A stretch of 64,000 nucleotides of DNA from Zygnema cylindricum (lineage: Eukaryota > Streptophyta > Zygnematophyceae > Zygnematales > Zygnemataceae). The position numbers were made by a program, and so were the translations under genes. The DNA is taken from assembly GCA_037447655.1 (NCBI GenBank), contig JBBHKE010001469.1, positions 229,684-293,683 of the forward strand, given 5' to 3'. Positions within the stretch are counted from its first letter, which is position 1. Each line of letters opens with the position of its first letter. The notes beneath the pieces were generated by a model. It made no database searches and had not been told where the DNA came from. It saw only the letters and a list, made by a program, of their open reading frames with translations. Below, piece by piece: positions 1 to 64,000 of this stretch.

Positions 1-682
1 TAGCCTTTATTTAGTTTTTGAAACCTGGGAATTATCTTTCGAATTATGTATCTAATCATCTAATCTAATTAACTAATCTAATTATCTGTCATTTGTTGCA
101 TTAACAAGTCTTTTTTATTTAAAGTAATAAGTTAGTTACTGAAATTAACCTCACCTATGGAATTCAACAAGTAGACTGAGATAGGCACTTGTCCCATCAA
201 TCTAATAAGAAGTTCTTGAAGGTTGTTCACAGAAACCCTAAAAAACCATAAAAAAGCTCTTAGATCTTTTAACGGATCAACAATTTAACCTTATTTTTTT
301 ATTTTTTTTTCAGGTTGGGTCCAAAGTTTTTGATTTATTTCCGATAGCGTATTACATTCGACTTTATATTTTTCCTGCCCTACAAGAGGATAGTGAATCA
401 TTTGTATAAAGATGGAATTCAAAGGAGAGAATAGATAAAATATTGAAGAGAAAGTGGAAAGGTATAGAAATAGAGTGTGTAAAATAGTGAAATTTCGGAG
501 CCATAATTGTTTTTTTTATCATAACTACTAAAATAATGAATTTTTTTTAATGCTAAATATTTTTAAGCCAATGATATTTCAGTGGGGATGTTATTACTCT
601 TTATTTCATAACACATGACTTTCTTTTATTTTTTACCAAATGATTTTGTCTTGTACATGTTTGCGTTTGCTATGTAATGTTG
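1..682. other. AT-rich sequence, no gene seen
   Basis: I see no coding sequence, RNA gene or recognisable repeat here. It is AT-rich with scattered short T runs. Confidence 0.5.
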
Positions 683-920
683 ATTTATTTTTTTCTTTTG
701 TCATGGATGATGATCACCCAAAGACGAGGCATTTTTGTCGCTGGATTATAAACCAATGGAATGTTGATTTTTTTTTCTTTTGTCGTAGATGATGACCCAC
801 TAGCGACGAGGCATTTTTGTCGCTGGATTATAAACAAATGGAAAGATGGATTTTTTTTTCGTTTGTCATAGATGATGACCCACCACCGACGAGGCATTTT
901 CATCGCTGGATTATAAACCA
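683..920. repeat. Tandem repeat, about 82 bp x 3
   Basis: Three diverged copies of a unit that contains a T-run, 'gatgatgaccca', 'cgaggcattttt' and 'cgctggattataaac'. The 'cgaggc' landmark recurs at 725, 807 and 890, which gives a period of 82-83 bp. No function is evident. Confidence 0.8.
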
Positions 921-1600
921 CTTATGATTCATGTTACAACTGACTAAACATGTAACTTAACCGACCAACTGGTGTCGCCGCTGAATTGTAAATCAGCGAC
1001 CGACCAACCGGCGACGTAAGTGTATCGCCGCTCAACTGTAAATAAGCAATAAGGCAATATCGCCGGCTAATCAAAAAATAGTAAGGACATTGTGTCATCG
1101 CTAATCAAATCACAACGAAATAGTCTATGTAACTGGTGCGACAGTGGCCAGCGATGAGGCGGGCTCGTCGTCTAATATCAACAACATAAAAAACAACATG
1201 TTTGTGTATCAAAGGTAAAAACTAAAAAATTGTTCACCTGTTTAAACATCATGTTTCCCATGGGTGAATGACAAACACACGGTAACACATTAAGCATGTC
1301 AAACCATCGCCCTTATACATACTCATATATTGCAAAAAGAAAATCGTGTTTTATAAAATGGTTGTGTTATACAACGTTTTGGAATAACTACTTCACAATG
1401 AAGTAAATTAAAAAATTGCAAAAACAATTACATTGTGGTAAGAGACACAATATGCAATGTATCACCCCTATGATACTCTATGATAACTCCTATCTCTTAA
1501 ATCCTTACACTCTTTACTTTTAAAACCACTCCTTACTTTTTAAAACCACTATGATAAGCCATAGCAACAAACACTACAAAATTATGTCACTCCTACGTTC
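921..1600. other. Intergenic, no gene seen
   Basis: Between 960 and 1170 a 'cgccgct...aatcagcga' motif, related to the preceding tandem repeat, recurs loosely. From 1200 to 1600 I see only AT-rich sequence without coding character. Confidence 0.4.
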
Positions 1601-1652
1601 TTAGATCCACTAAAAAGGCATACATGGGGAATGATTGGGCATTAGAATAGTT

Positions 1653-2323
1653 TTAATATTCATCCCATTCCGTGAATAGTTCGTCCGTACTCTCATCTTC
1701 ATGAGTAGCGGCGTCAACGTTTTCAAAATTTCCGAGAGATTCCCGTGCCCTTGTGAAGGGAGGTGGCACTTCCTCCCTGTTGAAATGGTTTTGGTGTTTG
1801 TCGTGATACATTGCAATTGATGTGTAGGCATTCCTTCTTCCCATGTCCCATCCTTCAATAGCAACCCACATTGTATCATAGCCTTTCTCGCATATCCTAT
1901 CTCATCCTTGTCTTACATGGAGTTAACTTCCCGGTTCGAGTCCCTAGCCAATTTGAGAAAAAACCTTTTCCTAATAACTTTTCGGACCAACCTCGATTAG
2001 AGGGTTGTGACCACTGTCCATTCCTAACCCCCGACATTTTCCAATTCTCCCACTTCCTACTCCAAACCTCTTTTGTTTTTTATATTACGAAAGAATCCAC
2101 CGGTTGCACCATGTGAGTAGCACTCGGTGGAAAGAAGTGTAAAACCGTACTTTTGGCAACCAAAACACGGTTTTGCTCCTCGGACAAATTATGGCCGCCG
2201 CAATTATCGAGGAAGACTATTTTTTCTCAACCATAAGGATCGGCTTGATATGACCTCCGGTCCTCAAACCATTGGGGGAAACTCTCTTGTCGTTCCATCC
2301 TTTTGGACTAGTGCGATAACACA
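1653..2323 (-). pseudogene. Transposase exon 4 (second and third catalytic Asp, C-terminus)
   Basis: The translated pieces run 'CYRTSPKGWND', 'FPQWFEDRRSYQADPYG', stop, 'EKIVFLDNCGGHN', 'FFPPSATHMVQPVDSFVI', stop, 'KRFFLKLARDSNREVN', 'DEIGYARKAMIQCGLLLK' and an acidic tail ending 'ELFTEWDEY' at 1653. Frame changes at a C-run near 2285 and around 1850-1870 break continuity. The order and motifs match the C-terminal half of the pogo-type DDE domain. Confidence 0.85.
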
Positions 2324-2336
2324 TAGTTGTTATTGG

Positions 2337-2665
2337 TTACATGGAAAAAAAAGGCATTAAAATAAAAAACATGAAAGAGGAAAAGAAGGAGAAGAAGGAT
2401 GAAAAAGATGAGGGGAGAATAAAAGAGAAGTGGGAAAGAATGAGGGCGGAGAGAGGAAGTGGAGACGAAGAGGATTTATGGAGAGAAAAATAAGATAGGA
2501 TGAAAAGGGGATAAGAGAGGAAGAGGGGGAGCGGAGGGAGAGAGCGGGAGGGAGTGGTGAGAGGAGGGGGGAGAGAGGAGGTGGAAAAAGGGGAGAGAGG
2601 AGAAAAAAGGGAGTGGGAAAAAACAAACAATTCAAGACAAAAAGAAAAAACAAAGGGATGTAAAC
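2337..2665 (-). other. Transposase intron 3, pyrimidine-rich on the sense strand
   Basis: The donor is CCAG|GTTTAC at 2665/2666. The intron is almost entirely pyrimidine on the minus strand (purine on +, 2360-2640). The acceptor AG is missing near 2325, so it has probably mutated. Translation through this segment gives only low-complexity Pro/Ser/Leu. Confidence 0.6.
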
Positions 2666-2917
2666 CTGGAATATCGTCGGGGAGATTGCGAATCGAGTAA
2701 CTCCTATTACGGTTTGTGAGAATAAGCATGGGTGATTCAATCCGTGCATTCACCCCTCCTGTAAGACGCACCATCAAAGTCATGAATTTACCTCCACCCG
2801 CAGCGTCGGCATACTTCACGACTTCATCGCCACGGAAGCCTAATGTCTTCCCATTGTCCATATTCAATATCAAGTGGGTCTCATCCATATTCTCCACTAA
2901 ATCTTCATCAAACTCAC
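2666..2917 (-). pseudogene. Transposase exon 3 (first catalytic Asp)
   Basis: It encodes 'GEFDEDLVENMDETH', 'NMDNGKTLGFRGDEVVKYAD' and on to 'NRSYSIRNLPDDIPG'. It begins directly after the acceptor CTAG at 2918-2919. Phase 1 on both sides joins 'FLSG' to 'EFDED', as expected for the family. Confidence 0.88.
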
Positions 2918-3058
2918 CTAGTTCACACGATGAAGACAACGACAATGAAACAAAGTGGAGTAAGAAAAAGCAAGTACTTTAGGTATGATAAAAGCAACAA
3001 TCTTGACACAAAAAAAAACATTCGAATATCATAGATAGCAAAAAAGTATAAGTTTTAC
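2918..3058 (-). other. Transposase intron 2 (141 bp)
   Basis: Donor CAG|GTAAAA and acceptor CTAG. Removing it fuses 'KRGFLSG' to 'EFDEDLVEN' in frame. Confidence 0.8.
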
Positions 3059-3538
3059 CTGAAAGGAAGCCCCTTTTTAGAACACCCAAGTGATACGCCG
3101 CATTTTTCTCAATGTGTTCCTCTTTTTCCGGACTACATTGTAATTTGTCCTTTTGGGTACGGATGATGATGTTGTGTTTCTCATGAAACATTTGGATCCA
3201 CCTTTTGGTAATTCGTGTAGTCCTTTCACGTCCGAATTCGTCAAAAAACTCCGGTTAATGCTCCTCTTTTAAACGTATAATGATGTCGAACGCCATCTCT
3301 TGCACAATTGTGGTAGAAAGTTTCATTTCCGCCTTTTTAAATCGATGAAAATCTTGGAGTAATTCTTGATGAAGAAGGATCACCCATGCCATTTCCTTCG
3401 TTCCCCTACCAGGTAATGATTTCATTACCGCCACATTTCGTTTACCGAAACCCGACGTATACAAGGAATTAATCATATCTCTTATGCCTCTTACTATGGC
3501 CACCCTTTGGACCCACCATCTCCCTGCTTTTTGATACT
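3059..3538 (-). pseudogene. Transposase exon 2 (DNA-binding and linker region)
   Basis: It starts after a strong acceptor TTCTACAG and reads 'YQKAGRWWVQR' to 'SPEKEEHIEK' to 'GVLKRGFLSG'. One TAA at 3253-3255 interrupts the frame between 'LKEEH' and 'PEFFDEF'; otherwise the 480 nt are open. Confidence 0.85.
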
Positions 3539-3593
3539 CTGTAGAAGGAGAGTATGAAAAAACATCATACAAAAAATGGGGTTAGTAATGTAA

Positions 3594-3681
<88 letters not shown>

Positions 3682-6556
3682 GTAGATAGATAGATAGATA
3701 GATAGATAGAAAAATAGATACATAGATAGAGAGATAAGATAGAAAGATATAATTAGATTTGATAGAGAATTAAATTAGATAGATAATTAGATGTGATAGA
3801 TAATTAGATAAGATGGATAATTAGATTAGATAGTGAATAAAATTAGTTAGTGAATTAGATTAAATAGATAATTAGGTTAGATGGATAATAAGATTAGATG
3901 GAAAATTAGATAGATAATTTGATAAATAATTAGATAGATAATTAGATAATTACATAGATAGATAATTAAATAGACACATAGATAGACAGATAATTAGAAA
4001 AATATATAGACAAATAATTAGACAGATAATTAGACAGATAATTAAACAGATAGTTAGACAAATAATTAGACAGATAATTATATTAGATATTTATTTTCAG
4101 ATAGATAGATAGGTAATTTGAAAGATAATTAGATTAGATGATTATATTATATAATTTGGTAGATTATTGGACAGGTAATTAGACAGATAATTAGACAGAT
4201 AATTGGACAAATAATTAGACAGATAATTAGACAGATAATTAGACTGATAATTAAACAGACAATTAAACAGATAATTAGACAGATAATTAGATTAGATGGA
4301 TAATTAGATTAGATGGATAATTAGATAGATAATTAGATAGATAATTAAATAATTACATAGATAGGTAATTAGATAGACACATAGATAGACAGATAGTTAG
4401 ATAGATAGATAGACAAATAATTAGACAAATATATAGCAAATAATTAGATAGATAATTAGACAGATAGTTAGACAGACAATTAGACAAATTTGACAAATAG
4501 ATAGACAGTTAAATGGACAGATAATTAGACAGGTAATTTGACAGATTATTACATTAGATATTTAGATTAGATAATTTGATAGATTATTAGACAGATAATT
4601 TTGACAGATAATTAGACTTTTAATTAGACAGATAATTAGACAGATAATTGGACAGATAAGTAAATAGATAATTAGACAGATAATTAAATTAGATGGTTTA
4701 CTAGATTAGAGAGATAATTAGATAGATAATTTTATAGATAATTAGATAGATAATTTGATAGTTACATAGATAGATAATTAGATCGACACATAGATAGACC
4801 GATTGTTAGATAGATAGATAGACAGATAATTAGACAAATATATAGATACATAATTAGACAGGCAATTAAACAAATAGTTTGACAGATAGTTAGACAGATA
4901 ATTAGATTAGATAATTTGACAGATAGATAGACAATTAATTAGACAGATAATTAGACAGGCAATTTGACAGAGAATTGGATTAGATAATTAGATTAGATAA
5001 TTTGATAGATTATTAGACAGATTATTGGACAGATAATTAAACATATAATTAGACAGATAATTAGACAGATAATTGGACAGATAATTAAACAGGTAATTAA
5101 ACAAATTATTAGACAAATAATTAGACAGATAATTAAACAGATATTTGGACAGATAATTAGACAGATAATTAAACAGGTAATTAAACTCATAATAACACAG
5201 ATAATTAGACAGATAATTAGACACATAATTAGACGGATAATTAAACATGTAATTAAATAGATAATTAGACAGATAATTAGACAGATAATTAGACAGATTA
5301 TTAGATTAGATGGATAATTGGCTATCTAACTTGATAGTTAATTAGATAGATAATTAGATAATTACATAGATAGATAATTAGATAGACACATAGATAGACA
5401 GATAGTTAGATAGATAGATAGATAGATAATTAGACAAATATGTAGACAAATAATTAGACAGATAATTAGACAGATAATTAAACAGATAGTTAGACAAATA
5501 ATTATACAGATAACTATATTAGATAATTTGACAAATACATAGACAGTTAATTAGACAGATAATTAGACAGGTAATTTGACAGATAATTAGATTAGATAAT
5601 TAGATTAGATAATTTGATAGATTATTGGACAGATAATTGGACAGATAATTGGACAGATAATTAGACAGTTAATTGGACAGATAATTAAATTAGATGCATA
5701 ATTAGATTAGATGGATAATTAGATAGATAATTTGATAGATAATTAGATAGATAATTTGATGATTTCATAGATAGATAATTAGATAGACACATTGATAGAC
5801 AGATAGTTATATAGATAGATAGACAGATAATTAGACAAATATATAGACATATAATTAGACAAATATATAGACAGATAATTAGACAAATAATTAGATTAGA
5901 TTATTAGATTATATATTTTGACACATAATTGGACAGAAAATTTGACAGATAATTAGACAGATAATTAGACAGATAATTAGATTAGATAGCTAATTAGATT
6001 AAATAGATAATTGTATTAGATAGATAATTAGGTTAGAAAGTGAATTAGATTAGGTAGATAATTAGATTAGATAGATAATTAGATTAGATAGGTAATTAGA
6101 TTCGATAGGTAATTAGATGTAATAGATAATTAGATTAGATAGATAGTTAGATAGAAAATTAGATAGATGACTAGATAATTACATAGATAGATAATTATAT
6201 AGACACATAGATAGACCGATAGATAGATGGATAGAGAGATAATTACACAGATGTATAGACAGATAATGAGACAGATAATTAGACAGATAACTAAACAAAT
6301 TATTAGACATATAATTAGACAAATAGTTAGTCAGATAATTAGATTAAAAATAGAATTAGATTAGATATATAATTAGATTAGATAGATAATTAGATTAGAG
6401 ATAATTAGATTAGATAGATAATTAGATAAGATATTTAATTAGATAGAAAAAATGAGAGTAAAACTGATTTTAAATCCTCGAAGCCACCTAAAAAATAGTA
6501 ATACTCAGTGGGGGGTTGATGAGGTAAATGGGGAGAAGAGTTTTAGTAAAACTTAC
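3539..6556 (-). other. Transposase intron 1 (3,018 bp), filled by satellite DNA
   Basis: Donor GTAAGT at 6556 and acceptor TTCTACAG at 3539 are both near consensus. Splicing gives 'SNGC' + 'KYQKAGRWW' in frame. Nearly the whole intron is the GATA / TTAGACAGATAA satellite. Confidence 0.75.
3595..6450. repeat. GATA microsatellite and degenerate 12-bp satellite
   Basis: The block starts with (GATA)n at 3595-3715, then passes into about 2.7 kb of interspersed 'gataattagaca', 'gataattagatt' and 'agatagacacatagatagac' motifs. Period 12 gives repeated Asn-Tyr-Leu-Ser in one minus-strand frame. Longer blocks such as 'acatagatagataattagatagacacatag' recur at about 0.4-0.6 kb, so there is higher-order structure. 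Confidence 0.92.
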
Positions 6557-6935
6557 TACATCCATTGCTTCCCGAAAACTGTTCGTGAAACTTCTTGATA
6601 GTTTTGGGGATGAGAGTTTTGGGGATGAGCTTTCGGTATCCGTTCGCCTGCTCTCCAACAATCATCCAGATGATTATCCGCAAACGATCCCTTTTGGTTG
6701 TAACATGTTGTTTTTTCTTGCTGGACTGCGGCGGGTCAACAGCTGTAGGGTGACTCCCCAAATCTCCGCCGGTGGTGTGGTCTTCTCCATTCGAAGCTTC
6801 TTCCACAAGAGGCTCTACACGTGGTTATTCGGTTGCACCACTCGCCATTTCAAATCCCATACTGTTCATCTCTTCGATCACCTCTTCAACAATATCTCTC
6901 CGATCACCTCTTCAACAATAGGTACAGGGATATGA
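6557..6935 (-). pseudogene. Transposase exon 1 (N-terminal helix-turn-helix region)
   Basis: It reads 'VEEVIEEM...', one TAA, then 'PLVEEASNGEDHTTGGD' and 'KRDRLRIIIWMIVGEQANGY'. It ends 'FHEQFSGSNGC' at donor GTAAGT. An in-frame 15-bp duplication gives 'LIPKTLIPKT' near 6600-6630. The 5' limit is a guess. Confidence 0.7.
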
Positions 6936-7899
6936 GATATGCCGTTATATCTCGACGCGTAGTTACCCCACATTCTTGAAAATCTCCACATATATCCGAG
7001 GACTAAGCGACTCTTTATAGGGGGAAAGATAAGGCAACAATGAGAGTCGGGTGTAAGAGTAATCGCAAATAAAAAATCTAAGTCGATAATGCCGTTGTTT
7101 GTTCGAACGTGTAATATATATGGGAAAATTATAAAAGTGGGAGGTAAAAAAAAATAGGGTTTCCATTGTGAAAAGAGGGCGGGTTCAAAATTAAAATTAA
7201 AATATTTGGTTGTAAATTTGAAATCCCGCCTTTTTTAAAAACTCAAAAACGAAACTGAAATTTGTCAAAATTGACGCCCAAAAATTCTACGAAAAACCTG
7301 TGAAAAATCGATGCAACTTATTGAATGTACGGATTTCTTTTACTAAAGAGAACAAAAGGACAAAAGGTTTGTGTATTATCGTTGTTTTGCAGGCATGACG
7401 TTTCTATGGTTAATGAATTGGCCACGTGTAATTGTGCTCGTCCAATAATATGTCGCGTTACGTTGATTCGTTAGGATATCTTCAAATTGCGACCCAATTA
7501 GAGTAAAATTTCACTGTATTACGTGTTCATTTTCGAACTTTCTCACTTGAAAGCAACTTTATTAGAGTTTAGACACCTTATTAAGGTAAAATGACTCTAA
7601 TTAAACCAACAAAGTGCGACGTTATTAGAATTCAAAAGTATTGTTTTTGTACAAAAATCACACAACGTAACTAAAAGTGTCGTTTACATTCGAACTACAA
7701 GCGTAATTCATTCGTTTATACATTTTGATTTTCAATTATGTAACTGCGCATAGTTTACATATAACCTTCGACGGTGGTCCCGACGTAAGTGACATTGAGC
7801 GCGACAATAGTACTAACATTATAATGACATCAAAAAATAAGGACTGACAGTTTTTGTACGTCTACATAATTTAGTGTTCATAATTACAGCGCGGATTAT
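6936..7899. other. AT-rich intergenic, no gene seen
   Basis: No recognisable gene. From 7490 there are several 'attagagtaaa' and 'gactctaatt' motifs like those in the TA-type MITE at 31.6 kb, so 7490-7899 may be a diverged internal part of that element. Confidence 0.4.
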
Positions 7900-8059
7900 A
7901 ATTGCCGACATAACCCAATATAGAGTAATTAAACAAATTAGAGTAAAATTCCTTTTTGAAAAAGTTATATCACATAAATTAGAGTAAATAACTCTAATTA
8001 TTTTTTATCTCTTTTTTAACTCTGATTTTTTCATTACTCTAATTACGATTCGCGGTTTA
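7900..8059. mobile_element. Right end of a TA-type (Tc1/mariner-like) MITE
   Basis: It closely resembles 31960-32101: 'aaattagagtaaa', 'ttatatcaca', 'ataactctaattatt', ending 'ttactctaattacgattcg' then 'cggttta'. The left terminus was not located. Confidence 0.6.
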
Positions 8060-8335
8060 CAATACTGAAGCGTGGCGGAACATAACATTAGGCGCTATTA
8101 TTGGAACCCAATGCAAAAAATAAATCCGCAACTCCTTTCAATTTGTGAAATTCAAAAATCTTGCCAACACCTGCCCAGTCCCTCTTATATAACTATAAGG
8201 TACAATAACGTACATTTTACTTATTTATTTGTTAATCCGACGGCTTCCAAATCTCAACGGTCATCGGTGGCGTCGTCATCTTAGAATTCGCCATACTACA
8301 AAGGCTTCGCCGTAGTCCACATATATTTTTAGAAC

Positions 8336-8809
8336 CAGTGTTGTATATCAGCAAGAAATTTATCGCGATAACATCGATAGCGATAGTTATCGATTATCGA
8401 ACGGTCAGGAGTCCCAATATATCGCTCTGAGACCAACAAATTCTTTATTGGCGATATATGGAAAAAATATAGTAGGCAATATAATAGTATTTGGTAACAT
8501 CCTGTATTATATTTTTTACTGTATATAGCGTGGCATGTCAAGTGTAACAAACTGTTCCGTAATCTGTGTAACGAAATAACGGCGGTTTAGTACGACGGAA
8601 TACACTGTACACTCGTACGTTACAAACTGTAAAATTATCGCCGATAGTTATCGGTACTGGTGTAATCGGGAAAAAAAACCGATGTCATCGATCTTTTATT
8701 GGCGATAACACCAGTTTCGATATATATCGTGCCAATATATCAATAATTGGCCAGCTAAAAAAATGGTACATATCGATAATCGGCATAACCCTTCCAACAC
8801 ACGACACTA
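8336..8809. mobile_element. hAT-like MITE, diverged copy (TATCG family)
   Basis: It starts 'cagtgttgtatatcag' and ends 'caacacacgacacta', matching the family ends 'tagtgttgtgtatcgg' and 'ccgatacacaacacta'. The subterminal regions are full of atcg/cgat motifs. No clear 8-bp target duplication remains. Confidence 0.75.
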
Positions 8810-10150
8810 ATTTTTATTTTAAAGAGCCTAGGGATTAGGAATTAGGAATTTGAATTTCTCCTCACATTGGGTGTTGATTCTATCGCGTGGTCCGATATGC
8901 CAATATGAAACAACAAAATCTTAATGGTTCAATGTGAGGGGAAATTGGAAACGTACCAATCTATTTTGTATGGTAGAAACAATCAATGTGGTATCCATTC
9001 ATGATTCGCTTTAAAGGTGAAGGTACGGTATAAGTACGGTATGCACGGATTGTAAAGTCTAAAATAACTCGTTATACATTCGTTCTACGGAAACGAGTGA
9101 AGGTACGATTACTGAAAAGAGTAAGAGGTGGTTTCAACGGACTAGTACACCGTGAATCGTTATTAACCATTATGCACTCTATATTGGCACCCCCAAATTT
9201 TGACCTTAATACCTCAAATAAAATTAAATAAACCTATTTTTTCTTTGACGTTAATCACGGTTCTTGAAAATTTGCGTTAACAATTATACCATACGCATTT
9301 CATGAATAGTGTGGTGTACGGAAGATGTTTGTTCCTACAACATTGTACTTCATTACCGAAAATCGTACGGAAATGGTAGTTAACTTATACCAGTTGCATA
9401 CACAACTGCGCTAAAAATAAACGTGGAGTCGAGCATACGACCAACGCGTTGGCATACATTCAGACGTTCGTTTTTGTGGGCGTTTGTTTTTGTAGGTGGC
9501 AATGTGAACAGATAACATGTGCACATTTAAAAAAATTCATATGTTACGTAAACGTACTCATGTTGTACAGTCGGGGAATGTTAAGTCTATTAGGTTGCCG
9601 TTTAACTCTATTTGAGGTCTTTCGAAATTAATAGAGTACACATTTACTCTATAATAGGGTCAGAAAGAAACATAACGGTAATACCAAACCTGTAAACAAC
9701 AGATACGCTTATTAGAGTTAAATTTGGCTCTAAATTGGGTTATGTTTCACAAACATCAACAAATGAGAGTCACAGTATATACATATTAGAGTAAAGTTAC
9801 AAAATTTAGGATGGAAAACACGTGGCGCCTTGAAAACCAAAATAGATAGCAAACAAACAGCAAATGCGAACAGAACACAAAAAATATATTTTTACTCTGA
9901 ATAATCCCATCCACATCTATGTCGCATGGTGGGTGACGTTTGGAACTTTCAGAGCCATTTTCACGAAACGTCGCCATTTTTTGGGCAAGATGCGGATCGA
10001 CATTGCGCTGCCTCCCGTAGTCTTAGGACATCCAATACGCCGACATCCATACCTTTTTTTTTTTCCACATAGCCTTATTAGGGCTGGCAATAACATGGTT
10101 AGAACAACATGGAAGTGCGTGTCATTATCGTCGCTTCATCTTTTATGAGG
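8810..10150. other. Intergenic with one MITE end, no gene seen
   Basis: A TA-MITE-like left end ('tacaccgtgaatcgttatta') lies at 9146. Short ORFs around 9449 and 9786-10148 have no recognisable features. On the minus strand near 9880-9980 an ATG ORF ('MATFRENGSES') ends at a possible GTAAAA donor, but nothing else supports a gene. Confidence 0.35.
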
Positions 10151-10182
10151 TATGAAAAAAAACATGGGTAAGTGCGCGGCTC

Positions 10183-10960
10183 TATCCGTTTTTCCATCCT
10201 TCTCTCACTCCATCTCTCTCTTTATCCTTCCTCTTTTACCTCTCCTTCTACGCATTGTCAATCTCCCTCATTCTTTCCCATACCATTTCCCTACTTATCT
10301 CTCTCACTCTCTTCTTCCCATTCTCTCTTTCCCTCATTCTGTGTCACTCTCTGTCCATCTTTCAATCCCTCTCCACTAATCTACCCTACTCCCCCCCTAA
10401 GTATTTATCCTATAACCCTCTCTCTTCCCCTTAAATCCGCCTTCCTTTTTCATTATTCCTGATGTTCACTTGTATGCGCCCTCTTCCTCTCCTTCCCTCA
10501 CCCTCTCCCACTTTCTCCCCCCTCACTCTCTCGATCGTCCTCATCCACTCTCTCTCCCACCCTATCATCCAACCTCATCCGCATGTCCCTCGCCTTTCTC
10601 CTCCACCATTGTCCCTTTTCCATCCTCTCACACTTCTTTTTTCTCCCACTATTGCTCGCCATCCTGCTATCTCACTCTCTCAACCTCTCATTCAGCCTAT
10701 CCATCCCCTTCTCTCTCTTTCTCCCCCTCCCTCTATTTCTCACACTTCCTCTTTCACACTTTATTCCCCACCCTCTCACCTGCTTGTTCTCCCTATCTTT
10801 TAGCCTCCCACCCTCACTCTCTCTCTCTCTCTATGTCTCTCTCTCTCCTTTGTGACACTCTCTGAATACCTTGTTCTCATTTCCTCTCCTTCCATCCCTC
10901 TTTCTTCCCATTATTTTTGTCGAACTCATATACCCCCTATAATTCCTTTTCCCTCTCTTT
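10183..10960. repeat. Polypyrimidine tract (+ strand)
   Basis: Almost uninterrupted C/T with short 'ctctctccctctttc' units. The overlapping Pro/Ser/Leu-rich ORFs are a by-product of the absence of purines. Confidence 0.85.
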
Positions 10961-11174
10961 CTCTTTTGTATATGATACTCTAATCAACGATCAACTTCTT
11001 CATTCGGTGTTCATCATCCGATGGTCGTTGTATTATTCCGCACCCTAAGACAACATATGATTGTTGGGAATAAGAAATGATTACTTGTAAGATGTTGGAG
11101 CATATGACAGCATTTGGAGCAAACCGTCAAGAAGTTTGCAAGGGTCTCTTTTCTTCGTGATAGACATTTAAAAT
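10961..11174. other. Short unique spacer between pyrimidine tracts
   Basis: Mixed-sequence DNA of about 200 bp with no recognisable gene or repeat. Confidence 0.4.
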
Positions 11175-12045
11175 CTTAGAAAGTGTGTGAAGTATACCCC
11201 CCTCTCTCCCCCCCTCTCTCTTCCCCCCTTTATTGCCTATCTCTCTCCATCACTCTCTTCCTCTCTCTCTGTCCCTCTTTCTCCCCTCTCACTGCTCGTC
11301 TCTCTCCCCCTCTCACTGCTCATCTCTCTCCCCCTCTCTCTCCCCTCTCTCTGGCCCCCTTTTTGCTCCTCTCTCTCCCCCTCTCTCATCCCTTCCCTCT
11401 TCCCCTCTCTGTCTCCTTTCTTTGCCCCCCTCTCTCTCCCCTTCTCACTCCCCCTCTCTGTCCCTCTCTCTCCCCCTCTCTCCCCCACTCTCTCATCCTC
11501 TCTCTCCCCCTCCCTAACCACTCTATGCCCCTCTCTCCCCCCCTCTCTCTGGCCCCCTCTCTCCCCCTCTCTCTCCCCCTCTTTCTGCCCCTCTCTCTCC
11601 CCATCTTTCTGGCCCCCTCTCTCTTCCCCTCTCTCTCCCCCTCTCCCTCCCCTTCTCTCTTCCCCTCTTTCTCCCCCTCTTTCTGCCCCTTCTCTCTCCC
11701 CCTCTCTCTCCCCCTCTTTCTGCCCCTTTCCCCCCCCTCTCTCTCTCCCTCTCTCTCCACTCTCTGCCCCTCTTTCTCCACTCTGCCCTTCTCTCTTCCC
11801 TTCTCTCTGGCCCTCTCTTTTCTCCTCTCTCTGGTCCCCTCTCTCTTCTCCTCTCTCTGGCCCTCTCTTTTCCCCTCTCTCTGTGCCTCTCTCTCTTCCC
11901 CTCTCTCCCCCACACTCTCTGGCCCCCTCTTTCTGCCCCACTCTCTCCCCTTATTCTAGCCTCCATCTCTGCCCCTCTCTCTACCCCTCCCCCTCCTCTT
12001 CTCTCTCCCGCTATCGCTGCCCCTCACCCGTCCCCTTCCCATGGG
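11175..12045. repeat. Polypyrimidine tract, (CTCTCCCC)n type
   Basis: About 0.87 kb of 'ccctctctctcccc' variants with occasional 'tgcccctctct' and 'tggccccctct'. It is strongly strand-asymmetric. Confidence 0.9.
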
Positions 12046-12134
12046 GAGCAGGGAAAGAGGTATAAGCGGGCAAGGGGGTGTATAGATTTGTGGGAAGGAA
12101 GAGAGGGAAGGAAGATAAACATTTGTTCGGCGTT

Positions 12135-12550
12135 TTTCTCTCTTCCCCTCTTCCCCCCCCCCCCATTTCTCTCCCTCTTCTCCTCTCTCCCTTCTTCGTT
12201 TTGTTCACAATAATTATATGTTTATTTTTGAAATCTTTCGGATTTTATTTTTTTTGCTTTTCCATGAATAGAGCAAGACCAGCCTACACTCCCCCTCTCT
12301 ACCCCCTTTCTCCTCTCTCCTTCCCCTCCTCCCCCTTCCCTTGCACTGGTCTTCCTCCTCTCCATAATTCTCCTCCTCCTTCGTACTCCCCTTGTCCCTC
12401 CTCTCGACCTCCAGTCCTCTCCTGCCTCCCCCTCCCCCTCACCCCTCGCACCTCTCCCCTTCTCCTCCCCCCCTCCCTTTTCCCTCTACCTTTCTTCCCT
12501 CTCCTTCCTCTCCCATTCCCCCTTTCCCTCCCCTCCCTGCCCCCCTGGCC
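12135..12550. repeat. Polypyrimidine tracts
   Basis: Two C/T-rich runs (12135-12200 and 12285-12550) separated by a short AT-rich spacer. No gene seen. Confidence 0.75.
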
Positions 12551-13329
12551 CAGCTATAAAATGAACTCCCAATAGGGTGCACAGAAGCCAACTTTTTTCG
12601 TCTTTTTTCACACTCCCCTATCGCTTATCGACCAATAAATATCCACACTATATATGGTACACTTTAATGCATCTTATTATACGAACTTTAGATTATGGTT
12701 TTCCATTTTTCGACCCATCACCACATCATGCCAACTCAACGAGAAACAAAAATCCACCCGAGCCCTATTCTCCCCATCTCTCTCTCTCCTTCCCCTTCTC
12801 CCCCTCCCGCTCCCACCCCTCCATCACTTCCCTCCCTTCCCACCCCTACAACCGCAACTACCTCGGGACCGAGCGTAAAGAAACATTATTTTTGACCAAC
12901 GAATACGGAAACTCTCTGTTGTTACTACAATTTCAACCATTTAGTACAAAGAAAAGTACACAAAAAAAAAAGTCCATTTACAACTAAATTTTATGCATGG
13001 GACAACGAATGTGACAAGCGAACACGGAAACTCTCTTTGTCAGTACGGTTTACACCATTTAGTGCGAAAACTAAGTACAAACATAAAAATTATAGTCCAT
13101 TTGCATCCAATAAATTAAAAAATAGAAAAAAATGGATCTTCCAAACAATGTCATTTCACGAAAAATCTGTCGCCGTCGCCCTCTCCCTTCCCTTCTCCCT
13201 CTCCTTCTCCTTATCCTACTTTCTTGTCTTAGATTGCAACGTGGCAAATATTTTATGAGAAGATAGACTTTTGAAAAAAAAAAAAATAATAATAATTGAC
13301 GGTGACTTGAAGCAGAATTGCCTTCCAAG
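12551..13329. other. Mixed sequence with short C/T runs, no gene seen
   Basis: It contains a C/T run at 12770-12850 and a segment at 13140-13215 ('aatgtcatttcacgaaaaatct' followed by C/T). That segment also appears in inverse orientation at 15640-15700 next to a purine run, so these two loci share a small repeat. Confidence 0.4.
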
Positions 13330-13930
13330 CGGAAAAAACAGAAATAGGTAACAAACACATGGAACCCGTTAAACTTTTCACATATGTAACTATCGTTGTA
13401 CGTTCGAAACATAAAACTTGCAGTGTTCGAAATCTATTATCGTATTCTAAAACTGAGATTGTACCCGTAATGTCCACCCCTTCGACATGAGAATTTAGGG
13501 GTGAGTCGAGTTCTATGAGTAGTAGATAACGGTTTTACGCAAGAAAATAAACTATTTTGACGTTTGGGTAAAAGTTTGTTTTTTTCTGGTGAAAATTTAA
13601 ATGTTTAAGGTAAAGGTAATTAAGGTTCGAACAAAATTTGCTAAAATTTTGGGCAGATATTGCAAAGTTTATGGTAAAAAATGATGAAATTTTAAGGAAA
13701 ATTTCTTAAATAGTGGGTTAAATTTGTGAATTTCCAGGTAGCTATTAAATAAATGGGTAGCATTTGATAGATTTTGGGCTAATTTATGTGGTTTCTTTCA
13801 AATATTTTAAAGGAAACTTTTGCCCTCAAAACTGTTCGAAAGCATAAAATAATTTTTTTTTTGGGAGGCCCACATCATCCAAAATTCGGCCTCTTTCTTT
13901 CATTAATATCTATTAATAATGTAATTCACT
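13330..13930 (+). repeat. Dispersed repeat R1, copy A
   Basis: It aligns by eye with 51840-52385 in the same orientation and with 58150-58460 inverted. Shared landmarks are 'aggtaacaaa.gcatgga', 'gttaaatttgt', 'gatttctttcaaa/gcgatttttt' and 'tttgggaggcccacatc(a/g)tcc'. No coding sequence or terminal repeats were identified. Confidence 0.7.
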
Positions 13931-13999
13931 TTCACCATCAAGAATGTGGATTTCCCCTGTTTTTCACTCATCTCTTTTCTATTTAACTTCCCTCCTCTT

Positions 14000-14300
14000 T
14001 GCCTGATGATATATGACGACAACCAAAACGGCCGCCAAAATATCCGGCATCGTTTCTAACTCCAAAGTACACAAGGCATGCGATTGACGCCTTGTACGAG
14101 AACTCCGTTCAGATGCGACCCAATCGGATTTTGTAAATGCAAATCCCCACGGCGCCTATCTCAATCCACATAGCGATTCATTTAACAGCAATCTTATTTA
14201 TACTCCAAACTAGATTGTGTATCGCTATTAGTGTTAATATTTTTTTCGCCGCTTAAAATATATTTTTTCCGTACACACTTGTCCAATTTTCAATGTGAGA
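14000..14300 (-). mobile_element. Fragment of a Ty1/copia element
   Basis: It is similar to 47500-47630 plus 48330-48390 ('tccaaagtaca', 'gattgacgcctt', 'ccacatagcgatt'). In the minus-strand reading the first of those blocks lies in the segment between reverse transcriptase and RNase H of a copia pol ('SYKASIACLVYFG'). At 14255-14300 a 'ccgtacacacttgtc' end like the foldback at 42.9 kb is present. Confidence 0.5.
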
Positions 14301-14689
14301 CTGATATTGACTACAAAGGTGACAAACCTGACATTTAATTATGAAAGAAATGAAAAAGAACTCGTTGAACTTGCTAGAGTCGGTATAATTAGGAAGGAAT
14401 CATGTGGCAAGGTTTCAACTAATGCAATAACTTTCATGTCATGAGATACTTGCATTATATACTTAAGTATCTCATAGCATATCAATTGAAACCAATAGTT
14501 AGTGAATAGATAATTGTACATATCTATCACGAATTTGTATCCCTTTTCGTACTCTTAGCACGAACGATGAAATCACGCACATTATAAAATTTCCATGTGA
14601 TGATTTTACCAATAACTAAAGAAAACACTGAAATCAACAAGCATGGTCCCATTATAGAATTTTTGAGGTTTACAAATTTGTTGGCCCAA

Positions 14690-15290
14690 ATTTGCGAACT
14701 TCGAAATCTAAATGACTCACTTTCTCGACATGATCAAACATTCTATTCGTTCCAAAGTACCTAAAACAACCCATCACCTGCATTAACAATTCACATGATG
14801 CTTTTTGATTCGTTTCCAAATCATGTAAATTTTTCATGTACTCAAAAAACCCTTCCTAGTGCGTTGCGCTTATAGACAACAACACAATCATAGTTGCAAG
14901 TTGCTCTTTCTCTAGCCACTTAAGCACTATCTTTGAGATAACTTAGATAGTTGTGTCATCATCATAATCCTCCTCCCTTAGTGCCTTTAACGACTCCCAC
15001 GAGACAAAGATAGTATCGGCATATTTAATAACATTAATTCGGTGTGGATTCATAACCTTACACCTTCCATCCGACATAATGATGCAACTATGCGGAGAGA
15101 ACAAACATTAGGCATGTTTGAGACAAAATGAGTAGTCGAACCATTTTTCAAATCTCCAAAATAGTATACATACTGTTGGACATTGTGATTGTCATCCGCA
15201 AGGGACCTTCTTCACCAATCGACTCCCAGACTAGTGTTTCATCGGTTGCCACTTTTTGACCTATTATACCCTCTTCTATACTTACATTCA
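14690..15290 (-). pseudogene. Decayed protein-coding remnant, family unknown
   Basis: One minus-strand frame from 15160 to 14690 reads for about 155 codons with only three stops. It includes 'SDGRCKVMNPHRINVIKYAD', 'LREEDYDDDT', 'LKWLEKEQLATMIVLLS' and 'CFRYFGTNRMFDHVEKVS'. Just upstream, another frame reads 'VIGQKVATDETLVWESIG'. The amphipathic composition and the pattern of isolated stops look like a once-coding sequence, perhaps a transposon protein, but I do not recognise it. Confidence 0.4.
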
Positions 15291-15380
15291 ACTGCACCTA
15301 CACACATCACCAACGGTTCACGACAAACGACCCTTCAAAAAAAGAAACAAAAGTTTTTCCATATCTCTACTTTCTCTCCT

Positions 15381-15474
15381 TTGCATCCTTTCTCCCACCC
15401 TACCCATGGTCTCTCTGTCCCTCTCTTTTGCATCCTTTCTCCCACTCTACCCATGGTCTCTTTGTCCCATTGCC
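15381..15474. repeat. 47-bp tandem duplication
   Basis: 'ttgcatcctttctccca..ctacccatggtctct' occurs at 15381 and again at 15428, so the unit is 47 bp in two copies. Confidence 0.8.
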
Positions 15475-15903
15475 ATGTTCACCATCTATTTCTTAATGTT
15501 TCTAATTCTTGATTGTGCTTTCTTGTCATTCCTTGTCTTTTCTCTCATGTCTTGTTGCCAAATTCCGCGCACTGTGATTGTTTAATTTTAATTTTTCAAA
15601 AGTCTTCCCTTTCATACCAATTTTTTTTACACCGAGGGAGTGGGAGAGGGAGAGGAAACGGGGCACAACAACAAAGATTTCGTGAAATGACATTGGCCAA
15701 AAGCCCATGCATAAAATTTAGTTGAATTTGCGTAAATTATACTTTGGTATATGCATTTACTTTGAAAAGCGCAAGATTTTCTTCTTGCAATGTTCAATTC
15801 GCAAGGAAAATGACAAAAAAAGCCTCTTTGGCACAAGGGTAGATGCCTTGAGTCCTAAAAGAACATCAAAGGTTTCTATAAGGTTTAGCAATTTTGGTGA
15901 ATC

Positions 15904-15958
15904 GGTTCGGTAAACTCAAATGGTATACGTTGGTTGAGGATTTCTAACCTATATATAT

Positions 15959-16024
<66 letters not shown>

Positions 16025-16440
16025 TTCTATCACTTTTTTGGTCAAGTAATAGGGGAGGGCGGGGAAAGGACGAAGTGTGTTTCGTTGCACCCTGTTGAGT
16101 AGTCTTTTCGAGGGGGAGGGGGGCGGGAGGGGAAGGGGGGAGGGGGGATAAAGGAGAGGAGAGAAAAGCGGAAAGAGGGTGGTGGGGGAAAGGGGAGAGG
16201 GGTGGTTCGGTAAACTCAAATGGTATACGTTGGTTGGGGATTTCTAACCTATATATATACACACATATATATATATGTATTTCTATCACTTTTTTGGTCA
16301 AGTAATAGGGGAGGGCGGGGGAAGGACGAAGTGTGTTTCGTTGCACCCTGCTGAGTAGTCTTTTCGAGGGGGAGGGGGGCGGGAGGGGAAGGGGGGAGGG
16401 GGGATAAAGGAGAGGAGAGAAAAGCGGAAAGAGGAGAGGG
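15904..16440. repeat. 300-bp tandem duplication with TA microsatellite
   Basis: 'ggttcggtaaactcaaatgg' at 15904 recurs at 16204, followed in both copies by a TA run, 'gtatttctatcactttttt', 'tgcaccctg.tgagtagtc' and a G-rich end. The copies differ mainly in (TA)n length, about 70 bp at 15953-16022 against about 25 bp in the second copy. Confidence 0.85.
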
Positions 16441-19300
16441 GTGGAGGTTAAGAGTCGTGGGAGGAGAGTTCTGGGTGGTGGGAAGAGTGGTGGAAGGGGA
16501 GGGAGAAGAGGGGAAGGAGAGGGAAGAAAAGAGGTAGAGGGAGGAGTGCAGGTTGGTTTGGATCTTTTTTCGATAAAAAGGAAACCAAAAGAAAAAATAA
16601 CTCAAAAAAATAATTTTCATACCCTCCCAACCCACAAGGGGACAAGAGAGGGGGGGGGAGAGCAATGGGGGAGAGAAAGGGGCAATAAGAGGGGGCCAAA
16701 GAGAGAGGGGGAGAGAGGGGGAGAGAGGGGAGGGAGAGGGGGAGAGAGAGGGGCAGAGAGAGGGGAGGAAAGAGGGGGAGAGAGAGGGGGAGAGGAGGTG
16801 AGAGGGAAAGGGGCACAGGGAGGGATAGAAGGGGCAAGAAAGAGGGGGGGAGAGAGGAGGCGAGAGGAGGGAAGAGAGAGAGGAAGAGTGTCATAAAGAG
16901 GGGGTAAGAGAGAGGGGTAGAGTGTCAAGAAGAGGGGGGAAGAGAGTGCCAGGTAGAGGGGGAGAGAAAGGGGCAAAGAGAGGAGAGAGAGGGAGAGGGG
17001 AAGAGAGAGGGTGAGTGAGAAGGGGGCAAAATGAGAGGGAGAGAGATGCGCAGCGAGAGGGGGAGAGAGTGGGCGCGAAGAAGAGGGGGAGATAGAGTGG
17101 CAGAGAAGGGGGGGAGAGAAAGGGGCAAAGAGAGGAGAGAGAGGGAGAGGGGAAGAGAGAGGGTGAGTGAGAAGGGGGCAAAATGAGAGGGAGAGAGATG
17201 CGCAGCGAGAGGGGGAGAGAGTGGGCGCGAAGAAGAGGGGGAGATAGAGTGGCAGAGAAGGTGGGAGAGAGGGCGGAGCAGAGAAAAAGAGCGAGAGAGG
17301 GGGACACAGAGAAAGGGAGAGAGGGGGGGGTAGGGAGAGAGAGAGGGAGAGAGGGGGGGTAGGGAGAGAGACAGAGAGAGAAAAGGGCAAAGAGAGAGGT
17401 AGAGAGAGGGGTAGAGAGAGGGGGAGAGAGAGGGGTAGAGAGAGGAGGAGAGAGAGGGGCAGAGAGAGGAAGGGCTGAGAGAGGGAGGGGCAGAGAAAAA
17501 AATGGCAGAGTGAGGGGCAAAAAGAGGGAGGGGCAAAGAGACGGAAAAGCAGAGAGAGGGGGCCGAGAGTGGGAAGGGCTGAGAGAGGGGTAGAGAGAGG
17601 GGGACGGAGAGGGTTAGAGGGTGGGAGGAGGAGAGAGGGAGGGGCAGATAAAAGGGCGGAAAGAGCGAGAGAGAAAGGGGCACAGAAAGGGGCAGAGAGA
17701 GAGGCAGAGAGAGGGAAGGGCTGAGATGGGTAGAGAGAAGCAGAGTGAGGGGGAGAGAGAGAGAAAAGAGGATAGAGTCAGGGGCAGAGAGGAGCGAAGA
17801 GAGGAGGAGAGAGAGGGGTAAAGAGTGGGGCAAAGAGAGAGAGGGGTAGAAAAAGGAAAGGGCCAAGAGAGGGGCAAAGAAAGGGAGGAGCAGAGAAGAA
17901 AGGGCAGAGAGAGAGGTCGAGAGAGGGAAGGGCTGAGAGAGGGGTAGAGAGAGGGGGAGGGATAGAGGCAGAGAGAGGGAGGAGTAGCGAGGGAGGGGCA
18001 GAGAGGGAGGGGCAGAGAGATGGGCAAAGAGAGGGTGAGAGAGAGGGGCAAAGAGAAAGAGGGACAGAGAGGGGAAGGGAAGAGAAAGGGAAGGGTAAAG
18101 TGAGGGGCAGAGCGAGGGAAGGGCAAAGGGAGGGGCAGAGAGAGGAACAGGAGGAAAGGGAAGAGAGAGGGAGGGGTTGAGAGAGGGAAGGGTAGAGAGA
18201 GGGGTTGAGAGAGGGAAGGGTAGAGAGAGGGGCAGAGAGAGGGAGGAGCAGCGAGAGAGGGGTAGAGAGAGAGGAGGGAAACGGGTAGAGAAAGAGGGGG
18301 GCAGAAAGAGGGAAGGGCACACAGGGGCAGAGAGAGGGGTAGAGAGAGGGGCAAAGAGAGAGAGCAGAGAGGATGGGGCAGAGTGAGGGGCAAAGAGATG
18401 GAGGGGTAGAAAGAAGAAAGGGCAGAGAGGGGCACAGAGAGGGGTAGAGAGAGGAAGGAGCACAGAGGGAGGGATAGGGAGAGGGGCGGAGAGAGGGGAA
18501 GTGAGAGTCGCAGAGGGAGGCAGTGGCAGAGAGAGGGAGGGGGAGAAAGAGGGAGGGATTGAGAAAGGTAGGGGCAGAGAGAGGGAAGAGAGAAGAAGGT
18601 GCAAAGAGAGGGAGGGGCAAAGAGAGGGAGGGGCAGAGAGGTAGGGGTAGAGAGAGGGAAGGGCAGAGAGGGGCAGAGAGAGGGGCAGAGAGAGGGAACA
18701 GCGGAGATGGAGGGCAGGGATAGGGGCGGAGAGAGAGGGAGAGAGAGGGGCAAAGAGAGGGGGGGGGTAGAGAGGAGGGGTAGAGAAAATGAACGGCAGT
18801 GTGAGGGGCAAAGAGATCGAATGGTAGAAAGAGGGGCGAAGAGAGAGGGAAGGAGAGGTAGAGAGAGTGGGAGGGGCAGAGAAAGGGAAGGGTAGAGTGA
18901 GGGGTAGAGAGAGTGAAGGGCAGAGAAAGGGGCAAAGAGAGTTGCAAATAGTGGGAGGGGTAGAGAGGAGGAGCAGTTAGATGGAGGGGCAGAAAGAGGG
19001 GGACAGAGATGGAGGGGCAGAGAAAGGGAAGGGTAGAGTGAGGGGCAGAGATGGGGAGAGAGAGGGAGGGCAAAGAGAGGTAGGGGCAGAGAGAGGGAAG
19101 GGCAGAGAGGGATAGAGAGAGGGGCAAAGAGAGGGGCAAAAAAAGGTAGGATCAGAGAGGGAGGGCAGGGAAAAGGGCGGAGAGAGGGGGAGAGAGAGGG
19201 GTAGAGAGAGGTAGGTGTAGAGAGGAGGAGCAGAGAGAGAGGGGCATTGTAAGGGTAGGGTTGAGAGAGGGACAAAGAAAGGGAAGGGCAGAGAGAGGGC
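16441..19300. repeat. Long polypurine tract (+ strand), about 2.8 kb
   Basis: G/A-rich throughout, built from 'gagagaggggcagagagagg'-like units; a short mixed spacer lies at 16560-16640. A 152-bp segment is duplicated in tandem (16961 and 17113, marked by 'atgcgcagcgagaggggg'). The minus-strand ORFs of up to 628 codons are Pro/Leu/Ser artefacts. It lies beyond the last candidate exon of the LRR gene. Confidence 0.9.
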
Positions 19301-19359
19301 AAAAATTATCCCTTTGTTGATAAATACAAAGTAATTCTTGATCGCTGATGGAATGAAAA

Positions 19360-19420
19360 TATTTATCAAATGCAAAAAAATCAATAAGAAAAACCAACCT
19401 TTCACACCCACTAGTAACAG
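19360..19420 (-). CDS. Candidate downstream exon, possibly of the LRR gene
   Basis: It starts after a strong acceptor (T-run, then CTACAG at 19421-19426). Its first two bases complete the split codon left by the exon at 19753-19954 (G|CT, Ala) and it continues 'VTSGCERLVFLIDFFAFDK'. The 3' end is unknown: the frame stays open into the pyrimidine-rich (minus) tract and a donor could not be chosen. Function unknown. Confidence 0.35.
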
Positions 19421-19752
19421 CTGTAGAAAAAAAAATACATTCCCAGAGAAATCACCCAAAATTAACAAAAAAAAACAAGAAAATTTAAGTTTTTTGAGAA
19501 ATATGAAAATCAATCAGTCACAATATCCCACTACGATATATTTCCAAACAAGACAGTTTAACAGTAATTCCAAAATGAGCAAACATGGAGTCGAAGGACA
19601 CCATTAAAACGCTCTGCGTAGTTTAAAAATATGCAACTAAAAAGCTTTTCAGGCATCAAGTTTCTTAAAGAAAAGAAAGCATACTTGTTGCTTTATAAGG
19701 CACTTTACTTTTTATGGTCAAACTCTTCGTTCTGTTTCTATTTAACACTTAC

Positions 19753-19954
19753 CAAATGAAACACAAACAGCAGGTTTAAATTTTCCAAGAATGGTTTTTG
19801 AATATCTTGTTATACGAGCAAAACCATTTAATGTTTTAAAATTATTGGGCGCCTTGAACCATTTAGCAAATTTTGAATCCGAGTCTTTCAGTGGAATTAG
19901 TTTTCCACTGCAGTTAACCTGGATACTTCTTAGATTTCGCGTGTCCAAACATAC
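19753..19954 (-). CDS. Candidate internal exon (202 nt), possibly of the LRR gene
   Basis: It is bounded by acceptor TTTCTCTACAG and donor G|GTAAGTG, both near consensus. Only one frame is open across it: 'VCLDTRNLRSIQVNCSGKL', then 'KWFKAPNNFKTLNGF', then 'LGKFKPAVCVSFG'. The start is phase 0 and the end phase 1. It lies on the same strand as, and 2.8 kb downstream of, the EGF-like exon, which can end in phase 0. I do not recognise the domain. Confidence 0.5.
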
Positions 19955-20770
19955 CTGTAGAGAAAATGGACAAAAACTAGTCATAGAACTGTGTGTAACG
20001 TTTCTTTCCTATATAGTCAACGTTAATCTCAAAGAGTTACATTTCTTCCATGTGTTTTTTTTTTTTGGCTTTCCATTGTTGCGCTGGGTTGTTCATTCGA
20101 GCTAACGGGAGGATCTCTCGTAACCACAAACGAAATAGAGATAGGAATGAGGTAGAATTGGGAGAGATATTTAGCAAGTAGACAGAATAGACAAGATAGG
20201 ATTTTACGAATAGCCGTAGCTTTCAAGTAAGGTCCGTTTAGGACAAAATGTTACAAAGACTTTATAATAAAGCCAAATCTATTCTACTTTGTCTTACTCT
20301 CTGTATGTCTAACTTGCTCTATGAAATTGATGGATGAAGGGTTATTTTTCCGTCTGGTCTGCAATGTCTTTGTATTCTACCTCAAAAGAGTCTACACTAA
20401 ATGCACACCTAATTTGGTCCAATCAGACCGTATATACACGTTGAGTTTCCACCAATAATTGCCGCACGTTTGTTCAAACAATTCCGTACACAAAGCATTC
20501 ATTAAAACATGAAAACGTTGGTTCAATTTCGTACACTCAGATCCGTCATGTCACGTCACGTCACATACATGAGGATCGGTACTTTCGTCAAAATCGATGG
20601 ATCGTTTAAGATCGTCCAAAACCAACATCCATTTTATGGTGTTTATTGTTATTTTACCTTACTCAGAGCCACAACATGTTGCCAACAAAGATAAGATATA
20701 ATATTGACGTAACAACGTTACATTACAAAAGCTTTGTGACAACCTCTTTGCAAGAAACATACTGAATTTT
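19955..20770. other. Probable intron or intergenic, no gene seen
   Basis: Ordinary AT-rich sequence. A minus-strand ORF at 20029-20226 with a hydrophobic start has no other support. Confidence 0.35.
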
Positions 20771-21236
20771 AGCTAGTTTCAGCTATTCTCATACGAAAAA
20801 ATAAACCCTCGACAAATGTTCAAAGAGTCTTTCGCACCTTTTCTTTGTGGCCCAGCATATAAACTAAAAGACCGATCCATAAATGTGCAATAAACTCAAG
20901 GATTCAAAGTATAGAAATTTTCAATATTGGATAGCCATAGTGTTTGAGTTGATAGCATAAAAATGGATATGTATCCACGCTTAATATTGTGTATAATCAA
21001 TATAGCTAGTTGCAGCTATTCTCATACGAAGAAATAAACCCTCGACAAATGTTCAAAGAGTCTTTCGCACCTTTTCTTTGCGGCCCAGCATATAAACTAA
21101 AAGACCAATCCATAAATATGCAATAAACTCAAGGATTCAAAGTATAGAAATTTTCAATATTGGATAGCCATAGTGTTTGAGTTGATAGCATAAAAATGGA
21201 TATGTATCCACGCTTAATATTGTGTATAATCAATAA
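20771..21236. repeat. 233-bp tandem duplication
   Basis: 'agctagtt(t/g)cagctattctc' at 20771 recurs at 21004. The two 233-bp units differ at about five positions, so the duplication is recent. Confidence 0.92.
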
Positions 21237-21970
21237 ACAAGGTTACATCATAGAACGAAAATATAGTTTCATCATCGTTGACGTTTTGAAATCAATATCA
21301 GTTTTCGAGTGTAAGACAAAGGATATTACATTTATGTTGTCATAAAAACATTATTGATTGGTAAAATGGTTTCTAGTTTTAAAATTTAAGTTGATGGTTA
21401 TTTATCAGCGTGTTATAGAATCATAGCGGTAATATATCGTATTAAACTATAGATAATCCTTAATATTTCTTCATTGTGTAGAAGATAGATCACATTATTA
21501 TAACACATTTGAAGTTTGATGGTGCTGGGTATTCATATTTTTTGGAATAAAATTATAGCATATTGGGTATCTATGATACATCAAGAAAAAAAATCCTTGT
21601 GTATAATATGCATCAGATTATGATAGAAGGTGAAAGTATATTGTAGAAAAATAAACAAATTTAAGTCTGTTATTAATAATCACGAAACTGTTTCGATAAT
21701 GATATGAATTTCTTACAACTATCAGCTCCAAATGAACTTTGAAGGCAACAATCTGAAAACAAATGATTCTGGTGTACCAAGTTCTTTTCATGACAAAATT
21801 TTGGGCAAAATTTATATTTCATTCAGTTCAAATTCGGTGAACACATGCTAGTATAGTGTAAGATTGTTAAAAAGGGATACAATCTGAAAGACTTTAGAGT
21901 CTGCAAACTCTAAAAGTTGTTTGAGTTTCACCTTTGGATACATGTGGAGGACTTGGAGGCATTCAGTTGG
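21237..21970. other. AT-rich, no gene seen
   Basis: No ORF, repeat or RNA gene recognised. Confidence 0.4.
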
Positions 21971-21989
21971 AAAGTGAACGACGGGGGTG

Positions 21990-22375
21990 GTGGATGAGGA
22001 GGTGAACGAAGGGGGGAGGGTGATGGACGACGGGGTGGTGGAGGAGGAGGTGAACGAAGGGGGGAGGGTGATGGACGACGGGGTGGTGGACGAGGAGGTG
22101 AACGAAGGGGGGAGGGTGGTGGACGACGGGGTGGTGGACGAGGAGGTGAGCGAAGGGGGGAGGGTGATGGACGACGGGGTGGTGGACGAGGAGGTGAACG
22201 AAAGGGGGAGGGTGGTGGACGACGGGGTGGTGGACGAGGAGGTGAACGAAAGGGGGAGGGTGGTGGACGACGGGGGTGGTGGACGAGGAGGTGAACGAAG
22301 AGGGGAGGGTGATGGACGACGGGGTGGTGGACGAGGAGGTGAGCGAAGGGGGGGGGGGTGGTGGACGACGGGGTG
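21990..22375. repeat. 48-bp minisatellite, about 8 copies
   Basis: 'ggtgaacgaa' or 'ggtgagcgaa' recurs at 22001, 22049, 22097, 22145, 22193, 22241, 22290 and 22338, each followed by 'gggagggtgatggacgacgg'. Because 48 is a multiple of 3, all copies stay in one frame (16-residue repeat, VDEEVNEGGRVMDDGV on +; Pro/Arg-rich on -). No start or splice context supports expression. It is followed by G-rich DNA to 22530. Confidence 0.92.
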
Positions 22376-22796
22376 AAAGAGGGGATGAACGAGGAGAGGG
22401 AGAGGGGGGAGAAGGGCGGCAGGGGAGGGGGAGGGGGAGGGGAACGTGATCTTAGAGGTGGTGAAGGAGGGGGTGAAGGACGTGTGAGGGGTGGTGGAGG
22501 AGGTGCTCGAAAGGGTGGTGGAAGTAGTGGAGGTGGCGGATACATTACTGAAAAAAAAAAATGCAGTGAAACAAAAATATCTATTAATGCATTAGATCCA
22601 TTTATCCCTGTAATTTTTTGGTAAACATTGTTGTTGAAAATGAAATTTTAAGAAATTTCCAAACAACCTGCATTGGTCAGCAAAAATCAGAAAGTTATTC
22701 AAAAATAGTAGAAACTTGGGCGATGAAAGGAGAATGCTTATATAATAATGCCCAATAAAAAAAAACTAATTTCAAAATCCAAAAATACATTCTCAC

Positions 22797-23160
22797 AAAA
22801 GTAAAATTATGAGAGGTACAAGACCATAAAAGCAAACATTGCAAATAAGATCCATTTTTTGACATGGATAATGAGGAATTACATTTGCACGTGTACTTGC
22901 TCGCTTTGTTAATGTAGCCTTGGTTGCAAGCACAGGTATCATTTGCAATATTGGAGCAAATACCGTTCCCCCCACAAGGCCCTCCCGCTTGTGTAGCATT
23001 GCAAAACGCGTCACAATTGCTTTTACTGCGTTGGTCACCATAAAATCCGCATCCTGATGGGAGGCTCGAGTTAAACATGCAATTTGCACCCACTCCGTAA
23101 CAATTCGGGAGTCCGTTGACTTGTATAAAGGGATCAATGAAATAGTTGTCGGAAATATCA
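22797..23160 (-). CDS. LRR gene: C-terminal cap plus cysteine-rich EGF-like exon
   Basis: After acceptor GAACAG the first base completes the Leu codon split in the last LRR exon, and the frame continues 'DISDNYFIDPF', as in a final LRR. There follow 'LPNCYG', 'GANCMFNSSLPSGCGFYG', 'NCDAFCNATQAGGPCGGNG', 'ICSNIANDTCACNQGYI' and 'YTCKC'. The 'CGGNGxCxxxxxxxCxCxxGY' pattern is EGF-like. Eleven cysteines and the NSS/NAT/NDT sequons indicate an extracellular location. The 3' end is uncertain: a GTGAGA donor after 22797 leaves phase 0, while a GTAATT donor would end the exon at 22883. Confidence 0.72.
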
Positions 23161-26100
23161 CTGTTCACCCCGTCCACGGATAAAGACAACCAATTAATGA
23201 ATTTTGAGTATGCTTTTGTTGTCTCACTCTTGAATTGTATGTTCAGGTGAAAAGGAAAAGAAAAAAAAGTTCTAAAGTTTACTCCCTTATATTTAGCAAT
23301 ATATGGGAGGTACTTCGTGCCGAAAAGGGGGAAGGTGCGAGGGACCTTTATGGTCTTTACACGTTTTCTCTTTGGATAAAAAAAAGGGTTCACTATCTCT
23401 GAGAAAATGAAGGCCTTTGGAAAGTTTTTTTTTTTTTGGCTCATATTATTTCTATTAATTTACTTTAAGGTATTCAGGCGTTACATTGTATTCAAAGAGA
23501 ATCTTTTTTTTCAAGGCCCTAAGAAAAACAAATATTGTTTAAAATTCAATGAAAAATCAATTAAATACAAAATCAAAATATTTGCAAAATTATTTCATCT
23601 TCAGTTTTTAAAACAAGATAAATAATGGCAATTAAACAGCTAGTGTTGTGTATCGGTAGAAAACTTATCGCGATAACACCGATACCGATAGTTATCGGTT
23701 ATCGAACGGTCAGAGGTTCCGATATATCGGTCTGGGACCAACAAATTCCATATCGGCGATAACTTAAAAAATATATAGTATGCATACAATAGTACTTTAT
23801 AACATACTGTATTATTTTATTGATTTTATATAGCGTGGCATGCCACGTATGAAAATATGTTCCGTTACAGTTTAACTGGAATTTATTACGGTAAACGCCG
23901 CACATTAACGTTGGCCGGTTAACTGAACAAAAAATTTACGGCGACGTACGGAAATTTACTAAAAAACTGGTAAACATGGAACTGGAAAAGGACGGCGGAC
24001 ACAAAAGTACAACGGACGCAAAATAACATTCTGCGCGCCGCCGGAATCGAACGGACGACTTGGAATGAGAAAACACGAACGGACGGGCCAGCGTGAGCGC
24101 CGGCATCCCGGAATGGCTCTTTTGGCAGCTTTTGCCAAAAAAGCCGACAGATTGACACGTGGCAGGTCCCCGGTGGATCTCAAGGAATTAAGGGACAAAG
24201 CCATGGCGTCGGATGTGAAAGGTACATCGTTTTTATTGGATCCGTATCAAAATCGTACAGATTTCATGGCGGCTACGGTACTTTCTATGCTTGTACACGT
24301 CCGGAGAATATGATGTACAGTTGAGTGGACAGACCGTACATTTATCTGTACGGTCCGTACAATTATCGCCGATAATTATCGTTATCGGCATTATCGCCGA
24401 TAAGTACCCGATATTATCGGCTACTTATCGGCGATAAGACCGATGTCGATATATCGTACCAATATATCGATTATCGGATACCCGAAAAAAGGCCCATATC
24501 GGTTATCGGCAAATCCTTACCGATACACAACACTATAAACAGCTCATAAAGTTGGAAATGTGAGAGCAACATTGAAAAGGTGACCCCCCTCCCTCTGCCC
24601 TTACCTTTCCTCACGCGTCTTATCGTCCCCTACACCTCACCTCCCCTTCCCTCCCCTCCCAACCGTTCTCTTCCTTTTTAATGATCCTAACCCCTCCCCA
24701 CAAATCCCTTCTCCGCCTGCCCCTTACCTTCTCCTCCCCTCCGTACCCCCTCCCACCCCCTCGCCTCCATTCCATTCCCATCCCATTCCCTCCCCCTCCT
24801 TTGCCTTCTCCTCCCACCCCTCTCTCCTTCTTTCCCCACCTTCACTCCTCTCCTCCCCTTCCCTCGCCTCCGCCACCCCCGTTTCCGCACACTTCCCCCA
24901 CACAGTCCTTGCCCCCTCATCCTACCCCCGACTCCGCTTTCTACCCCTCTCCCTCAACCCCTAAAAAAAACCCTTTCCACTCTCCCGTGCGCACCTCCTT
25001 CAATCTCCCACTTTCCCCTATTTCGCCCCCCCCCCTCCTCTCTCCTCCCGTTTACTCTTGTCCCACCCCTCTCCCTCTCTCGGACACTACCCCCCCACAT
25101 TTCTCGCCCCCCTCCTCCACCCTCCCCCTCCCCCTCCCCTTCATCACCCCCCTCCCCCTTCCCATCCCTTTCTCACTTCCCTTCCTCTTAACCATCCCTC
25201 TAGCCCTCCCACTCGCCCTACCCCTTCACTCTTTTCCTAAAACACCGTAAAATATAAATAAGAAAAAATAATAGAAATAGAATAGAAACTAAGTAGTAAC
25301 AATTAAAAAACAGTTGAAAAAATATAATAAAAACAAATAATGAAAACAAATTAAAAAATAGTTGAATATAAAATTAATTCAGCATAACCATAAAATTAAA
25401 ACAATACATAATGAAAACAGAAAAAAAATAAAATTAAAATAGAATGAAACAGAATGAAAACGAAACGAAAAAAAAAATAAAGAATGCCAATGGAAAAAAA
25501 GAAATATAAAAAAACAAAATTAACAAAAGAAAAAAAAACACAACAAAAATGGAATATAAAAAGTACAAGGATAGAATAAAAAAATATTTGAAAAGATAAA
25601 AGCAGCGATAAGCATTTGAGTTTGGAGTTTTTTGAAAGCGTCAAAAATAAGAGTCAATCAAACATTTTTCAACATGAAAAAAAACTACAATATTTTGTCT
25701 TTGTTTCTTGTTATTTATTTTTCTACGTTTATATATGCATAAACATATTACAAATATATATATTATAAATATATGACTTATATGAATATATATATATAAA
25801 TATGAATACAAAAGTATAAATATAAATAAGAAAACTGCCATGCTACACTAAATCCGGTGTAAGGAGGCGTAGGGAGGGAGATTGCCTAAAAAATTCGAAA
25901 AGAATCAGTTTGAAAAATAGAAAGAAAAGAGGAAGAAAAGGAGAGGGAGAGGGAAAGACGGTGAGAAAGAGACAAGAAAAAAATAGAAAAGGTGAGAGGG
26001 AGAGAGAGAGTGATAAAAAAAGTGAGAGAAAGGGAGAAAGGGGTTGGGGAAGGGTGAGGGTAAGCTCATTTGTCGCACTAAGTATTTTTTGTGGGAGAGG

Positions 26101-26754
26101 TAGGAGTAAGATCACCTATCACACAAAATACAGTATGAGGAAGTGGTGAGGGTAAGTTTCTGCGTCACATTAAATATGGTTGGGGGAAAGGGTGAGAGTA
26201 AACTTCCCTATCACACTTTATATTGTAGGAGAGGGGGGGATTTGGAGGAAGGGAGGGGGTTTTGGGATTTGCTCCCCATCCACAGTGACTATGGTGTTAA
26301 GGGCATCTTTTCACCCCTCTCCAACTCTCCCTCTTCCCCCCCTCTCTCAGCTTCTCCCCGCCCCCCTCTCCTTTTCCCCCTACATCCACCTAAATTGTGT
26401 TGTTTGTTCATAATAAATACGTTAGAAATAGTACCCTACAAAAACAATATCGTTACCGTTACATTCGTTGCCATCAAGCACCATTTTCGATGAAATTTTA
26501 ACTCATTTTAAAAATAACTATTGGCTGTGTAGCGTTTAGTCTTACAGGTATGCGAGCGTTGTGAGTTGACCGATGGACGATGGAATGCTTCCACTCAGCT
26601 GGTTCCCACCTAGATATCTGTAACACCATCCAACCCATCAACCCCCCTGACTCGCCACTCAATTGGTTGTCATATAGAAAACTGTAACACCATCCAACCC
26701 ATCAACCGGTCCACACTTTTACAAACGCCTTCTTTTTAGTTGGACTGAAATAAA

Positions 26755-26805
<51 letters not shown>

Positions 26806-29800
26806 AATATATATATATAAATATATATATATAAATATATATAAATAAATATATATATAAATATATATATATATGATATATAGTTATGCACATTTGCGCT
26901 AACCCAACATAAAAGTCGTAAAACTAATCAACCGTTATTTATGATGCCTTTTAGTTGAGAATAACGGACTTAACACATTCCACCCCTTTTTTTTTCTTCT
27001 TTTCTCCCTTTCTCCTCTTGTACAAAACCCACCTTTACCCAACATCACCCCTTTTACTACCCACCGCTCACACTTTTCCCCCGTCCTACTCACTGCTTCT
27101 CTCCAACTCCACTTGACCTCTCACCTTATCCTCTACCCCCTTTCCCCTCTCGAACCCCATCGCGATCTCCCCACCTCTCTCCCTTTCCGTCATTCACCTC
27201 CACCTTTTTTTTTTTTTTTAGATGGCAAAGAGTGTTTTCTGTAATATTTTCCATATTTTTTTTTCGTTAATTTTGTGGATATGTTTCCCTGTTTTGTAGT
27301 GTTGTCGGTGTACTTTTATGGGTTTTTAATTTGCATATTTTGGTGGAGGGTGAGGGGAGGTGTGGGCCTCCTCGTTGGTCATGTTTTGTACCACACTAAA
27401 TATGGTTTGAGAAAAGGATGAAGGCAAACACCCTTGTCACACTAAATATGGGTTGGTGAAAGGGTGAGGGTAAGCTCCCCAAACAGAATAAAATTAAATC
27501 AATTAGACTAAACTAACCTATCGCATAAATATAACATACAAAACAGAAAAAAAAAAAAAAAAAGCAAATTTAAAACCAAATAAAGAGAGGATAAGATATG
27601 TATAAAATTTCAATAATAGATACAATAAAAACAAAAAAATACAATATCAAAACACGATCAAACAACAAAAACTTAAAAAAAAAAAAATTAATTAAATAGA
27701 AAAATAGAGATAAAAAAGAAATAAACAATAGTAAAAAACAAAAAAAATGAGTAAAAATAAATCATAAATAGAATAAAACTTAGAAGTAACATAGGAGAAA
27801 GACACAAAAAAAAAAAAAATCAACATATAAACACAACAGAAAAGATTAGAGAAAATAAATATCTAACTGATAAAAGAAAGAATAGGGTAAGTACTACAAA
27901 AATATATATATAAATTAAATTCAAAATATGCTATAAAAAGCATAAAACAATATTGAAAATAGGAGAAGAATCAATATAAAAAACGAATAGAATAACAATA
28001 AACAAAAAAAAAAACAAAAATATATCAAAAACAAAGAAAAAATAGCTGAAAGTAAAATAAAATCAGCATAAACACAAAATTGAAAGAATACATAATGGAC
28101 ACCGAACAAAATAAAATTAAAATATAACCACTTAAATTAAGTTGTTTGTTAACTAAAAAGTCTTTGGAATAGTTGAACTTCATGCCAATTTTTTTTTTGG
28201 TAAAATATAATAAAAAAATTACGAAAAAGTACCCTAGTACCTTACGAAAAAAATAACGTCACCATTACATTCATTCCCATTAAGAACCATTTTCGATGAA
28301 ATTTTACCTCATTTTCGAACTAGCAATTGGCTTTGTGTAGTGTTTAGTCTTACAATTATATGAGCTTTGTGAGTTGACCGATGGACGCTGGAATGCTTCC
28401 ACTCAACTGGTTTCTAGATAAAAATCTGTAAAGCCATCCAACCCATCAACCGCCCCACCCTTTTAAAAATGCCTTCTATTTATTTGGATTGAAATAATAA
28501 ATAAATAAAAAAAACCATTCGCTCTAGTTTTGTACATTTGCTCTAACCCAACACAGAAGTCGTAAAAGTAAATAAGTGTCATGTAATGGTGCCTTTTTAG
28601 TTGTGAATGACATACTTAACACACTTCACCCTTTTTTGATCATTTTCTCTCCCTTTTTCTCCTTGATGTAAACCCACCTTTACCAAACCTCACCTCAACA
28701 CTCTTACCCCGTCCTTCCCACTACCTGTCTCCCACTCCTCTCACATTATCTCCCGCCCCCTTCCCCTCTCGCCCTCTACCCCGATCTCCACACCTCTCTC
28801 CCCTTCCCTCTTTCATCTCCACCTTATCAAAAATATTATTATTTTAGGTGGCAAGGAGGGATATTTTCTCTAATATTTTTCTATATTTCATTTTCGTGGA
28901 TTTTTGGCATATGTTTCCCTGTTTTTAGGTCTTTTCAGTTTAATTTTATGGGTATAATTTTGGTATTTTGGGGGTGGGAGGGTAAAGGGAGGGGTGGACC
29001 GCCCACATTGGATGACTTTAGTACAACAGTAAATATGGTTTGGGGAAAAGGTGAGAGTAAACTCCTCAAAAATAATAAAAATAGATAAAAACATTATAAA
29101 AAACTACTCCCACACCACTCTCTTTTCTCCCGTCCCACCAGTCTCGTCCTCCCTCTTCCCCTCACCCTCTGTCCCTCTCTCCCTCTCTCTTATCCCTCTA
29201 CCTTTCTCCCTCTCTCCTCTCCCTTTTTTCTCTCCCTCTCCCTATTTCCCTATCTTTCTCTCCCTCTCCCTCTCCCTCTCCATCTTTCTCTCCCTCTCCC
29301 TCTCCCTTTCCCTCTCCCTCCCTCCCCCTCCTCCTTCCTCTCCCTCTCTTTTTTCCTCTCCCTCTTTCTATCTCCTCTCGTCTTCTCCCAATCTCCTCCT
29401 CTCGTTCTCTCTCCATCTCCTCCTCTCACCCTCTCCCCAACTCCTCTCGCCCTCACCCCATCTCTTCCTCTCGCCCTCCCTCCATCTCCCCTTCTCACCA
29501 CCTCCTTATTCCCCTTCACACAACCTCCCCATCTCCGCCTCTCACCACCTCCCCTTATCCCCCACTCCGTCTCCCTCTCCATCCTTTTCTCCCTCTCCCA
29601 TTCCCTCTCTCTCTCCCACTCTTTCTCCCTCTCCCTCTCCCTCTACCTCTCCCCCGCCTTCCCTCGCCTTCCCTTGTAAATGGAACAAACAAAAACAAAA
29701 TTAAAGCTAATAAAAACGAAAAAAAACAATGCAAAAAAAAGAGAATAAAAGAAGCATAATAAAAATAAATTGAAAATAGGATATAAACATAAAAAACATA

Positions 29801-32800
29801 AAATACGGAATAACAATGGAATGAAAATGACACAGAAAATGAAATATTACATATAAAAACGTAAAACATAGAAATTTCTTAAAACTGGAATTGAAATAGA
29901 ATAAAAACAGAATAAAAATATACACCGCATTCAAGAGGGTTTGTGAGAGGATTGAGGGTACGCTTCCCTCTCGCACTAAATATGGTTTTGGGAAAGGTGA
30001 AGGTAAGCTCCCCCGTCACGCTAAACATGGTTTGTAAAAGGGATGAGGGTCAAGTCTCTTGTCACACTATGCACGGTTTGTTAGGGGTTGAGGGAAAGTT
30101 CTCGCATCACACTAAGAATAAATAAAAAAAGAAAAAAGAAATAATAAAAACAAAAATTTTAAAAAATATTAAAAAAATAATAATAATAAAACAAGATAAA
30201 AACGAAATAAAAACAAAGCAATAATAGTTGGAAATAAAATGAAATCAGAATAAACACAAATACAATTATATATTGTATATATATATATATTTATATATAT
30301 ATATATATTTATATACATATATATATACATATCCACACTGAGTATTAACTGTTAAAAAACAGATGAAAAAATAGAATGGAAATAAATCAAATACAAATTT
30401 AAGGGAGAAAAAGAGAAAAACAATAAAAAACTTAATAAAGATAAAACAAATTAGACTAACGAATAGAGCAACAAACAAATAAAAACAAAGCAGAAATAGG
30501 ATAAATTATTATAATTAAAAAAATAATAGAGCATAAAAATCAAAAAGTTAAAAATAAAAAAACAAATGAAACAAAATCGAAAACAAACAAAAAAAAAATT
30601 TGGAACACTTAAACAATACGCCAAAAATTCATTTGGTAAAATATGATAAAAAACTTAAAAAATAGTACCCTACAAAAAATAATAACGTTACCATTGCATT
30701 CATTACTATTCAACACCATTAATAGTGAAATTTCAACTCATTTTAGAAAAAGCAATTAGCTTTGTGTACTTTTTAGTCTTACAAGTCTGTGAGTTTTGTG
30801 AGTTCAACGATGGACGATGGAATGCTTCCACTCAACTGGTTGCTAGCTAGATATCTGTAACACCATCCAACCCATCAACCCCTCCAACTCTCACAGTAAA
30901 CATGGTTTGTTGGAAGGCTGAGGGTTAGCTCCTCCGTCATACTAAACATGGTATTTAAAAGTGGTGAGGGTTAGGTCTCTTGTCACATTACATACGGTTT
31001 GTTGGCGGGTGAGCGTTTGGTGTGGTTTGTTCTGATTCCCCTACCCCACTATATTTGGTTTCTAAAGCTGTGAAACTATGCTTCCTTGACACACCAAATA
31101 TCGTTTAAACGAGGGGTGAGTGTAAGCTGTCCTATAACCCTACATTTGGTTTGGGGGAGGGTTGAAGGTAAGCTCCCCGGTCACACTAAATATGGTTTGT
31201 GGGAGGGCTGAATTTCGTTACACTAAAGATGGTTTGTGGTGGGGGGGAAGAGTGTAAGCTACCCCTAGCACAGTAAATATGGCATATGGAAAGGGCGTGG
31301 GTAATCTTTAATAACACACTTAATAACTATTATAAATATGGTTGAGTGATTGGGTGAGCGTAAGCTCTCCGTCACGTTAAAGATGGTTTGGAGGTGGGCC
31401 AGTGTAAGCTCCTACGTCACACTAAATAAAGTTTATGAAAGGGGTGAGGGTAAGCTCCCCAAACAAAATAAAGACAAATAAACACAGTAAAACTACATTT
31501 AACTCTCATATTAATATAAAATTAAAAATAAAAAGAACAGATTCAAACAAATAAATAACTGAATAACGTAAGGATAAGGTAAAAATTGAAATTCACTACA
31601 CCGCGAGTCGCTATTAGAGTAAATAACGCTAATTCGGTCGCCCTAAATTTCGACTCTATCACGTTAAATAGAGTAAATGATTCTAGATTTTTCATTATAC
31701 TATTCAAGGTAAGATTTATTTAGCGTAAAATAATTCTACTATAGGTTTGTTTTAAATACTGTGGAGTACGGACGACGTCCGACCGTGCAAAATTGTACTT
31801 TTATAAGTAAAAAGGTACAAATAATGATTTAATACAGGCCGTTATCATGTAACTACGTTTAAACAAACCACGTAGTGCAAACGTCATAATGACGATAAAC
31901 TGTACGTTTTGTCAGATTCTGTACGAATACCTTATTTACAGTAGAGATATTAGCGCGCCAAATTGGAGTACACCGCATAAATTAGAGTAAATTCTTTTTC
32001 AAAAAAATTATATCACACAAATTAGAGTTTATAACTCTAATTATTTTTTTCTCTTTTTTTACTCTAATTTTTTCATTACTCTAATTACGATGCGCGGTGT
32101 ACTGTATACAATAAAAACAGAAAAACACAATATCAAACGTGATAAACACAAAAAAAAAAGTAAAAACAAAAAAAATAATAATAATAATAAAATACTGAAT
32201 AAAAACAAATTAGATCAGAATAAAACTATAATAAAAATAGAAAAAAACGAAGATATAAAATAAAAAAACAGTAAATGGAAAAAGTGGTAAAATTATAGTA
32301 AAAACGCACAAAAAAAAACGGAATAAAAACACAGTAAAATAAATAAAAAACAAAAAAAAAGCACTGAAAAAAAATAGCATAGAAACGGAATATAAATTGA
32401 CCAAAAACAAACTTGGAACGAAATAAATACAGGAAAAACGGAAACAATAATGGATAAAAAAAAGGTTGAAACATATTTAATACAACATTAAAATATAAAG
32501 AGAGTTAAGGAAAATTAAAGCGGACTAAAAAGAGATAAAAACATAATAAAAACATTAAAAAATCAAATTAAAACATGACAAAACGAAACTCGCAATGAAC
32601 AAAAAGGCAACAAAAACAGTATAAAAACAGAATAAAACATTGAATAAATACAAAATAAACGCCGAAAAAAAAGAAAAAAAAAAAAAAAAAAGAAAACAAC
32701 AAAAAAAAAAAAAAAAAAAAATAGAACACAAAAAAAACAAAATCAAAATAAAAATGAATAAAAATAGATTAAATAAAAATTAAAAACAAAATAGAAAAAG

Positions 32801-35800
32801 AATTTCTCGGAACAAAATTGGAACTAAGTAGAAGAAAAAAACAACAAAAAAAACAAAAAAAATAATAATAATAAAAACTGAATAGAAATAGAATAAAATA
32901 AACAATATAATAAAACACTTCAAAGATAGTACCCTACAAAAAACAATAACATTAACATTACATTCATTTCCACTAAACACCATTTTCGATGAACTTCTAA
33001 CTCATTTTAGAAACAGCAATCGGCTTTGTGTAGTGTTTAGTCTTACAATTGTTCGAGGTTGGTGAGTTGACTGATGGACGATGGAATGCTTCCACTCAAT
33101 TGGTTCTGTTGTAAGCTTCTGTAACGCCATCAAACCCACCAACCCCCTCAACCCCTTCAACCCTTTATAAATGCCTTTATTTATTTGGTCTAGTAAAAAA
33201 AAAACAAAAGAAAAAAAATATGAACTCTAGTTATGTACATTTGCTCTAACACAACATGGAAGTTGTAAAACTAAATAACCATTATTTTGATGCATTTTTA
33301 GTTGTAAATAACAGACTTAACACATTCCACCTTATTTGTCTATATATGTTTGTGCTAGAGGGAGGCGGAAAAGAAGGTGGGTGTGGGATTAAGCTCCCCA
33401 TCAACATTAACTATGGTGTTAAGGGCATTGGTTCCCCCCTCTCCAACTCTCCCTCTTCCCCTCAACTTTTTTTTCTCCCTCTCCTTCTCTCCCTCCACCT
33501 TTCGGTCCCCGTCCGCTCTCTTTTTCCCCCTATATCCACTTATATTGCGTTGTTGGTTTATTTAAAAAAATTGGAATAGTTGAAGAATACGTTAAAAATT
33601 TATTTGGTAAAATATGATAAAAAACAATTCAACACCATTTAAAGTGATATTTTAACTCATTCTAGAAAAAGCAATTAGCTTCGTGCACTTTATAGTCTTA
33701 CAGTTGTTGGAGCTTTGTGAGTTGAATGATGGACGATGGAATGCTTCCACTCAACTGGTTCTTAGCTAGATATCTGTAACCCCATCCCACCATCAACCCT
33801 CCCAACTCTCACAGTAAATATGGTTTGCGGAAAGGCTGAGGGTAAGCTCCCCCATAATACTAAACATGGTACTTAAGAGGGGTGAGAGTTAGATCTCTTT
33901 TCACACTACATACTGTTTGTTGGGGGGTGAGGAAAACGTCCCCCATCACACTATATTTGGTTTCTAAAGCCATGAAACTATGCTCCCTTGACACACCAAA
34001 TATTGCTAAACGAGGGGTGAGTGTAAGCTCTCCTATAATCCTACATTTGGTTTGGTGGAGGGTTGATGACAAGCTCCTTAGTCACGCTAAATATAGTTTG
34101 TGGGAGAGGGGGTGTGAGTGAAAGCTCCTCCTGGCACACTAAACATGGCAAATGGAAAGGGCATGGGTAAGCTCTATTGACACACTAAATATGGTTGGGT
34201 GATCGGGTGAGGGTAAGCTCCCCCGACACATTAAAAATGGTTTGGGGCAGGGGTGAGAGTAAGATCGTACGTCACACTAAATAGAGTTTGTGGGGGGGGA
34301 GGGCGGTGAGGGTAAGCTCTGTGAAATGCATAAAGACAAATAAACACTAACTAGAACTAAATTGAACTATCGTATAAATACAAAATAAGAGAGAAAAAAT
34401 ACCAGATTAAAAACAAAATAAAAATTGAACAAGGAGAGAATAAGTTAAGTGTAAAAATTCACTTCGGTATACGATAAAATCAGATAAAAACAATATCAAA
34501 ACAAGTTAAATACAAGAAAAAACTACAATAAAAAGTATAAAATTGAATAAAACGAAATAAATAATAAAAAAAAAACTGTTAAAACAAATTTGACCGAGAA
34601 TGAAACTATAATAGAAATAGATTAAAAAGAAAAAATATAATAACAAACAGAAAAAATAGTACCCTAAAAAAATGAGTAGCGTCACCATTACATTCATTGC
34701 CATTAAGCAACATTTTTGATGAAATTTTAACTCATTTTAGAAATAGCTATTGGCTCGTGCAACGTTTAGTCTTACAACTGTTCGAGGTTTGTGAGTTGAC
34801 TGATGGACAATGGAATGCTTCCACTCAACTGGTTGTCCGATAAATCCCTGTAACTCCATCCATCCCATCAACCCCCCAATCATTTAGAAACGCCTTCTAT
34901 TTATTTGGACAAGAACACAAAAACTATAAAAAAACGGAGTATGACTTTGCAGTTGTAAATGACGGACTTAATTTACTCCACCCCCATTTTCGTCTTTTTC
35001 TCTCCCCTTCTCCGCTTTTATAAAAACCCACCTTTAACCAACCCTACCTCACACCCTCTCCTCTTGTTGCCCCCCGTGCCCCTCTATCCTCCCCCCTTCC
35101 TATCTCCCCCCCCTTCTCTCACACTCTTTCCCAGTCCTTCCCATTGCCTCTCTCCCACTCCACCACTCTTCCTCTAACACCCCCTCCCAGCTCCCCCCCC
35201 AACCCCTATTAAACCTTCATCCTCTTTTATCAATAACATCCACGAGCCAGTATTCTTACTTTTTGTATTGTTTATTTAAATCAAGAAAATGGTATGATGC
35301 ATTTACGACACGTGATCGAAAAAGAAAAACATATGATAAAAACTTCCCTTACATCCCCCTTCGCCTTCCATTTTCAAGGCCAAAATCAAAAAAAAATGAA
35401 ATAAAAAAATTAAATGCGAAGCTTAAATGGTTTTAACTATATTAATTGATTATTCATTTGCTTGGGTCTTTTTTTCCATATGATATAGAAAACATCTGCT
35501 ATTGACTCACAAACTATATATTTTTGTGAGGTTGCCGATCTCCGGCGCAATGCTCCCTGTCAACCTTCTCCCATATATACCTCTGCATATCCCATCCCAT
35601 CTATCATCAAATGAGTTCCTTCTCCCTCCTCCCCTTTTCATCAGTTGTCAAAAGACTCCCTTTACTCCTGCCACAAAACATACACCTATGGACCACCCTC
35701 TTTTGTCGTTCAATAACCCCCTTTTCCCCCTACCTCCTTCTACCCTCCCCCCGCTGTTTAACATTTATCTACACACCCCATTTATCTACACCCCATTTAT

Positions 35801-37039
35801 CTACACCCCACGGGTCCCCCTTTTCCTTTCCTCATACCACTTGTGTTGGATTTCCTAGAAATCTGGGATTCGGCATGTCCCACACTGGGGAAAATTGAGC
35901 CGGGGCCAGGGTTCGAACTTGAGACCTTTCACTTAAGCTGTCAACGCACTAACCACTGCGCCACCATCTCAATGTAGAGCCTGGCGGGTTCGTACCCATT
36001 TATTACGGGCGCTTCTAGTATGGATATTAGCATATTCTACCCCGTATTGAACCTACATTCACGTGCCGATCCAACAACTTGACCACCCTCCCATTGGTCG
36101 TTGAATTCTTCTCTCACGCCTCCCCTCCCCCTTCCCCTCCCCCCCCCCCTCTTCTCCCCCTTTCTCCACCGTCCCCCCCTTCCCCGCTAAACCTCCGGAG
36201 AGCCCAAGCACTTAACTTGCACCTCCCTCCTATGTTTTTCCAGTCTTTCCTTTATTTTCCTCCCTTCACTCCCCCCACTCCACCCTATCCCTGTTAGCAA
36301 ATCCCTTCCCCCTTCCCTCTTCGCACTTTTCCCCTCCCTTCTCTCCTATATACTAGAAGAGATATCTGCAAAACCCCACCTGTGTGTATAAAACAATTCC
36401 TCACTCTCGCTCTCCCTCACACCCCCCCCCCCCCCCCCTCTTCTCCCCCTTTCTCCACCGTCCCCCCCCTTCCCCGCTAAACCTCCGGAGAGCCCAAGCC
36501 TCCCCTGAAAGCGCATCGCAGCAGAGAATCCAGCCAGCCTGTGAGTACTAATTCAGTGCGGTTTTAGTGCGAATTTCAGTGCGTTTTTTAATGCGAATTT
36601 CAGTGCGGTTTTAGTTCGAGATTCTGTGCGGTTATAGTGTGAAATTCATTGCGAATTCTTGCAGCAGGAGTGCACGCAGCGATGATCACTCACATGCCAG
36701 TCACTCGACCGGAAGTATCGCAGGTGATATAAATCGGATCGCATTCGATCGCAGGAAATTCTCGATTCCCATTGGTCATGGCCCCCCTCACCGCCTCCAG
36801 CGCCGCCCCTGCAGCCGCCGAACCGACAGAGGCCGCAAGGGACCAATCAGAGAGACCGATCTCACGTGCGAAGGTACAGACGCGGAGAGAGAGAGGGGGG
36901 GGAAAGGGGGAGGAGAGAGAGGGGGGATCTTACGGTCTCGTGGATCCATGGTGGGCTGTTCTCCATAATAGGCCCATGCGGGTGCCACGTGGCACAAGAA
37001 AAGCAACAAGTAAATCATTATGGCGCTGAAGGCCGCCAT
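22797..37039 (-). CDS. Secreted or receptor-like LRR protein with EGF-like tail (multi-exon gene)
   Basis: The predicted product enters the secretory pathway and carries an extracellular leucine-rich-repeat domain, the usual scaffold for ligand recognition. Exons are 36934-37039, 36694-36808, 34776-34847, 33702-33773, 33047-33118, 30783-30854, 28354-28425, 26546-26617 and 22797-23160. Together they are 1,017 nt, or 339 codons, in a single frame. Order: signal peptide, N-terminal cap, six 24-residue LRRs (xLxxNQLSGSIPxSIxQLTxL), C-terminal cap, cysteine-rich EGF-like part with several N-glycosylation sequons. The six LRR exons are 72 nt each, phase 2-2. The fifth has a TAA near its end, so the gene is either broken there or skips that symmetric exon. 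No membrane segment or kinase is seen; it may continue through 19753-19954. One LRR per exon recalls brown-algal receptor genes. Expression is unproven. Confidence 0.82.
23633..23640. repeat. 8-bp target-site duplication, left
   Basis: 'taaacagc' directly precedes the MITE at 23641 and is repeated exactly at 24536-24543. An 8-bp duplication is typical of hAT transposons. Confidence 0.9.
23641..24535. mobile_element. hAT-like MITE (TATCG family), 895 bp, intact ends
   Basis: The 16-bp terminal inverted repeats are 'tagtgttgtgtatcgg' and 'ccgatacacaacacta', flanked by the perfect 8-bp duplication 'taaacagc'. Subterminal DNA is dense in atcggcgat motifs, as expected of hAT transposase binding sites. 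Inside are the palindrome 'cgtggcatgccacg' (23834-23847) and a conserved stretch around 24060-24230 also found, inverted, in the copy at 38.4 kb. There is no transposase, so it is non-autonomous. It sits in an intron of the LRR gene. Confidence 0.92.
24570..25235. repeat. Polypyrimidine (C-rich) tract in LRR-gene intron
   Basis: About 0.66 kb of cccct/ctccc variants on +, purine on the sense strand of the LRR gene. Pro/Ser-rich ORFs across it are artefacts. Confidence 0.85.
25250..26300. repeat. A-rich segment and 'cactaaatatgg' units, duplicated at 50.2-51.7 kb
   Basis: 25250-25640 is A-rich ('aaaataaaaacaaaataaa'). 25600-25690 has 'catttgagtttggag.ttttttgaaagcg' and 'caaacatttttcaa', followed by a TA run and, near 25843-25925, 'gtaa.gaggc.tagggagggagattgc'. 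26050-26240 carries four units of the 'gtgagggtaagct...cacactaaatatggtttg' type. The same order occurs at 50190-51740. In the LRR gene this is part of the intron after the last LRR exon. Confidence 0.7.
26546..26617 (-). CDS. LRR gene: LRR exon 6 (72 nt)
   Basis: Acceptor GTTACAG, donor GTAAGAC. The 72 nt, phase 2, encode one LRR: 'YLGGNQLSGSIPSSIG' followed by 'QLTTLAYL'. The last two bases (ct) leave a Leu codon completed by the next exon. Confidence 0.88.
26618..28353 (-). other. LRR-gene intron (1,736 bp): conserved flanks, TA run, A-rich DNA
   Basis: It contains a (TA)n/(TATAAA)n microsatellite at 26757-26880, the conserved 'gctctaacccaacat(g)aaagtcgtaaaa' block at 26895-26990, and C/T-rich DNA at 26990-27210. 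It also holds two 'cactaaatatggtttg' units at 27390-27480 and A-rich DNA at 27480-28130. About 150 bp downstream of the next exon (28200-28353) are conserved with the other LRR introns. Confidence 0.6.
26643..26681 (-). pseudogene. Truncated LRR exon fragment
   Basis: After a preserved acceptor (GTGTTACAG) it reads 'FLYDNQLSG', the first third of an LRR. It then breaks off into the intron end 'gttgatgggttggatggtg' that precedes LRR exon 6. The donor half is missing and the frame does not join exon 6, so it is probably skipped. It looks like the scar of a deletion between two neighbouring LRR units. Confidence 0.75.
28354..28425 (-). CDS. LRR gene: LRR exon 5 (72 nt) with a stop codon
   Basis: Acceptor TTTACAG, donor GTAAGAC. 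It encodes 'FLSRNQLSGSIPASIG', 'QLTKLI', then TAA where the sister exons have CAA, GAC or TAC. A single C-to-T change would explain it. The exon is symmetric (72 nt, phase 2-2), so skipping it would keep the frame. Confidence 0.85.
28426..30782 (-). other. LRR-gene intron (2,357 bp)
   Basis: It repeats the order of the previous intron: the 'gctctaacccaacacagaagtcg' block (28530-28650), C/T-rich DNA (28670-28830), 'ttttcgtggatttttggcatatgtttccctgttttt' (28890-28930, also at 27260-27300), 'cactaaatatgg' units (29000-29070, 29930-30120), a polypyrimidine tract (29100-29680) and A-rich DNA (29700-30650) with a TA run at 30275-30330. Confidence 0.6.
30783..30854 (-). CDS. LRR gene: LRR exon 4 (72 nt)
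   Basis: Acceptor GTTACAG, donor GTAAGAC, phase 2-2. It encodes 'YLASNQLSGSIPSSIV' and 'ELTKLTD' plus the split Leu. Confidence 0.88.
30890..31460. repeat. Array of ~50-60 bp units ('cacactaaatatggtttg ... gtgagggtaagctcc')
   Basis: Around ten imperfect units; each has a 'tcacactaaatatggtt' part, a G-rich 'gtgggaggg' part and a 'tgagggtaagctcc' part. Spacing varies. Related units occur at 26050-26240, 27390-27480, 29000-29070, 29930-30120, 33800-34330 and 51550-51740. Confidence 0.8.
31597..32101. mobile_element. TA-type (Tc1/mariner-like) MITE, 505 bp
   Basis: It starts 'tacaccgcgagtcgctatta' and ends with the inverse-complementary 'attacgatgcgcggtgta'. TA at both ends fits a TA target duplication. 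The interior is AT-rich with many 'attagagtaaa' and 'actctaatt' motifs and no ORF. It is inserted in an LRR-gene intron. Confidence 0.82.
33047..33118 (-). CDS. LRR gene: LRR exon 3 (72 nt)
   Basis: Acceptor GTTACAG, donor GTAAGAC, phase 2-2. It encodes 'SLQQNQLSGSIPSSIS' and 'QLTNLEQ' plus the split Leu. Confidence 0.88.
33119..33701 (-). other. LRR-gene intron (583 bp)
   Basis: The shortest intron between LRR exons. It holds the 'gctctaacacaacatggaag' block (33240-33320), 'gggtgtgggattaagctccc' (33380-33405), a C/T run (33430-33530), and the exon-flanking block in shortened form (33625-33701). Confidence 0.6.
33702..33773 (-). CDS. LRR gene: LRR exon 2 (72 nt)
   Basis: Acceptor GTTACAG, donor GTAAGAC, phase 2-2. 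It encodes 'YLAKNQLSGSIPSSII' and 'QLTKLQQ' plus the split Leu. Confidence 0.88.
33774..34775 (-). other. LRR-gene intron (1,002 bp)
   Basis: 33800-34330 is a second array of about ten 'cacactaaatatggtttg' units, several nearly the same as those at 30.9-31.4 kb and in the same order. 34330-34650 is A-rich and 34656-34775 is the conserved exon-flanking block. Confidence 0.65.
34776..34847 (-). CDS. LRR gene: LRR exon 1 (72 nt)
   Basis: Acceptor GTTACAG, donor GTAAGAC, phase 2-2. It encodes 'DLSDNQLSGSIPLSIS' and 'QLTNLEQ'. Its first base (G) completes the AT left by the N-cap exon, giving 'GRVTGM' + 'DLSDNQLSG', a normal transition from cap to first repeat. Confidence 0.88.
35850..35973 (-). 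mobile_element. tRNA-derived SINE candidate
   Basis: On the minus strand 'TGGCGCAGTGGTTAGTGCG' resembles a pol III A box in a tRNA D-arm. About 30 nt later 'AAGTTCGAACCC' resembles the B box/T-arm. A non-tRNA body follows ('ccccagtgtgggacatgc', 'gaatcccagatttctagg'). The acceptor stem does not pair well, so this is not a functional tRNA. No second copy is present in the window. Confidence 0.5.
36130..36500. repeat. Duplicated ~65-bp C-rich block and C17 run
   Basis: 'ctcttctccccctttctcc', 'accgtcccccc', 'ttccccgctaaacctccgg', 'agagcccaagc' occurs at about 36149-36209 and again at 36438-36499. The second copy is preceded by a run of 17 C (36422-36438). Confidence 0.85.
36555..36660. repeat. 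Short tandem repeat 'cagtgcg(g)tttta(g)tgcgaattt'
   Basis: About five imperfect units of 18-24 bp directly downstream (in gene sense) of the N-cap exon. It may be an intronic minisatellite. Confidence 0.7.
36694..36808 (-). CDS. LRR gene: N-terminal LRR cap exon (115 nt)
   Basis: Acceptor GGCTGCAG, donor AT|GTGAGT. The reading joins exon 1 as 'DPRD' + 'RAALEAVRGAMTNGN', then 'REFPAIECDPIYITCDTSG' and 'RVTGM'. The 'ALxAxxxAM...C...ITCDxxGRVTG' arrangement is that of the LRRNT cap of plant-type LRR proteins (paired cysteines, then GRVTGL). It ends in phase 2, the phase required by the LRR exons 1.8 kb away. Confidence 0.82.
36934..37039 (-). CDS. LRR gene: first exon with signal peptide (106 nt)
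   Basis: The ATG at 37037-37039 lies in a strong context (CAACCATGGCG). It encodes a signal peptide, 'MAAFSAIMIYLLLFLCHVAP' then 'AWA', with likely cleavage before 'YYGEQP', and ends 'MDPRD' in phase 1 at donor C|GTAAGA. The intron to exon 2 is 125 bp and pyrimidine-rich on the sense strand. The overlapping plus-strand ORFs are shadows. Confidence 0.8.
36982..36995. other. 14-bp perfect palindrome with CACGTG core
   Basis: 'gtgccacgtggcac' lies inside the signal-peptide exon (codes for part of 'CHVAP'). A further 'acacgtggcag' is at 37081-37091. CACGTG is the G-box/E-box core, so a regulatory role is possible but unproven. Confidence 0.4.
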
Positions 37040-37194
37040 GGTTGCGCACTCGCCACGTCAGAGGGTTTTCTGTAAGAAGGACACGTGGCAGTTTCTTTCC
37101 CCAGTGACGGTGTCAGTGGGGAAAAAGGCGGAAAACGCAAAAGGAGAAGGGAGAGAAATGGAGGAATGGGAAAGAATCCGGCGGTCTCACTTCG

Positions 37195-37204
37195 CCTTTT
37201 TATA
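37195..37204 (-). promoter_or_regulatory. Possible TATA box of the LRR gene
   Basis: On the minus strand 'TATAAAAAGG' lies about 160 bp upstream of the ATG. This is the only TATA-like element in the proximal region; no experimental or comparative support. Confidence 0.35.
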
Positions 37205-37239
37205 AAATACGCACGATACGGTCCAGATACGTTTGTTGG

Positions 37240-37740
37240 TTTGCGCAATCCTGGTCACCTCCATTTCGTACGATACAATGATACGGGCCAATGTTATTTG
37301 TCGATTTATAAGACTTCCCCCTACGTGCTTTTTGTTTCGACGTCAATCAAAGTAGAAGCGTCCACGTGGATGGTGACGTGTTGATGTACATATTTTTTGT
37401 CGTTTTGTGGAAGATAGTAAAGGCCCACTGACAGCTCCTATGGAAAATGTCCGTTTTTTAAGGGCGATCTTATTCATAGCCTTTCTGTAGCATAAAATCC
37501 TACTTTTTTTTTTCTTCTTTTCTATTTACATAATACGGTATAATCATATTTGTCGGTTTGTACAATCGTCATTTTGTACGGAAGAAGATACGACCCATTT
37601 AAATTTGTCGCTTTGCCATGATTTCCGCATATGCTTTTTGTCGCGACGTCAGTCAAGATGGGAGCCACTATTTGGAAGGTGACGTGTCGTTATGATTCTT
37701 GTTGGCATAATTTTTTTTGTCTTTTGTGGATGAAGTCTAG
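37240..37740. repeat. Diverged duplication, about 190 bp, offset 306 bp
   Basis: 'tttgtcg.tt...gctttttgt(t/c)(t/g)cgacgtca.tcaa...ggtgacgtgt.g.tgt...ttttttgtc.tttgtgga' occurs at about 37235-37430 and 37545-37740, upstream of the LRR gene. Both copies hold a CGACGTCA element. Confidence 0.6.
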
Positions 37741-38424
37741 CCGTACTGTCGAATCACAGTGCATAACAAAAAAAAAAGACAAAGATAAACGGTATAAAAC
37801 GGTTTTCTTTTTCAAATAAACGGAGATCCTTATATTCAGGAATTTTCGGAGAACCGGAATTATATAAACGGTCAGACAGGAATAGTGCTCGCCGTCCGTT
37901 AACTTATTCGGCTAACTAAGAACGGCCGCACGTGTCAATTTCCGTGAGAAATATCGTAGCCGTACATCTTGAGAACATGTGAAACAATGAACCCTACACA
38001 TGAAACTTTCGTTTAGGATCAAAATAACGTCATATACGACAAAAATGTGTTTGAAAACGCATGATTTCCATGTCCGCGGTTTCGCATGCGCTTTTGAAGC
38101 TTTTGACCTCCGGAGAGTATTAGCAAGATTCTCTGTAATGTTGTTTCGCGAATAAAACAAAATAATATGTAGTACGGATAAGCGCTGATTTATATAAATA
38201 TTCTCTTTAATGTTGTTTCACGTATAAAAACAAAATTAGCAGTACGGTTTAGTATGGATAGGAGCGGATTTCTTTAAACTACCCCACTTTTTGACTGATG
38301 GAACGCCACCCTAAGTGAATGTGAATTTATTTGATAAAAATAGCTATGTTTCGTATTTATCAAATTATTTAAAAAATCTTTGCGTTCTCATTGAATCGAC
38401 GATGTTGGTTTGGGAAACGGTAAC
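37741..38424. other. Intergenic, no gene seen
   Basis: An imperfect tandem duplication of about 75 bp ('aatgttgtttc.cg.ataaaa', 'agtacggata.g.gc.gattt') lies at 38135-38275. Nothing else recognised. Confidence 0.4.
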
Positions 38425-38432
38425 ACTAATGG

Positions 38433-39261
38433 TAGTGTTGTGTATCGGTAAAGATTTGCCGATAACCGATATGGACCTTTTTTAGGGTACCCGATAATCG
38501 ATATATTGGTACGATATATCGCTATCGGTGTTACCACCGATAAATAACCGATTTTTCTGGGTAATTATGGGCGATAACACGGATATCAATAACTATTGGC
38601 GATATATGTACGGACCTTACATATAAATATACGGCCGGTACACTCAATTGTACGGTTTTGGAATACATCCAAAAAACGATGTACCTTTCACATCCGACGC
38701 CATGGCTTTGTCCCTTTCTTCCTTGGGATCCACTGGAGACCTGCCACGTGTAAATCTGTCAGCTTTTTTGGCAAAAGCCGCAAAAAGAGCCATTCCGAGA
38801 TGTCGGCGCTCACGCTGGCCGTCCGCTCGCAATCTCTCATTCCAAGTCGTCCGTTCAATTCCAGCGGCGTGCAGAATGTTAATTTGCGTCCGTTGTACTT
38901 TGATTCCATCGTCCTTTTCCGTTCCATGTTCACCTGTTTGTTGGTACAGTTCCGGACGTTGCGTAAAATAAATGTTCAGTTAACTGGCCAACGTTTTCTG
39001 TGCTGCGTTGTCCGTAATAATTTCAGTTAAATAGTTACGGAACAGATTCGTATACGTGGCATGCCACGCTATATAATGCAAAAACTATAATACAATATAT
39101 AATAAGGTACTATAGAATGCGTACTATATATTTTTAAAGTTATCGCCAATATGGAATTTGTTCGTCTCGAACCGGTATATCGAGACCTCTGACCGCTCGA
39201 TAACCAATAACTATCGCTATCGGTGTTATCGCGATAATTTTTTTACCGATACACAACACTA
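38433..39261. mobile_element. hAT-like MITE (TATCG family), 829 bp
   Basis: Ends 'tagtgttgtgtatcgg' and 'ccgatacacaacacta'. The flanking 8 bp are 'actaatgg' (38425-38432) and 'acaaatgg' (39262-39269), one mismatch. It is in opposite orientation to the 23.6-kb copy, judged by the shared interior. The palindrome 'cgtggcatgccacg' is at 39055-39068. Confidence 0.9.
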
Positions 39262-39524
39262 ACAAATGGGCTCTCTCACGTGCGGTTGTTTTCAATCAAA
39301 ACCGACAAATGGAATATACGGCAATGCCCTGGTCAACATCGACTCTACAGCCTGAGTTGTCACAACACTTGCGCAAAGAACTTGTGCGGGAAAACTGCTT
39401 TAATTGTGACAATTGTACTCGGCTCCGCTGGAATATTTACCTCCTCTAAAAATGTGTCGTTATGTCCAGCTGGCACAATCCCTAATATCCAGTAGCGTGA
39501 TTCACAGAGCCACCCTAAGGACGG

Positions 39525-39745
39525 TACACCGCCAATCGCTATTAGCGTGTAGGTTTGATTAGCGTATACTATTATTTAGCGTGGTGTACGCTAATTGGGA
39601 ATTTGGAAATTTTGGAAGAAATCGATTACTCTATTTAGGAATTAGGGCATTTTTTAAATAGTGTGGATAATTCTATTTGAGAATAAAAACAAAAAAAAGC
39701 GGGACGGGATTAGCGTACACAACGCTAATAGCGATTGGCGGTGTA
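39525..39745. mobile_element. TA-type MITE, 221 bp, perfect 24-bp inverted repeats
   Basis: 'tacaccgccaatcgctatta' + 'gcgt' at 39525-39548 is the exact reverse complement of 39722-39745. TA at both ends fits a TA target duplication. The internal sequence is unrelated to an ORF. It shares its terminal consensus with the 31.6-kb element. Confidence 0.88.
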
Positions 39746-40951
39746 GCGAAACTGCGGCAACCTCATGAACATAAAAGTGTTGGCGCAGACACTTTCTCAC
39801 TTTACGTGAGCTCCACTTTGAGAGCAAAATATTGGCGCTGTTAAATAATGTGGCTTGATTTGGTCGCGCGCGACGACGATTTTACAAAACGACCAATTTC
39901 ACTGCGTAAAATCAATTTTCGTACCATATATTTGTTTACCAGGTACAATGTACTTTGCGCATATGTCATTGTACCACAGAAATCCTTGCTCTTTGCGCGG
40001 GAATCCGCGAACCTGAAGGATGGCAGAAAGAGCGCGACGAAAGAAAAGTTACGAATAATTACGAATATTTCGGCAGAAAAAATTCGGCTGGATTTTGGTG
40101 GACTCGTGTCTACCTTTGACCGAAGGCACATGACCTGTGCGACCTGTGAAAAATTCTGCTGGTTTCCCCATCGTGAAACGTGTATCAATTCACGGTGTAT
40201 TTCAGTTTTACACGTTTTGTAGTTGACCACTGTAGCTACCTCCCCCAGGTGGGCAGCCAAATAGAGAACCGGATGGAGCGGTTTTTCCACAGATGAATAA
40301 CCAAATATAATCCCATGGTCATTGTTACCTCCCAAACCTTTGGATAATGTTGGTGGGATCTTCTGTTATTCCGTTTCTCGAAAAATATAACATATAGATA
40401 AACAATACGTTATGGTACGAAAATCTACGGGATTTTGTAAACAAGTTGCACTTTTCGTCTGATGGAACTTCACCTTTAGTACTGCTGGACTCTCCTTCGT
40501 GGAAAGTTCCGTTCACTTTCTCCTTTCGTCTTTTGACCTCTCTTTGAAAAAATACGCGCGCGCAAATGAAGCAAAAATGCGGCGTGCGGCGGAATTTACG
40601 GCGCCTCCAACGGTTAATGTCCGTACATATTCGTACATTTTCGTACGAAATTTACGAATTTTACGAAACAAGCAAATACTACGTAGTTTTCGTAAAAAAT
40701 TCCAAATCCGTACGAATTGGACTTCTATGCAATAGGTTTTCGCGGATGTCAAAATGGTTTTGAAAAGTTTATGACTAGACTCATTGGAAGATTCCGTAGA
40801 TGATGCTCGTGACATCCGATGTCGACACTGAGAAAATCTCATTTTTTCCAGCTAGCGCAAACGTCACTATTAGCGAGATTTGCGGAGCTACTCCGAGTAC
40901 AGTACAGTCCGTAAAGTGTACAATAAAATTTTTCGTGTGTGTCGGAAATGG
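39746..40951. other. Intergenic with unsupported ORFs
   Basis: ORFs of up to 164 codons (39841-40335, minus) and 124 codons (39848-40222, plus) overlap each other and match no family I know. No splice-site pattern helps to choose between them. Confidence 0.3.
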
Positions 40952-40959
40952 GTTTGAAT

Positions 40960-41505
40960 CATAGTTCAAAAGTAGGTGAAAGTACGCCCATACAATATAC
41001 CTATTGTACGAAAAAACTTACAAATATGACCTTAAGACCCATATTGTATTGGCCGCAAAATGAAAAAAAATACTAACAGGGTTGAGTTGCACATCGATCG
41101 ATAAGGAATTAAATGTCATGTCTTAATTTTGAAAAACATAGGACAAAAAATTATTTTTTTATTAGTTTAGAGGTACTTTTTATTTAAACCATCCGATTTG
41201 GACAATCGGACGGTCGCTGATCAAAGGAGCGATCTAAGACAATCACATGAAATGCCCTTAACACAACTTACGATAGGAATATCTGTCGTATTAGCGTCTG
41301 CAATTTTGAACGTCCGAGTGTTTTAGTTCGCTAAAAAAATTCGTCCGACGGCATGGTTGTACTATGATATTACGTCAGATTCGTACGTTGATATAGGGGT
41401 GTGCATAGCGCACACACATGCAGTATGCCTCATCTGCGCGAGTTTTGTGCCAAATTTGTGTGCTTACCAAAGGCCTACCATAAAAACGCCTACTTTTAAA
41501 CTATG
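40960..41505. mobile_element. CATAG-type MITE copy A, 546 bp
   Basis: Inverted ends 'catagttcaaaagtagg' and 'cctacttttaaactatg', with perfect 8-bp target duplication 'gtttgaat' (40952-40959 and 41506-41513). No ORF. The length equals that of copy B at 47.6 kb. The 8-bp duplication suggests a hAT-type transposase, though the terminus is unusual. Confidence 0.9.
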
Positions 41506-41513
41506 GTTTGAAT

Positions 41514-42898
41514 AGTTTTGACTTGTACAACATTGTACTATATTTTATTGTTTTTGTACATTTAGTACATGTTGCCGGTGGCGCATTAAGTAGCGATGGA
41601 GCGACAGTCAGTGACGGCACGAGTTAGTTTTGTTTTCTAAAACGAGCCATTGGCTGCCTGTTTTGACGGTTACTCGTTAATTCCAAGCTTGCCAATGGCT
41701 CCTGTGCTGCTAGGAGAATCGTCGACCGTGACTCGCGAAACGATGTAACCGTGAGAATACGGAAAATACACCGTACGGTACCTAAGAAAAAAATTGTACA
41801 AATTGTGCAAAAACTTTATCTTTTCGTTCGAATTTTAATTCGTAATTAATACGCACGAAAGCGAATCAGAGTGATATTTTCCATGTGTGAAAGCAGACAT
41901 GTAGATCAAGCTATTGGCTTAAAAAAAGGGTGTCCACTGTACAGAGAGGCGTGGAACTTAGGATAGAATTTCAATAGGCGTTCCCAGCAAATTTACGGAA
42001 AATTCTATTAGCAGCGTTTACTAAAAGACTATTCCATTTTGTGAAGCTGGTAACAAACATTCCTCAATTATGATTGGCGCCACATAGGTTAGAGTCCATA
42101 TTAAAAAAATCTTAAATAAATCTACAAACGGAAAGTCAGAAAGAAACATATATACGACCGGAGGTAGTTAATGATTCGTGCGTAAAGTTTGCCGCCAGAT
42201 TTTGATTTTGAAAATGGAAATCAAAATTTCGAAATGGAATGGCAAAAAAACGCAACAAACTTTGAAGGTCGTGACATACTTTGAATGTCGGTGGATGTTA
42301 GACGGAGCGTGCGAGGATGTTTTTAACTCACCTGCATCCAGCGTGGTAGGCGGCACATGGCCTGTAGTACATAGGCACATGGCTTGTAGGACGTGTAGGC
42401 ATGTGATCGCTTGTTCATAGTGGATATTCTTTTGCTTTTTAAAGTGTACCAATGGTACACGACCTTACCATGACCGATATCATACAACTCTCCTCGCGAG
42501 GATAGTGTCGTAACACGCGACGATATGACGATTACTTCGCGCATCTGAAGAAGTGGAATATCCAACGTCCAGAAATTACGCCTACATCATTGGAGCCTCC
42601 TGACAGCTTTCTTGTAACAATGTTTCGGCTGAAAAAAAAAATTTAAGGTAGGGCTTTGTACGGCGCTGTTCAAAAACGTACGGCGTCCAAAATTGAACCC
42701 CACTTTTCTTCTATTGGAATTCTAACCTCATTCGTTGTTTTTTTTTATCAAAAATGGCAAAAGTACAGTAACGATAGATGCTGTTTGCTCGTTAAGTTGT
42801 AAATAACGACTGTACGGCATGAGCTGTCTCAACGGGTGCAAAGAGTTTGCATGCAATGAAAACTACCACCACTTTTTTGGCTTCAAGGTTTTTTCAAC
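41514..42898. other. Intergenic, no gene seen
   Basis: Ordinary AT-rich sequence. Short ORFs at 42168-42565 overlap on both strands and are not recognisable. Confidence 0.4.
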
Positions 42899-43045
42899 CA
42901 CTTAAAATATCTTATATCCGTACACACCTGTTGGATTTTAAATTTGATACTGCCAATCGGAAGTTGAGAACCTTCCCTTTCATTCGCAACTGCCAGATCC
43001 ACAATCCGACAAGTGTGTACGGAGAAAAGACGTTTTAAGTGACGA
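42899..43045. mobile_element. Foldback / small MITE with ~39-bp inverted ends
   Basis: 'cacttaaaatatcttatatc', 'cgtacacacctgttggatt' on the left is matched on the right, inverted, by 'aatccgacaagtgtgtacgg', 'agaaaagacgttttaagtg' with a few mismatches. A single similar end occurs at 14255-14300. Confidence 0.65.
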
Positions 43046-43054
43046 AAAAAACCT

Positions 43055-43081
43055 TGACGATAATAGCGATTCGCGGTGGTA
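43055..43081. mobile_element. Isolated TA-MITE right end
   Basis: 'cgataatagcgattcgcggt' + 'ggta' matches the inverted terminus of the TA-type MITEs. No partner end was found nearby. Confidence 0.5.
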
Positions 43082-43759
43082 CTAAATTTATGACACGTGT
43101 AACTGGCCAAGTGACTCCGCAAATTGGATATCTTCGCTTATAATAAGTATAGTACAATATAGTACATTACTGTAGCTAATTACAAACAACGGTATTGTCG
43201 GTATCCATTAGCGTTATTCGCGCAGCACGGTGCATACGGTACGGTCTGACGTCATAAATGAATTGTGCATCGGAAAATTTCTTATTATACGGTATATTCA
43301 GTATTGAAAAATCAGAATAGACAATATATCGCTATGGGACGGAGGTCGCAAAAGTAAAAAATTTAGATTTACCGAAACCGACCGTTTTTTTTTTTTCAAA
43401 ATATGAGTACCCGACGCCCGACTCGGTTATGTCACGCTCCCAAATTGTTAAACGTTACCCGATACGTGTTTACGAAAATAAAAATTAACCAAAACTTGAT
43501 TTCTCGCGACTACCTTTACCCGCCTGTACCCGACTAAGTACTAAATTAATGGTACATTCCCATTATACCTTCCACGATACCAAGAGTACAAAGTACAAAA
43601 ATGTTGTATAGTATGGACAATACAAAACTTTCATTTCTTTTCGTTTTTTGCTTACCCCACCGTAACCAAATTTTTTATTTTCAGTGAATCAACCGCCCGA
43701 ATTCGCCCGCCCCCCAAATTTGACACCCGAATCCGTTCCAAATCCAAAGCGGGGGTCAG
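43082..43759. other. AT-rich region with clustered 'acccga' motifs, no gene seen
   Basis: 'acccgacgcccgact', 'ttacccgata', 'acccgcctgtacccgact', 'aaccgcccgaattcgcccgc' and 'acccgaatccg' cluster between 43400 and 43740. The significance is unknown. Confidence 0.35.
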
Positions 43760-43858
43760 GTACTTGTCGGTTATGGTTTCGATTAACCATTTGTGAACTC
43801 TGCTATTGGGACCAACAAACTTTATTTCGGTATATTCGAAAATATATAGTATAAATAT
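43760..43858. mobile_element. Internal fragment of an older hAT-like MITE
   Basis: 'gggaccaacaaactttatttcgg' and 'aaaatatatagtat' resemble 23748-23785 inside the 23.6-kb copy. The 43859 element is inserted directly after it, so this looks like an older, broken copy. Confidence 0.5.
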
Positions 43859-44404
43859 TAGTGTTGTGTATCGGTAAGGATTTGCCAATAACGGATATGG
43901 GAAATTTTTGGGGTTGTCGATAACCGATATGGTCCTTTTTTTGTTTTGCCAATAGTCAATATATGACATATCCCTATCGCTGTTATCATCGATAATTAAC
44001 CGATAATATTGTCTGCTCTTTTCGTCTTTTTTTATTATTTTCGTACAACTTTGATTTACAAATTTAAACGTAATTTAATATTTTCGTTTCAGTACTATAA
44101 TTTTAGAACTATAAAGTACTGTTTTAAATTTGTTAACATTTATGTGCTATGCTATCCGTTAAAATTTGAGTTAAACAAATATGGAACAATTTCTTATACG
44201 TGGCATGCCACGCTACATATAGTCAATAATATAATATAGTATGTTATAAAGTATTATCCTATCCATACTTTTTTTTTTCAAGTTATTGCCGATATGGAAT
44301 TTGTTGGTCTCGGATCGATAAATTAGGACTTGTGAACATTCAATAACCGATAACTATCAATATCGGTGTTATCGCGATATTTTTTTTACTAACACACAAC
44401 ACTA
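43859..44404. mobile_element. hAT-like MITE (TATCG family), 546 bp
   Basis: Ends 'tagtgttgtgtatcgg' and 'taacacacaacacta', flanked by the perfect 8-bp duplication 'ataaatat' (43851-43858, 44405-44412). Palindrome 'cgtggcatgccacg' at 44199-44212. Confidence 0.92.
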
Positions 44405-44412
44405 ATAAATAT

Positions 44413-45047
44413 ACTTAAGTACTTTGTACGATACAATTATATTTTGTACACATATATCGTGTGGTGTGCCACGTATGACGTGAACGAAGGGTACTTTCGC
44501 ATGTGCTAAAGTTTCAGTTATTTTTCTATCGTTTTCCTCCATAGCTTAGAAAAAACCGGAAAGTTGAAATTACCACCGTACAAGTTGTTCACCCTTAATC
44601 TTTATATGTATTTGAATTTGTTGTTTGGCGCGATGCAATTTGTCATCTATCCCGTTTCGACCCACTTTCGCGTCCTTCCAACTCACCTTCAAACTTTAAA
44701 TAAAATCACATCGCGAGGTGGTTTTAAATAAAGTTCCATGAGGTGAACGAATAAACAGATGCTATCGCACGTGTCGGAAGTTTTTGACAATTTTTGTGTG
44801 CGGAGTACCAAAAATAAAACCCACTGCACGTTTCCAGCCTATGAGCGACTTCTATTTCCGTGCTCTTTTTTCTGTACTGGAACTTTAGTGTGGAAAGCGC
44901 ATCATAAAACCGACAAAGAAATATTACTTCATGGAAATAAAAATTACAAACCAATACACGACAATTAAAAAATATTAGTGCAAAGAAATAATTAGTGTTA
45001 TAAACTTTTTTATGGGTTTAGAGGCCTGACGCCAACAAAAATTAACG
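44413..45047. other. Intergenic, no gene seen
   Basis: Short overlapping ORFs only. A 'gtgtgccacgtatgacg' motif near 44470 resembles the MITE palindrome. Confidence 0.4.
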
Positions 45048-45055
45048 CTAAATAC

Positions 45056-46039
45056 TACTGTTGTATATATAGGCAAGGATTTGTCGATGAGCGAAATGGG
45101 ACTTTTATAGGGTTGCCAATAATCGATGTATTGGCACGTTATACCAACTTCGGTGTTATCACCGATAAACAACCGATAATATCGGTTGGCAATCGATAAT
45201 ACCCATTGTTTATCGGCGAAAACATTGATATCAATAACTATTGACGATAACTATACGGACCATGCATCTAAATGTACGGCCTCTACACTCAACTGTACGG
45301 GTTATTCCTCGGACGCGCCACAAACCCCGTTTCCCTCGATTTCTGGAAAAATCGCAATGTTTGCTTGATAAGTTCCAATTTAAGGGGGTTTTATTTGAGT
45401 TCCACGCTCCCATTCTTTTCAAGAATGTTATTTTTATTGTTAATTTTTTTTGCAAGGTTAATTACGCCCTGCTATCACTTTCGTTGTTTGTCTATGTTGA
45501 TTTTTAAATTTTAAATGCATTTTCAATGATATAAATATATATTCTTACTATTATATATTCACTAATATTTCCTCGAATAAGTGTTGCCTAGTTACAAATT
45601 TTCTTCAAAAGGTGATGGCAATAAATGGCGCCAGTCTGACAGATTTGTTCGTCTGCTTTGTTCGTTTATTCGTCTAGTTTTCGAAAAGTTAGATTTTACA
45701 AATTTACAATGTAATTTTTATTTTTATTTTCGGTACTATAGTTTTAGAACTTTTAACAAAATTTGTCAATGTTTATGTGTTGTGGTGGCCGTAATAAACT
45801 TTAGTTAAATAGAAGACGGAACAAATTCTTATACTTGACCTGCCACACTATATCAAGTCAATAATATAAGAAATTGTATTATAAAGTACAATTGTATACG
45901 TACTATATTTTTTCAAAGTTATCGCCGATAAATAATTTGTTGGTTACAGACCGATATATTGTGACCTTTGACCGTTCGATAACTAAGTATATCGGTATCA
46001 GTGTTATCGTGATATTTTTTTTGCCGATACACAACACTA
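45056..46039. mobile_element. hAT-like MITE (TATCG family), 984 bp
   Basis: Starts 'tactgttgtatatagg' and ends 'ccgatacacaacacta', flanked by the perfect 8-bp duplication 'ctaaatac' (45048-45055, 46040-46047). The palindrome is decayed ('cctgccacacta', near 45840). Confidence 0.9.
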
Positions 46040-46078
46040 CTAAATACATGGTTTTAATTCTTTGAAGTCTTTAAATAC

Positions 46079-46253
46079 TAGTGTTGTGTATCGGCAAGGT
46101 TTTGCCAATAATCGATAAGTACCTTTTTCTAGCTTGCCGATAATTGATAAATTGGCACGATATATTGAAACTGGTGTTATCGCCGATAAAAAACCGATAA
46201 CATCGGTTTTTTATAACGATAACAAGGGTACCGATCGTTAAAAATCGATTAAG
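46079..46253. mobile_element. 5' part of a hAT-like MITE, cut by an LTR
   Basis: Starts 'tagtgttgtgtatcgg' and continues with typical atcggcgat subterminal DNA. It stops at about 46250 where the copia LTR begins. The missing half was not found beyond the copia remnant. Confidence 0.7.
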
Positions 46254-46938
46254 TGCTCCGATAGATGCTAATAAAACTCATTAACACAACAAAAGCTTTG
46301 AATAAACATTCTTACACATAAAACACTCACAGCTCACAAACATCATGTCGGCCAAATATAAATATATTAAGCCGAAGCTTTTCAATACAACCTCTCCCTC
46401 TCTCACTTCTTAATGTGTCTCCCTGCAGACACATGATGCATCTCTTCCTAAAGACTGCATGATGCATCTCTCCAGACTGCATACTGAACTGATAGTAATA
46501 CTCGCTAATATACCTTCTTAACACCGACAACTAATGACCACTTACTCCACTAACTGAAAACAGACGAGGGCGCCGAAGTCCACATGCGGACGTGCGCCTA
46601 ATAAAAACATTCAAGCGCCGAAACAGAGTGACACGCACTAAAACGAACTAGACACGTAAAATGAACTAGACACGTATAGCGCACTAAATATCATGGTCGC
46701 CCTTGACGAAATGAAAGTGAACCATTATGCATAAATTATCTATGTACCGGCTGGTATTGAACTGCTGTACATTAAACGAACTCGAGGTACTCCGATGCAA
46801 ATCATCAAACCATACTCAAAATCGAATCGCGCCTCGCGAACCAAAACGTCAACAAATACGATGACGGTCGATACTTCTCATCGAACAAAAATATGATTTT
46901 GGCTGATCCGCCGATTTGCGCAATAATCATAACAACCC
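46254..46938 (-). repeat. Probable copia LTR (3' LTR of the 47-kb remnant)
   Basis: On the minus strand the polypurine tract 'agaggggggt' is followed at 46938 by 'TGTTATGATTATTGCGC', as at the intact copia junction at 60775. The far end is inferred from a TG...CA rule ('tgctccgatag' on +). A 34-bp piece resembling its start recurs at 56851-56885. Confidence 0.5.
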
Positions 46939-48480
46939 CCCTCTTATTGGCAGAAGCGGTGGAATGCTACGACACCGATTTTAGCCGCCCCCTCGTAAAC
47001 ATGTCACCCTCCAAAAGTACAAGATTGAATATCAATGCGGACAAAAAAAATATAAAAAAGTGTACCACTCTAACTTCCAATTTATCCATACACAAATTTT
47101 GTTAGTATTTTTAATTCTCCTTTTAATGGGAAGATCACGGCAAGCGTAACTCCCGATTTTGTCGCTCCCTCTCGCACATTAGTGTCGCCAATATCACGTA
47201 AATCACTTCTCAAGGTAAATTGTAACTCGGTTGCGAGAATACTCGCGTCACATGACCTCTTCAAAAAGCGTTACGCATAACACAAATCATAGACTCCATC
47301 CTCAAAATAAACGAACACGTAACCAGTCGCCAATTTTCAAAAATGTCGCCCCAATCCGCGTCATAATCTCCAATGAATTGGCATCTAATCGAAGACGAGC
47401 CCCAATTCCATCGTACCAAAAAGATACAGAAATATTGCTTGGCTGTCACAAAATAACTCCTCCTCGCCTGACGATTTTTTTCGACGTCCAAAACCGGCCG
47501 CTGTAATATCCGACATCGTTCCATCTCCAAAGTACATGAGGTATTTGATTGACGCCTTATACGGAACGATTTCTCCTCAATGACAGATACGCTCGAATAG
47601 ATTTTGTAAGTACAAATTTCCACGGCACCTGTACCATAGTTCAAAAGTAGGTGAAAGTACCCCCATACAATATGCCTATTGTACGTAAAACTTACAATAC
47701 GACCTCAAGACCCATATTGTATTGGCCGCAAAATGAAATAAAATAGTAACATGGTTGAGTTGCACATCGATCGATAGAGAATTAAACTTCATGTCTAAAT
47801 TTTGAAAAACTTTAGGACAAAAAAATATTTTTTCGTGAGTTTGAGGTACTTTTTATTTAAACTGTCACATTTGGACGATCGGACGGTTGCTTATCAAAGG
47901 AGCGATCTAAGAAGATCACATGAAATGCCCTTAACACAACTTACGATAGGACTATCTGTCATATAAGCGTATGCAATTTTGATCGTCCGCGTGTTTTAGT
48001 TCGCTAAAAAATTTCGTCCGGCAACGTGCGCTGTACTATGATCTTACGTCAGATTCATACGTTCGTACAAGGGTGTGCACAACGCACTGACATACAGGAT
48101 GCCTCATCTGCGCGAGTTTTGTGCCAAGATTTGTGCGCCTACCAAAGGCCTCCTATAAAAACGCCTACTTTTGAACTATGGTCTGTACCAATCAACAACA
48201 ATTCATGTAATCGCAATCTATTTTAGGAGGCCTTAAAATGATCTCCTCTCGGACTTTCAACCGTCACACCTAATCAAACTTTATTTCAACTCCTCTTTCA
48301 TTGGCAACCGTACAAATAGCTGCGTCAATGATACTCCACAATGATTTTACGAATCCACATAGCGATTTAGGTAACCGCTGCACCAATTAGGCTTCACTGT
48401 AGCAATCGAACAGTCTGCCATACAAAACTTCACTTCAATATTACACCCCACTCCAATTGCTGCATTCACACCGGAATGGA
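46939..48480 (-). pseudogene. Decayed Ty1/copia pol (RNase H side), split by a MITE
   Basis: The minus-strand translation in shifting frames gives 'IKYLMYFGDGTMSDITAA', 'FGTMELGLVFD' and 'FIGDYDADWG'. These correspond to the reverse transcriptase-RNase H junction of copia elements ('LMYL..ATRPDI.AA', 'GT.E.GL.F', 'GYCDAD'). Many stops and frameshifts are present. The 546-bp CATAG MITE (47635-48180) interrupts it, and 48190-48390 shares blocks with the copia fragment at 14.1 kb. Confidence 0.65.
47635..48180. mobile_element. CATAG-type MITE copy B, 546 bp
   Basis: Ends 'catagttcaaaagtagg' and 'cctacttttgaactatg'. The flanking 8 bp 'acctgtac' and 'gtctgtac' agree at 6 of 8 positions. It is the same length and orientation as copy A and is inserted into the dead copia remnant. 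Confidence 0.88.
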
Positions 48481-49026
48481 TGATGAATTATATGAGGAAA
48501 CGGCTGTCCTTTAGTTTTGTTTGGACGTTAAATTTCTTTGAGGTCATCTCACGTCAACTAAAACGTCGCTATGTGAATCATGCTGCCGTACGATTGAGCG
48601 CCGATGACTCAAATCTGTCCGTACCAAATCATCGTATTTCATCCGTACAGCAACATATAATTTTTACTAGGTGACCGCTCGAGACCCCCAAACAAAAAGG
48701 GACGCTTAAAAAAAAAAAAAGTGGACGCTCCTTCTCTCCCTCTCTCCCTCCCTCACCTTCCCTCTCCCTCCCTCTCCCTCCCTCCCTCCCTCCCAGCATG
48801 CATTTATTTTAAAATTTAACATCATATTTTTTCCGAGTAAATTTTGAGGGAGTTGTTTTTCTTTATTTCCTATTTACCCGCTTTTTCGAGGTCTCTCCTC
48901 CTTTTCTATTTTAAATTTTGTTGTCCCCTTTTTTCTTTTCCTCTTTCTTCTCTTCTCTCATTATTTTTTTTTATTTCTTTTCCTCTTTTCTCCTCTTTTC
49001 TCTCTTTTCTCTTTTTTTTTCCCTTT
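48481..49026. other. Intergenic with pyrimidine runs, no gene seen
   Basis: C/T runs at 48730-48795 and T/C-rich DNA at 48855-49024 lead directly up to the bacterial insert. Confidence 0.45.
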
Positions 49027-49505
49027 TGATATTCGAAAAATATTTGAGGATAACCCTTGGATAAAAATAGCCTTAGTGGAAAGAAAGTTACCGGACACGT
49101 TATCTGTAACGTTTACTGAGCGAACGCCAAGTGCTATTTGGCAATTTAAGCAAAAAATATATTTAATTGACGAAGAAGGTAATCGAATCAGCTCAAAAAA
49201 TGTAGAAAAATTTGGATATTTAATACACGTTGGATGCAAATGTCTATACTCGTATTCTTTGTGAAGATTTAGAGAAGCATCCTTCTTTGGCAAAAAAAGT
49301 TGTTTCTGCTGTACGTTATGGTCAAAGAAGATGGGATCTAAATCTGGAACAGAAAATAAACGTTAAAATGCCGGAAAAGGGCTTTCAAGAGGCTTATGAT
49401 TATCTAAATTCATTAAACAAAAAAGGCAAGCTGTTTGACCAAAATTATAAGGTAATTAACTTAAAAGATCCAAGAGAGTATTATATTGAAAAACATGAAA
49501 TGTAA
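49027..49505 (+). pseudogene. ftsQ: Bacterial ftsQ fragment (Rickettsiales-like)
   Basis: FtsQ is the bitopic divisome protein of bacteria. The reading 'FDIRKIFEDNPWIKIALVER', 'KLPDTLSVTFTERTP', 'AIWQFKQKIYLIDEEGN' corresponds to the end of the POTRA domain. After one frameshift near 49225-49232, 'DANVYTRILCEDLEKHPSL', 'VRYGQRRWDLNLEQKINVK', 'KLFDQNYKVINLKD' and 'YYIEKHEM' give the beta domain to the natural C-terminus. This pattern is that of alphaproteobacterial, Rickettsia-like FtsQ. The N-terminal and transmembrane part is missing and the gene starts abruptly at a T/C tract. It is therefore a broken insert, not an active gene. Confidence 0.85.
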
Positions 49506-50184
49506 TTTCGTACTCTTTCTTGAATCTAATTTTCTAACGGTTGTCTCTTTGTTTTTATTGTTAACCATCACTATTGAATTGCAATGCAAAAAATCTATAG
49601 TCTTCAGGCTAATAATTTTAACATTATATCATGTTTTGGCGACTAAGAGTTCTTGCTTTTATTTTAGACTAAGCTTGTTTGCAGTAATAATGGGTCTTTT
49701 CTTTTGTCTTCTTGTGTATTTCTTGAATTTAGGTTATAATGTGCGGCATAAAATTGCCGAAATTTTTTCACGTATTTTTATATTTCTGGGGAAGCTTTTA
49801 TGTGGTATAAAATATCAAGTCACTGGCATAGATAAATTGCCTCAAGATGGAAAACCTTACATAGTTCTTGCTAATCATCAGTCATTTTGGGAAAATCTCT
49901 TTATGCAATTGATTATTCCCAAGCATTCGCGGGAAGATGGAAAACCTTACATAGTTCTTGCTAATCATCAGTCATTTTGGGAAAATCTCTTTATGCAATT
50001 GATTATTCCCAAGCATTCGCGGGTTCTCAAGAAGGAATTGTTTGATATGCCTGTATTTGGCTGGGGTTTAAAAATGCTTAATCCTGTAGCTATAGATAGA
50101 AGTAATAGCCGCTCAGTACTTCAGATATTAACTGAAGGGCAAAAAAAAATAGAATAGGGCTTGCCTCTCATGATATTCCCAGAA
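49486..50184 (+). pseudogene. plsC: Bacterial plsC-like acyltransferase, broken
   Basis: PlsC makes phosphatidic acid by acylating 1-acyl-glycerol-3-phosphate at the bacterial membrane. Hydrophobic N-terminal segments ('LFFCLLVYFLNLGYN') are followed by 'GKLLCGIKYQVTGIDKLP', the catalytic HX4(D/E) motif as 'NHQSFWE', 'VLKKELFDMPVFGWGL' and 'NPVAIDRSNSRS'. A 90-bp in-frame tandem duplication doubles the catalytic block. A TAG at 50155-50157 comes before 'GLPLMIFPE', after which homology ends where the expected GTR is due. The sequence style is that of gammaproteobacteria such as Legionellales, unlike the neighbouring ftsQ. The true start is unclear; homology is clear from about 49680. Confidence 0.82.
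49844..50023 (+). repeat. 90-bp exact tandem duplication inside plsC
   Basis: 'aagatggaaaaccttacata' begins at 49844 and again at 49934; the two 90-bp units look identical and keep frame (30 codons each), so the event is recent or an assembly artefact. Confidence 0.92.
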
Positions 50185-50189
50185 CAGTG

Positions 50190-51293
50190 CAACGATATTA
50201 TAAATAGATAATAAATATAAACACAGAAAAAAAAACCTCCGTAAAAAAAAATAAACAATAAACAAAATAAAAATACAAAAGAACCAAAATGAAAAACACG
50301 ATTGAGATCAAATGAAAAAAAATGAATATGACATAAAAAATAACAAAGCAAACAAAAAAAAAAAAAAAAAAAAAAATAGAAAGAAAGTAAAAGATAGAAC
50401 AAAAATAAAATAAAAACAGAAGAGGAATAGAATCAAAACCAAAAAAAATGATGAATAAAAACAGCGCAAAAACTAAATAAACAAACATGATAAAAAAATG
50501 AATAAAAAAGGAACAAAAAAAAAACGAAAAAAAAAAAAAAAAACAAATTTAAAAAAAATAAAACAGAAAAAACTAATTAAAAAGAAAAAAAAAAAAGAAA
50601 AAAATAGAATAAAAAAAAAACCAAAAATAAACAACAAAATAAAAAACAAAAAAAAAGAATAGAAAAACAACACAAACAGAAAAATAAATAACATAGAGTA
50701 AAATCATAAAAAGAATTGGAAAAACAGAATATAAAAGAAATAAATTGAGTAAAACCTAAGAATAAATAAAAAACGATAAAAGAAAGATTAAAAACAATAT
50801 TAAAAAAAAAAAAAAAAAAAAAGATAAAAAGAAAATAAAAACAAAGCAAAAATAGTTGAAAATAAAATGAAATCAGAATAAACACAAAATTAATACAATT
50901 TAAAATATAATGAAAACTCAATGAAAACAGAACGAAAAGAGATATAAAGTACAATGAAACAGAATGAAAACGAAACGAACACCAAAAAAAACAGAATGCC
51001 AATGGAAAAGAACCAAATAGAAACAAAACAAAAAAAAAAAAAAAAAAAAAAAACACAACAAAAAATGAATAAAAAAGTATAAAGATAGAATAAAAAAAGA
51101 TTTGAAAAGATAAAAGCAACAACAACCATTTGAGTTTGGAGGTTTTTGAAAGCGAAAAAATCAACAGTCGGTCAAACATTTTTCAATACAAAAAAAACTA
51201 CAATATTTTTTATCTTTATTTTTTGCTATCTTTTTTATTTCATAATACATACATGCAGAAATATAAATACAAAAACATTAACATACATGTATA

Positions 51294-51333
<40 letters not shown>

Positions 51334-51740
51334 GAAAATGGACATGCGACACTAAGTCCCGTGTAAAGAGGCATAGGGAGGGAGATTGCGCAAAGGCTTC
51401 GAAAAGAATCAGTTTGAAAAATAGAAAGAATAGAGGAAAAAAAAGGGAGGGAGAGGAAAGGGGGGTGAGAAAGAGACTTAAAAAATTAGAAAAGAGAGAG
51501 AGAGAGAGCGATTGATAAAATAAAGAAGAGAAAGGGAATAAGGGGTTGGAGAAGGGTGAGGGTAAGATCCTTTGTCACGCTAAATATTGTTTGTGAGCCC
51601 TATCACACAAAAAGCGGTTTGGGGGAGTGGTGAGGGTAAGTTTCCGTATCACATTAAATATGGTTGGGGGAAGAGGTGAGGGCTGTATGATTGTGTGAGA
51701 GAGAGGGGGAAAAGAAGGTGGGTGTGGGATTAAGCTCCCC
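50190..51740. repeat. A-rich repeat block, copy of LRR-gene intron DNA at 25.25-26.3 kb
   Basis: It has the same order of landmarks as 25250-26300: A-rich DNA, 'ccatttgagtttggag', 'caaacatttttcaa', a TA run (51298-51328), 'aaagaggcatagggaggg', 'aagaatcagtttgaaaaata', then 'cactaaatatgg' units. Its last part (51695-51740) matches 33360-33405 instead. No LRR exon is present. Confidence 0.75.
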
Positions 51741-51839
51741 ATTATCTACTTTTCGAAACGCCGCGATGGCCGCTGACGCGCGGCAGTACGGACGGGTGGT
51801 ATATGGACGGACGACACAGTACGGATGGACGACCAGGGA

Positions 51840-52385
51840 ATAGGAAACAGGTAACAAATGCATGGAATCGGTTTAACTTTTCATATGTACCTATTGTTGA
51901 ACGCTCAAAACCTAAAGACCGAACAGTGTTTGAACTTCACAATCGTACTTAAAATCTACTATTTTATCCATCATAATCATCCCTTCGGACTGAAAAAAGT
52001 AGGCGAGTCTAGTCGAGTCTAGTCGAGTTCTACGAGTTCAATAAAAAGTAATATGCACTAATTTTTTCAGGATTTATCCGCAGATTTTGTCAAATTCTGT
52101 TTAGTTTTTTATGTTTCGGGCACGGCTTAGTTCAATTCGATTTTTGGGACTAAATGTAGGTAGACTTTGCAAAATTGGGTTAAATTTCTTGATTTTTGGG
52201 GAAAAACCGGAAAATTGTGCGTTAAATTTGTAACTTTCCCGATAATTGTTAAATTAAGGTTGAAATTTATATAAAAAAGGGTTAATTAGTGTGATTTCTG
52301 CGATTTTTTGAAAGCTTCTCGAAGGCATTACAAAAAATGTTTTGGGAGGACCACATCGTCCGAAGTTTGACGTGTTTTTTTCTTG
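51840..52385 (+). repeat. Dispersed repeat R1, copy B
   Basis: Same orientation and landmarks as 13330-13930, ending 'ttgggaggaccacatcgtcc'. It is followed at once by a C/T-rich tract. Confidence 0.7.
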
Positions 52386-52715
52386 AAAGCCCCTCCCTCT
52401 CCCACTCCTTCTACCACACTCTCAAGCCCTCCCTCTTCCCTTCCCTCCACCCCTCCCTCTCCCACTCCCTCTGTCCCACACTTTGCCACTACACATGCCC
52501 CTCACACTCTTTGCCTCTCCCCCTCCGCTCTCCCTCTGTTTCCAACTTTCGGGTATATTTTTCTAAACAATATTAATGTTTTTCATGTTATTGCTGTTAT
52601 TGATTTTCTTAAGATAATATACATATATATATATATAAATGTGTTTTTAAGGTCAATAATGTCTACAATAATTAGCATTAATTGACAAACCAATGGGGCT
52701 CTGTTTTCCAAATGA
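52386..52715. other. C/T run and AT-rich spacer, no gene seen
   Basis: C/T-rich DNA to about 52535, then AT-rich DNA with a short TA run at 52620-52640. Confidence 0.45.
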
Positions 52716-52727
52716 ATGAATGATCAG

Positions 52728-53178
52728 CTCCCCTCTATAGTTCTACCTCCTCCCTCCTCCCATCTCTGGTTCTCCCTCCTCCCCTCTTTGGTTCTCCCTC
52801 CTCCCCTCTCTGGTTCTCCCTCTTCCCTCCCCTCTCTGGTTCCCTCTCACCCTCATCCCCTCTCTGGTTCAATCTCCTCCCTCCTCCCCTCTCTAGTTCC
52901 CTCTCCTCCCTCCCCACTCTAGTTCTCCCTCCTCCCTCCCCTCTCTGGTTCCCTCTCCACCCTCATCCCCTCTCTGGTTCAATCTCCTCCCTCCTCCCCT
53001 CTCTGGTTCCCTCTCGTCCCTCCTCCCCTCTCTTGTTCCCCTCCTCCTTCCTCCCCTCTCTTGTTCCCCCTCCTTCCTCCTCCCCTCTTTGGTTCCCTCT
53101 CCTCCCTCCTCCCCTCTCTACTTCCCTCTCCTTCTTCCTCCCCTCTTTGGTTCCCTCTCCTCCCTCCCCTCTCTGGTA
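52728..53178. repeat. Minisatellite-like tract 'ctctctggttccctctcctccctcc'
   Basis: About eighteen imperfect units marked by 'ggttc' or 'agttc' at roughly 20-30 bp spacing, otherwise pure C/T. It differs from the other tracts by this regular G-containing motif. Confidence 0.8.
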
Positions 53179-53249
53179 AAAAAAAAAGTCAAACTGATAA
53201 AATTTCCAGATATTGCAAAAGTTCGCAGCCGACCACGACAACATTGACG

Positions 53250-54150
53250 GGCCCCTCAAATCCCTCTCCACCTCTCTCTTTTACACTCACTTCCCTCTCG
53301 CTTCCCCTCCCTCTCTATACCCTTCCCTTTTTCGGCCACTCTCTCTTTGCCTCTCCCTCTCTCAACACCTCCCTCTACCCTTCCCTTCTTTGCCGCTCTC
53401 TCTCTCTACCCTCCCTCGACTACTGCCTCTTTCTGCCCTCTCCCCCACTCTGCCCCTCTTTATGGCTCTCTCTCTCTCTCTCTTTTCCTCTCCCTCTCTC
53501 TACCCCTCCCTCTGCCCCTCCCTTCTCTGCCCATCTCTCTCTCTACCCCTCCCTCAACCCCTCCCTTTCTCACCCTTCCCTCTTTCTGTCATCTTCCCCA
53601 CTCTGCCCCTCTCTCTCTCTGCTCCTCCCTGTCTCTTCACTTTCATCTTTTCGCCCTTCCCTCTTTCTGCGCTTTCTCCCTCTTTGCCACACCCTTTCTT
53701 TGCCCCTCTCCCTGCCCCTCCCTCTCTCTACCCTTGCCTCTACCCCTCCCTTCTCTACCCCTCTCTCTTTACCCCTCCCTCAACCCCTCCCTCTTACTAC
53801 CCTTCCCTCTTTCTGACCTCTCCCCCTCTCTGCCCCTCTCTCTCTCTTTGGACCTCTACTCTCTATCAATCTCTCTCTGCCCCTCTCACTCTTTGCCCCT
53901 CCCTGTCTTTTCTTCTTCCTCTCTGTTCCCTTCCCTCTTTCTACCGCTCCCTCTCTCTCTCTGCCCCTCCTTTTCTTTGCCCCTCTCTCTTCCCCTCCCT
54001 CACTCTACCCTTTCCTCTGCTTCTCCCTTCTCTGTCCCCCTCTCCCTCAACCCTCAACCCCTCCCTCTCTCTCCCTTTACTCCTCCCTCAACCCCTCCCT
54101 CTCTCTGCCCATCCTTTTTTTTACCCTCACCCCATCTCTGCCCCTCTCAC
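53250..54150. repeat. Polypyrimidine tract 'ctctctgcccctccct'
   Basis: 0.9 kb of C/T DNA with a regular 'tgcccctc' or 'tacccctc' about every 16 bp. ORFs of over 300 codons across it are artefacts. Confidence 0.88.
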
Positions 54151-54179
54151 AATAAACAAACCACCCACGCTCCTATGCG

Positions 54180-54475
54180 GCCCTGTGACTAAGTGATACA
54201 CATATACATCATTGTATTCATGTATATAATACGATTATATTATCATATATATATGTATATATATGTAAATATATGTATGTATATGTACATTATACATATT
54301 ATAATGTGATCATATATTTATATGATCATCATAATGATTGTCACGATCACTTATCAACAAATAGCCATCGTCACAATTCACTAGTTTTCGTACACTTGTT
54401 GCGCAGTATACAGGAGAGGGGCGCACTAAGGGGACGAGGGAGAGGGAGATGGAGAGGGAGAGAAAGCATGTATTT
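54180..54475. other. AT-rich spacer with TATATG repeat, no gene seen
   Basis: A 'tatatgtatatatatgtaa' run lies at 54230-54300, followed by mixed sequence. Confidence 0.5.
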
Positions 54476-55453
54476 CTTTGCCACCCTCTCTTTGCCCCTC
54501 TCTCGTTCTACCCTTTTCTCTCTTTCTCTGCCCTTGCCAGTCTCTTCCCCTCCCTCTCGTTACCCTTCCCTCTTTCTGCCACTATCTCTGTCTGACCCTC
54601 TTTCTCTCTACCCCTCTCTCTGCCCTTCCCTATCTCTATCCCTCCCTCTCTCTTCCCCTCCCTTTCTCTATCCCTTCCTCTCTCTGCTCTTCCCTCTTTC
54701 TTCCCTCTCTCTCTCTGCCCCTCCCTCTCGCTACCCCTCTTTATTTTGTTCCCTTTTTCTTTGCCCTCCCACTTTACCCCTCCCTCTTTCTGGCCCTCTC
54801 TCGAACATTGCGTCTTTCTTTGCCCCTCACTTTGTGCCCCTCCTCCTCTGTCCCTCTCTCGTTCTGCCCCCTCCCTCTCTCTGCACCTTCATCTCTCTGC
54901 CCCTCTCTTGCTCTGCTCCTCCCAGTCTCTTCCCCTCCCTTTTCTGCTTTTTCCTCTTTCTGCCACATTCTCTCTCTCTCATCCCATCTCTCACTGCCCA
55001 TTTCTCTGACCCACCTCTCTACCCCCCCTCTGCCCCTCCCTCTCTCTACCCCTCTCCCTTTTTGCCCCTTTCTTTTTGTTCCTCTATCCCTCTCTCTCTT
55101 TGGCTCTCCCTCTCTCTACCACTCTCTCTTTACCTCTCCCTCAACCCCTCCCACTCTCTGCCCATCCCTCTTTCTGCCCTCTCCCCCTCTCTGCCCCTCC
55201 CTCTTTGCCCCTCACTCTCTTTGACCCTCTACTCTCTACCGCACTTTCTCTACCCCTCCCTGTCCCTTCCCCTCCTTCTCTTTGCCCTTCCTTGTTTTTG
55301 CCGCTCTCCCTCTCCCTGCCCCTTCCTCTGCCCCTCCCTTCTCTACCCCTCTCTCTCTACCCCTCCCTCAACCCCTCCGTCTCTCTGCCCTTCCCTCTTT
55401 CTGCTTCTCCCCCTCTTTGCTCCTCTCTATCTCTCTGTAGACCTCTACTCTCG

Positions 55454-55502
<49 letters not shown>

Positions 55503-55512
55503 TCGTTCTCTC
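54476..55512. repeat. Polypyrimidine tract with (CT)n end
   Basis: The same type as 53250-54150, ending in a (CT)n run at 55456-55498. Confidence 0.88.
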
Positions 55513-55725
55513 GTTCTTGAAATCCCTGTTTTCTCGTTCGCTCGTATGTGCAATATAGTACTTTTGCTTCCAATTTCTTCTCACAACTTTTAAAAAAAAA
55601 ATTGGCAATTATCAGCAACCGAAACAAATATTAAAAAATGAACTGAAATAGGTTTATTTCCATGCAGTCAAGCTACTTGTAAAAAAAAAAAATAACAATG
55701 CTTTAAAAAAAAGAATTGCCATAAT

Positions 55726-55850
55726 TTTGAGAGGGAGAGGGAGAGGGAGAGGGAGAAAGAGAGGGAGAGGGAGAGGGAGGGGGAGAGGGAGAGTGAGAGG
55801 GATTTTCCTTTCCTTAACAGAAGGGAGGGAGGGAGGGAGGGAGGCAGGGA
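55726..55850. repeat. (GGGAGA)n / (GGGA)n microsatellite
   Basis: A hexamer run at 55732-55800 and a 'gggagggagggagg' run at 55826-55848. This is the first purine tract after the pyrimidine arm. Confidence 0.85.
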
Positions 55851-55964
55851 GGGGTTAAACGAAAATTAGCAAATTTCGAAACCGCTTACTTTCCACACAT
55901 TCCCCCACATCCATAAACATTGCCACATATTCGCAGACATATCCACATGCCTCCCACACATTTC

Positions 55965-56770
55965 CGCAGTGAGGGGGAGAGAGAGGGGCAAAAAAAGGGG
56001 GAGGGAGAGGGGCAGAGATAGGGGCAGAGAGGGGAGCAGAGAGGGGGAGAGGAAAGGGGCAGAAAAAGGGAGAGAGAGAGGGGGAGAGAGAGGGGCAGAG
56101 AGGGGCAGAGGGAGGGCAGAGGGACAGAAAGAGGGGCAGAGAGGGGGAGAGAAAGGGGCAGAGAGAGGGGGAGAGGGGGAGAGAGGGGGAGAGAGAGTGG
56201 CAAAGAGAGGGAGAGAAAGGGGCAGAAAGAGATGCAGAGTGAGGGGCAGAGAGATGTGCAGAGAGCGGTAGAGAGAGGGGCAGCGCGGGGGAGAGAGTGG
56301 GGCAGAGAGAGGGAGAGAGAGGGGGAGAGAGAGGGACAGAGAGAGGGAAAGAGAGGGGGAAAGAAAGGGGCAGAGAGGGAGAGAGAGAGGGGGAGAGAGA
56401 GGGGCAGAGAAAGTGGGAGAGAGTGGGGGAGAGAGGGGGAGAGTGAGAGGGGTGAAGAGAGGGGCAGAGAAGGGAAGAGAGGGGAAAAGAGAGGGGTAGA
56501 GAGGGGGAGTGAGAGGGGCAGAGAGGAGGAGAGAGAGAGGGGGAGAGAGGGGCAGAAAGAGTGGTAGAGGGGGAGAGAGGGCCAGAGAGAGGGGGAGAGA
56601 GGGGGAGAGAGACGGGGAGAGGAGGGGCAGAGAGGGGGAGAGGGAGGGGGAGAGAGGGGGAGAGTGAGGGGCAGAGATAGGGAGAGAGAGAGGGGCAGAT
56701 GGGGCAGAGAGAGGGGCAAAGATAGGGGGAGAGAGAGGGGCAGAGAGATGTGCAGAGAGATGTGCACTAA
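55965..56770. repeat. Polypurine tract 'gagagaggggcagagaggggg'
   Basis: 0.8 kb of G/A DNA on +, with 'ggggcagag' recurring at 15-25 bp. The 372-codon minus-strand ORF across it is low complexity. Confidence 0.9.
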
Positions 56771-57155
56771 AAGAAGTGACGTGCGAAACCAAACACCGTA
56801 CTTGTTTCTGTACACACCACAAACTAAAACTGAACCAAAAAACAAACTGAACAAAAACGTGAATCTGGCTGATCCGCCGATTCACCCTATAAAACACCGG
56901 CTGTCTCTCTCCCTCTCTCCCTCTCTTCCTAGTGTGTGTCCCTCTCGGCTTCTTCCTTTGTGGGGGGTAAGACAGTCCTCCCATCCTTTGGAGTCCGGGT
57001 GTCCCTTCTCCCTATCGCCCTCTTCACCTCTCCTCAGAGAGGGATGGAGGGATTTCCTTCTCCTTTCCTTTTGTCGGGAGAATGAGGGGAGGGAGAGGAT
57101 CCGTACTGTCATGGCCCTTATGGTCTCTTGGGAGAAAGTTAAAGGGTGGGGATAA
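56771..57155. other. Unique island with copia-LTR-like fragment
   Basis: Non-repetitive DNA between purine tracts. 56851-56885 ('tggctgatccgccgatt' and flanks) resembles the start of the 46.9-kb copia LTR. 'ctataaaacacc' (56887) is TATA-like. No gene is supported. Confidence 0.45.
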
Positions 57156-57480
57156 AAGAGGGGTAGAGAGAGGGGAGGAAGGAACAGAGAGAAGGGCAGA
57201 GGGAGGGGATGAAGGAGGGTAGAGATAATTGCAGAAAGAAGGGCACACTGAGCGGACGAGGGGGGGGACGAGTGAGGGGCAGAAATAGGGGTAAAGAGGA
57301 GGGACGATGGAGGGCCAGAGAAAGGGGTAGAGAGAAGGGCAGAGAGAGGGGAAAAGAAAGGTGATGAGCGAGGGGCAGAGAGAAAGACAGCGAGAGGGGC
57401 AGAGAGAAGGGACGACGGAGGGGCAGAGCGGGGGTCTGAGAAAGGGGCCGAGGGGTAGAGAGAGGGACAAAGAGAAGACA
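57156..57480. repeat. Purine-rich tract
   Basis: G/A-rich with 'ggggcagagagaaggg' units, less pure than the neighbours. Confidence 0.7.
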
Positions 57481-57669
57481 GTGAGATGCAAACACATAGA
57501 CATGAGACGACAAAAGAAGTGAAGAAAGGCGGAGATAGAGAGAGAGGAGAGAGAAGAGGGCGACAAAGAGAGAGAAGAAAGCGAGAAGGTTACAACATCC
57601 GGAGCCAGAAAGGACAAAATTGGAAAACAGAAAAAATAGTACAGGGGAAGTAAATCATGTTTCTCCCTT

Positions 57670-57890
57670 GGGAAGTGGAGAGAGTGAGGGAGAGGGAGAG
57701 GGAGAGGGAGGTGGAGAGGGAGAGGGGGGGAGGGAGAGGGAGAGGGAGAGGGAGAGGGAGAGGGAGGGAGATGGAGAGGGAAAGGGAGAGGGAGAGGGAG
57801 AGGGAAAGGGAGAGGGAGAGGGAGAGGGAGATGGAGAGGGAGATGGAGAAGGAGACGGAGAGGGAGAGGGAGATGGAGAAGGAGAGGTTT
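57670..57890. repeat. (GGGAGA)n hexanucleotide microsatellite
   Basis: About 36 near-perfect copies of 'gagagg', with occasional 'gatgga' variants. Confidence 0.92.
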
Positions 57891-58149
57891 CCATGTTAGA
57901 GTTCAATATTCAAATTTTAGCTTTCAATGTTAAACGTTTGAAGTGTTTATTACAATTTTTTACCCAAAGTTTTAAAGAAAACAAAGAAGGGAAAAAAGGG
58001 GAAAAAAATAAACTTTCAAAATGCAAATATGGTGAGGTGTGAGCTTAATAATGGGCCAGGGAAGTAAACTAGAAAAGAAATACCCAAAAAAAACGTGGAA
58101 ATTCTTATTATGTGGATTTTACCAAACAGAAAAAAAAGAAAGTGGCAAA

Positions 58150-58460
58150 ATTTGGGACGATGCGGGCCTCCCAAAAAATATAATGTTACTTTATTCTTTG
58201 GAAAAGTTTTGCGAGCGAAATTTTCTTTGAAAATATATAAAAGAAACCATACAAACTAACCCAAAATCCATTTAAAATCTATTAAATATTACCCATTATG
58301 TAATAGCTATCCGAAAATTCACAAATTTATCCCACTATTTAAGAACCTTTCCTTAAAATTTCAACATTCATTTACCCGAAACTTCGCGACATCTGCCTAA
58401 ATATAGCAAATTTTGTTCGAATCTTAATTACTTTTACCTGAAACATTAAAGATTTCACCA
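58150..58460 (-). repeat. Dispersed repeat R1, copy C (inverted, shorter)
   Basis: Read on the minus strand it follows R1 copy A from 'ggtaaaagtaattaagattcg' through 'ttaaggaaagg', 'taaatttgtgaattttcgga' to 'ttgggaggcccgc'. Purine runs adjoin it at 58475-58540. Confidence 0.7.
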
Positions 58461-58474
58461 AAAAGAAAAAAAAA

Positions 58475-58905
58475 AAGAGAGAGGGGGGGAGGGGGAGGGG
58501 GAGAGGGGAGATAGGGGCAGAGAGAGAAGGGCACAGAGGGGAGCAGTCTAAAGTCAATCTAAAGTTCGTATTACATGTATCAAGATGGATTGAAGTGCAC
58601 CAGATATAGTGTCACATTAATTTATTTATTTTATAATTATTGCACTATATTAATTATTACTGCTATTACTTTATTATTATTACATTTATATAATTTATTA
58701 TTTTATATATTTATATATTTATTTGTCGATAAGTGATAGGGGAGTGTGAAGATAAAAGAGTGAGGGGGGAGCGGGGAGGGGGGAGGGGGGAGGGGGAGAT
58801 AGGGGCAGAGAGAGCAGGGCACAGAGAGGGGCAGAGAGAGACAGGGGTAGAGAGAGGAGGTAGAGAGACGGGCAGAGGTAAAGTTAGAAGGGCAGAGTGA
58901 GAGAT
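58475..58905. repeat. Purine runs with AT-rich spacer
   Basis: G/A runs at 58475-58540 and 58735-58900 flank an AT-rich 'tatttatatatttat' segment (58610-58730). Confidence 0.7.
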
Positions 58906-59285
58906 GCTTAAGTCTTATTGGAGAAATTCAACAGGAAAAATAAATATTTTACTTTATTTGAATCAAAAAATCAATGAAAAGAGAAAAAGAAGCCCAAACA
59001 AATATAAAATGACAATAAAAGTCCAAAATAAATAATAATAAAAAAAAAAACATTTAAAAACGGAAAAAAAAGATAAAATAAAATAAAAGTAAAAATGAAC
59101 ATTTTACGAAAAAAATGAAAAAATGATAAAAACCGATAAAAAAAGGAAAAAACAATTCCCGGATTATGGGTATAAGCAATAAACACGGCCCAAAAAGTCA
59201 AAAATCAATACAAAAAAAAAAAAAAAAAATAACACCCGAAAAATTACTTGACAAAAGCAAAAAGGTATGACAAAAAAAAAAAAAG
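58906..59285. other. A-rich, no gene seen
   Basis: A-rich DNA similar in composition to the 25.3 and 50.3 kb blocks. No gene. Confidence 0.45.
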
Positions 59286-59299
59286 GTTGAATTGGGAGA

Positions 59300-59885
59300 G
59301 CGGAAAGAGGCCATCCTCTTCTCCCTCCTCTCCACCTCCTCCCGTCCCCCCCCCTTCCCTTTCCTTCTCCCCTGCCTCCGTCCCAACCTGGTTCAAATTG
59401 CCATAAAATATACCCAAAAGTACAATGTCAATATAATTGGAAAGCCTTTCCTGTACGGACAAAAGTACAGCGAAGGACAAATACATTAGAAAAGAAAAGA
59501 AAAGGGTGAAAAATTTCACCTAAATTGCAACTATTTGCCACCATCCGCGGGAGTGACGTCACGCAGCGTTCTGTCCTCTCCCTCTCCTCCTCCCCCTCTC
59601 GGCCTCCCTCTTTTCAGCCCTCTCTCTGCCTCCTCTCCTCTCTCCCTCTCTCCCTTTCACTCTCCCTTCACTCCTCCTCCCTTCCCCCCTCTCCCTCCCT
59701 CCCTCACTCCGTTACCTTCCTTTTCCATCTTTCCAACTTCCTCTTTCCCACCCCGACTTCATTCCTCTGTTCCCTCTCCCTCCTCCCCCTCCCCCTCCTC
59801 CCCCTCCTCCCCCTCCCCCTCCCCCTCCCCCTCCCCCTCCCCCTCCCCCTCCCCCTCCCCCTCCCCCTCTTTCCCTCTCCTCACC
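59300..59885. repeat. Polypyrimidine tract with (CCCCTC)n microsatellite
   Basis: C/T runs at 59310-59385 and 59570-59885; 59775-59870 is nearly pure (ccctcc)n. A perfect 'gtgacgtcac' palindrome stands at 59553-59562 just before the second run. Confidence 0.85.
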
Positions 59886-60289
59886 CCAAAAAATCTTAAA
59901 ATTTCCGCGGTGAGAATTTCGTACTCCCTAAATAAAATAGTCGCACGAAATATTAGCACGAAATTTTACTGCGGCACGGTATAGGAAACGTTTGCACATT
60001 GCATATTTCGACAATGCGTATTTCATGCATATCGTACGAAACGTGCGCACTTTTCAAACATTACATTTTGAGCCGCGTATCAAGCATAAAAAAAAAAAAA
60101 AAACATCAAACAATAAATAGCGTATCGAAGGCATTTAAAAACCGCGTGCCACCAATTCAATTCATTTTTCATCCGTACACATGATTATGGTAAATGCGGA
60201 AACGACAAAACTAAAATTGTATGATAAAACGCCCTTTTAGCACAACGTCCATGTGGCGGATCCATTTCAAATCTCCCCTTCTTAAATTT
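59886..60289. other. Intergenic, no gene seen
   Basis: Ordinary sequence upstream of the copia LTR. No gene recognised. Confidence 0.4.
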
Positions 60290-60775
60290 TGATAGGATCT
60301 TAATAATTCAGCGAAAGCATCAATAAATATTTTCACACAAGAGAGGACAGTCCATAAAAGCCAATATATTTCATGAACGTTTTTCCCCTATACAGTGTAT
60401 ATTTTTCCCTCCCACTACTCTGCAGTATATAGTATACATCAGGCGTCACGTCACAACTTCAAACTATAAACCAAGACAAAGTTATAGTGCGCACGAAATA
60501 AAACCAAACAAACAAAACAACACAAATCTACGTAGTACTAATGTACTACCGGAAAGTACACACAAAGCCAAATAACGACAAAACCTAACACACCAAACAA
60601 TATCTGTACCTGGTCGTCGCGAAACCGAATCTACGCGAGACTGGGAATCTTCAAAACAACCTACGAAACATCGTAAGACAAAAGACAAGACCACAAGCTT
60701 GACAACAAAAGACAAACTGAAACTATTCGGTCGCGCGACAGGTGGCGACGACCGATTACCATTTTGACGCTAACA
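60290..60775 (-). repeat. 3' LTR of the copia element (approximate)
   Basis: In element sense it begins TGTTAGCGTC at 60775, right after the polypurine tract. The end at 60290 is inferred from CA ('...gatcctatca'). A TATA-like 'tatactatata' lies at about 60430. The length would be 486 bp; without the 5' LTR this cannot be verified. Confidence 0.5.
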
Positions 60776-60790
60776 ATACCCCTCTCAAAA
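60776..60790 (-). other. Polypurine tract (plus-strand primer site)
   Basis: 'TTTTGAGAGGGGTAT' in element sense, directly before the LTR start; the usual plus-strand priming site in LTR retrotransposons. Confidence 0.7.
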
Positions 60791-61057
60791 TAGTAATCAT
60801 TACACCAAGCCTAATTTAGGCCTTCCTCTCAAGAGTACTTCATGAGCCGCAGCTTTCGTTAGTATATCCGCGTCTTTCTCCAACGTCGACACGTATAAAA
60901 ATTCAATCTCCTTCGCAGCGACCAAATCCTATACGAATCCTAATATACTTTGTCCTTTTGTGAAATACAGGATTCTTGACCGACGCCATCTACCTCATAC
61001 TGGCAGAATAGATTTTCATACATCCAATAGAAATCTTTAATTCTCCAAGTAACTCCT

Positions 61058-62311
61058 TCATCCAAATTGACACGCGGCCATATATTCTGCTTCGGTTGAA
61101 CTTAGTGCGACAGTTGGATGAAGTCGTGAGCTCCAAGAAACTGCCGCGCCGCCAAATACAAATGCATAACGGGTCGTTGACTTTCCTTTATCAAAGTCGC
61201 CGCCCCTGTCCGCATCACAATATCCCACGCAATTCAAAGACACCTGTCCATATTGAAATAGTAATCCAATCTCAGTTGTACCTACAAGGGAACTAAAAAT
61301 TCTTTTCACGGCTTCCCAATGAATCTTCTTAGGAGCCTGACAAAAACGGCTCACGACAGATATTGCGGCTGAAATATCCGGTCGGGTGGCCACACTTAAA
61401 TACATCAGACTTCCAACTGCCTCACTATAGGGCACGTGGACAGTTTCCTCCTCCTCAAATTTGTGATATTGTAGTTTAGAATCTAGTGGTGTCAAGACCG
61501 GCTTAGAATCCAACATAGCAAATTTTGTCAGTACTTCTCTACAATATTGCGCTTGCGATAGTTTAATATCCTCATTATCGTACCTTAAAACTTCCACCCC
61601 AAGAATATATCGTACTTCCCCCAAATCTGTGACTTTAAAATGTAGTTGCATGTACTCCTTCAATTCCGCTATTCGCGTCAACTTGTCACATATCATCAAA
61701 AAATCATCCACATACAAAGAAAATATGATTTGATCCTCCCCCTCACCTTTTATGTATACTCCATAATCTGAAACTGTACGTACGAATCCAAATTCGGTAA
61801 GGACATTGTGTAATCGTAAATACCAAGTCCTTGGTGCTTGCTTTAGTCCGTACAAGGACTTTCGCAGCCGCCATACCTTCCCCTCCTTCGACACTACTCC
61901 TTCCGGAACCTTCATATAAACCTCCTCCTCTAAGTCACCATTCAAGAACGCCGTATCTACGTCCATTTGGTGTATGTGTTTCTTGCCGTCAGCGGCAATA
62001 GCAATAATCATCCTCAAAGAAACAAACTTGACAACCGGTGCATATGTCTCCGTATAATCTATCCCCTCCCTTTGTTGAAAACCCTTGCAAACTAGCCGAG
62101 CCTTATGTTTTAGTACTTCTCCCGATGCACCAGTTTTAGTTTTAAAAATCCACTTCGCATCAAAAGCCTTTTTACCCTCCAGTAAAATTACCTCCTCAAA
62201 TGTTTGGTTGTTGATAATAGATTGAAGTTCTCTTTCCCACGCCGGTTTCCAATGCGTCTCCCAATCGCATGATTTACATGCTTCCATGTACGATTGCGAA
62301 TCGCCCGGCAT
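61058..62311 (-). CDS. copia reverse transcriptase and RNase H (open part of pol)
   Basis: 418 codons. Reverse transcriptase: 'WIFKTKTGASGEVLKHKARL', 'GIDYTETYAPVVK', 'HQMDVDTAFLNGDLEEEVYM', 'LYGLKQAPRTWY' and the catalytic 'SLYVDDFLMI'. RNase H: 'GYCDADRGGDFDKGKSTTRY', 'VSWSSRLHPTVALSSTEAEY'. After the stop at 61058, RNase H continues in another frame with 'KNPVFHKRTKY', so the C-terminus is frameshifted. Upstream, a TAG at 62330-62332 separates it from the linker in the same frame. Confidence 0.93.
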   Translation of the reverse strand: MPGDSQSYMEACKSCDWETHWKPAWERELQSIINNQTFEEVILLEGKKAFDAKWIFKTKTGASGEVLKHKARLVCKGFQQREGIDYTETYAPVVKFVSLRMIIAIAADGKKHIHQMDVDTAFLNGDLEEEVYMKVPEGVVSKEGKVWRLRKSLYGLKQAPRTWYLRLHNVLTEFGFVRTVSDYGVYIKGEGEDQIIFSLYVDDFLMICDKLTRIAELKEYMQLHFKVTDLGEVRYILGVEVLRYDNEDIKLSQAQYCREVLTKFAMLDSKPVLTPLDSKLQYHKFEEEETVHVPYSEAVGSLMYLSVATRPDISAAISVVSRFCQAPKKIHWEAVKRIFSSLVGTTEIGLLFQYGQVSLNCVGYCDADRGGDFDKGKSTTRYAFVFGGAAVSWSSRLHPTVALSSTEAEYMAACQFG

Positions 62312-62329
62312 ATTATCGCATAATGATTG

Positions 62330-63226
62330 CTATAAAAGGAAATCATCCTCCCTCTCCCCTGAAATAAAATAATAAGAATTCTCCACATTCCCCTTACCAT
62401 CAAAAGAAATACGAGTCAGTTTCTTACCCCTATTTTGACGCATACTCCTCCTCGGCTCAAATTCTTTCTCCTCCCTTGCCGGTTCCTCCTCAATAATATT
62501 TGGTTCACTCAATTTAGAGAACGAAGATTTCCTCGTGTTCGAAGACATTCGGGAATTTTTGCTTTGCTAATCCCCACCAATGTTACCAAAATTTACATTC
62601 TCGACAATTTTACCTCTCCCCCTTTTAACATTGGAGGTGGATTCCGGATCAACTTCCGAATCCAAACCCTCAATGTCATTAAGATCACCAATTTAAAATT
62701 CCTCATGAAAATCAAGATTCGAATGTCGCTTAGCCGATCAAGAGATTGTGGATAATAAGTCCTCGTGAAAATCCACATTCCTTGATTCCTCAATGATATT
62801 TCGAATCGGATCATAAACTCGATAAAGGCTTCCTTTCCCCCTATATCCAACGAAATAACCACTCCAACTCCTCGATGCAAACTTACCCTTCCTCTTTTGC
62901 GATGGAATATAAACCGACACACGGCATCCCCAAATCTGAATGTGGTGTAGGTTAGCCTTTCGCCCATACCACAACTCATACGGAGTTTTATCACCCGAAA
63001 CCGATGTAATCCTCCGATTACAAATATAATTCGCCATTAAAATTGCATCGCCCCATAAATGAATACTCTTCTTGGATCCGTGTACCATGGATCGTACCAT
63101 TTCTTGAAGCATACGATTTTTTCTCTCGGCAATGCCATTGGATTCCGGTAAGTAAGATGCGATATATTGATGAGAGATTTCCCACCATTTACAATAAGGA
63201 TCAAAAGCACGGAAATCCCCATCCAT
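62330..63226 (-). pseudogene. copia integrase core (C-terminal half) and linker, with stops
   Basis: 'PESNGIAERKNRML' holds the catalytic Glu. It continues 'IHLWGDAILMANYICNR', 'TPYELWYGRKANLHHIQIWG' and 'SGYFVGYRGKGSLYRVYD'. In the same frame as the reverse transcriptase, stops occur at 62738-62740 and twice more before the linker ORF 'REEKEFEPRRSMRQNRGK' (62330-62548). Confidence 0.88.
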
Positions 63227-63960
63227 TATCTGATCTTATAGATTTTAATTTTCTCTCACATTGCCTTTCGGTCATCACATGCCACTCTTGAAAGCGTAAA
63301 AATCCTTCGGATTTGTGTTTGAGCAATATTACCCATGTGAATCGAGAGAAGTCATCGACCACCACCATAATATATTTGTTTCCTCCAATCGTTTCTGGTT
63401 TCACATCTCCACATAAATCAATGTGCACAAGATCAAGCGGATGCTTAGATCAATGCATCGGATCCTTAGCCGGATGTGGCTTTTGGGTTTTTCTTCCCTT
63501 ACTACATCCTTCGCACACGTTAATTTTCTCTCCCGACGCCAAGTCTAATCCCTTTACGCTCCTATTTTTTATCATTCGTCGTAAACTCGCCTTGGATGTG
63601 TGACACACCCAGTGGTGCCACAATGTCAAATCGCCTTTTAAATCGGATATTTGCGAAATAATACCGGCGGAATATGTGGAGGATTTATAAACCGACTGTG
63701 CATAAATTATGTGACCTCCCTTTCGCCGATTTGTACACCATTCGGTCGTACAATATTATTGTTGAATCTCCGTACGAAAGTACGTTGCAACCTGTTGATC
63801 GAATTTGAGGTACTCAGAGAAGGTTCACTGAACCTTTAGCAAAATATATAACATTTATTAGTTCGACTTACGTCAGTTTTTCCACGTTGCGTGAGTCCAA
63901 AATAGGTAAATCTAACCGTAGAGTACCCACTGTACCAATTGAAATTATTTGTCCACTTGC
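63200..63960 (-). pseudogene. copia GAG-pre-integrase zinc finger and integrase N-terminal half
   Basis: 'LWHHWVCHTSKASLRRM' with 'NVCEGCSKGRKTQKPHP' gives the HHCC finger. 'LVHIDLCGDVKPETIGG' holds the first catalytic Asp and 'SIRSDNG' the second. The frame shifts by one near 63222 relative to the downstream half, and there is a stop in 'DPMH*SKHPLD'. Farther upstream (63700-63960) the linker after protease is readable as 'VGTLRLDLPIL' and 'LLxVPQI' with stops. Confidence 0.82.
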
Positions 63961-64000
63961 GATAGTAATTTTCTTCAGTACTGTGAGTTGTCGTAGGTCA

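What the first reader, a model, noticed from the sequence alone, without database searches (positions are those of the whole stretch)
26546..34847. Six 72-nt exons, each exactly one 24-residue LRR, hidden in repeat DNA
Seen in sequence: six minus-strand segments of exactly 72 nt lie between TTACAG acceptors and GTAAGAC donors, all phase 2-2, each encoding xLxxNQLSGSIPxSIxQLTxLxx plus a split Leu. Spacing is 0.6-2.4 kb. Known: one-repeat-per-exon LRR genes exist, notably candidate immune receptors of brown algae where exon shuffling has been proposed. Inference: this is a modular receptor gene that ORF-based annotation would miss completely.
Basis: partly seen in the sequence, partly recalled or inferred. 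Interest (0 to 1): 0.95.

Follow-up and report, generated by a model that had tools for sequence, protein, structure and literature searches.

The report
Hypervariable modular LRR receptor-like gene family
In what is very probably a single-celled green alga near the base of the land-plant lineage, a large family of probably secreted recognition-like proteins appears to be built from interchangeable 72-letter exons, each one leucine-rich repeat, whose presumed ligand-facing residues are strikingly variable.

Summary
The six 72-nt minus-strand exons are real: exact AG/GT borders, all phase 2-2. One of six (28354-28425) has an in-frame TAA. Comparing copies on the contig completes a gene: signal-peptide-like exon, N-cap exon, a seventh 72-nt exon, the LRR exons, a Cys-rich exon, a Pro-rich exon. 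All phases fit, and a locus on another contig repeats the 3' order. It is a multigene family: the Cys-rich exon matches 150 of 150 scored places (464 candidates), 141 without a stop. All 28 off-contig DNA matches (40 of 972 candidates scored) carry a 72-nt spliced-type LRR exon. The five xxLxLxx codons are the most variable of 23, in 14 contig exons and in 30 off-contig exons (pN/pS 1.31 there, 0.39 elsewhere). A 600-bp block holding one exon is 99% identical between arrays otherwise 11-13% diverged: recent module exchange. The host is very probably the streptophyte alga Mesostigma viride, not a brown alga. Best reading: a diversifying family of secreted plant-type LRR recognition proteins; the window copy may be partly decayed. 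Splicing is predicted; no RNA was available.

The parts
36934..37039 (-). exon 1: start codon and signal-peptide-like N-terminus (MAAFSAIMIYLLLFLCHVAPAWA...), ends phase 1 at GTAAG
   Evidence: conserved in copies A and B on the same contig; phase and borders; the only segment of the product with 19-residue hydropathy of 1.6 or more; no signal-peptide predictor was run
36694..36808 (-). exon 2: LRR N-terminal cap-like (..IECDPIYITCDTSGRVTG), phase 1 to 2
   Evidence: intact in A, frame broken in B; residues 58 onward align to FLS2 N-cap and LRRs
35511..35582 (-). exon 3: diverged first LRR, 72 nt, phase 2-2 (GIYGRRLTGSIAPEIGNLTKIYS)
   Evidence: counterparts in A (72 nt) and B (66 nt)
34776..34847 (-). 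LRR exon L1, 72 nt, phase 2-2
33702..33773 (-). LRR exon L2, 72 nt, phase 2-2
33047..33118 (-). LRR exon L3, 72 nt, phase 2-2, inside the exchange tract
32752..33350 (-). tract 99% identical to gene copy A (6 mismatches of 589 compared) holding exon L3; recent exchange or conversion
30783..30854 (-). LRR exon L4, 72 nt, phase 2-2
28354..28425 (-). LRR exon L5, 72 nt, phase 2-2, with in-frame TAA at 28356-28358
26650..26681 (-). truncated duplicate start of an LRR exon directly upstream of L6
26546..26617 (-). LRR exon L6, 72 nt, phase 2-2
22883..23160 (-). C-terminal LRR cap plus Cys-rich/EGF-like exon, phase 2 to 1
   Evidence: relatives in B and B3, in L065 and 150 scored places genome-wide; Pfam EGF match below its cut-off
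21928..22547 (-). Pro-rich (43% Pro) extensin-like last exon ending ..STCIQR stop
   Evidence: a Pro-rich exon follows the Cys-rich exon in L065 too

Best explanation
The window holds one member of a large family of probably secreted, plant-type LRR recognition proteins. Splicing joins a signal peptide, an LRR N-cap, a run of 72-nt exons (one 24-residue repeat each), a C-cap with a Cys-rich domain, and a Pro-rich tail. Because every LRR exon is phase 2-2, repeats can be gained, lost, skipped or swapped without changing frame. Unequal recombination and gene conversion in the homologous introns move modules between arrays. Amino-acid change is concentrated at the five solvent-exposed codons of the xxLxLxx strand and is held back in the scaffold, as expected for diversifying selection on a ligand-binding face. 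Shown by sequence: exon structure, phase fit, family, site pattern, one exchange tract. Inferred: splicing, secretion, ligand recognition. Whether the window copy still makes protein is open, since exon L5 would have to be skipped.
For: Exact 72-nt exons with conserved borders. The model fits phase at every junction 0-1-2-2...-2-1-0 with AG/GT at all ten introns. Related 5' exons in A and, less intact, in B; related 3' exons in B and B3. Locus L065 on contig C249, not used to build the model, has four 72-nt LRR exons, a Cys-rich exon and a Pro-rich exon in the same order and phases; its 5' exons were not found in the 7.5 kb read. Cys-rich exon: 150 matches of 150 scored (464 candidates), 141 without stop. 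28 of 28 off-contig DNA matches have a 72-nt AG..GT LRR exon; 0 of 30 exons there has a stop. The xxLxLxx codons are the five most variable of 23, rank 1 of 33,649 sets, separately in 14 contig exons and in the 30 off-contig exons. pN/pS there 1.31 against 0.39 elsewhere in the 30, 1.45 against 0.42 in all 44. Nonsynonymous W-A differences in L1, L2, L4 fall in that class, 18.3 of 32.3, P 14/33,649. Exchange tract. The LRRs match plant receptor-kinase ectodomains best (FLS2).
Against: No transcript evidence. Exon L5 has a stop. The donor of the Cys-rich exon is GTAATT, weaker than the GTAAGT of copy B. Copy A's 3' exons were not found down to 130 kb of the contig (19,759 of 282,501 bases of the contig stretch are N). 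Copy B has frame breaks in exon 2 and in the Cys-rich exon and a degenerate fifth LRR exon; B3's Cys-rich exon is cut short. So local copies are partly decayed. The Cys-rich exon shows dN/dS 0.59 to 0.88, only mild constraint. In W-A pairs L1, L2, L4 the scaffold too has pN (0.11) above pS (0.05), on few sites. pN/pS is from paralogue pairs without a tree; the class was fixed after I had seen the per-codon list (the 30 off-contig exons are a later set); those exons were found by similarity to one query with its flanks. No membrane anchor or kinase was found, so signalling is unexplained.
Confidence: 0.72

Rival explanations
1. The window copy is a pseudogene: a decaying paralogue of a real, active family elsewhere in the genome. 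(Compatible with the best explanation for the family; the odds are for this copy.)
For: In-frame stop in exon L5 and a weak donor at the Cys-rich exon; truncated exon duplicate; neighbours A and B incomplete or broken.
Against: Ten of eleven modelled exons are open with correct borders and phases; phase 2-2 lets the bad exon be skipped; 0 of 30 off-contig LRR exons and 9 of 150 scored Cys-rich exons have stops.
Confidence: 0.4
2. The family is structural rather than recognising: LRR-extensin-like proteins of the cell coat, with variable repeats for binding other coat polymers or self partners.
For: The order signal peptide, LRR, Cys-rich, Pro-rich is that recalled for plant LRX proteins; the LRRs match the LRX2 chain 6qxp.
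Against: The Cys-rich exon matches no PDB chain at E up to 10. Hypervariability confined to the exposed face is not expected of a constant structural role. Mesostigma is recalled to be scaly and without a wall.
Confidence: 0.22
3. The blocks are a non-coding or mobile repeat that merely resembles an LRR exon.
For: Flanks of the exons are repeated too; introns carry a 46-nt-period repeat; array B holds one degenerate block.
Against: In the 282 kb of the contig read, LRR exons scoring 15 or more occur only in three arrays; 28 of 28 off-contig matches keep splice borders and 0 of 30 exons has a stop; variation follows codon function.
Confidence: 0.03
4. A brown-algal-type LRR-ROC-COR (ROCO) gene.
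For: Same exon format, 72 bp and phase 2 (PMC11378527, passages read).
Against: Signal-peptide-like and N-cap exons, Cys-rich plus Pro-rich 3' exons at two loci; host very probably not a brown alga.
Confidence: 0.02

Closest known systems
Brown algal ROCO genes with shuffling LRR exons (PMC11378527, passages read; Zambounis et al. 2012 only as cited there)
   Same: One LRR per 72-bp phase-2 exon; positively selected sites on the concave face; exon shuffling and alternative splicing reported
   Different: ROCOs are LRR-ROC-COR in brown algae (35 genes in Ectocarpus by that paper); here a signal-peptide-like start, plant-type N-cap, Cys-rich and Pro-rich ends, probable streptophyte host, and 150 scored Cys-rich exons
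Plant LRR receptor-like proteins and kinases (FLS2, GSO1, MIK2 ectodomains)
   Same: 24-residue plant-type repeats; N-cap aligning with that of FLS2
   Different: No kinase or membrane segment in the model; Cys-rich and Pro-rich tail; array of similar single-repeat exons with long introns. (72-nt LRR exons in some plant receptor kinases are recalled, not looked up.)
Plant LRR-extensin (LRX) proteins
   Same: Overall order signal peptide, LRR, Cys-rich, Pro-rich (recalled); LRR similarity to LRX2
   Different: Cys-rich part shows no sequence match to any PDB chain; exposed face hypervariable
Tetrahymena 90-bp-exon LRR genes (PMC6564038, passages read)
   Same: Massive expansion of equal-length phase-2 LRR exons by shuffling
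   Different: 90 bp not 72; different lineage

Membership tests
Brown algal ROCO (LRR-ROC-COR) | one LRR per 72-bp phase-2 exon | tested here: met
Brown algal ROCO (LRR-ROC-COR) | ROC-COR domain after the LRRs | tested here: not met
   the modelled 3' exons at W and L065 encode Cys-rich and Pro-rich segments; the introns and flanks were not scanned by HMM for ROC
Plant LRR-RLP/RLK | plant-type 24-residue LRR with N-cap | tested here: met
   Pfam LRR_8 and LRR_1; FLS2 alignment from the N-cap on
Plant LRR-RLP/RLK | secretory signal peptide | tested here: inconclusive
   hydrophobic N-terminus conserved in W, A, B and highest in hydropathy; no predictor run
Plant LRR-RLP/RLK | transmembrane segment and (RLK) kinase | tested here: not met
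   model ends in a stop without kinase; no 19-residue window of 1.6 or more after the N-terminus; an alternative 3' exon cannot be excluded
LRX (LRR-extensin) | Pro-rich SPn tail after LRRs | tested here: met
   43% Pro, 9 SPP+ motifs; also L065
LRX (LRR-extensin) | homologous Cys-rich hinge | tested here: inconclusive
   no PDB chain at E<=10 by single-sequence search; LRX2 chain 6qxp is in the library but whether it holds the hinge was not checked
Tetrahymena 90-bp LRR exons | 90-bp exons | tested here: not met
   the exons found are 72 nt, one cap exon 66 nt

The most novel reading that the evidence does not exclude
A unicellular, earliest-branching streptophyte carries a repertoire of well over a hundred secreted LRR genes made of freely exchangeable single-repeat exons. 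Modules are swapped between arrays by conversion, and exposed residues diversify under selection. Optional use of phase-symmetric exons at splicing may add combinatorial variety. This would be an anticipatory recognition system older than land-plant immune receptors.
Probability: 0.35. Interest if true: 0.93.

Novelty: new variant of a known kind. Interest (0 to 1): 0.8.

Why it matters
If transcribed, this places a modular, hypervariable LRR recognition family at the base of the plant lineage. That bears on whether diversified extracellular LRR recognition preceded multicellularity and land plants. It also shows, in one genome, the exon format, the site-specific diversification and an exchange tract together. 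In the main texts of the two Mesostigma genome papers searched, the terms LRR and leucine-rich do not occur; absence from the wider literature could not be checked because most paper searches failed.

Tried and rejected
Rejected: chance match; mobile or satellite repeat; brown algal ROCO. Led nowhere: Rfam scan of the window, no match; NCBIfam with two Cys-rich exons, no match; plasmid tblastn, no match. One search found 4428 proteins, of which 120 are listed; these look like generic LRR proteins and the 120 hold no relative of the Cys-rich exon at E 1. PF00560 over the genome gave one match from 150 scored of 933 candidates; I think single-repeat exons score too low, which was not tested. Results against: exon L5 stop; A lacks 3' exons where searched; B frame breaks; copy D (C1098 about 308.5-308.9 kb, minus) has related 5' exons but no LRR exon scoring 15 or more near it. 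My ORF listing cut frames at Asn by mistake; searches replaced it.
Full report
OBSERVATION. The six minus-strand segments are exactly 72 nt, bounded by TTACAG and GTAAGAC, phase 2-2. Their LRR score of 21 exceeds the best of each of 30 second-order Markov shuffles of the window (12 to 18). The five open ones, joined, hit Pfam LRR_8 at 2.4e-23. Five of six are open; 28354-28425 has a TAA as its last full codon (28356-28358). A seventh, diverged 72-nt LRR exon lies at 35511-35582; its score of 15 would not stand alone, but copy A has its counterpart with the same borders. A 32-nt fragment of an eighth, fused to a repeated acceptor region, lies just upstream of the last exon.

THE WHOLE GENE. I fetched neighbouring DNA of the contig C1098, 282.5 kb with the window, 19,759 bases of it N. 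Two further arrays appear, A at about 202-211 kb on the same strand and B at about 318-343 kb on the opposite strand, plus a 3'-only copy B3 at about 300-301 kb and a 5'-only copy D near 308.5-308.9 kb. Alignment of W (window), A and B exposes conserved 5' exons: a signal-peptide-like exon (36934-37039) and an N-cap exon (36694-36808), the latter broken in B. Alignment of W, B and B3 exposes a Cys-rich exon (22883-23160) and a Pro-rich last exon (21928-22547); B has a frame break in the Cys-rich exon and B3's is cut short. Joined in order the phases run 0, 1, 2, 2 (through all seven 72-nt exons), 1, 0, with AG/GT at all ten introns. Residues from the N-cap onward align to the N-cap and LRRs of FLS2. 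Only the N-terminus is hydrophobic enough for a signal peptide or membrane segment.

SECOND LOCUS. On contig C249 (L065, 7.5 kb) four 72-nt LRR exons are followed by a 57%-identical Cys-rich exon with the same entry and exit phases (CTACAG/TGATGTT..., GCAAAT/GTATGT). After that comes a Pro-rich exon entering in the same phase and ending ..PRPRLLLRK stop. The model was built without this locus. Its 5' exons were not found in the stretch read.

FAMILY SIZE. A DNA search with exon L4 and flanks gave 41 matches, with 40 of 972 candidates scored: 13 on C1098 and 28 on 17 other contigs. All 28 off-contig matches were read (loci). Each holds a 72-nt AG..GT phase-2 LRR exon, 30 exons with two neighbours included, and none of the 30 has a stop. 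They were chosen by similarity to the query and its flanks, so this is not an unbiased sample. The Cys-rich exon gave 150 matches, 150 of 464 candidates scored, 9 with a stop; B and B3 are not among the 150. I infer well over a hundred genes, assuming one such exon per gene. A count of the N-cap exon did not complete.

SELECTION. The xxLxLxx class (codons 22, 23, 1, 3, 4 of the exon) comes from the standard LRR strand, recalled from the plant resistance-gene literature, but I fixed it after seeing the per-codon list. In the 14 contig exons these are the five most variable codons of 23, first of 33,649 possible sets. The 30 off-contig exons, not used in that choice, give the same: rank 1 of 33,649, pN/pS 1.31 in the class and 0.39 outside. 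All 44 together give 1.45 and 0.42. Codon 20 comes next. For the three W-A pairs L1, L2, L4 the class has pN 0.50 against pS 0.20, and the rest pN 0.11 against pS 0.05 on few sites; 18.3 of 32.3 nonsynonymous differences fall in the class, P 14/33,649. Flanks of five W-A exon pairs differ at 184 of 1543 positions. The N-terminal exons show dN/dS 1.03 to 1.53 on few sites and the Cys-rich exon 0.59 to 0.88. These are counts over paralogue pairs without a tree.

EXCHANGE. Around exon L3 the W and A arrays are nearly identical over W 33350-32752 (6 mismatches of 589 compared). The rest of that block differs at 67 of 614 positions (11%), the L4 block at 105 of 898 (12%) and the cap-L1-L2 block at 317 of 2393 (13%), summed from the windows. 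On its upstream side the tract ends where the colinear alignment itself breaks (A has 2.8 kb more). The simplest reading is recent conversion or exchange of a block holding one exon. The copies differ in repeat number (W six plus cap, A four plus cap).

HOST. Window 49027-50222 is 94.6% (920 columns) and 92.1% (291 columns) identical to Candidatus Megaira, endosymbiont of Mesostigma viride, colinear FtsQ and acyltransferase. The same genome encodes a plant-type LRR receptor kinase (L014). The genome held is 352.8 Mb; Mesostigma was estimated at 329 Mb (PMC7027972, section 6 read) and assembled at 441.8 Mb (PMC6947507, passages). I take the host to be Mesostigma viride or a close relative, about 0.8 sure. 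No marker gene was obtained.

RELATION TO KNOWN. The same exon format and concave-face selection are published for brown algal ROCO genes (PMC11378527, passages read), so the format is not new; 72-nt phase-2 LRR exons in plant receptor kinases are recalled, not looked up. What differs is lineage, plant-type ectodomain, Cys-rich plus Pro-rich end and copy number. Of eleven paper searches sent before the cap, two were answered, so I make no claim that this family is unpublished beyond the main texts of the two genome papers.

LIMITS. No transcripts; host inferred; secretion, splicing and function inferred; the window copy may be a pseudogene.

Noticed in passing
window 49027-50222 (+): Rickettsiales DNA (FtsQ plus acyltransferase) 92-95% identical and colinear to the Megaira endosymbiont of Mesostigma viride sits inside a 496-kb eukaryotic contig, with an internal ~90-nt duplication in the acyltransferase frame; looks like a nuclear insertion.
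   Followed up: partly
window 26-34.3 kb, 51.6 kb; C1098 200-209 kb and 320-333 kb: A 46-nt-period repeat (..AAACCATATTTAGTGTGAC..GGGAGCTTACCCTCACC..) sits in introns of these LRR genes in sense orientation: of 69 hits (up to 3 substitutions) in the contig stretch read, 64 lie in arrays A, W and B in the gene's orientation and 2 in the flank copy at window 51.6 kb.
   Followed up: partly
window 50183-51743: A further copy of LRR-gene intron/flank DNA, 89% identical to array A, in which the strict scan found no LRR exon.
   Followed up: no
window 61061-63755 (-): Copia-type retrotransposon polymerase (RVT_2 at 61061-62329), 88% identical copy at C1098 337-339.7 kb.
   Followed up: no
window 11-19 kb and 53-58 kb: Very long CT/GA-rich low-complexity tracts that open spurious frames in several directions.
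   Followed up: no
G000 C1308 (L014): Plant-type LRR receptor kinase whose LRR ectodomain lies in one 1037-aa open frame, unlike the one-repeat-per-exon family.
   Followed up: partly
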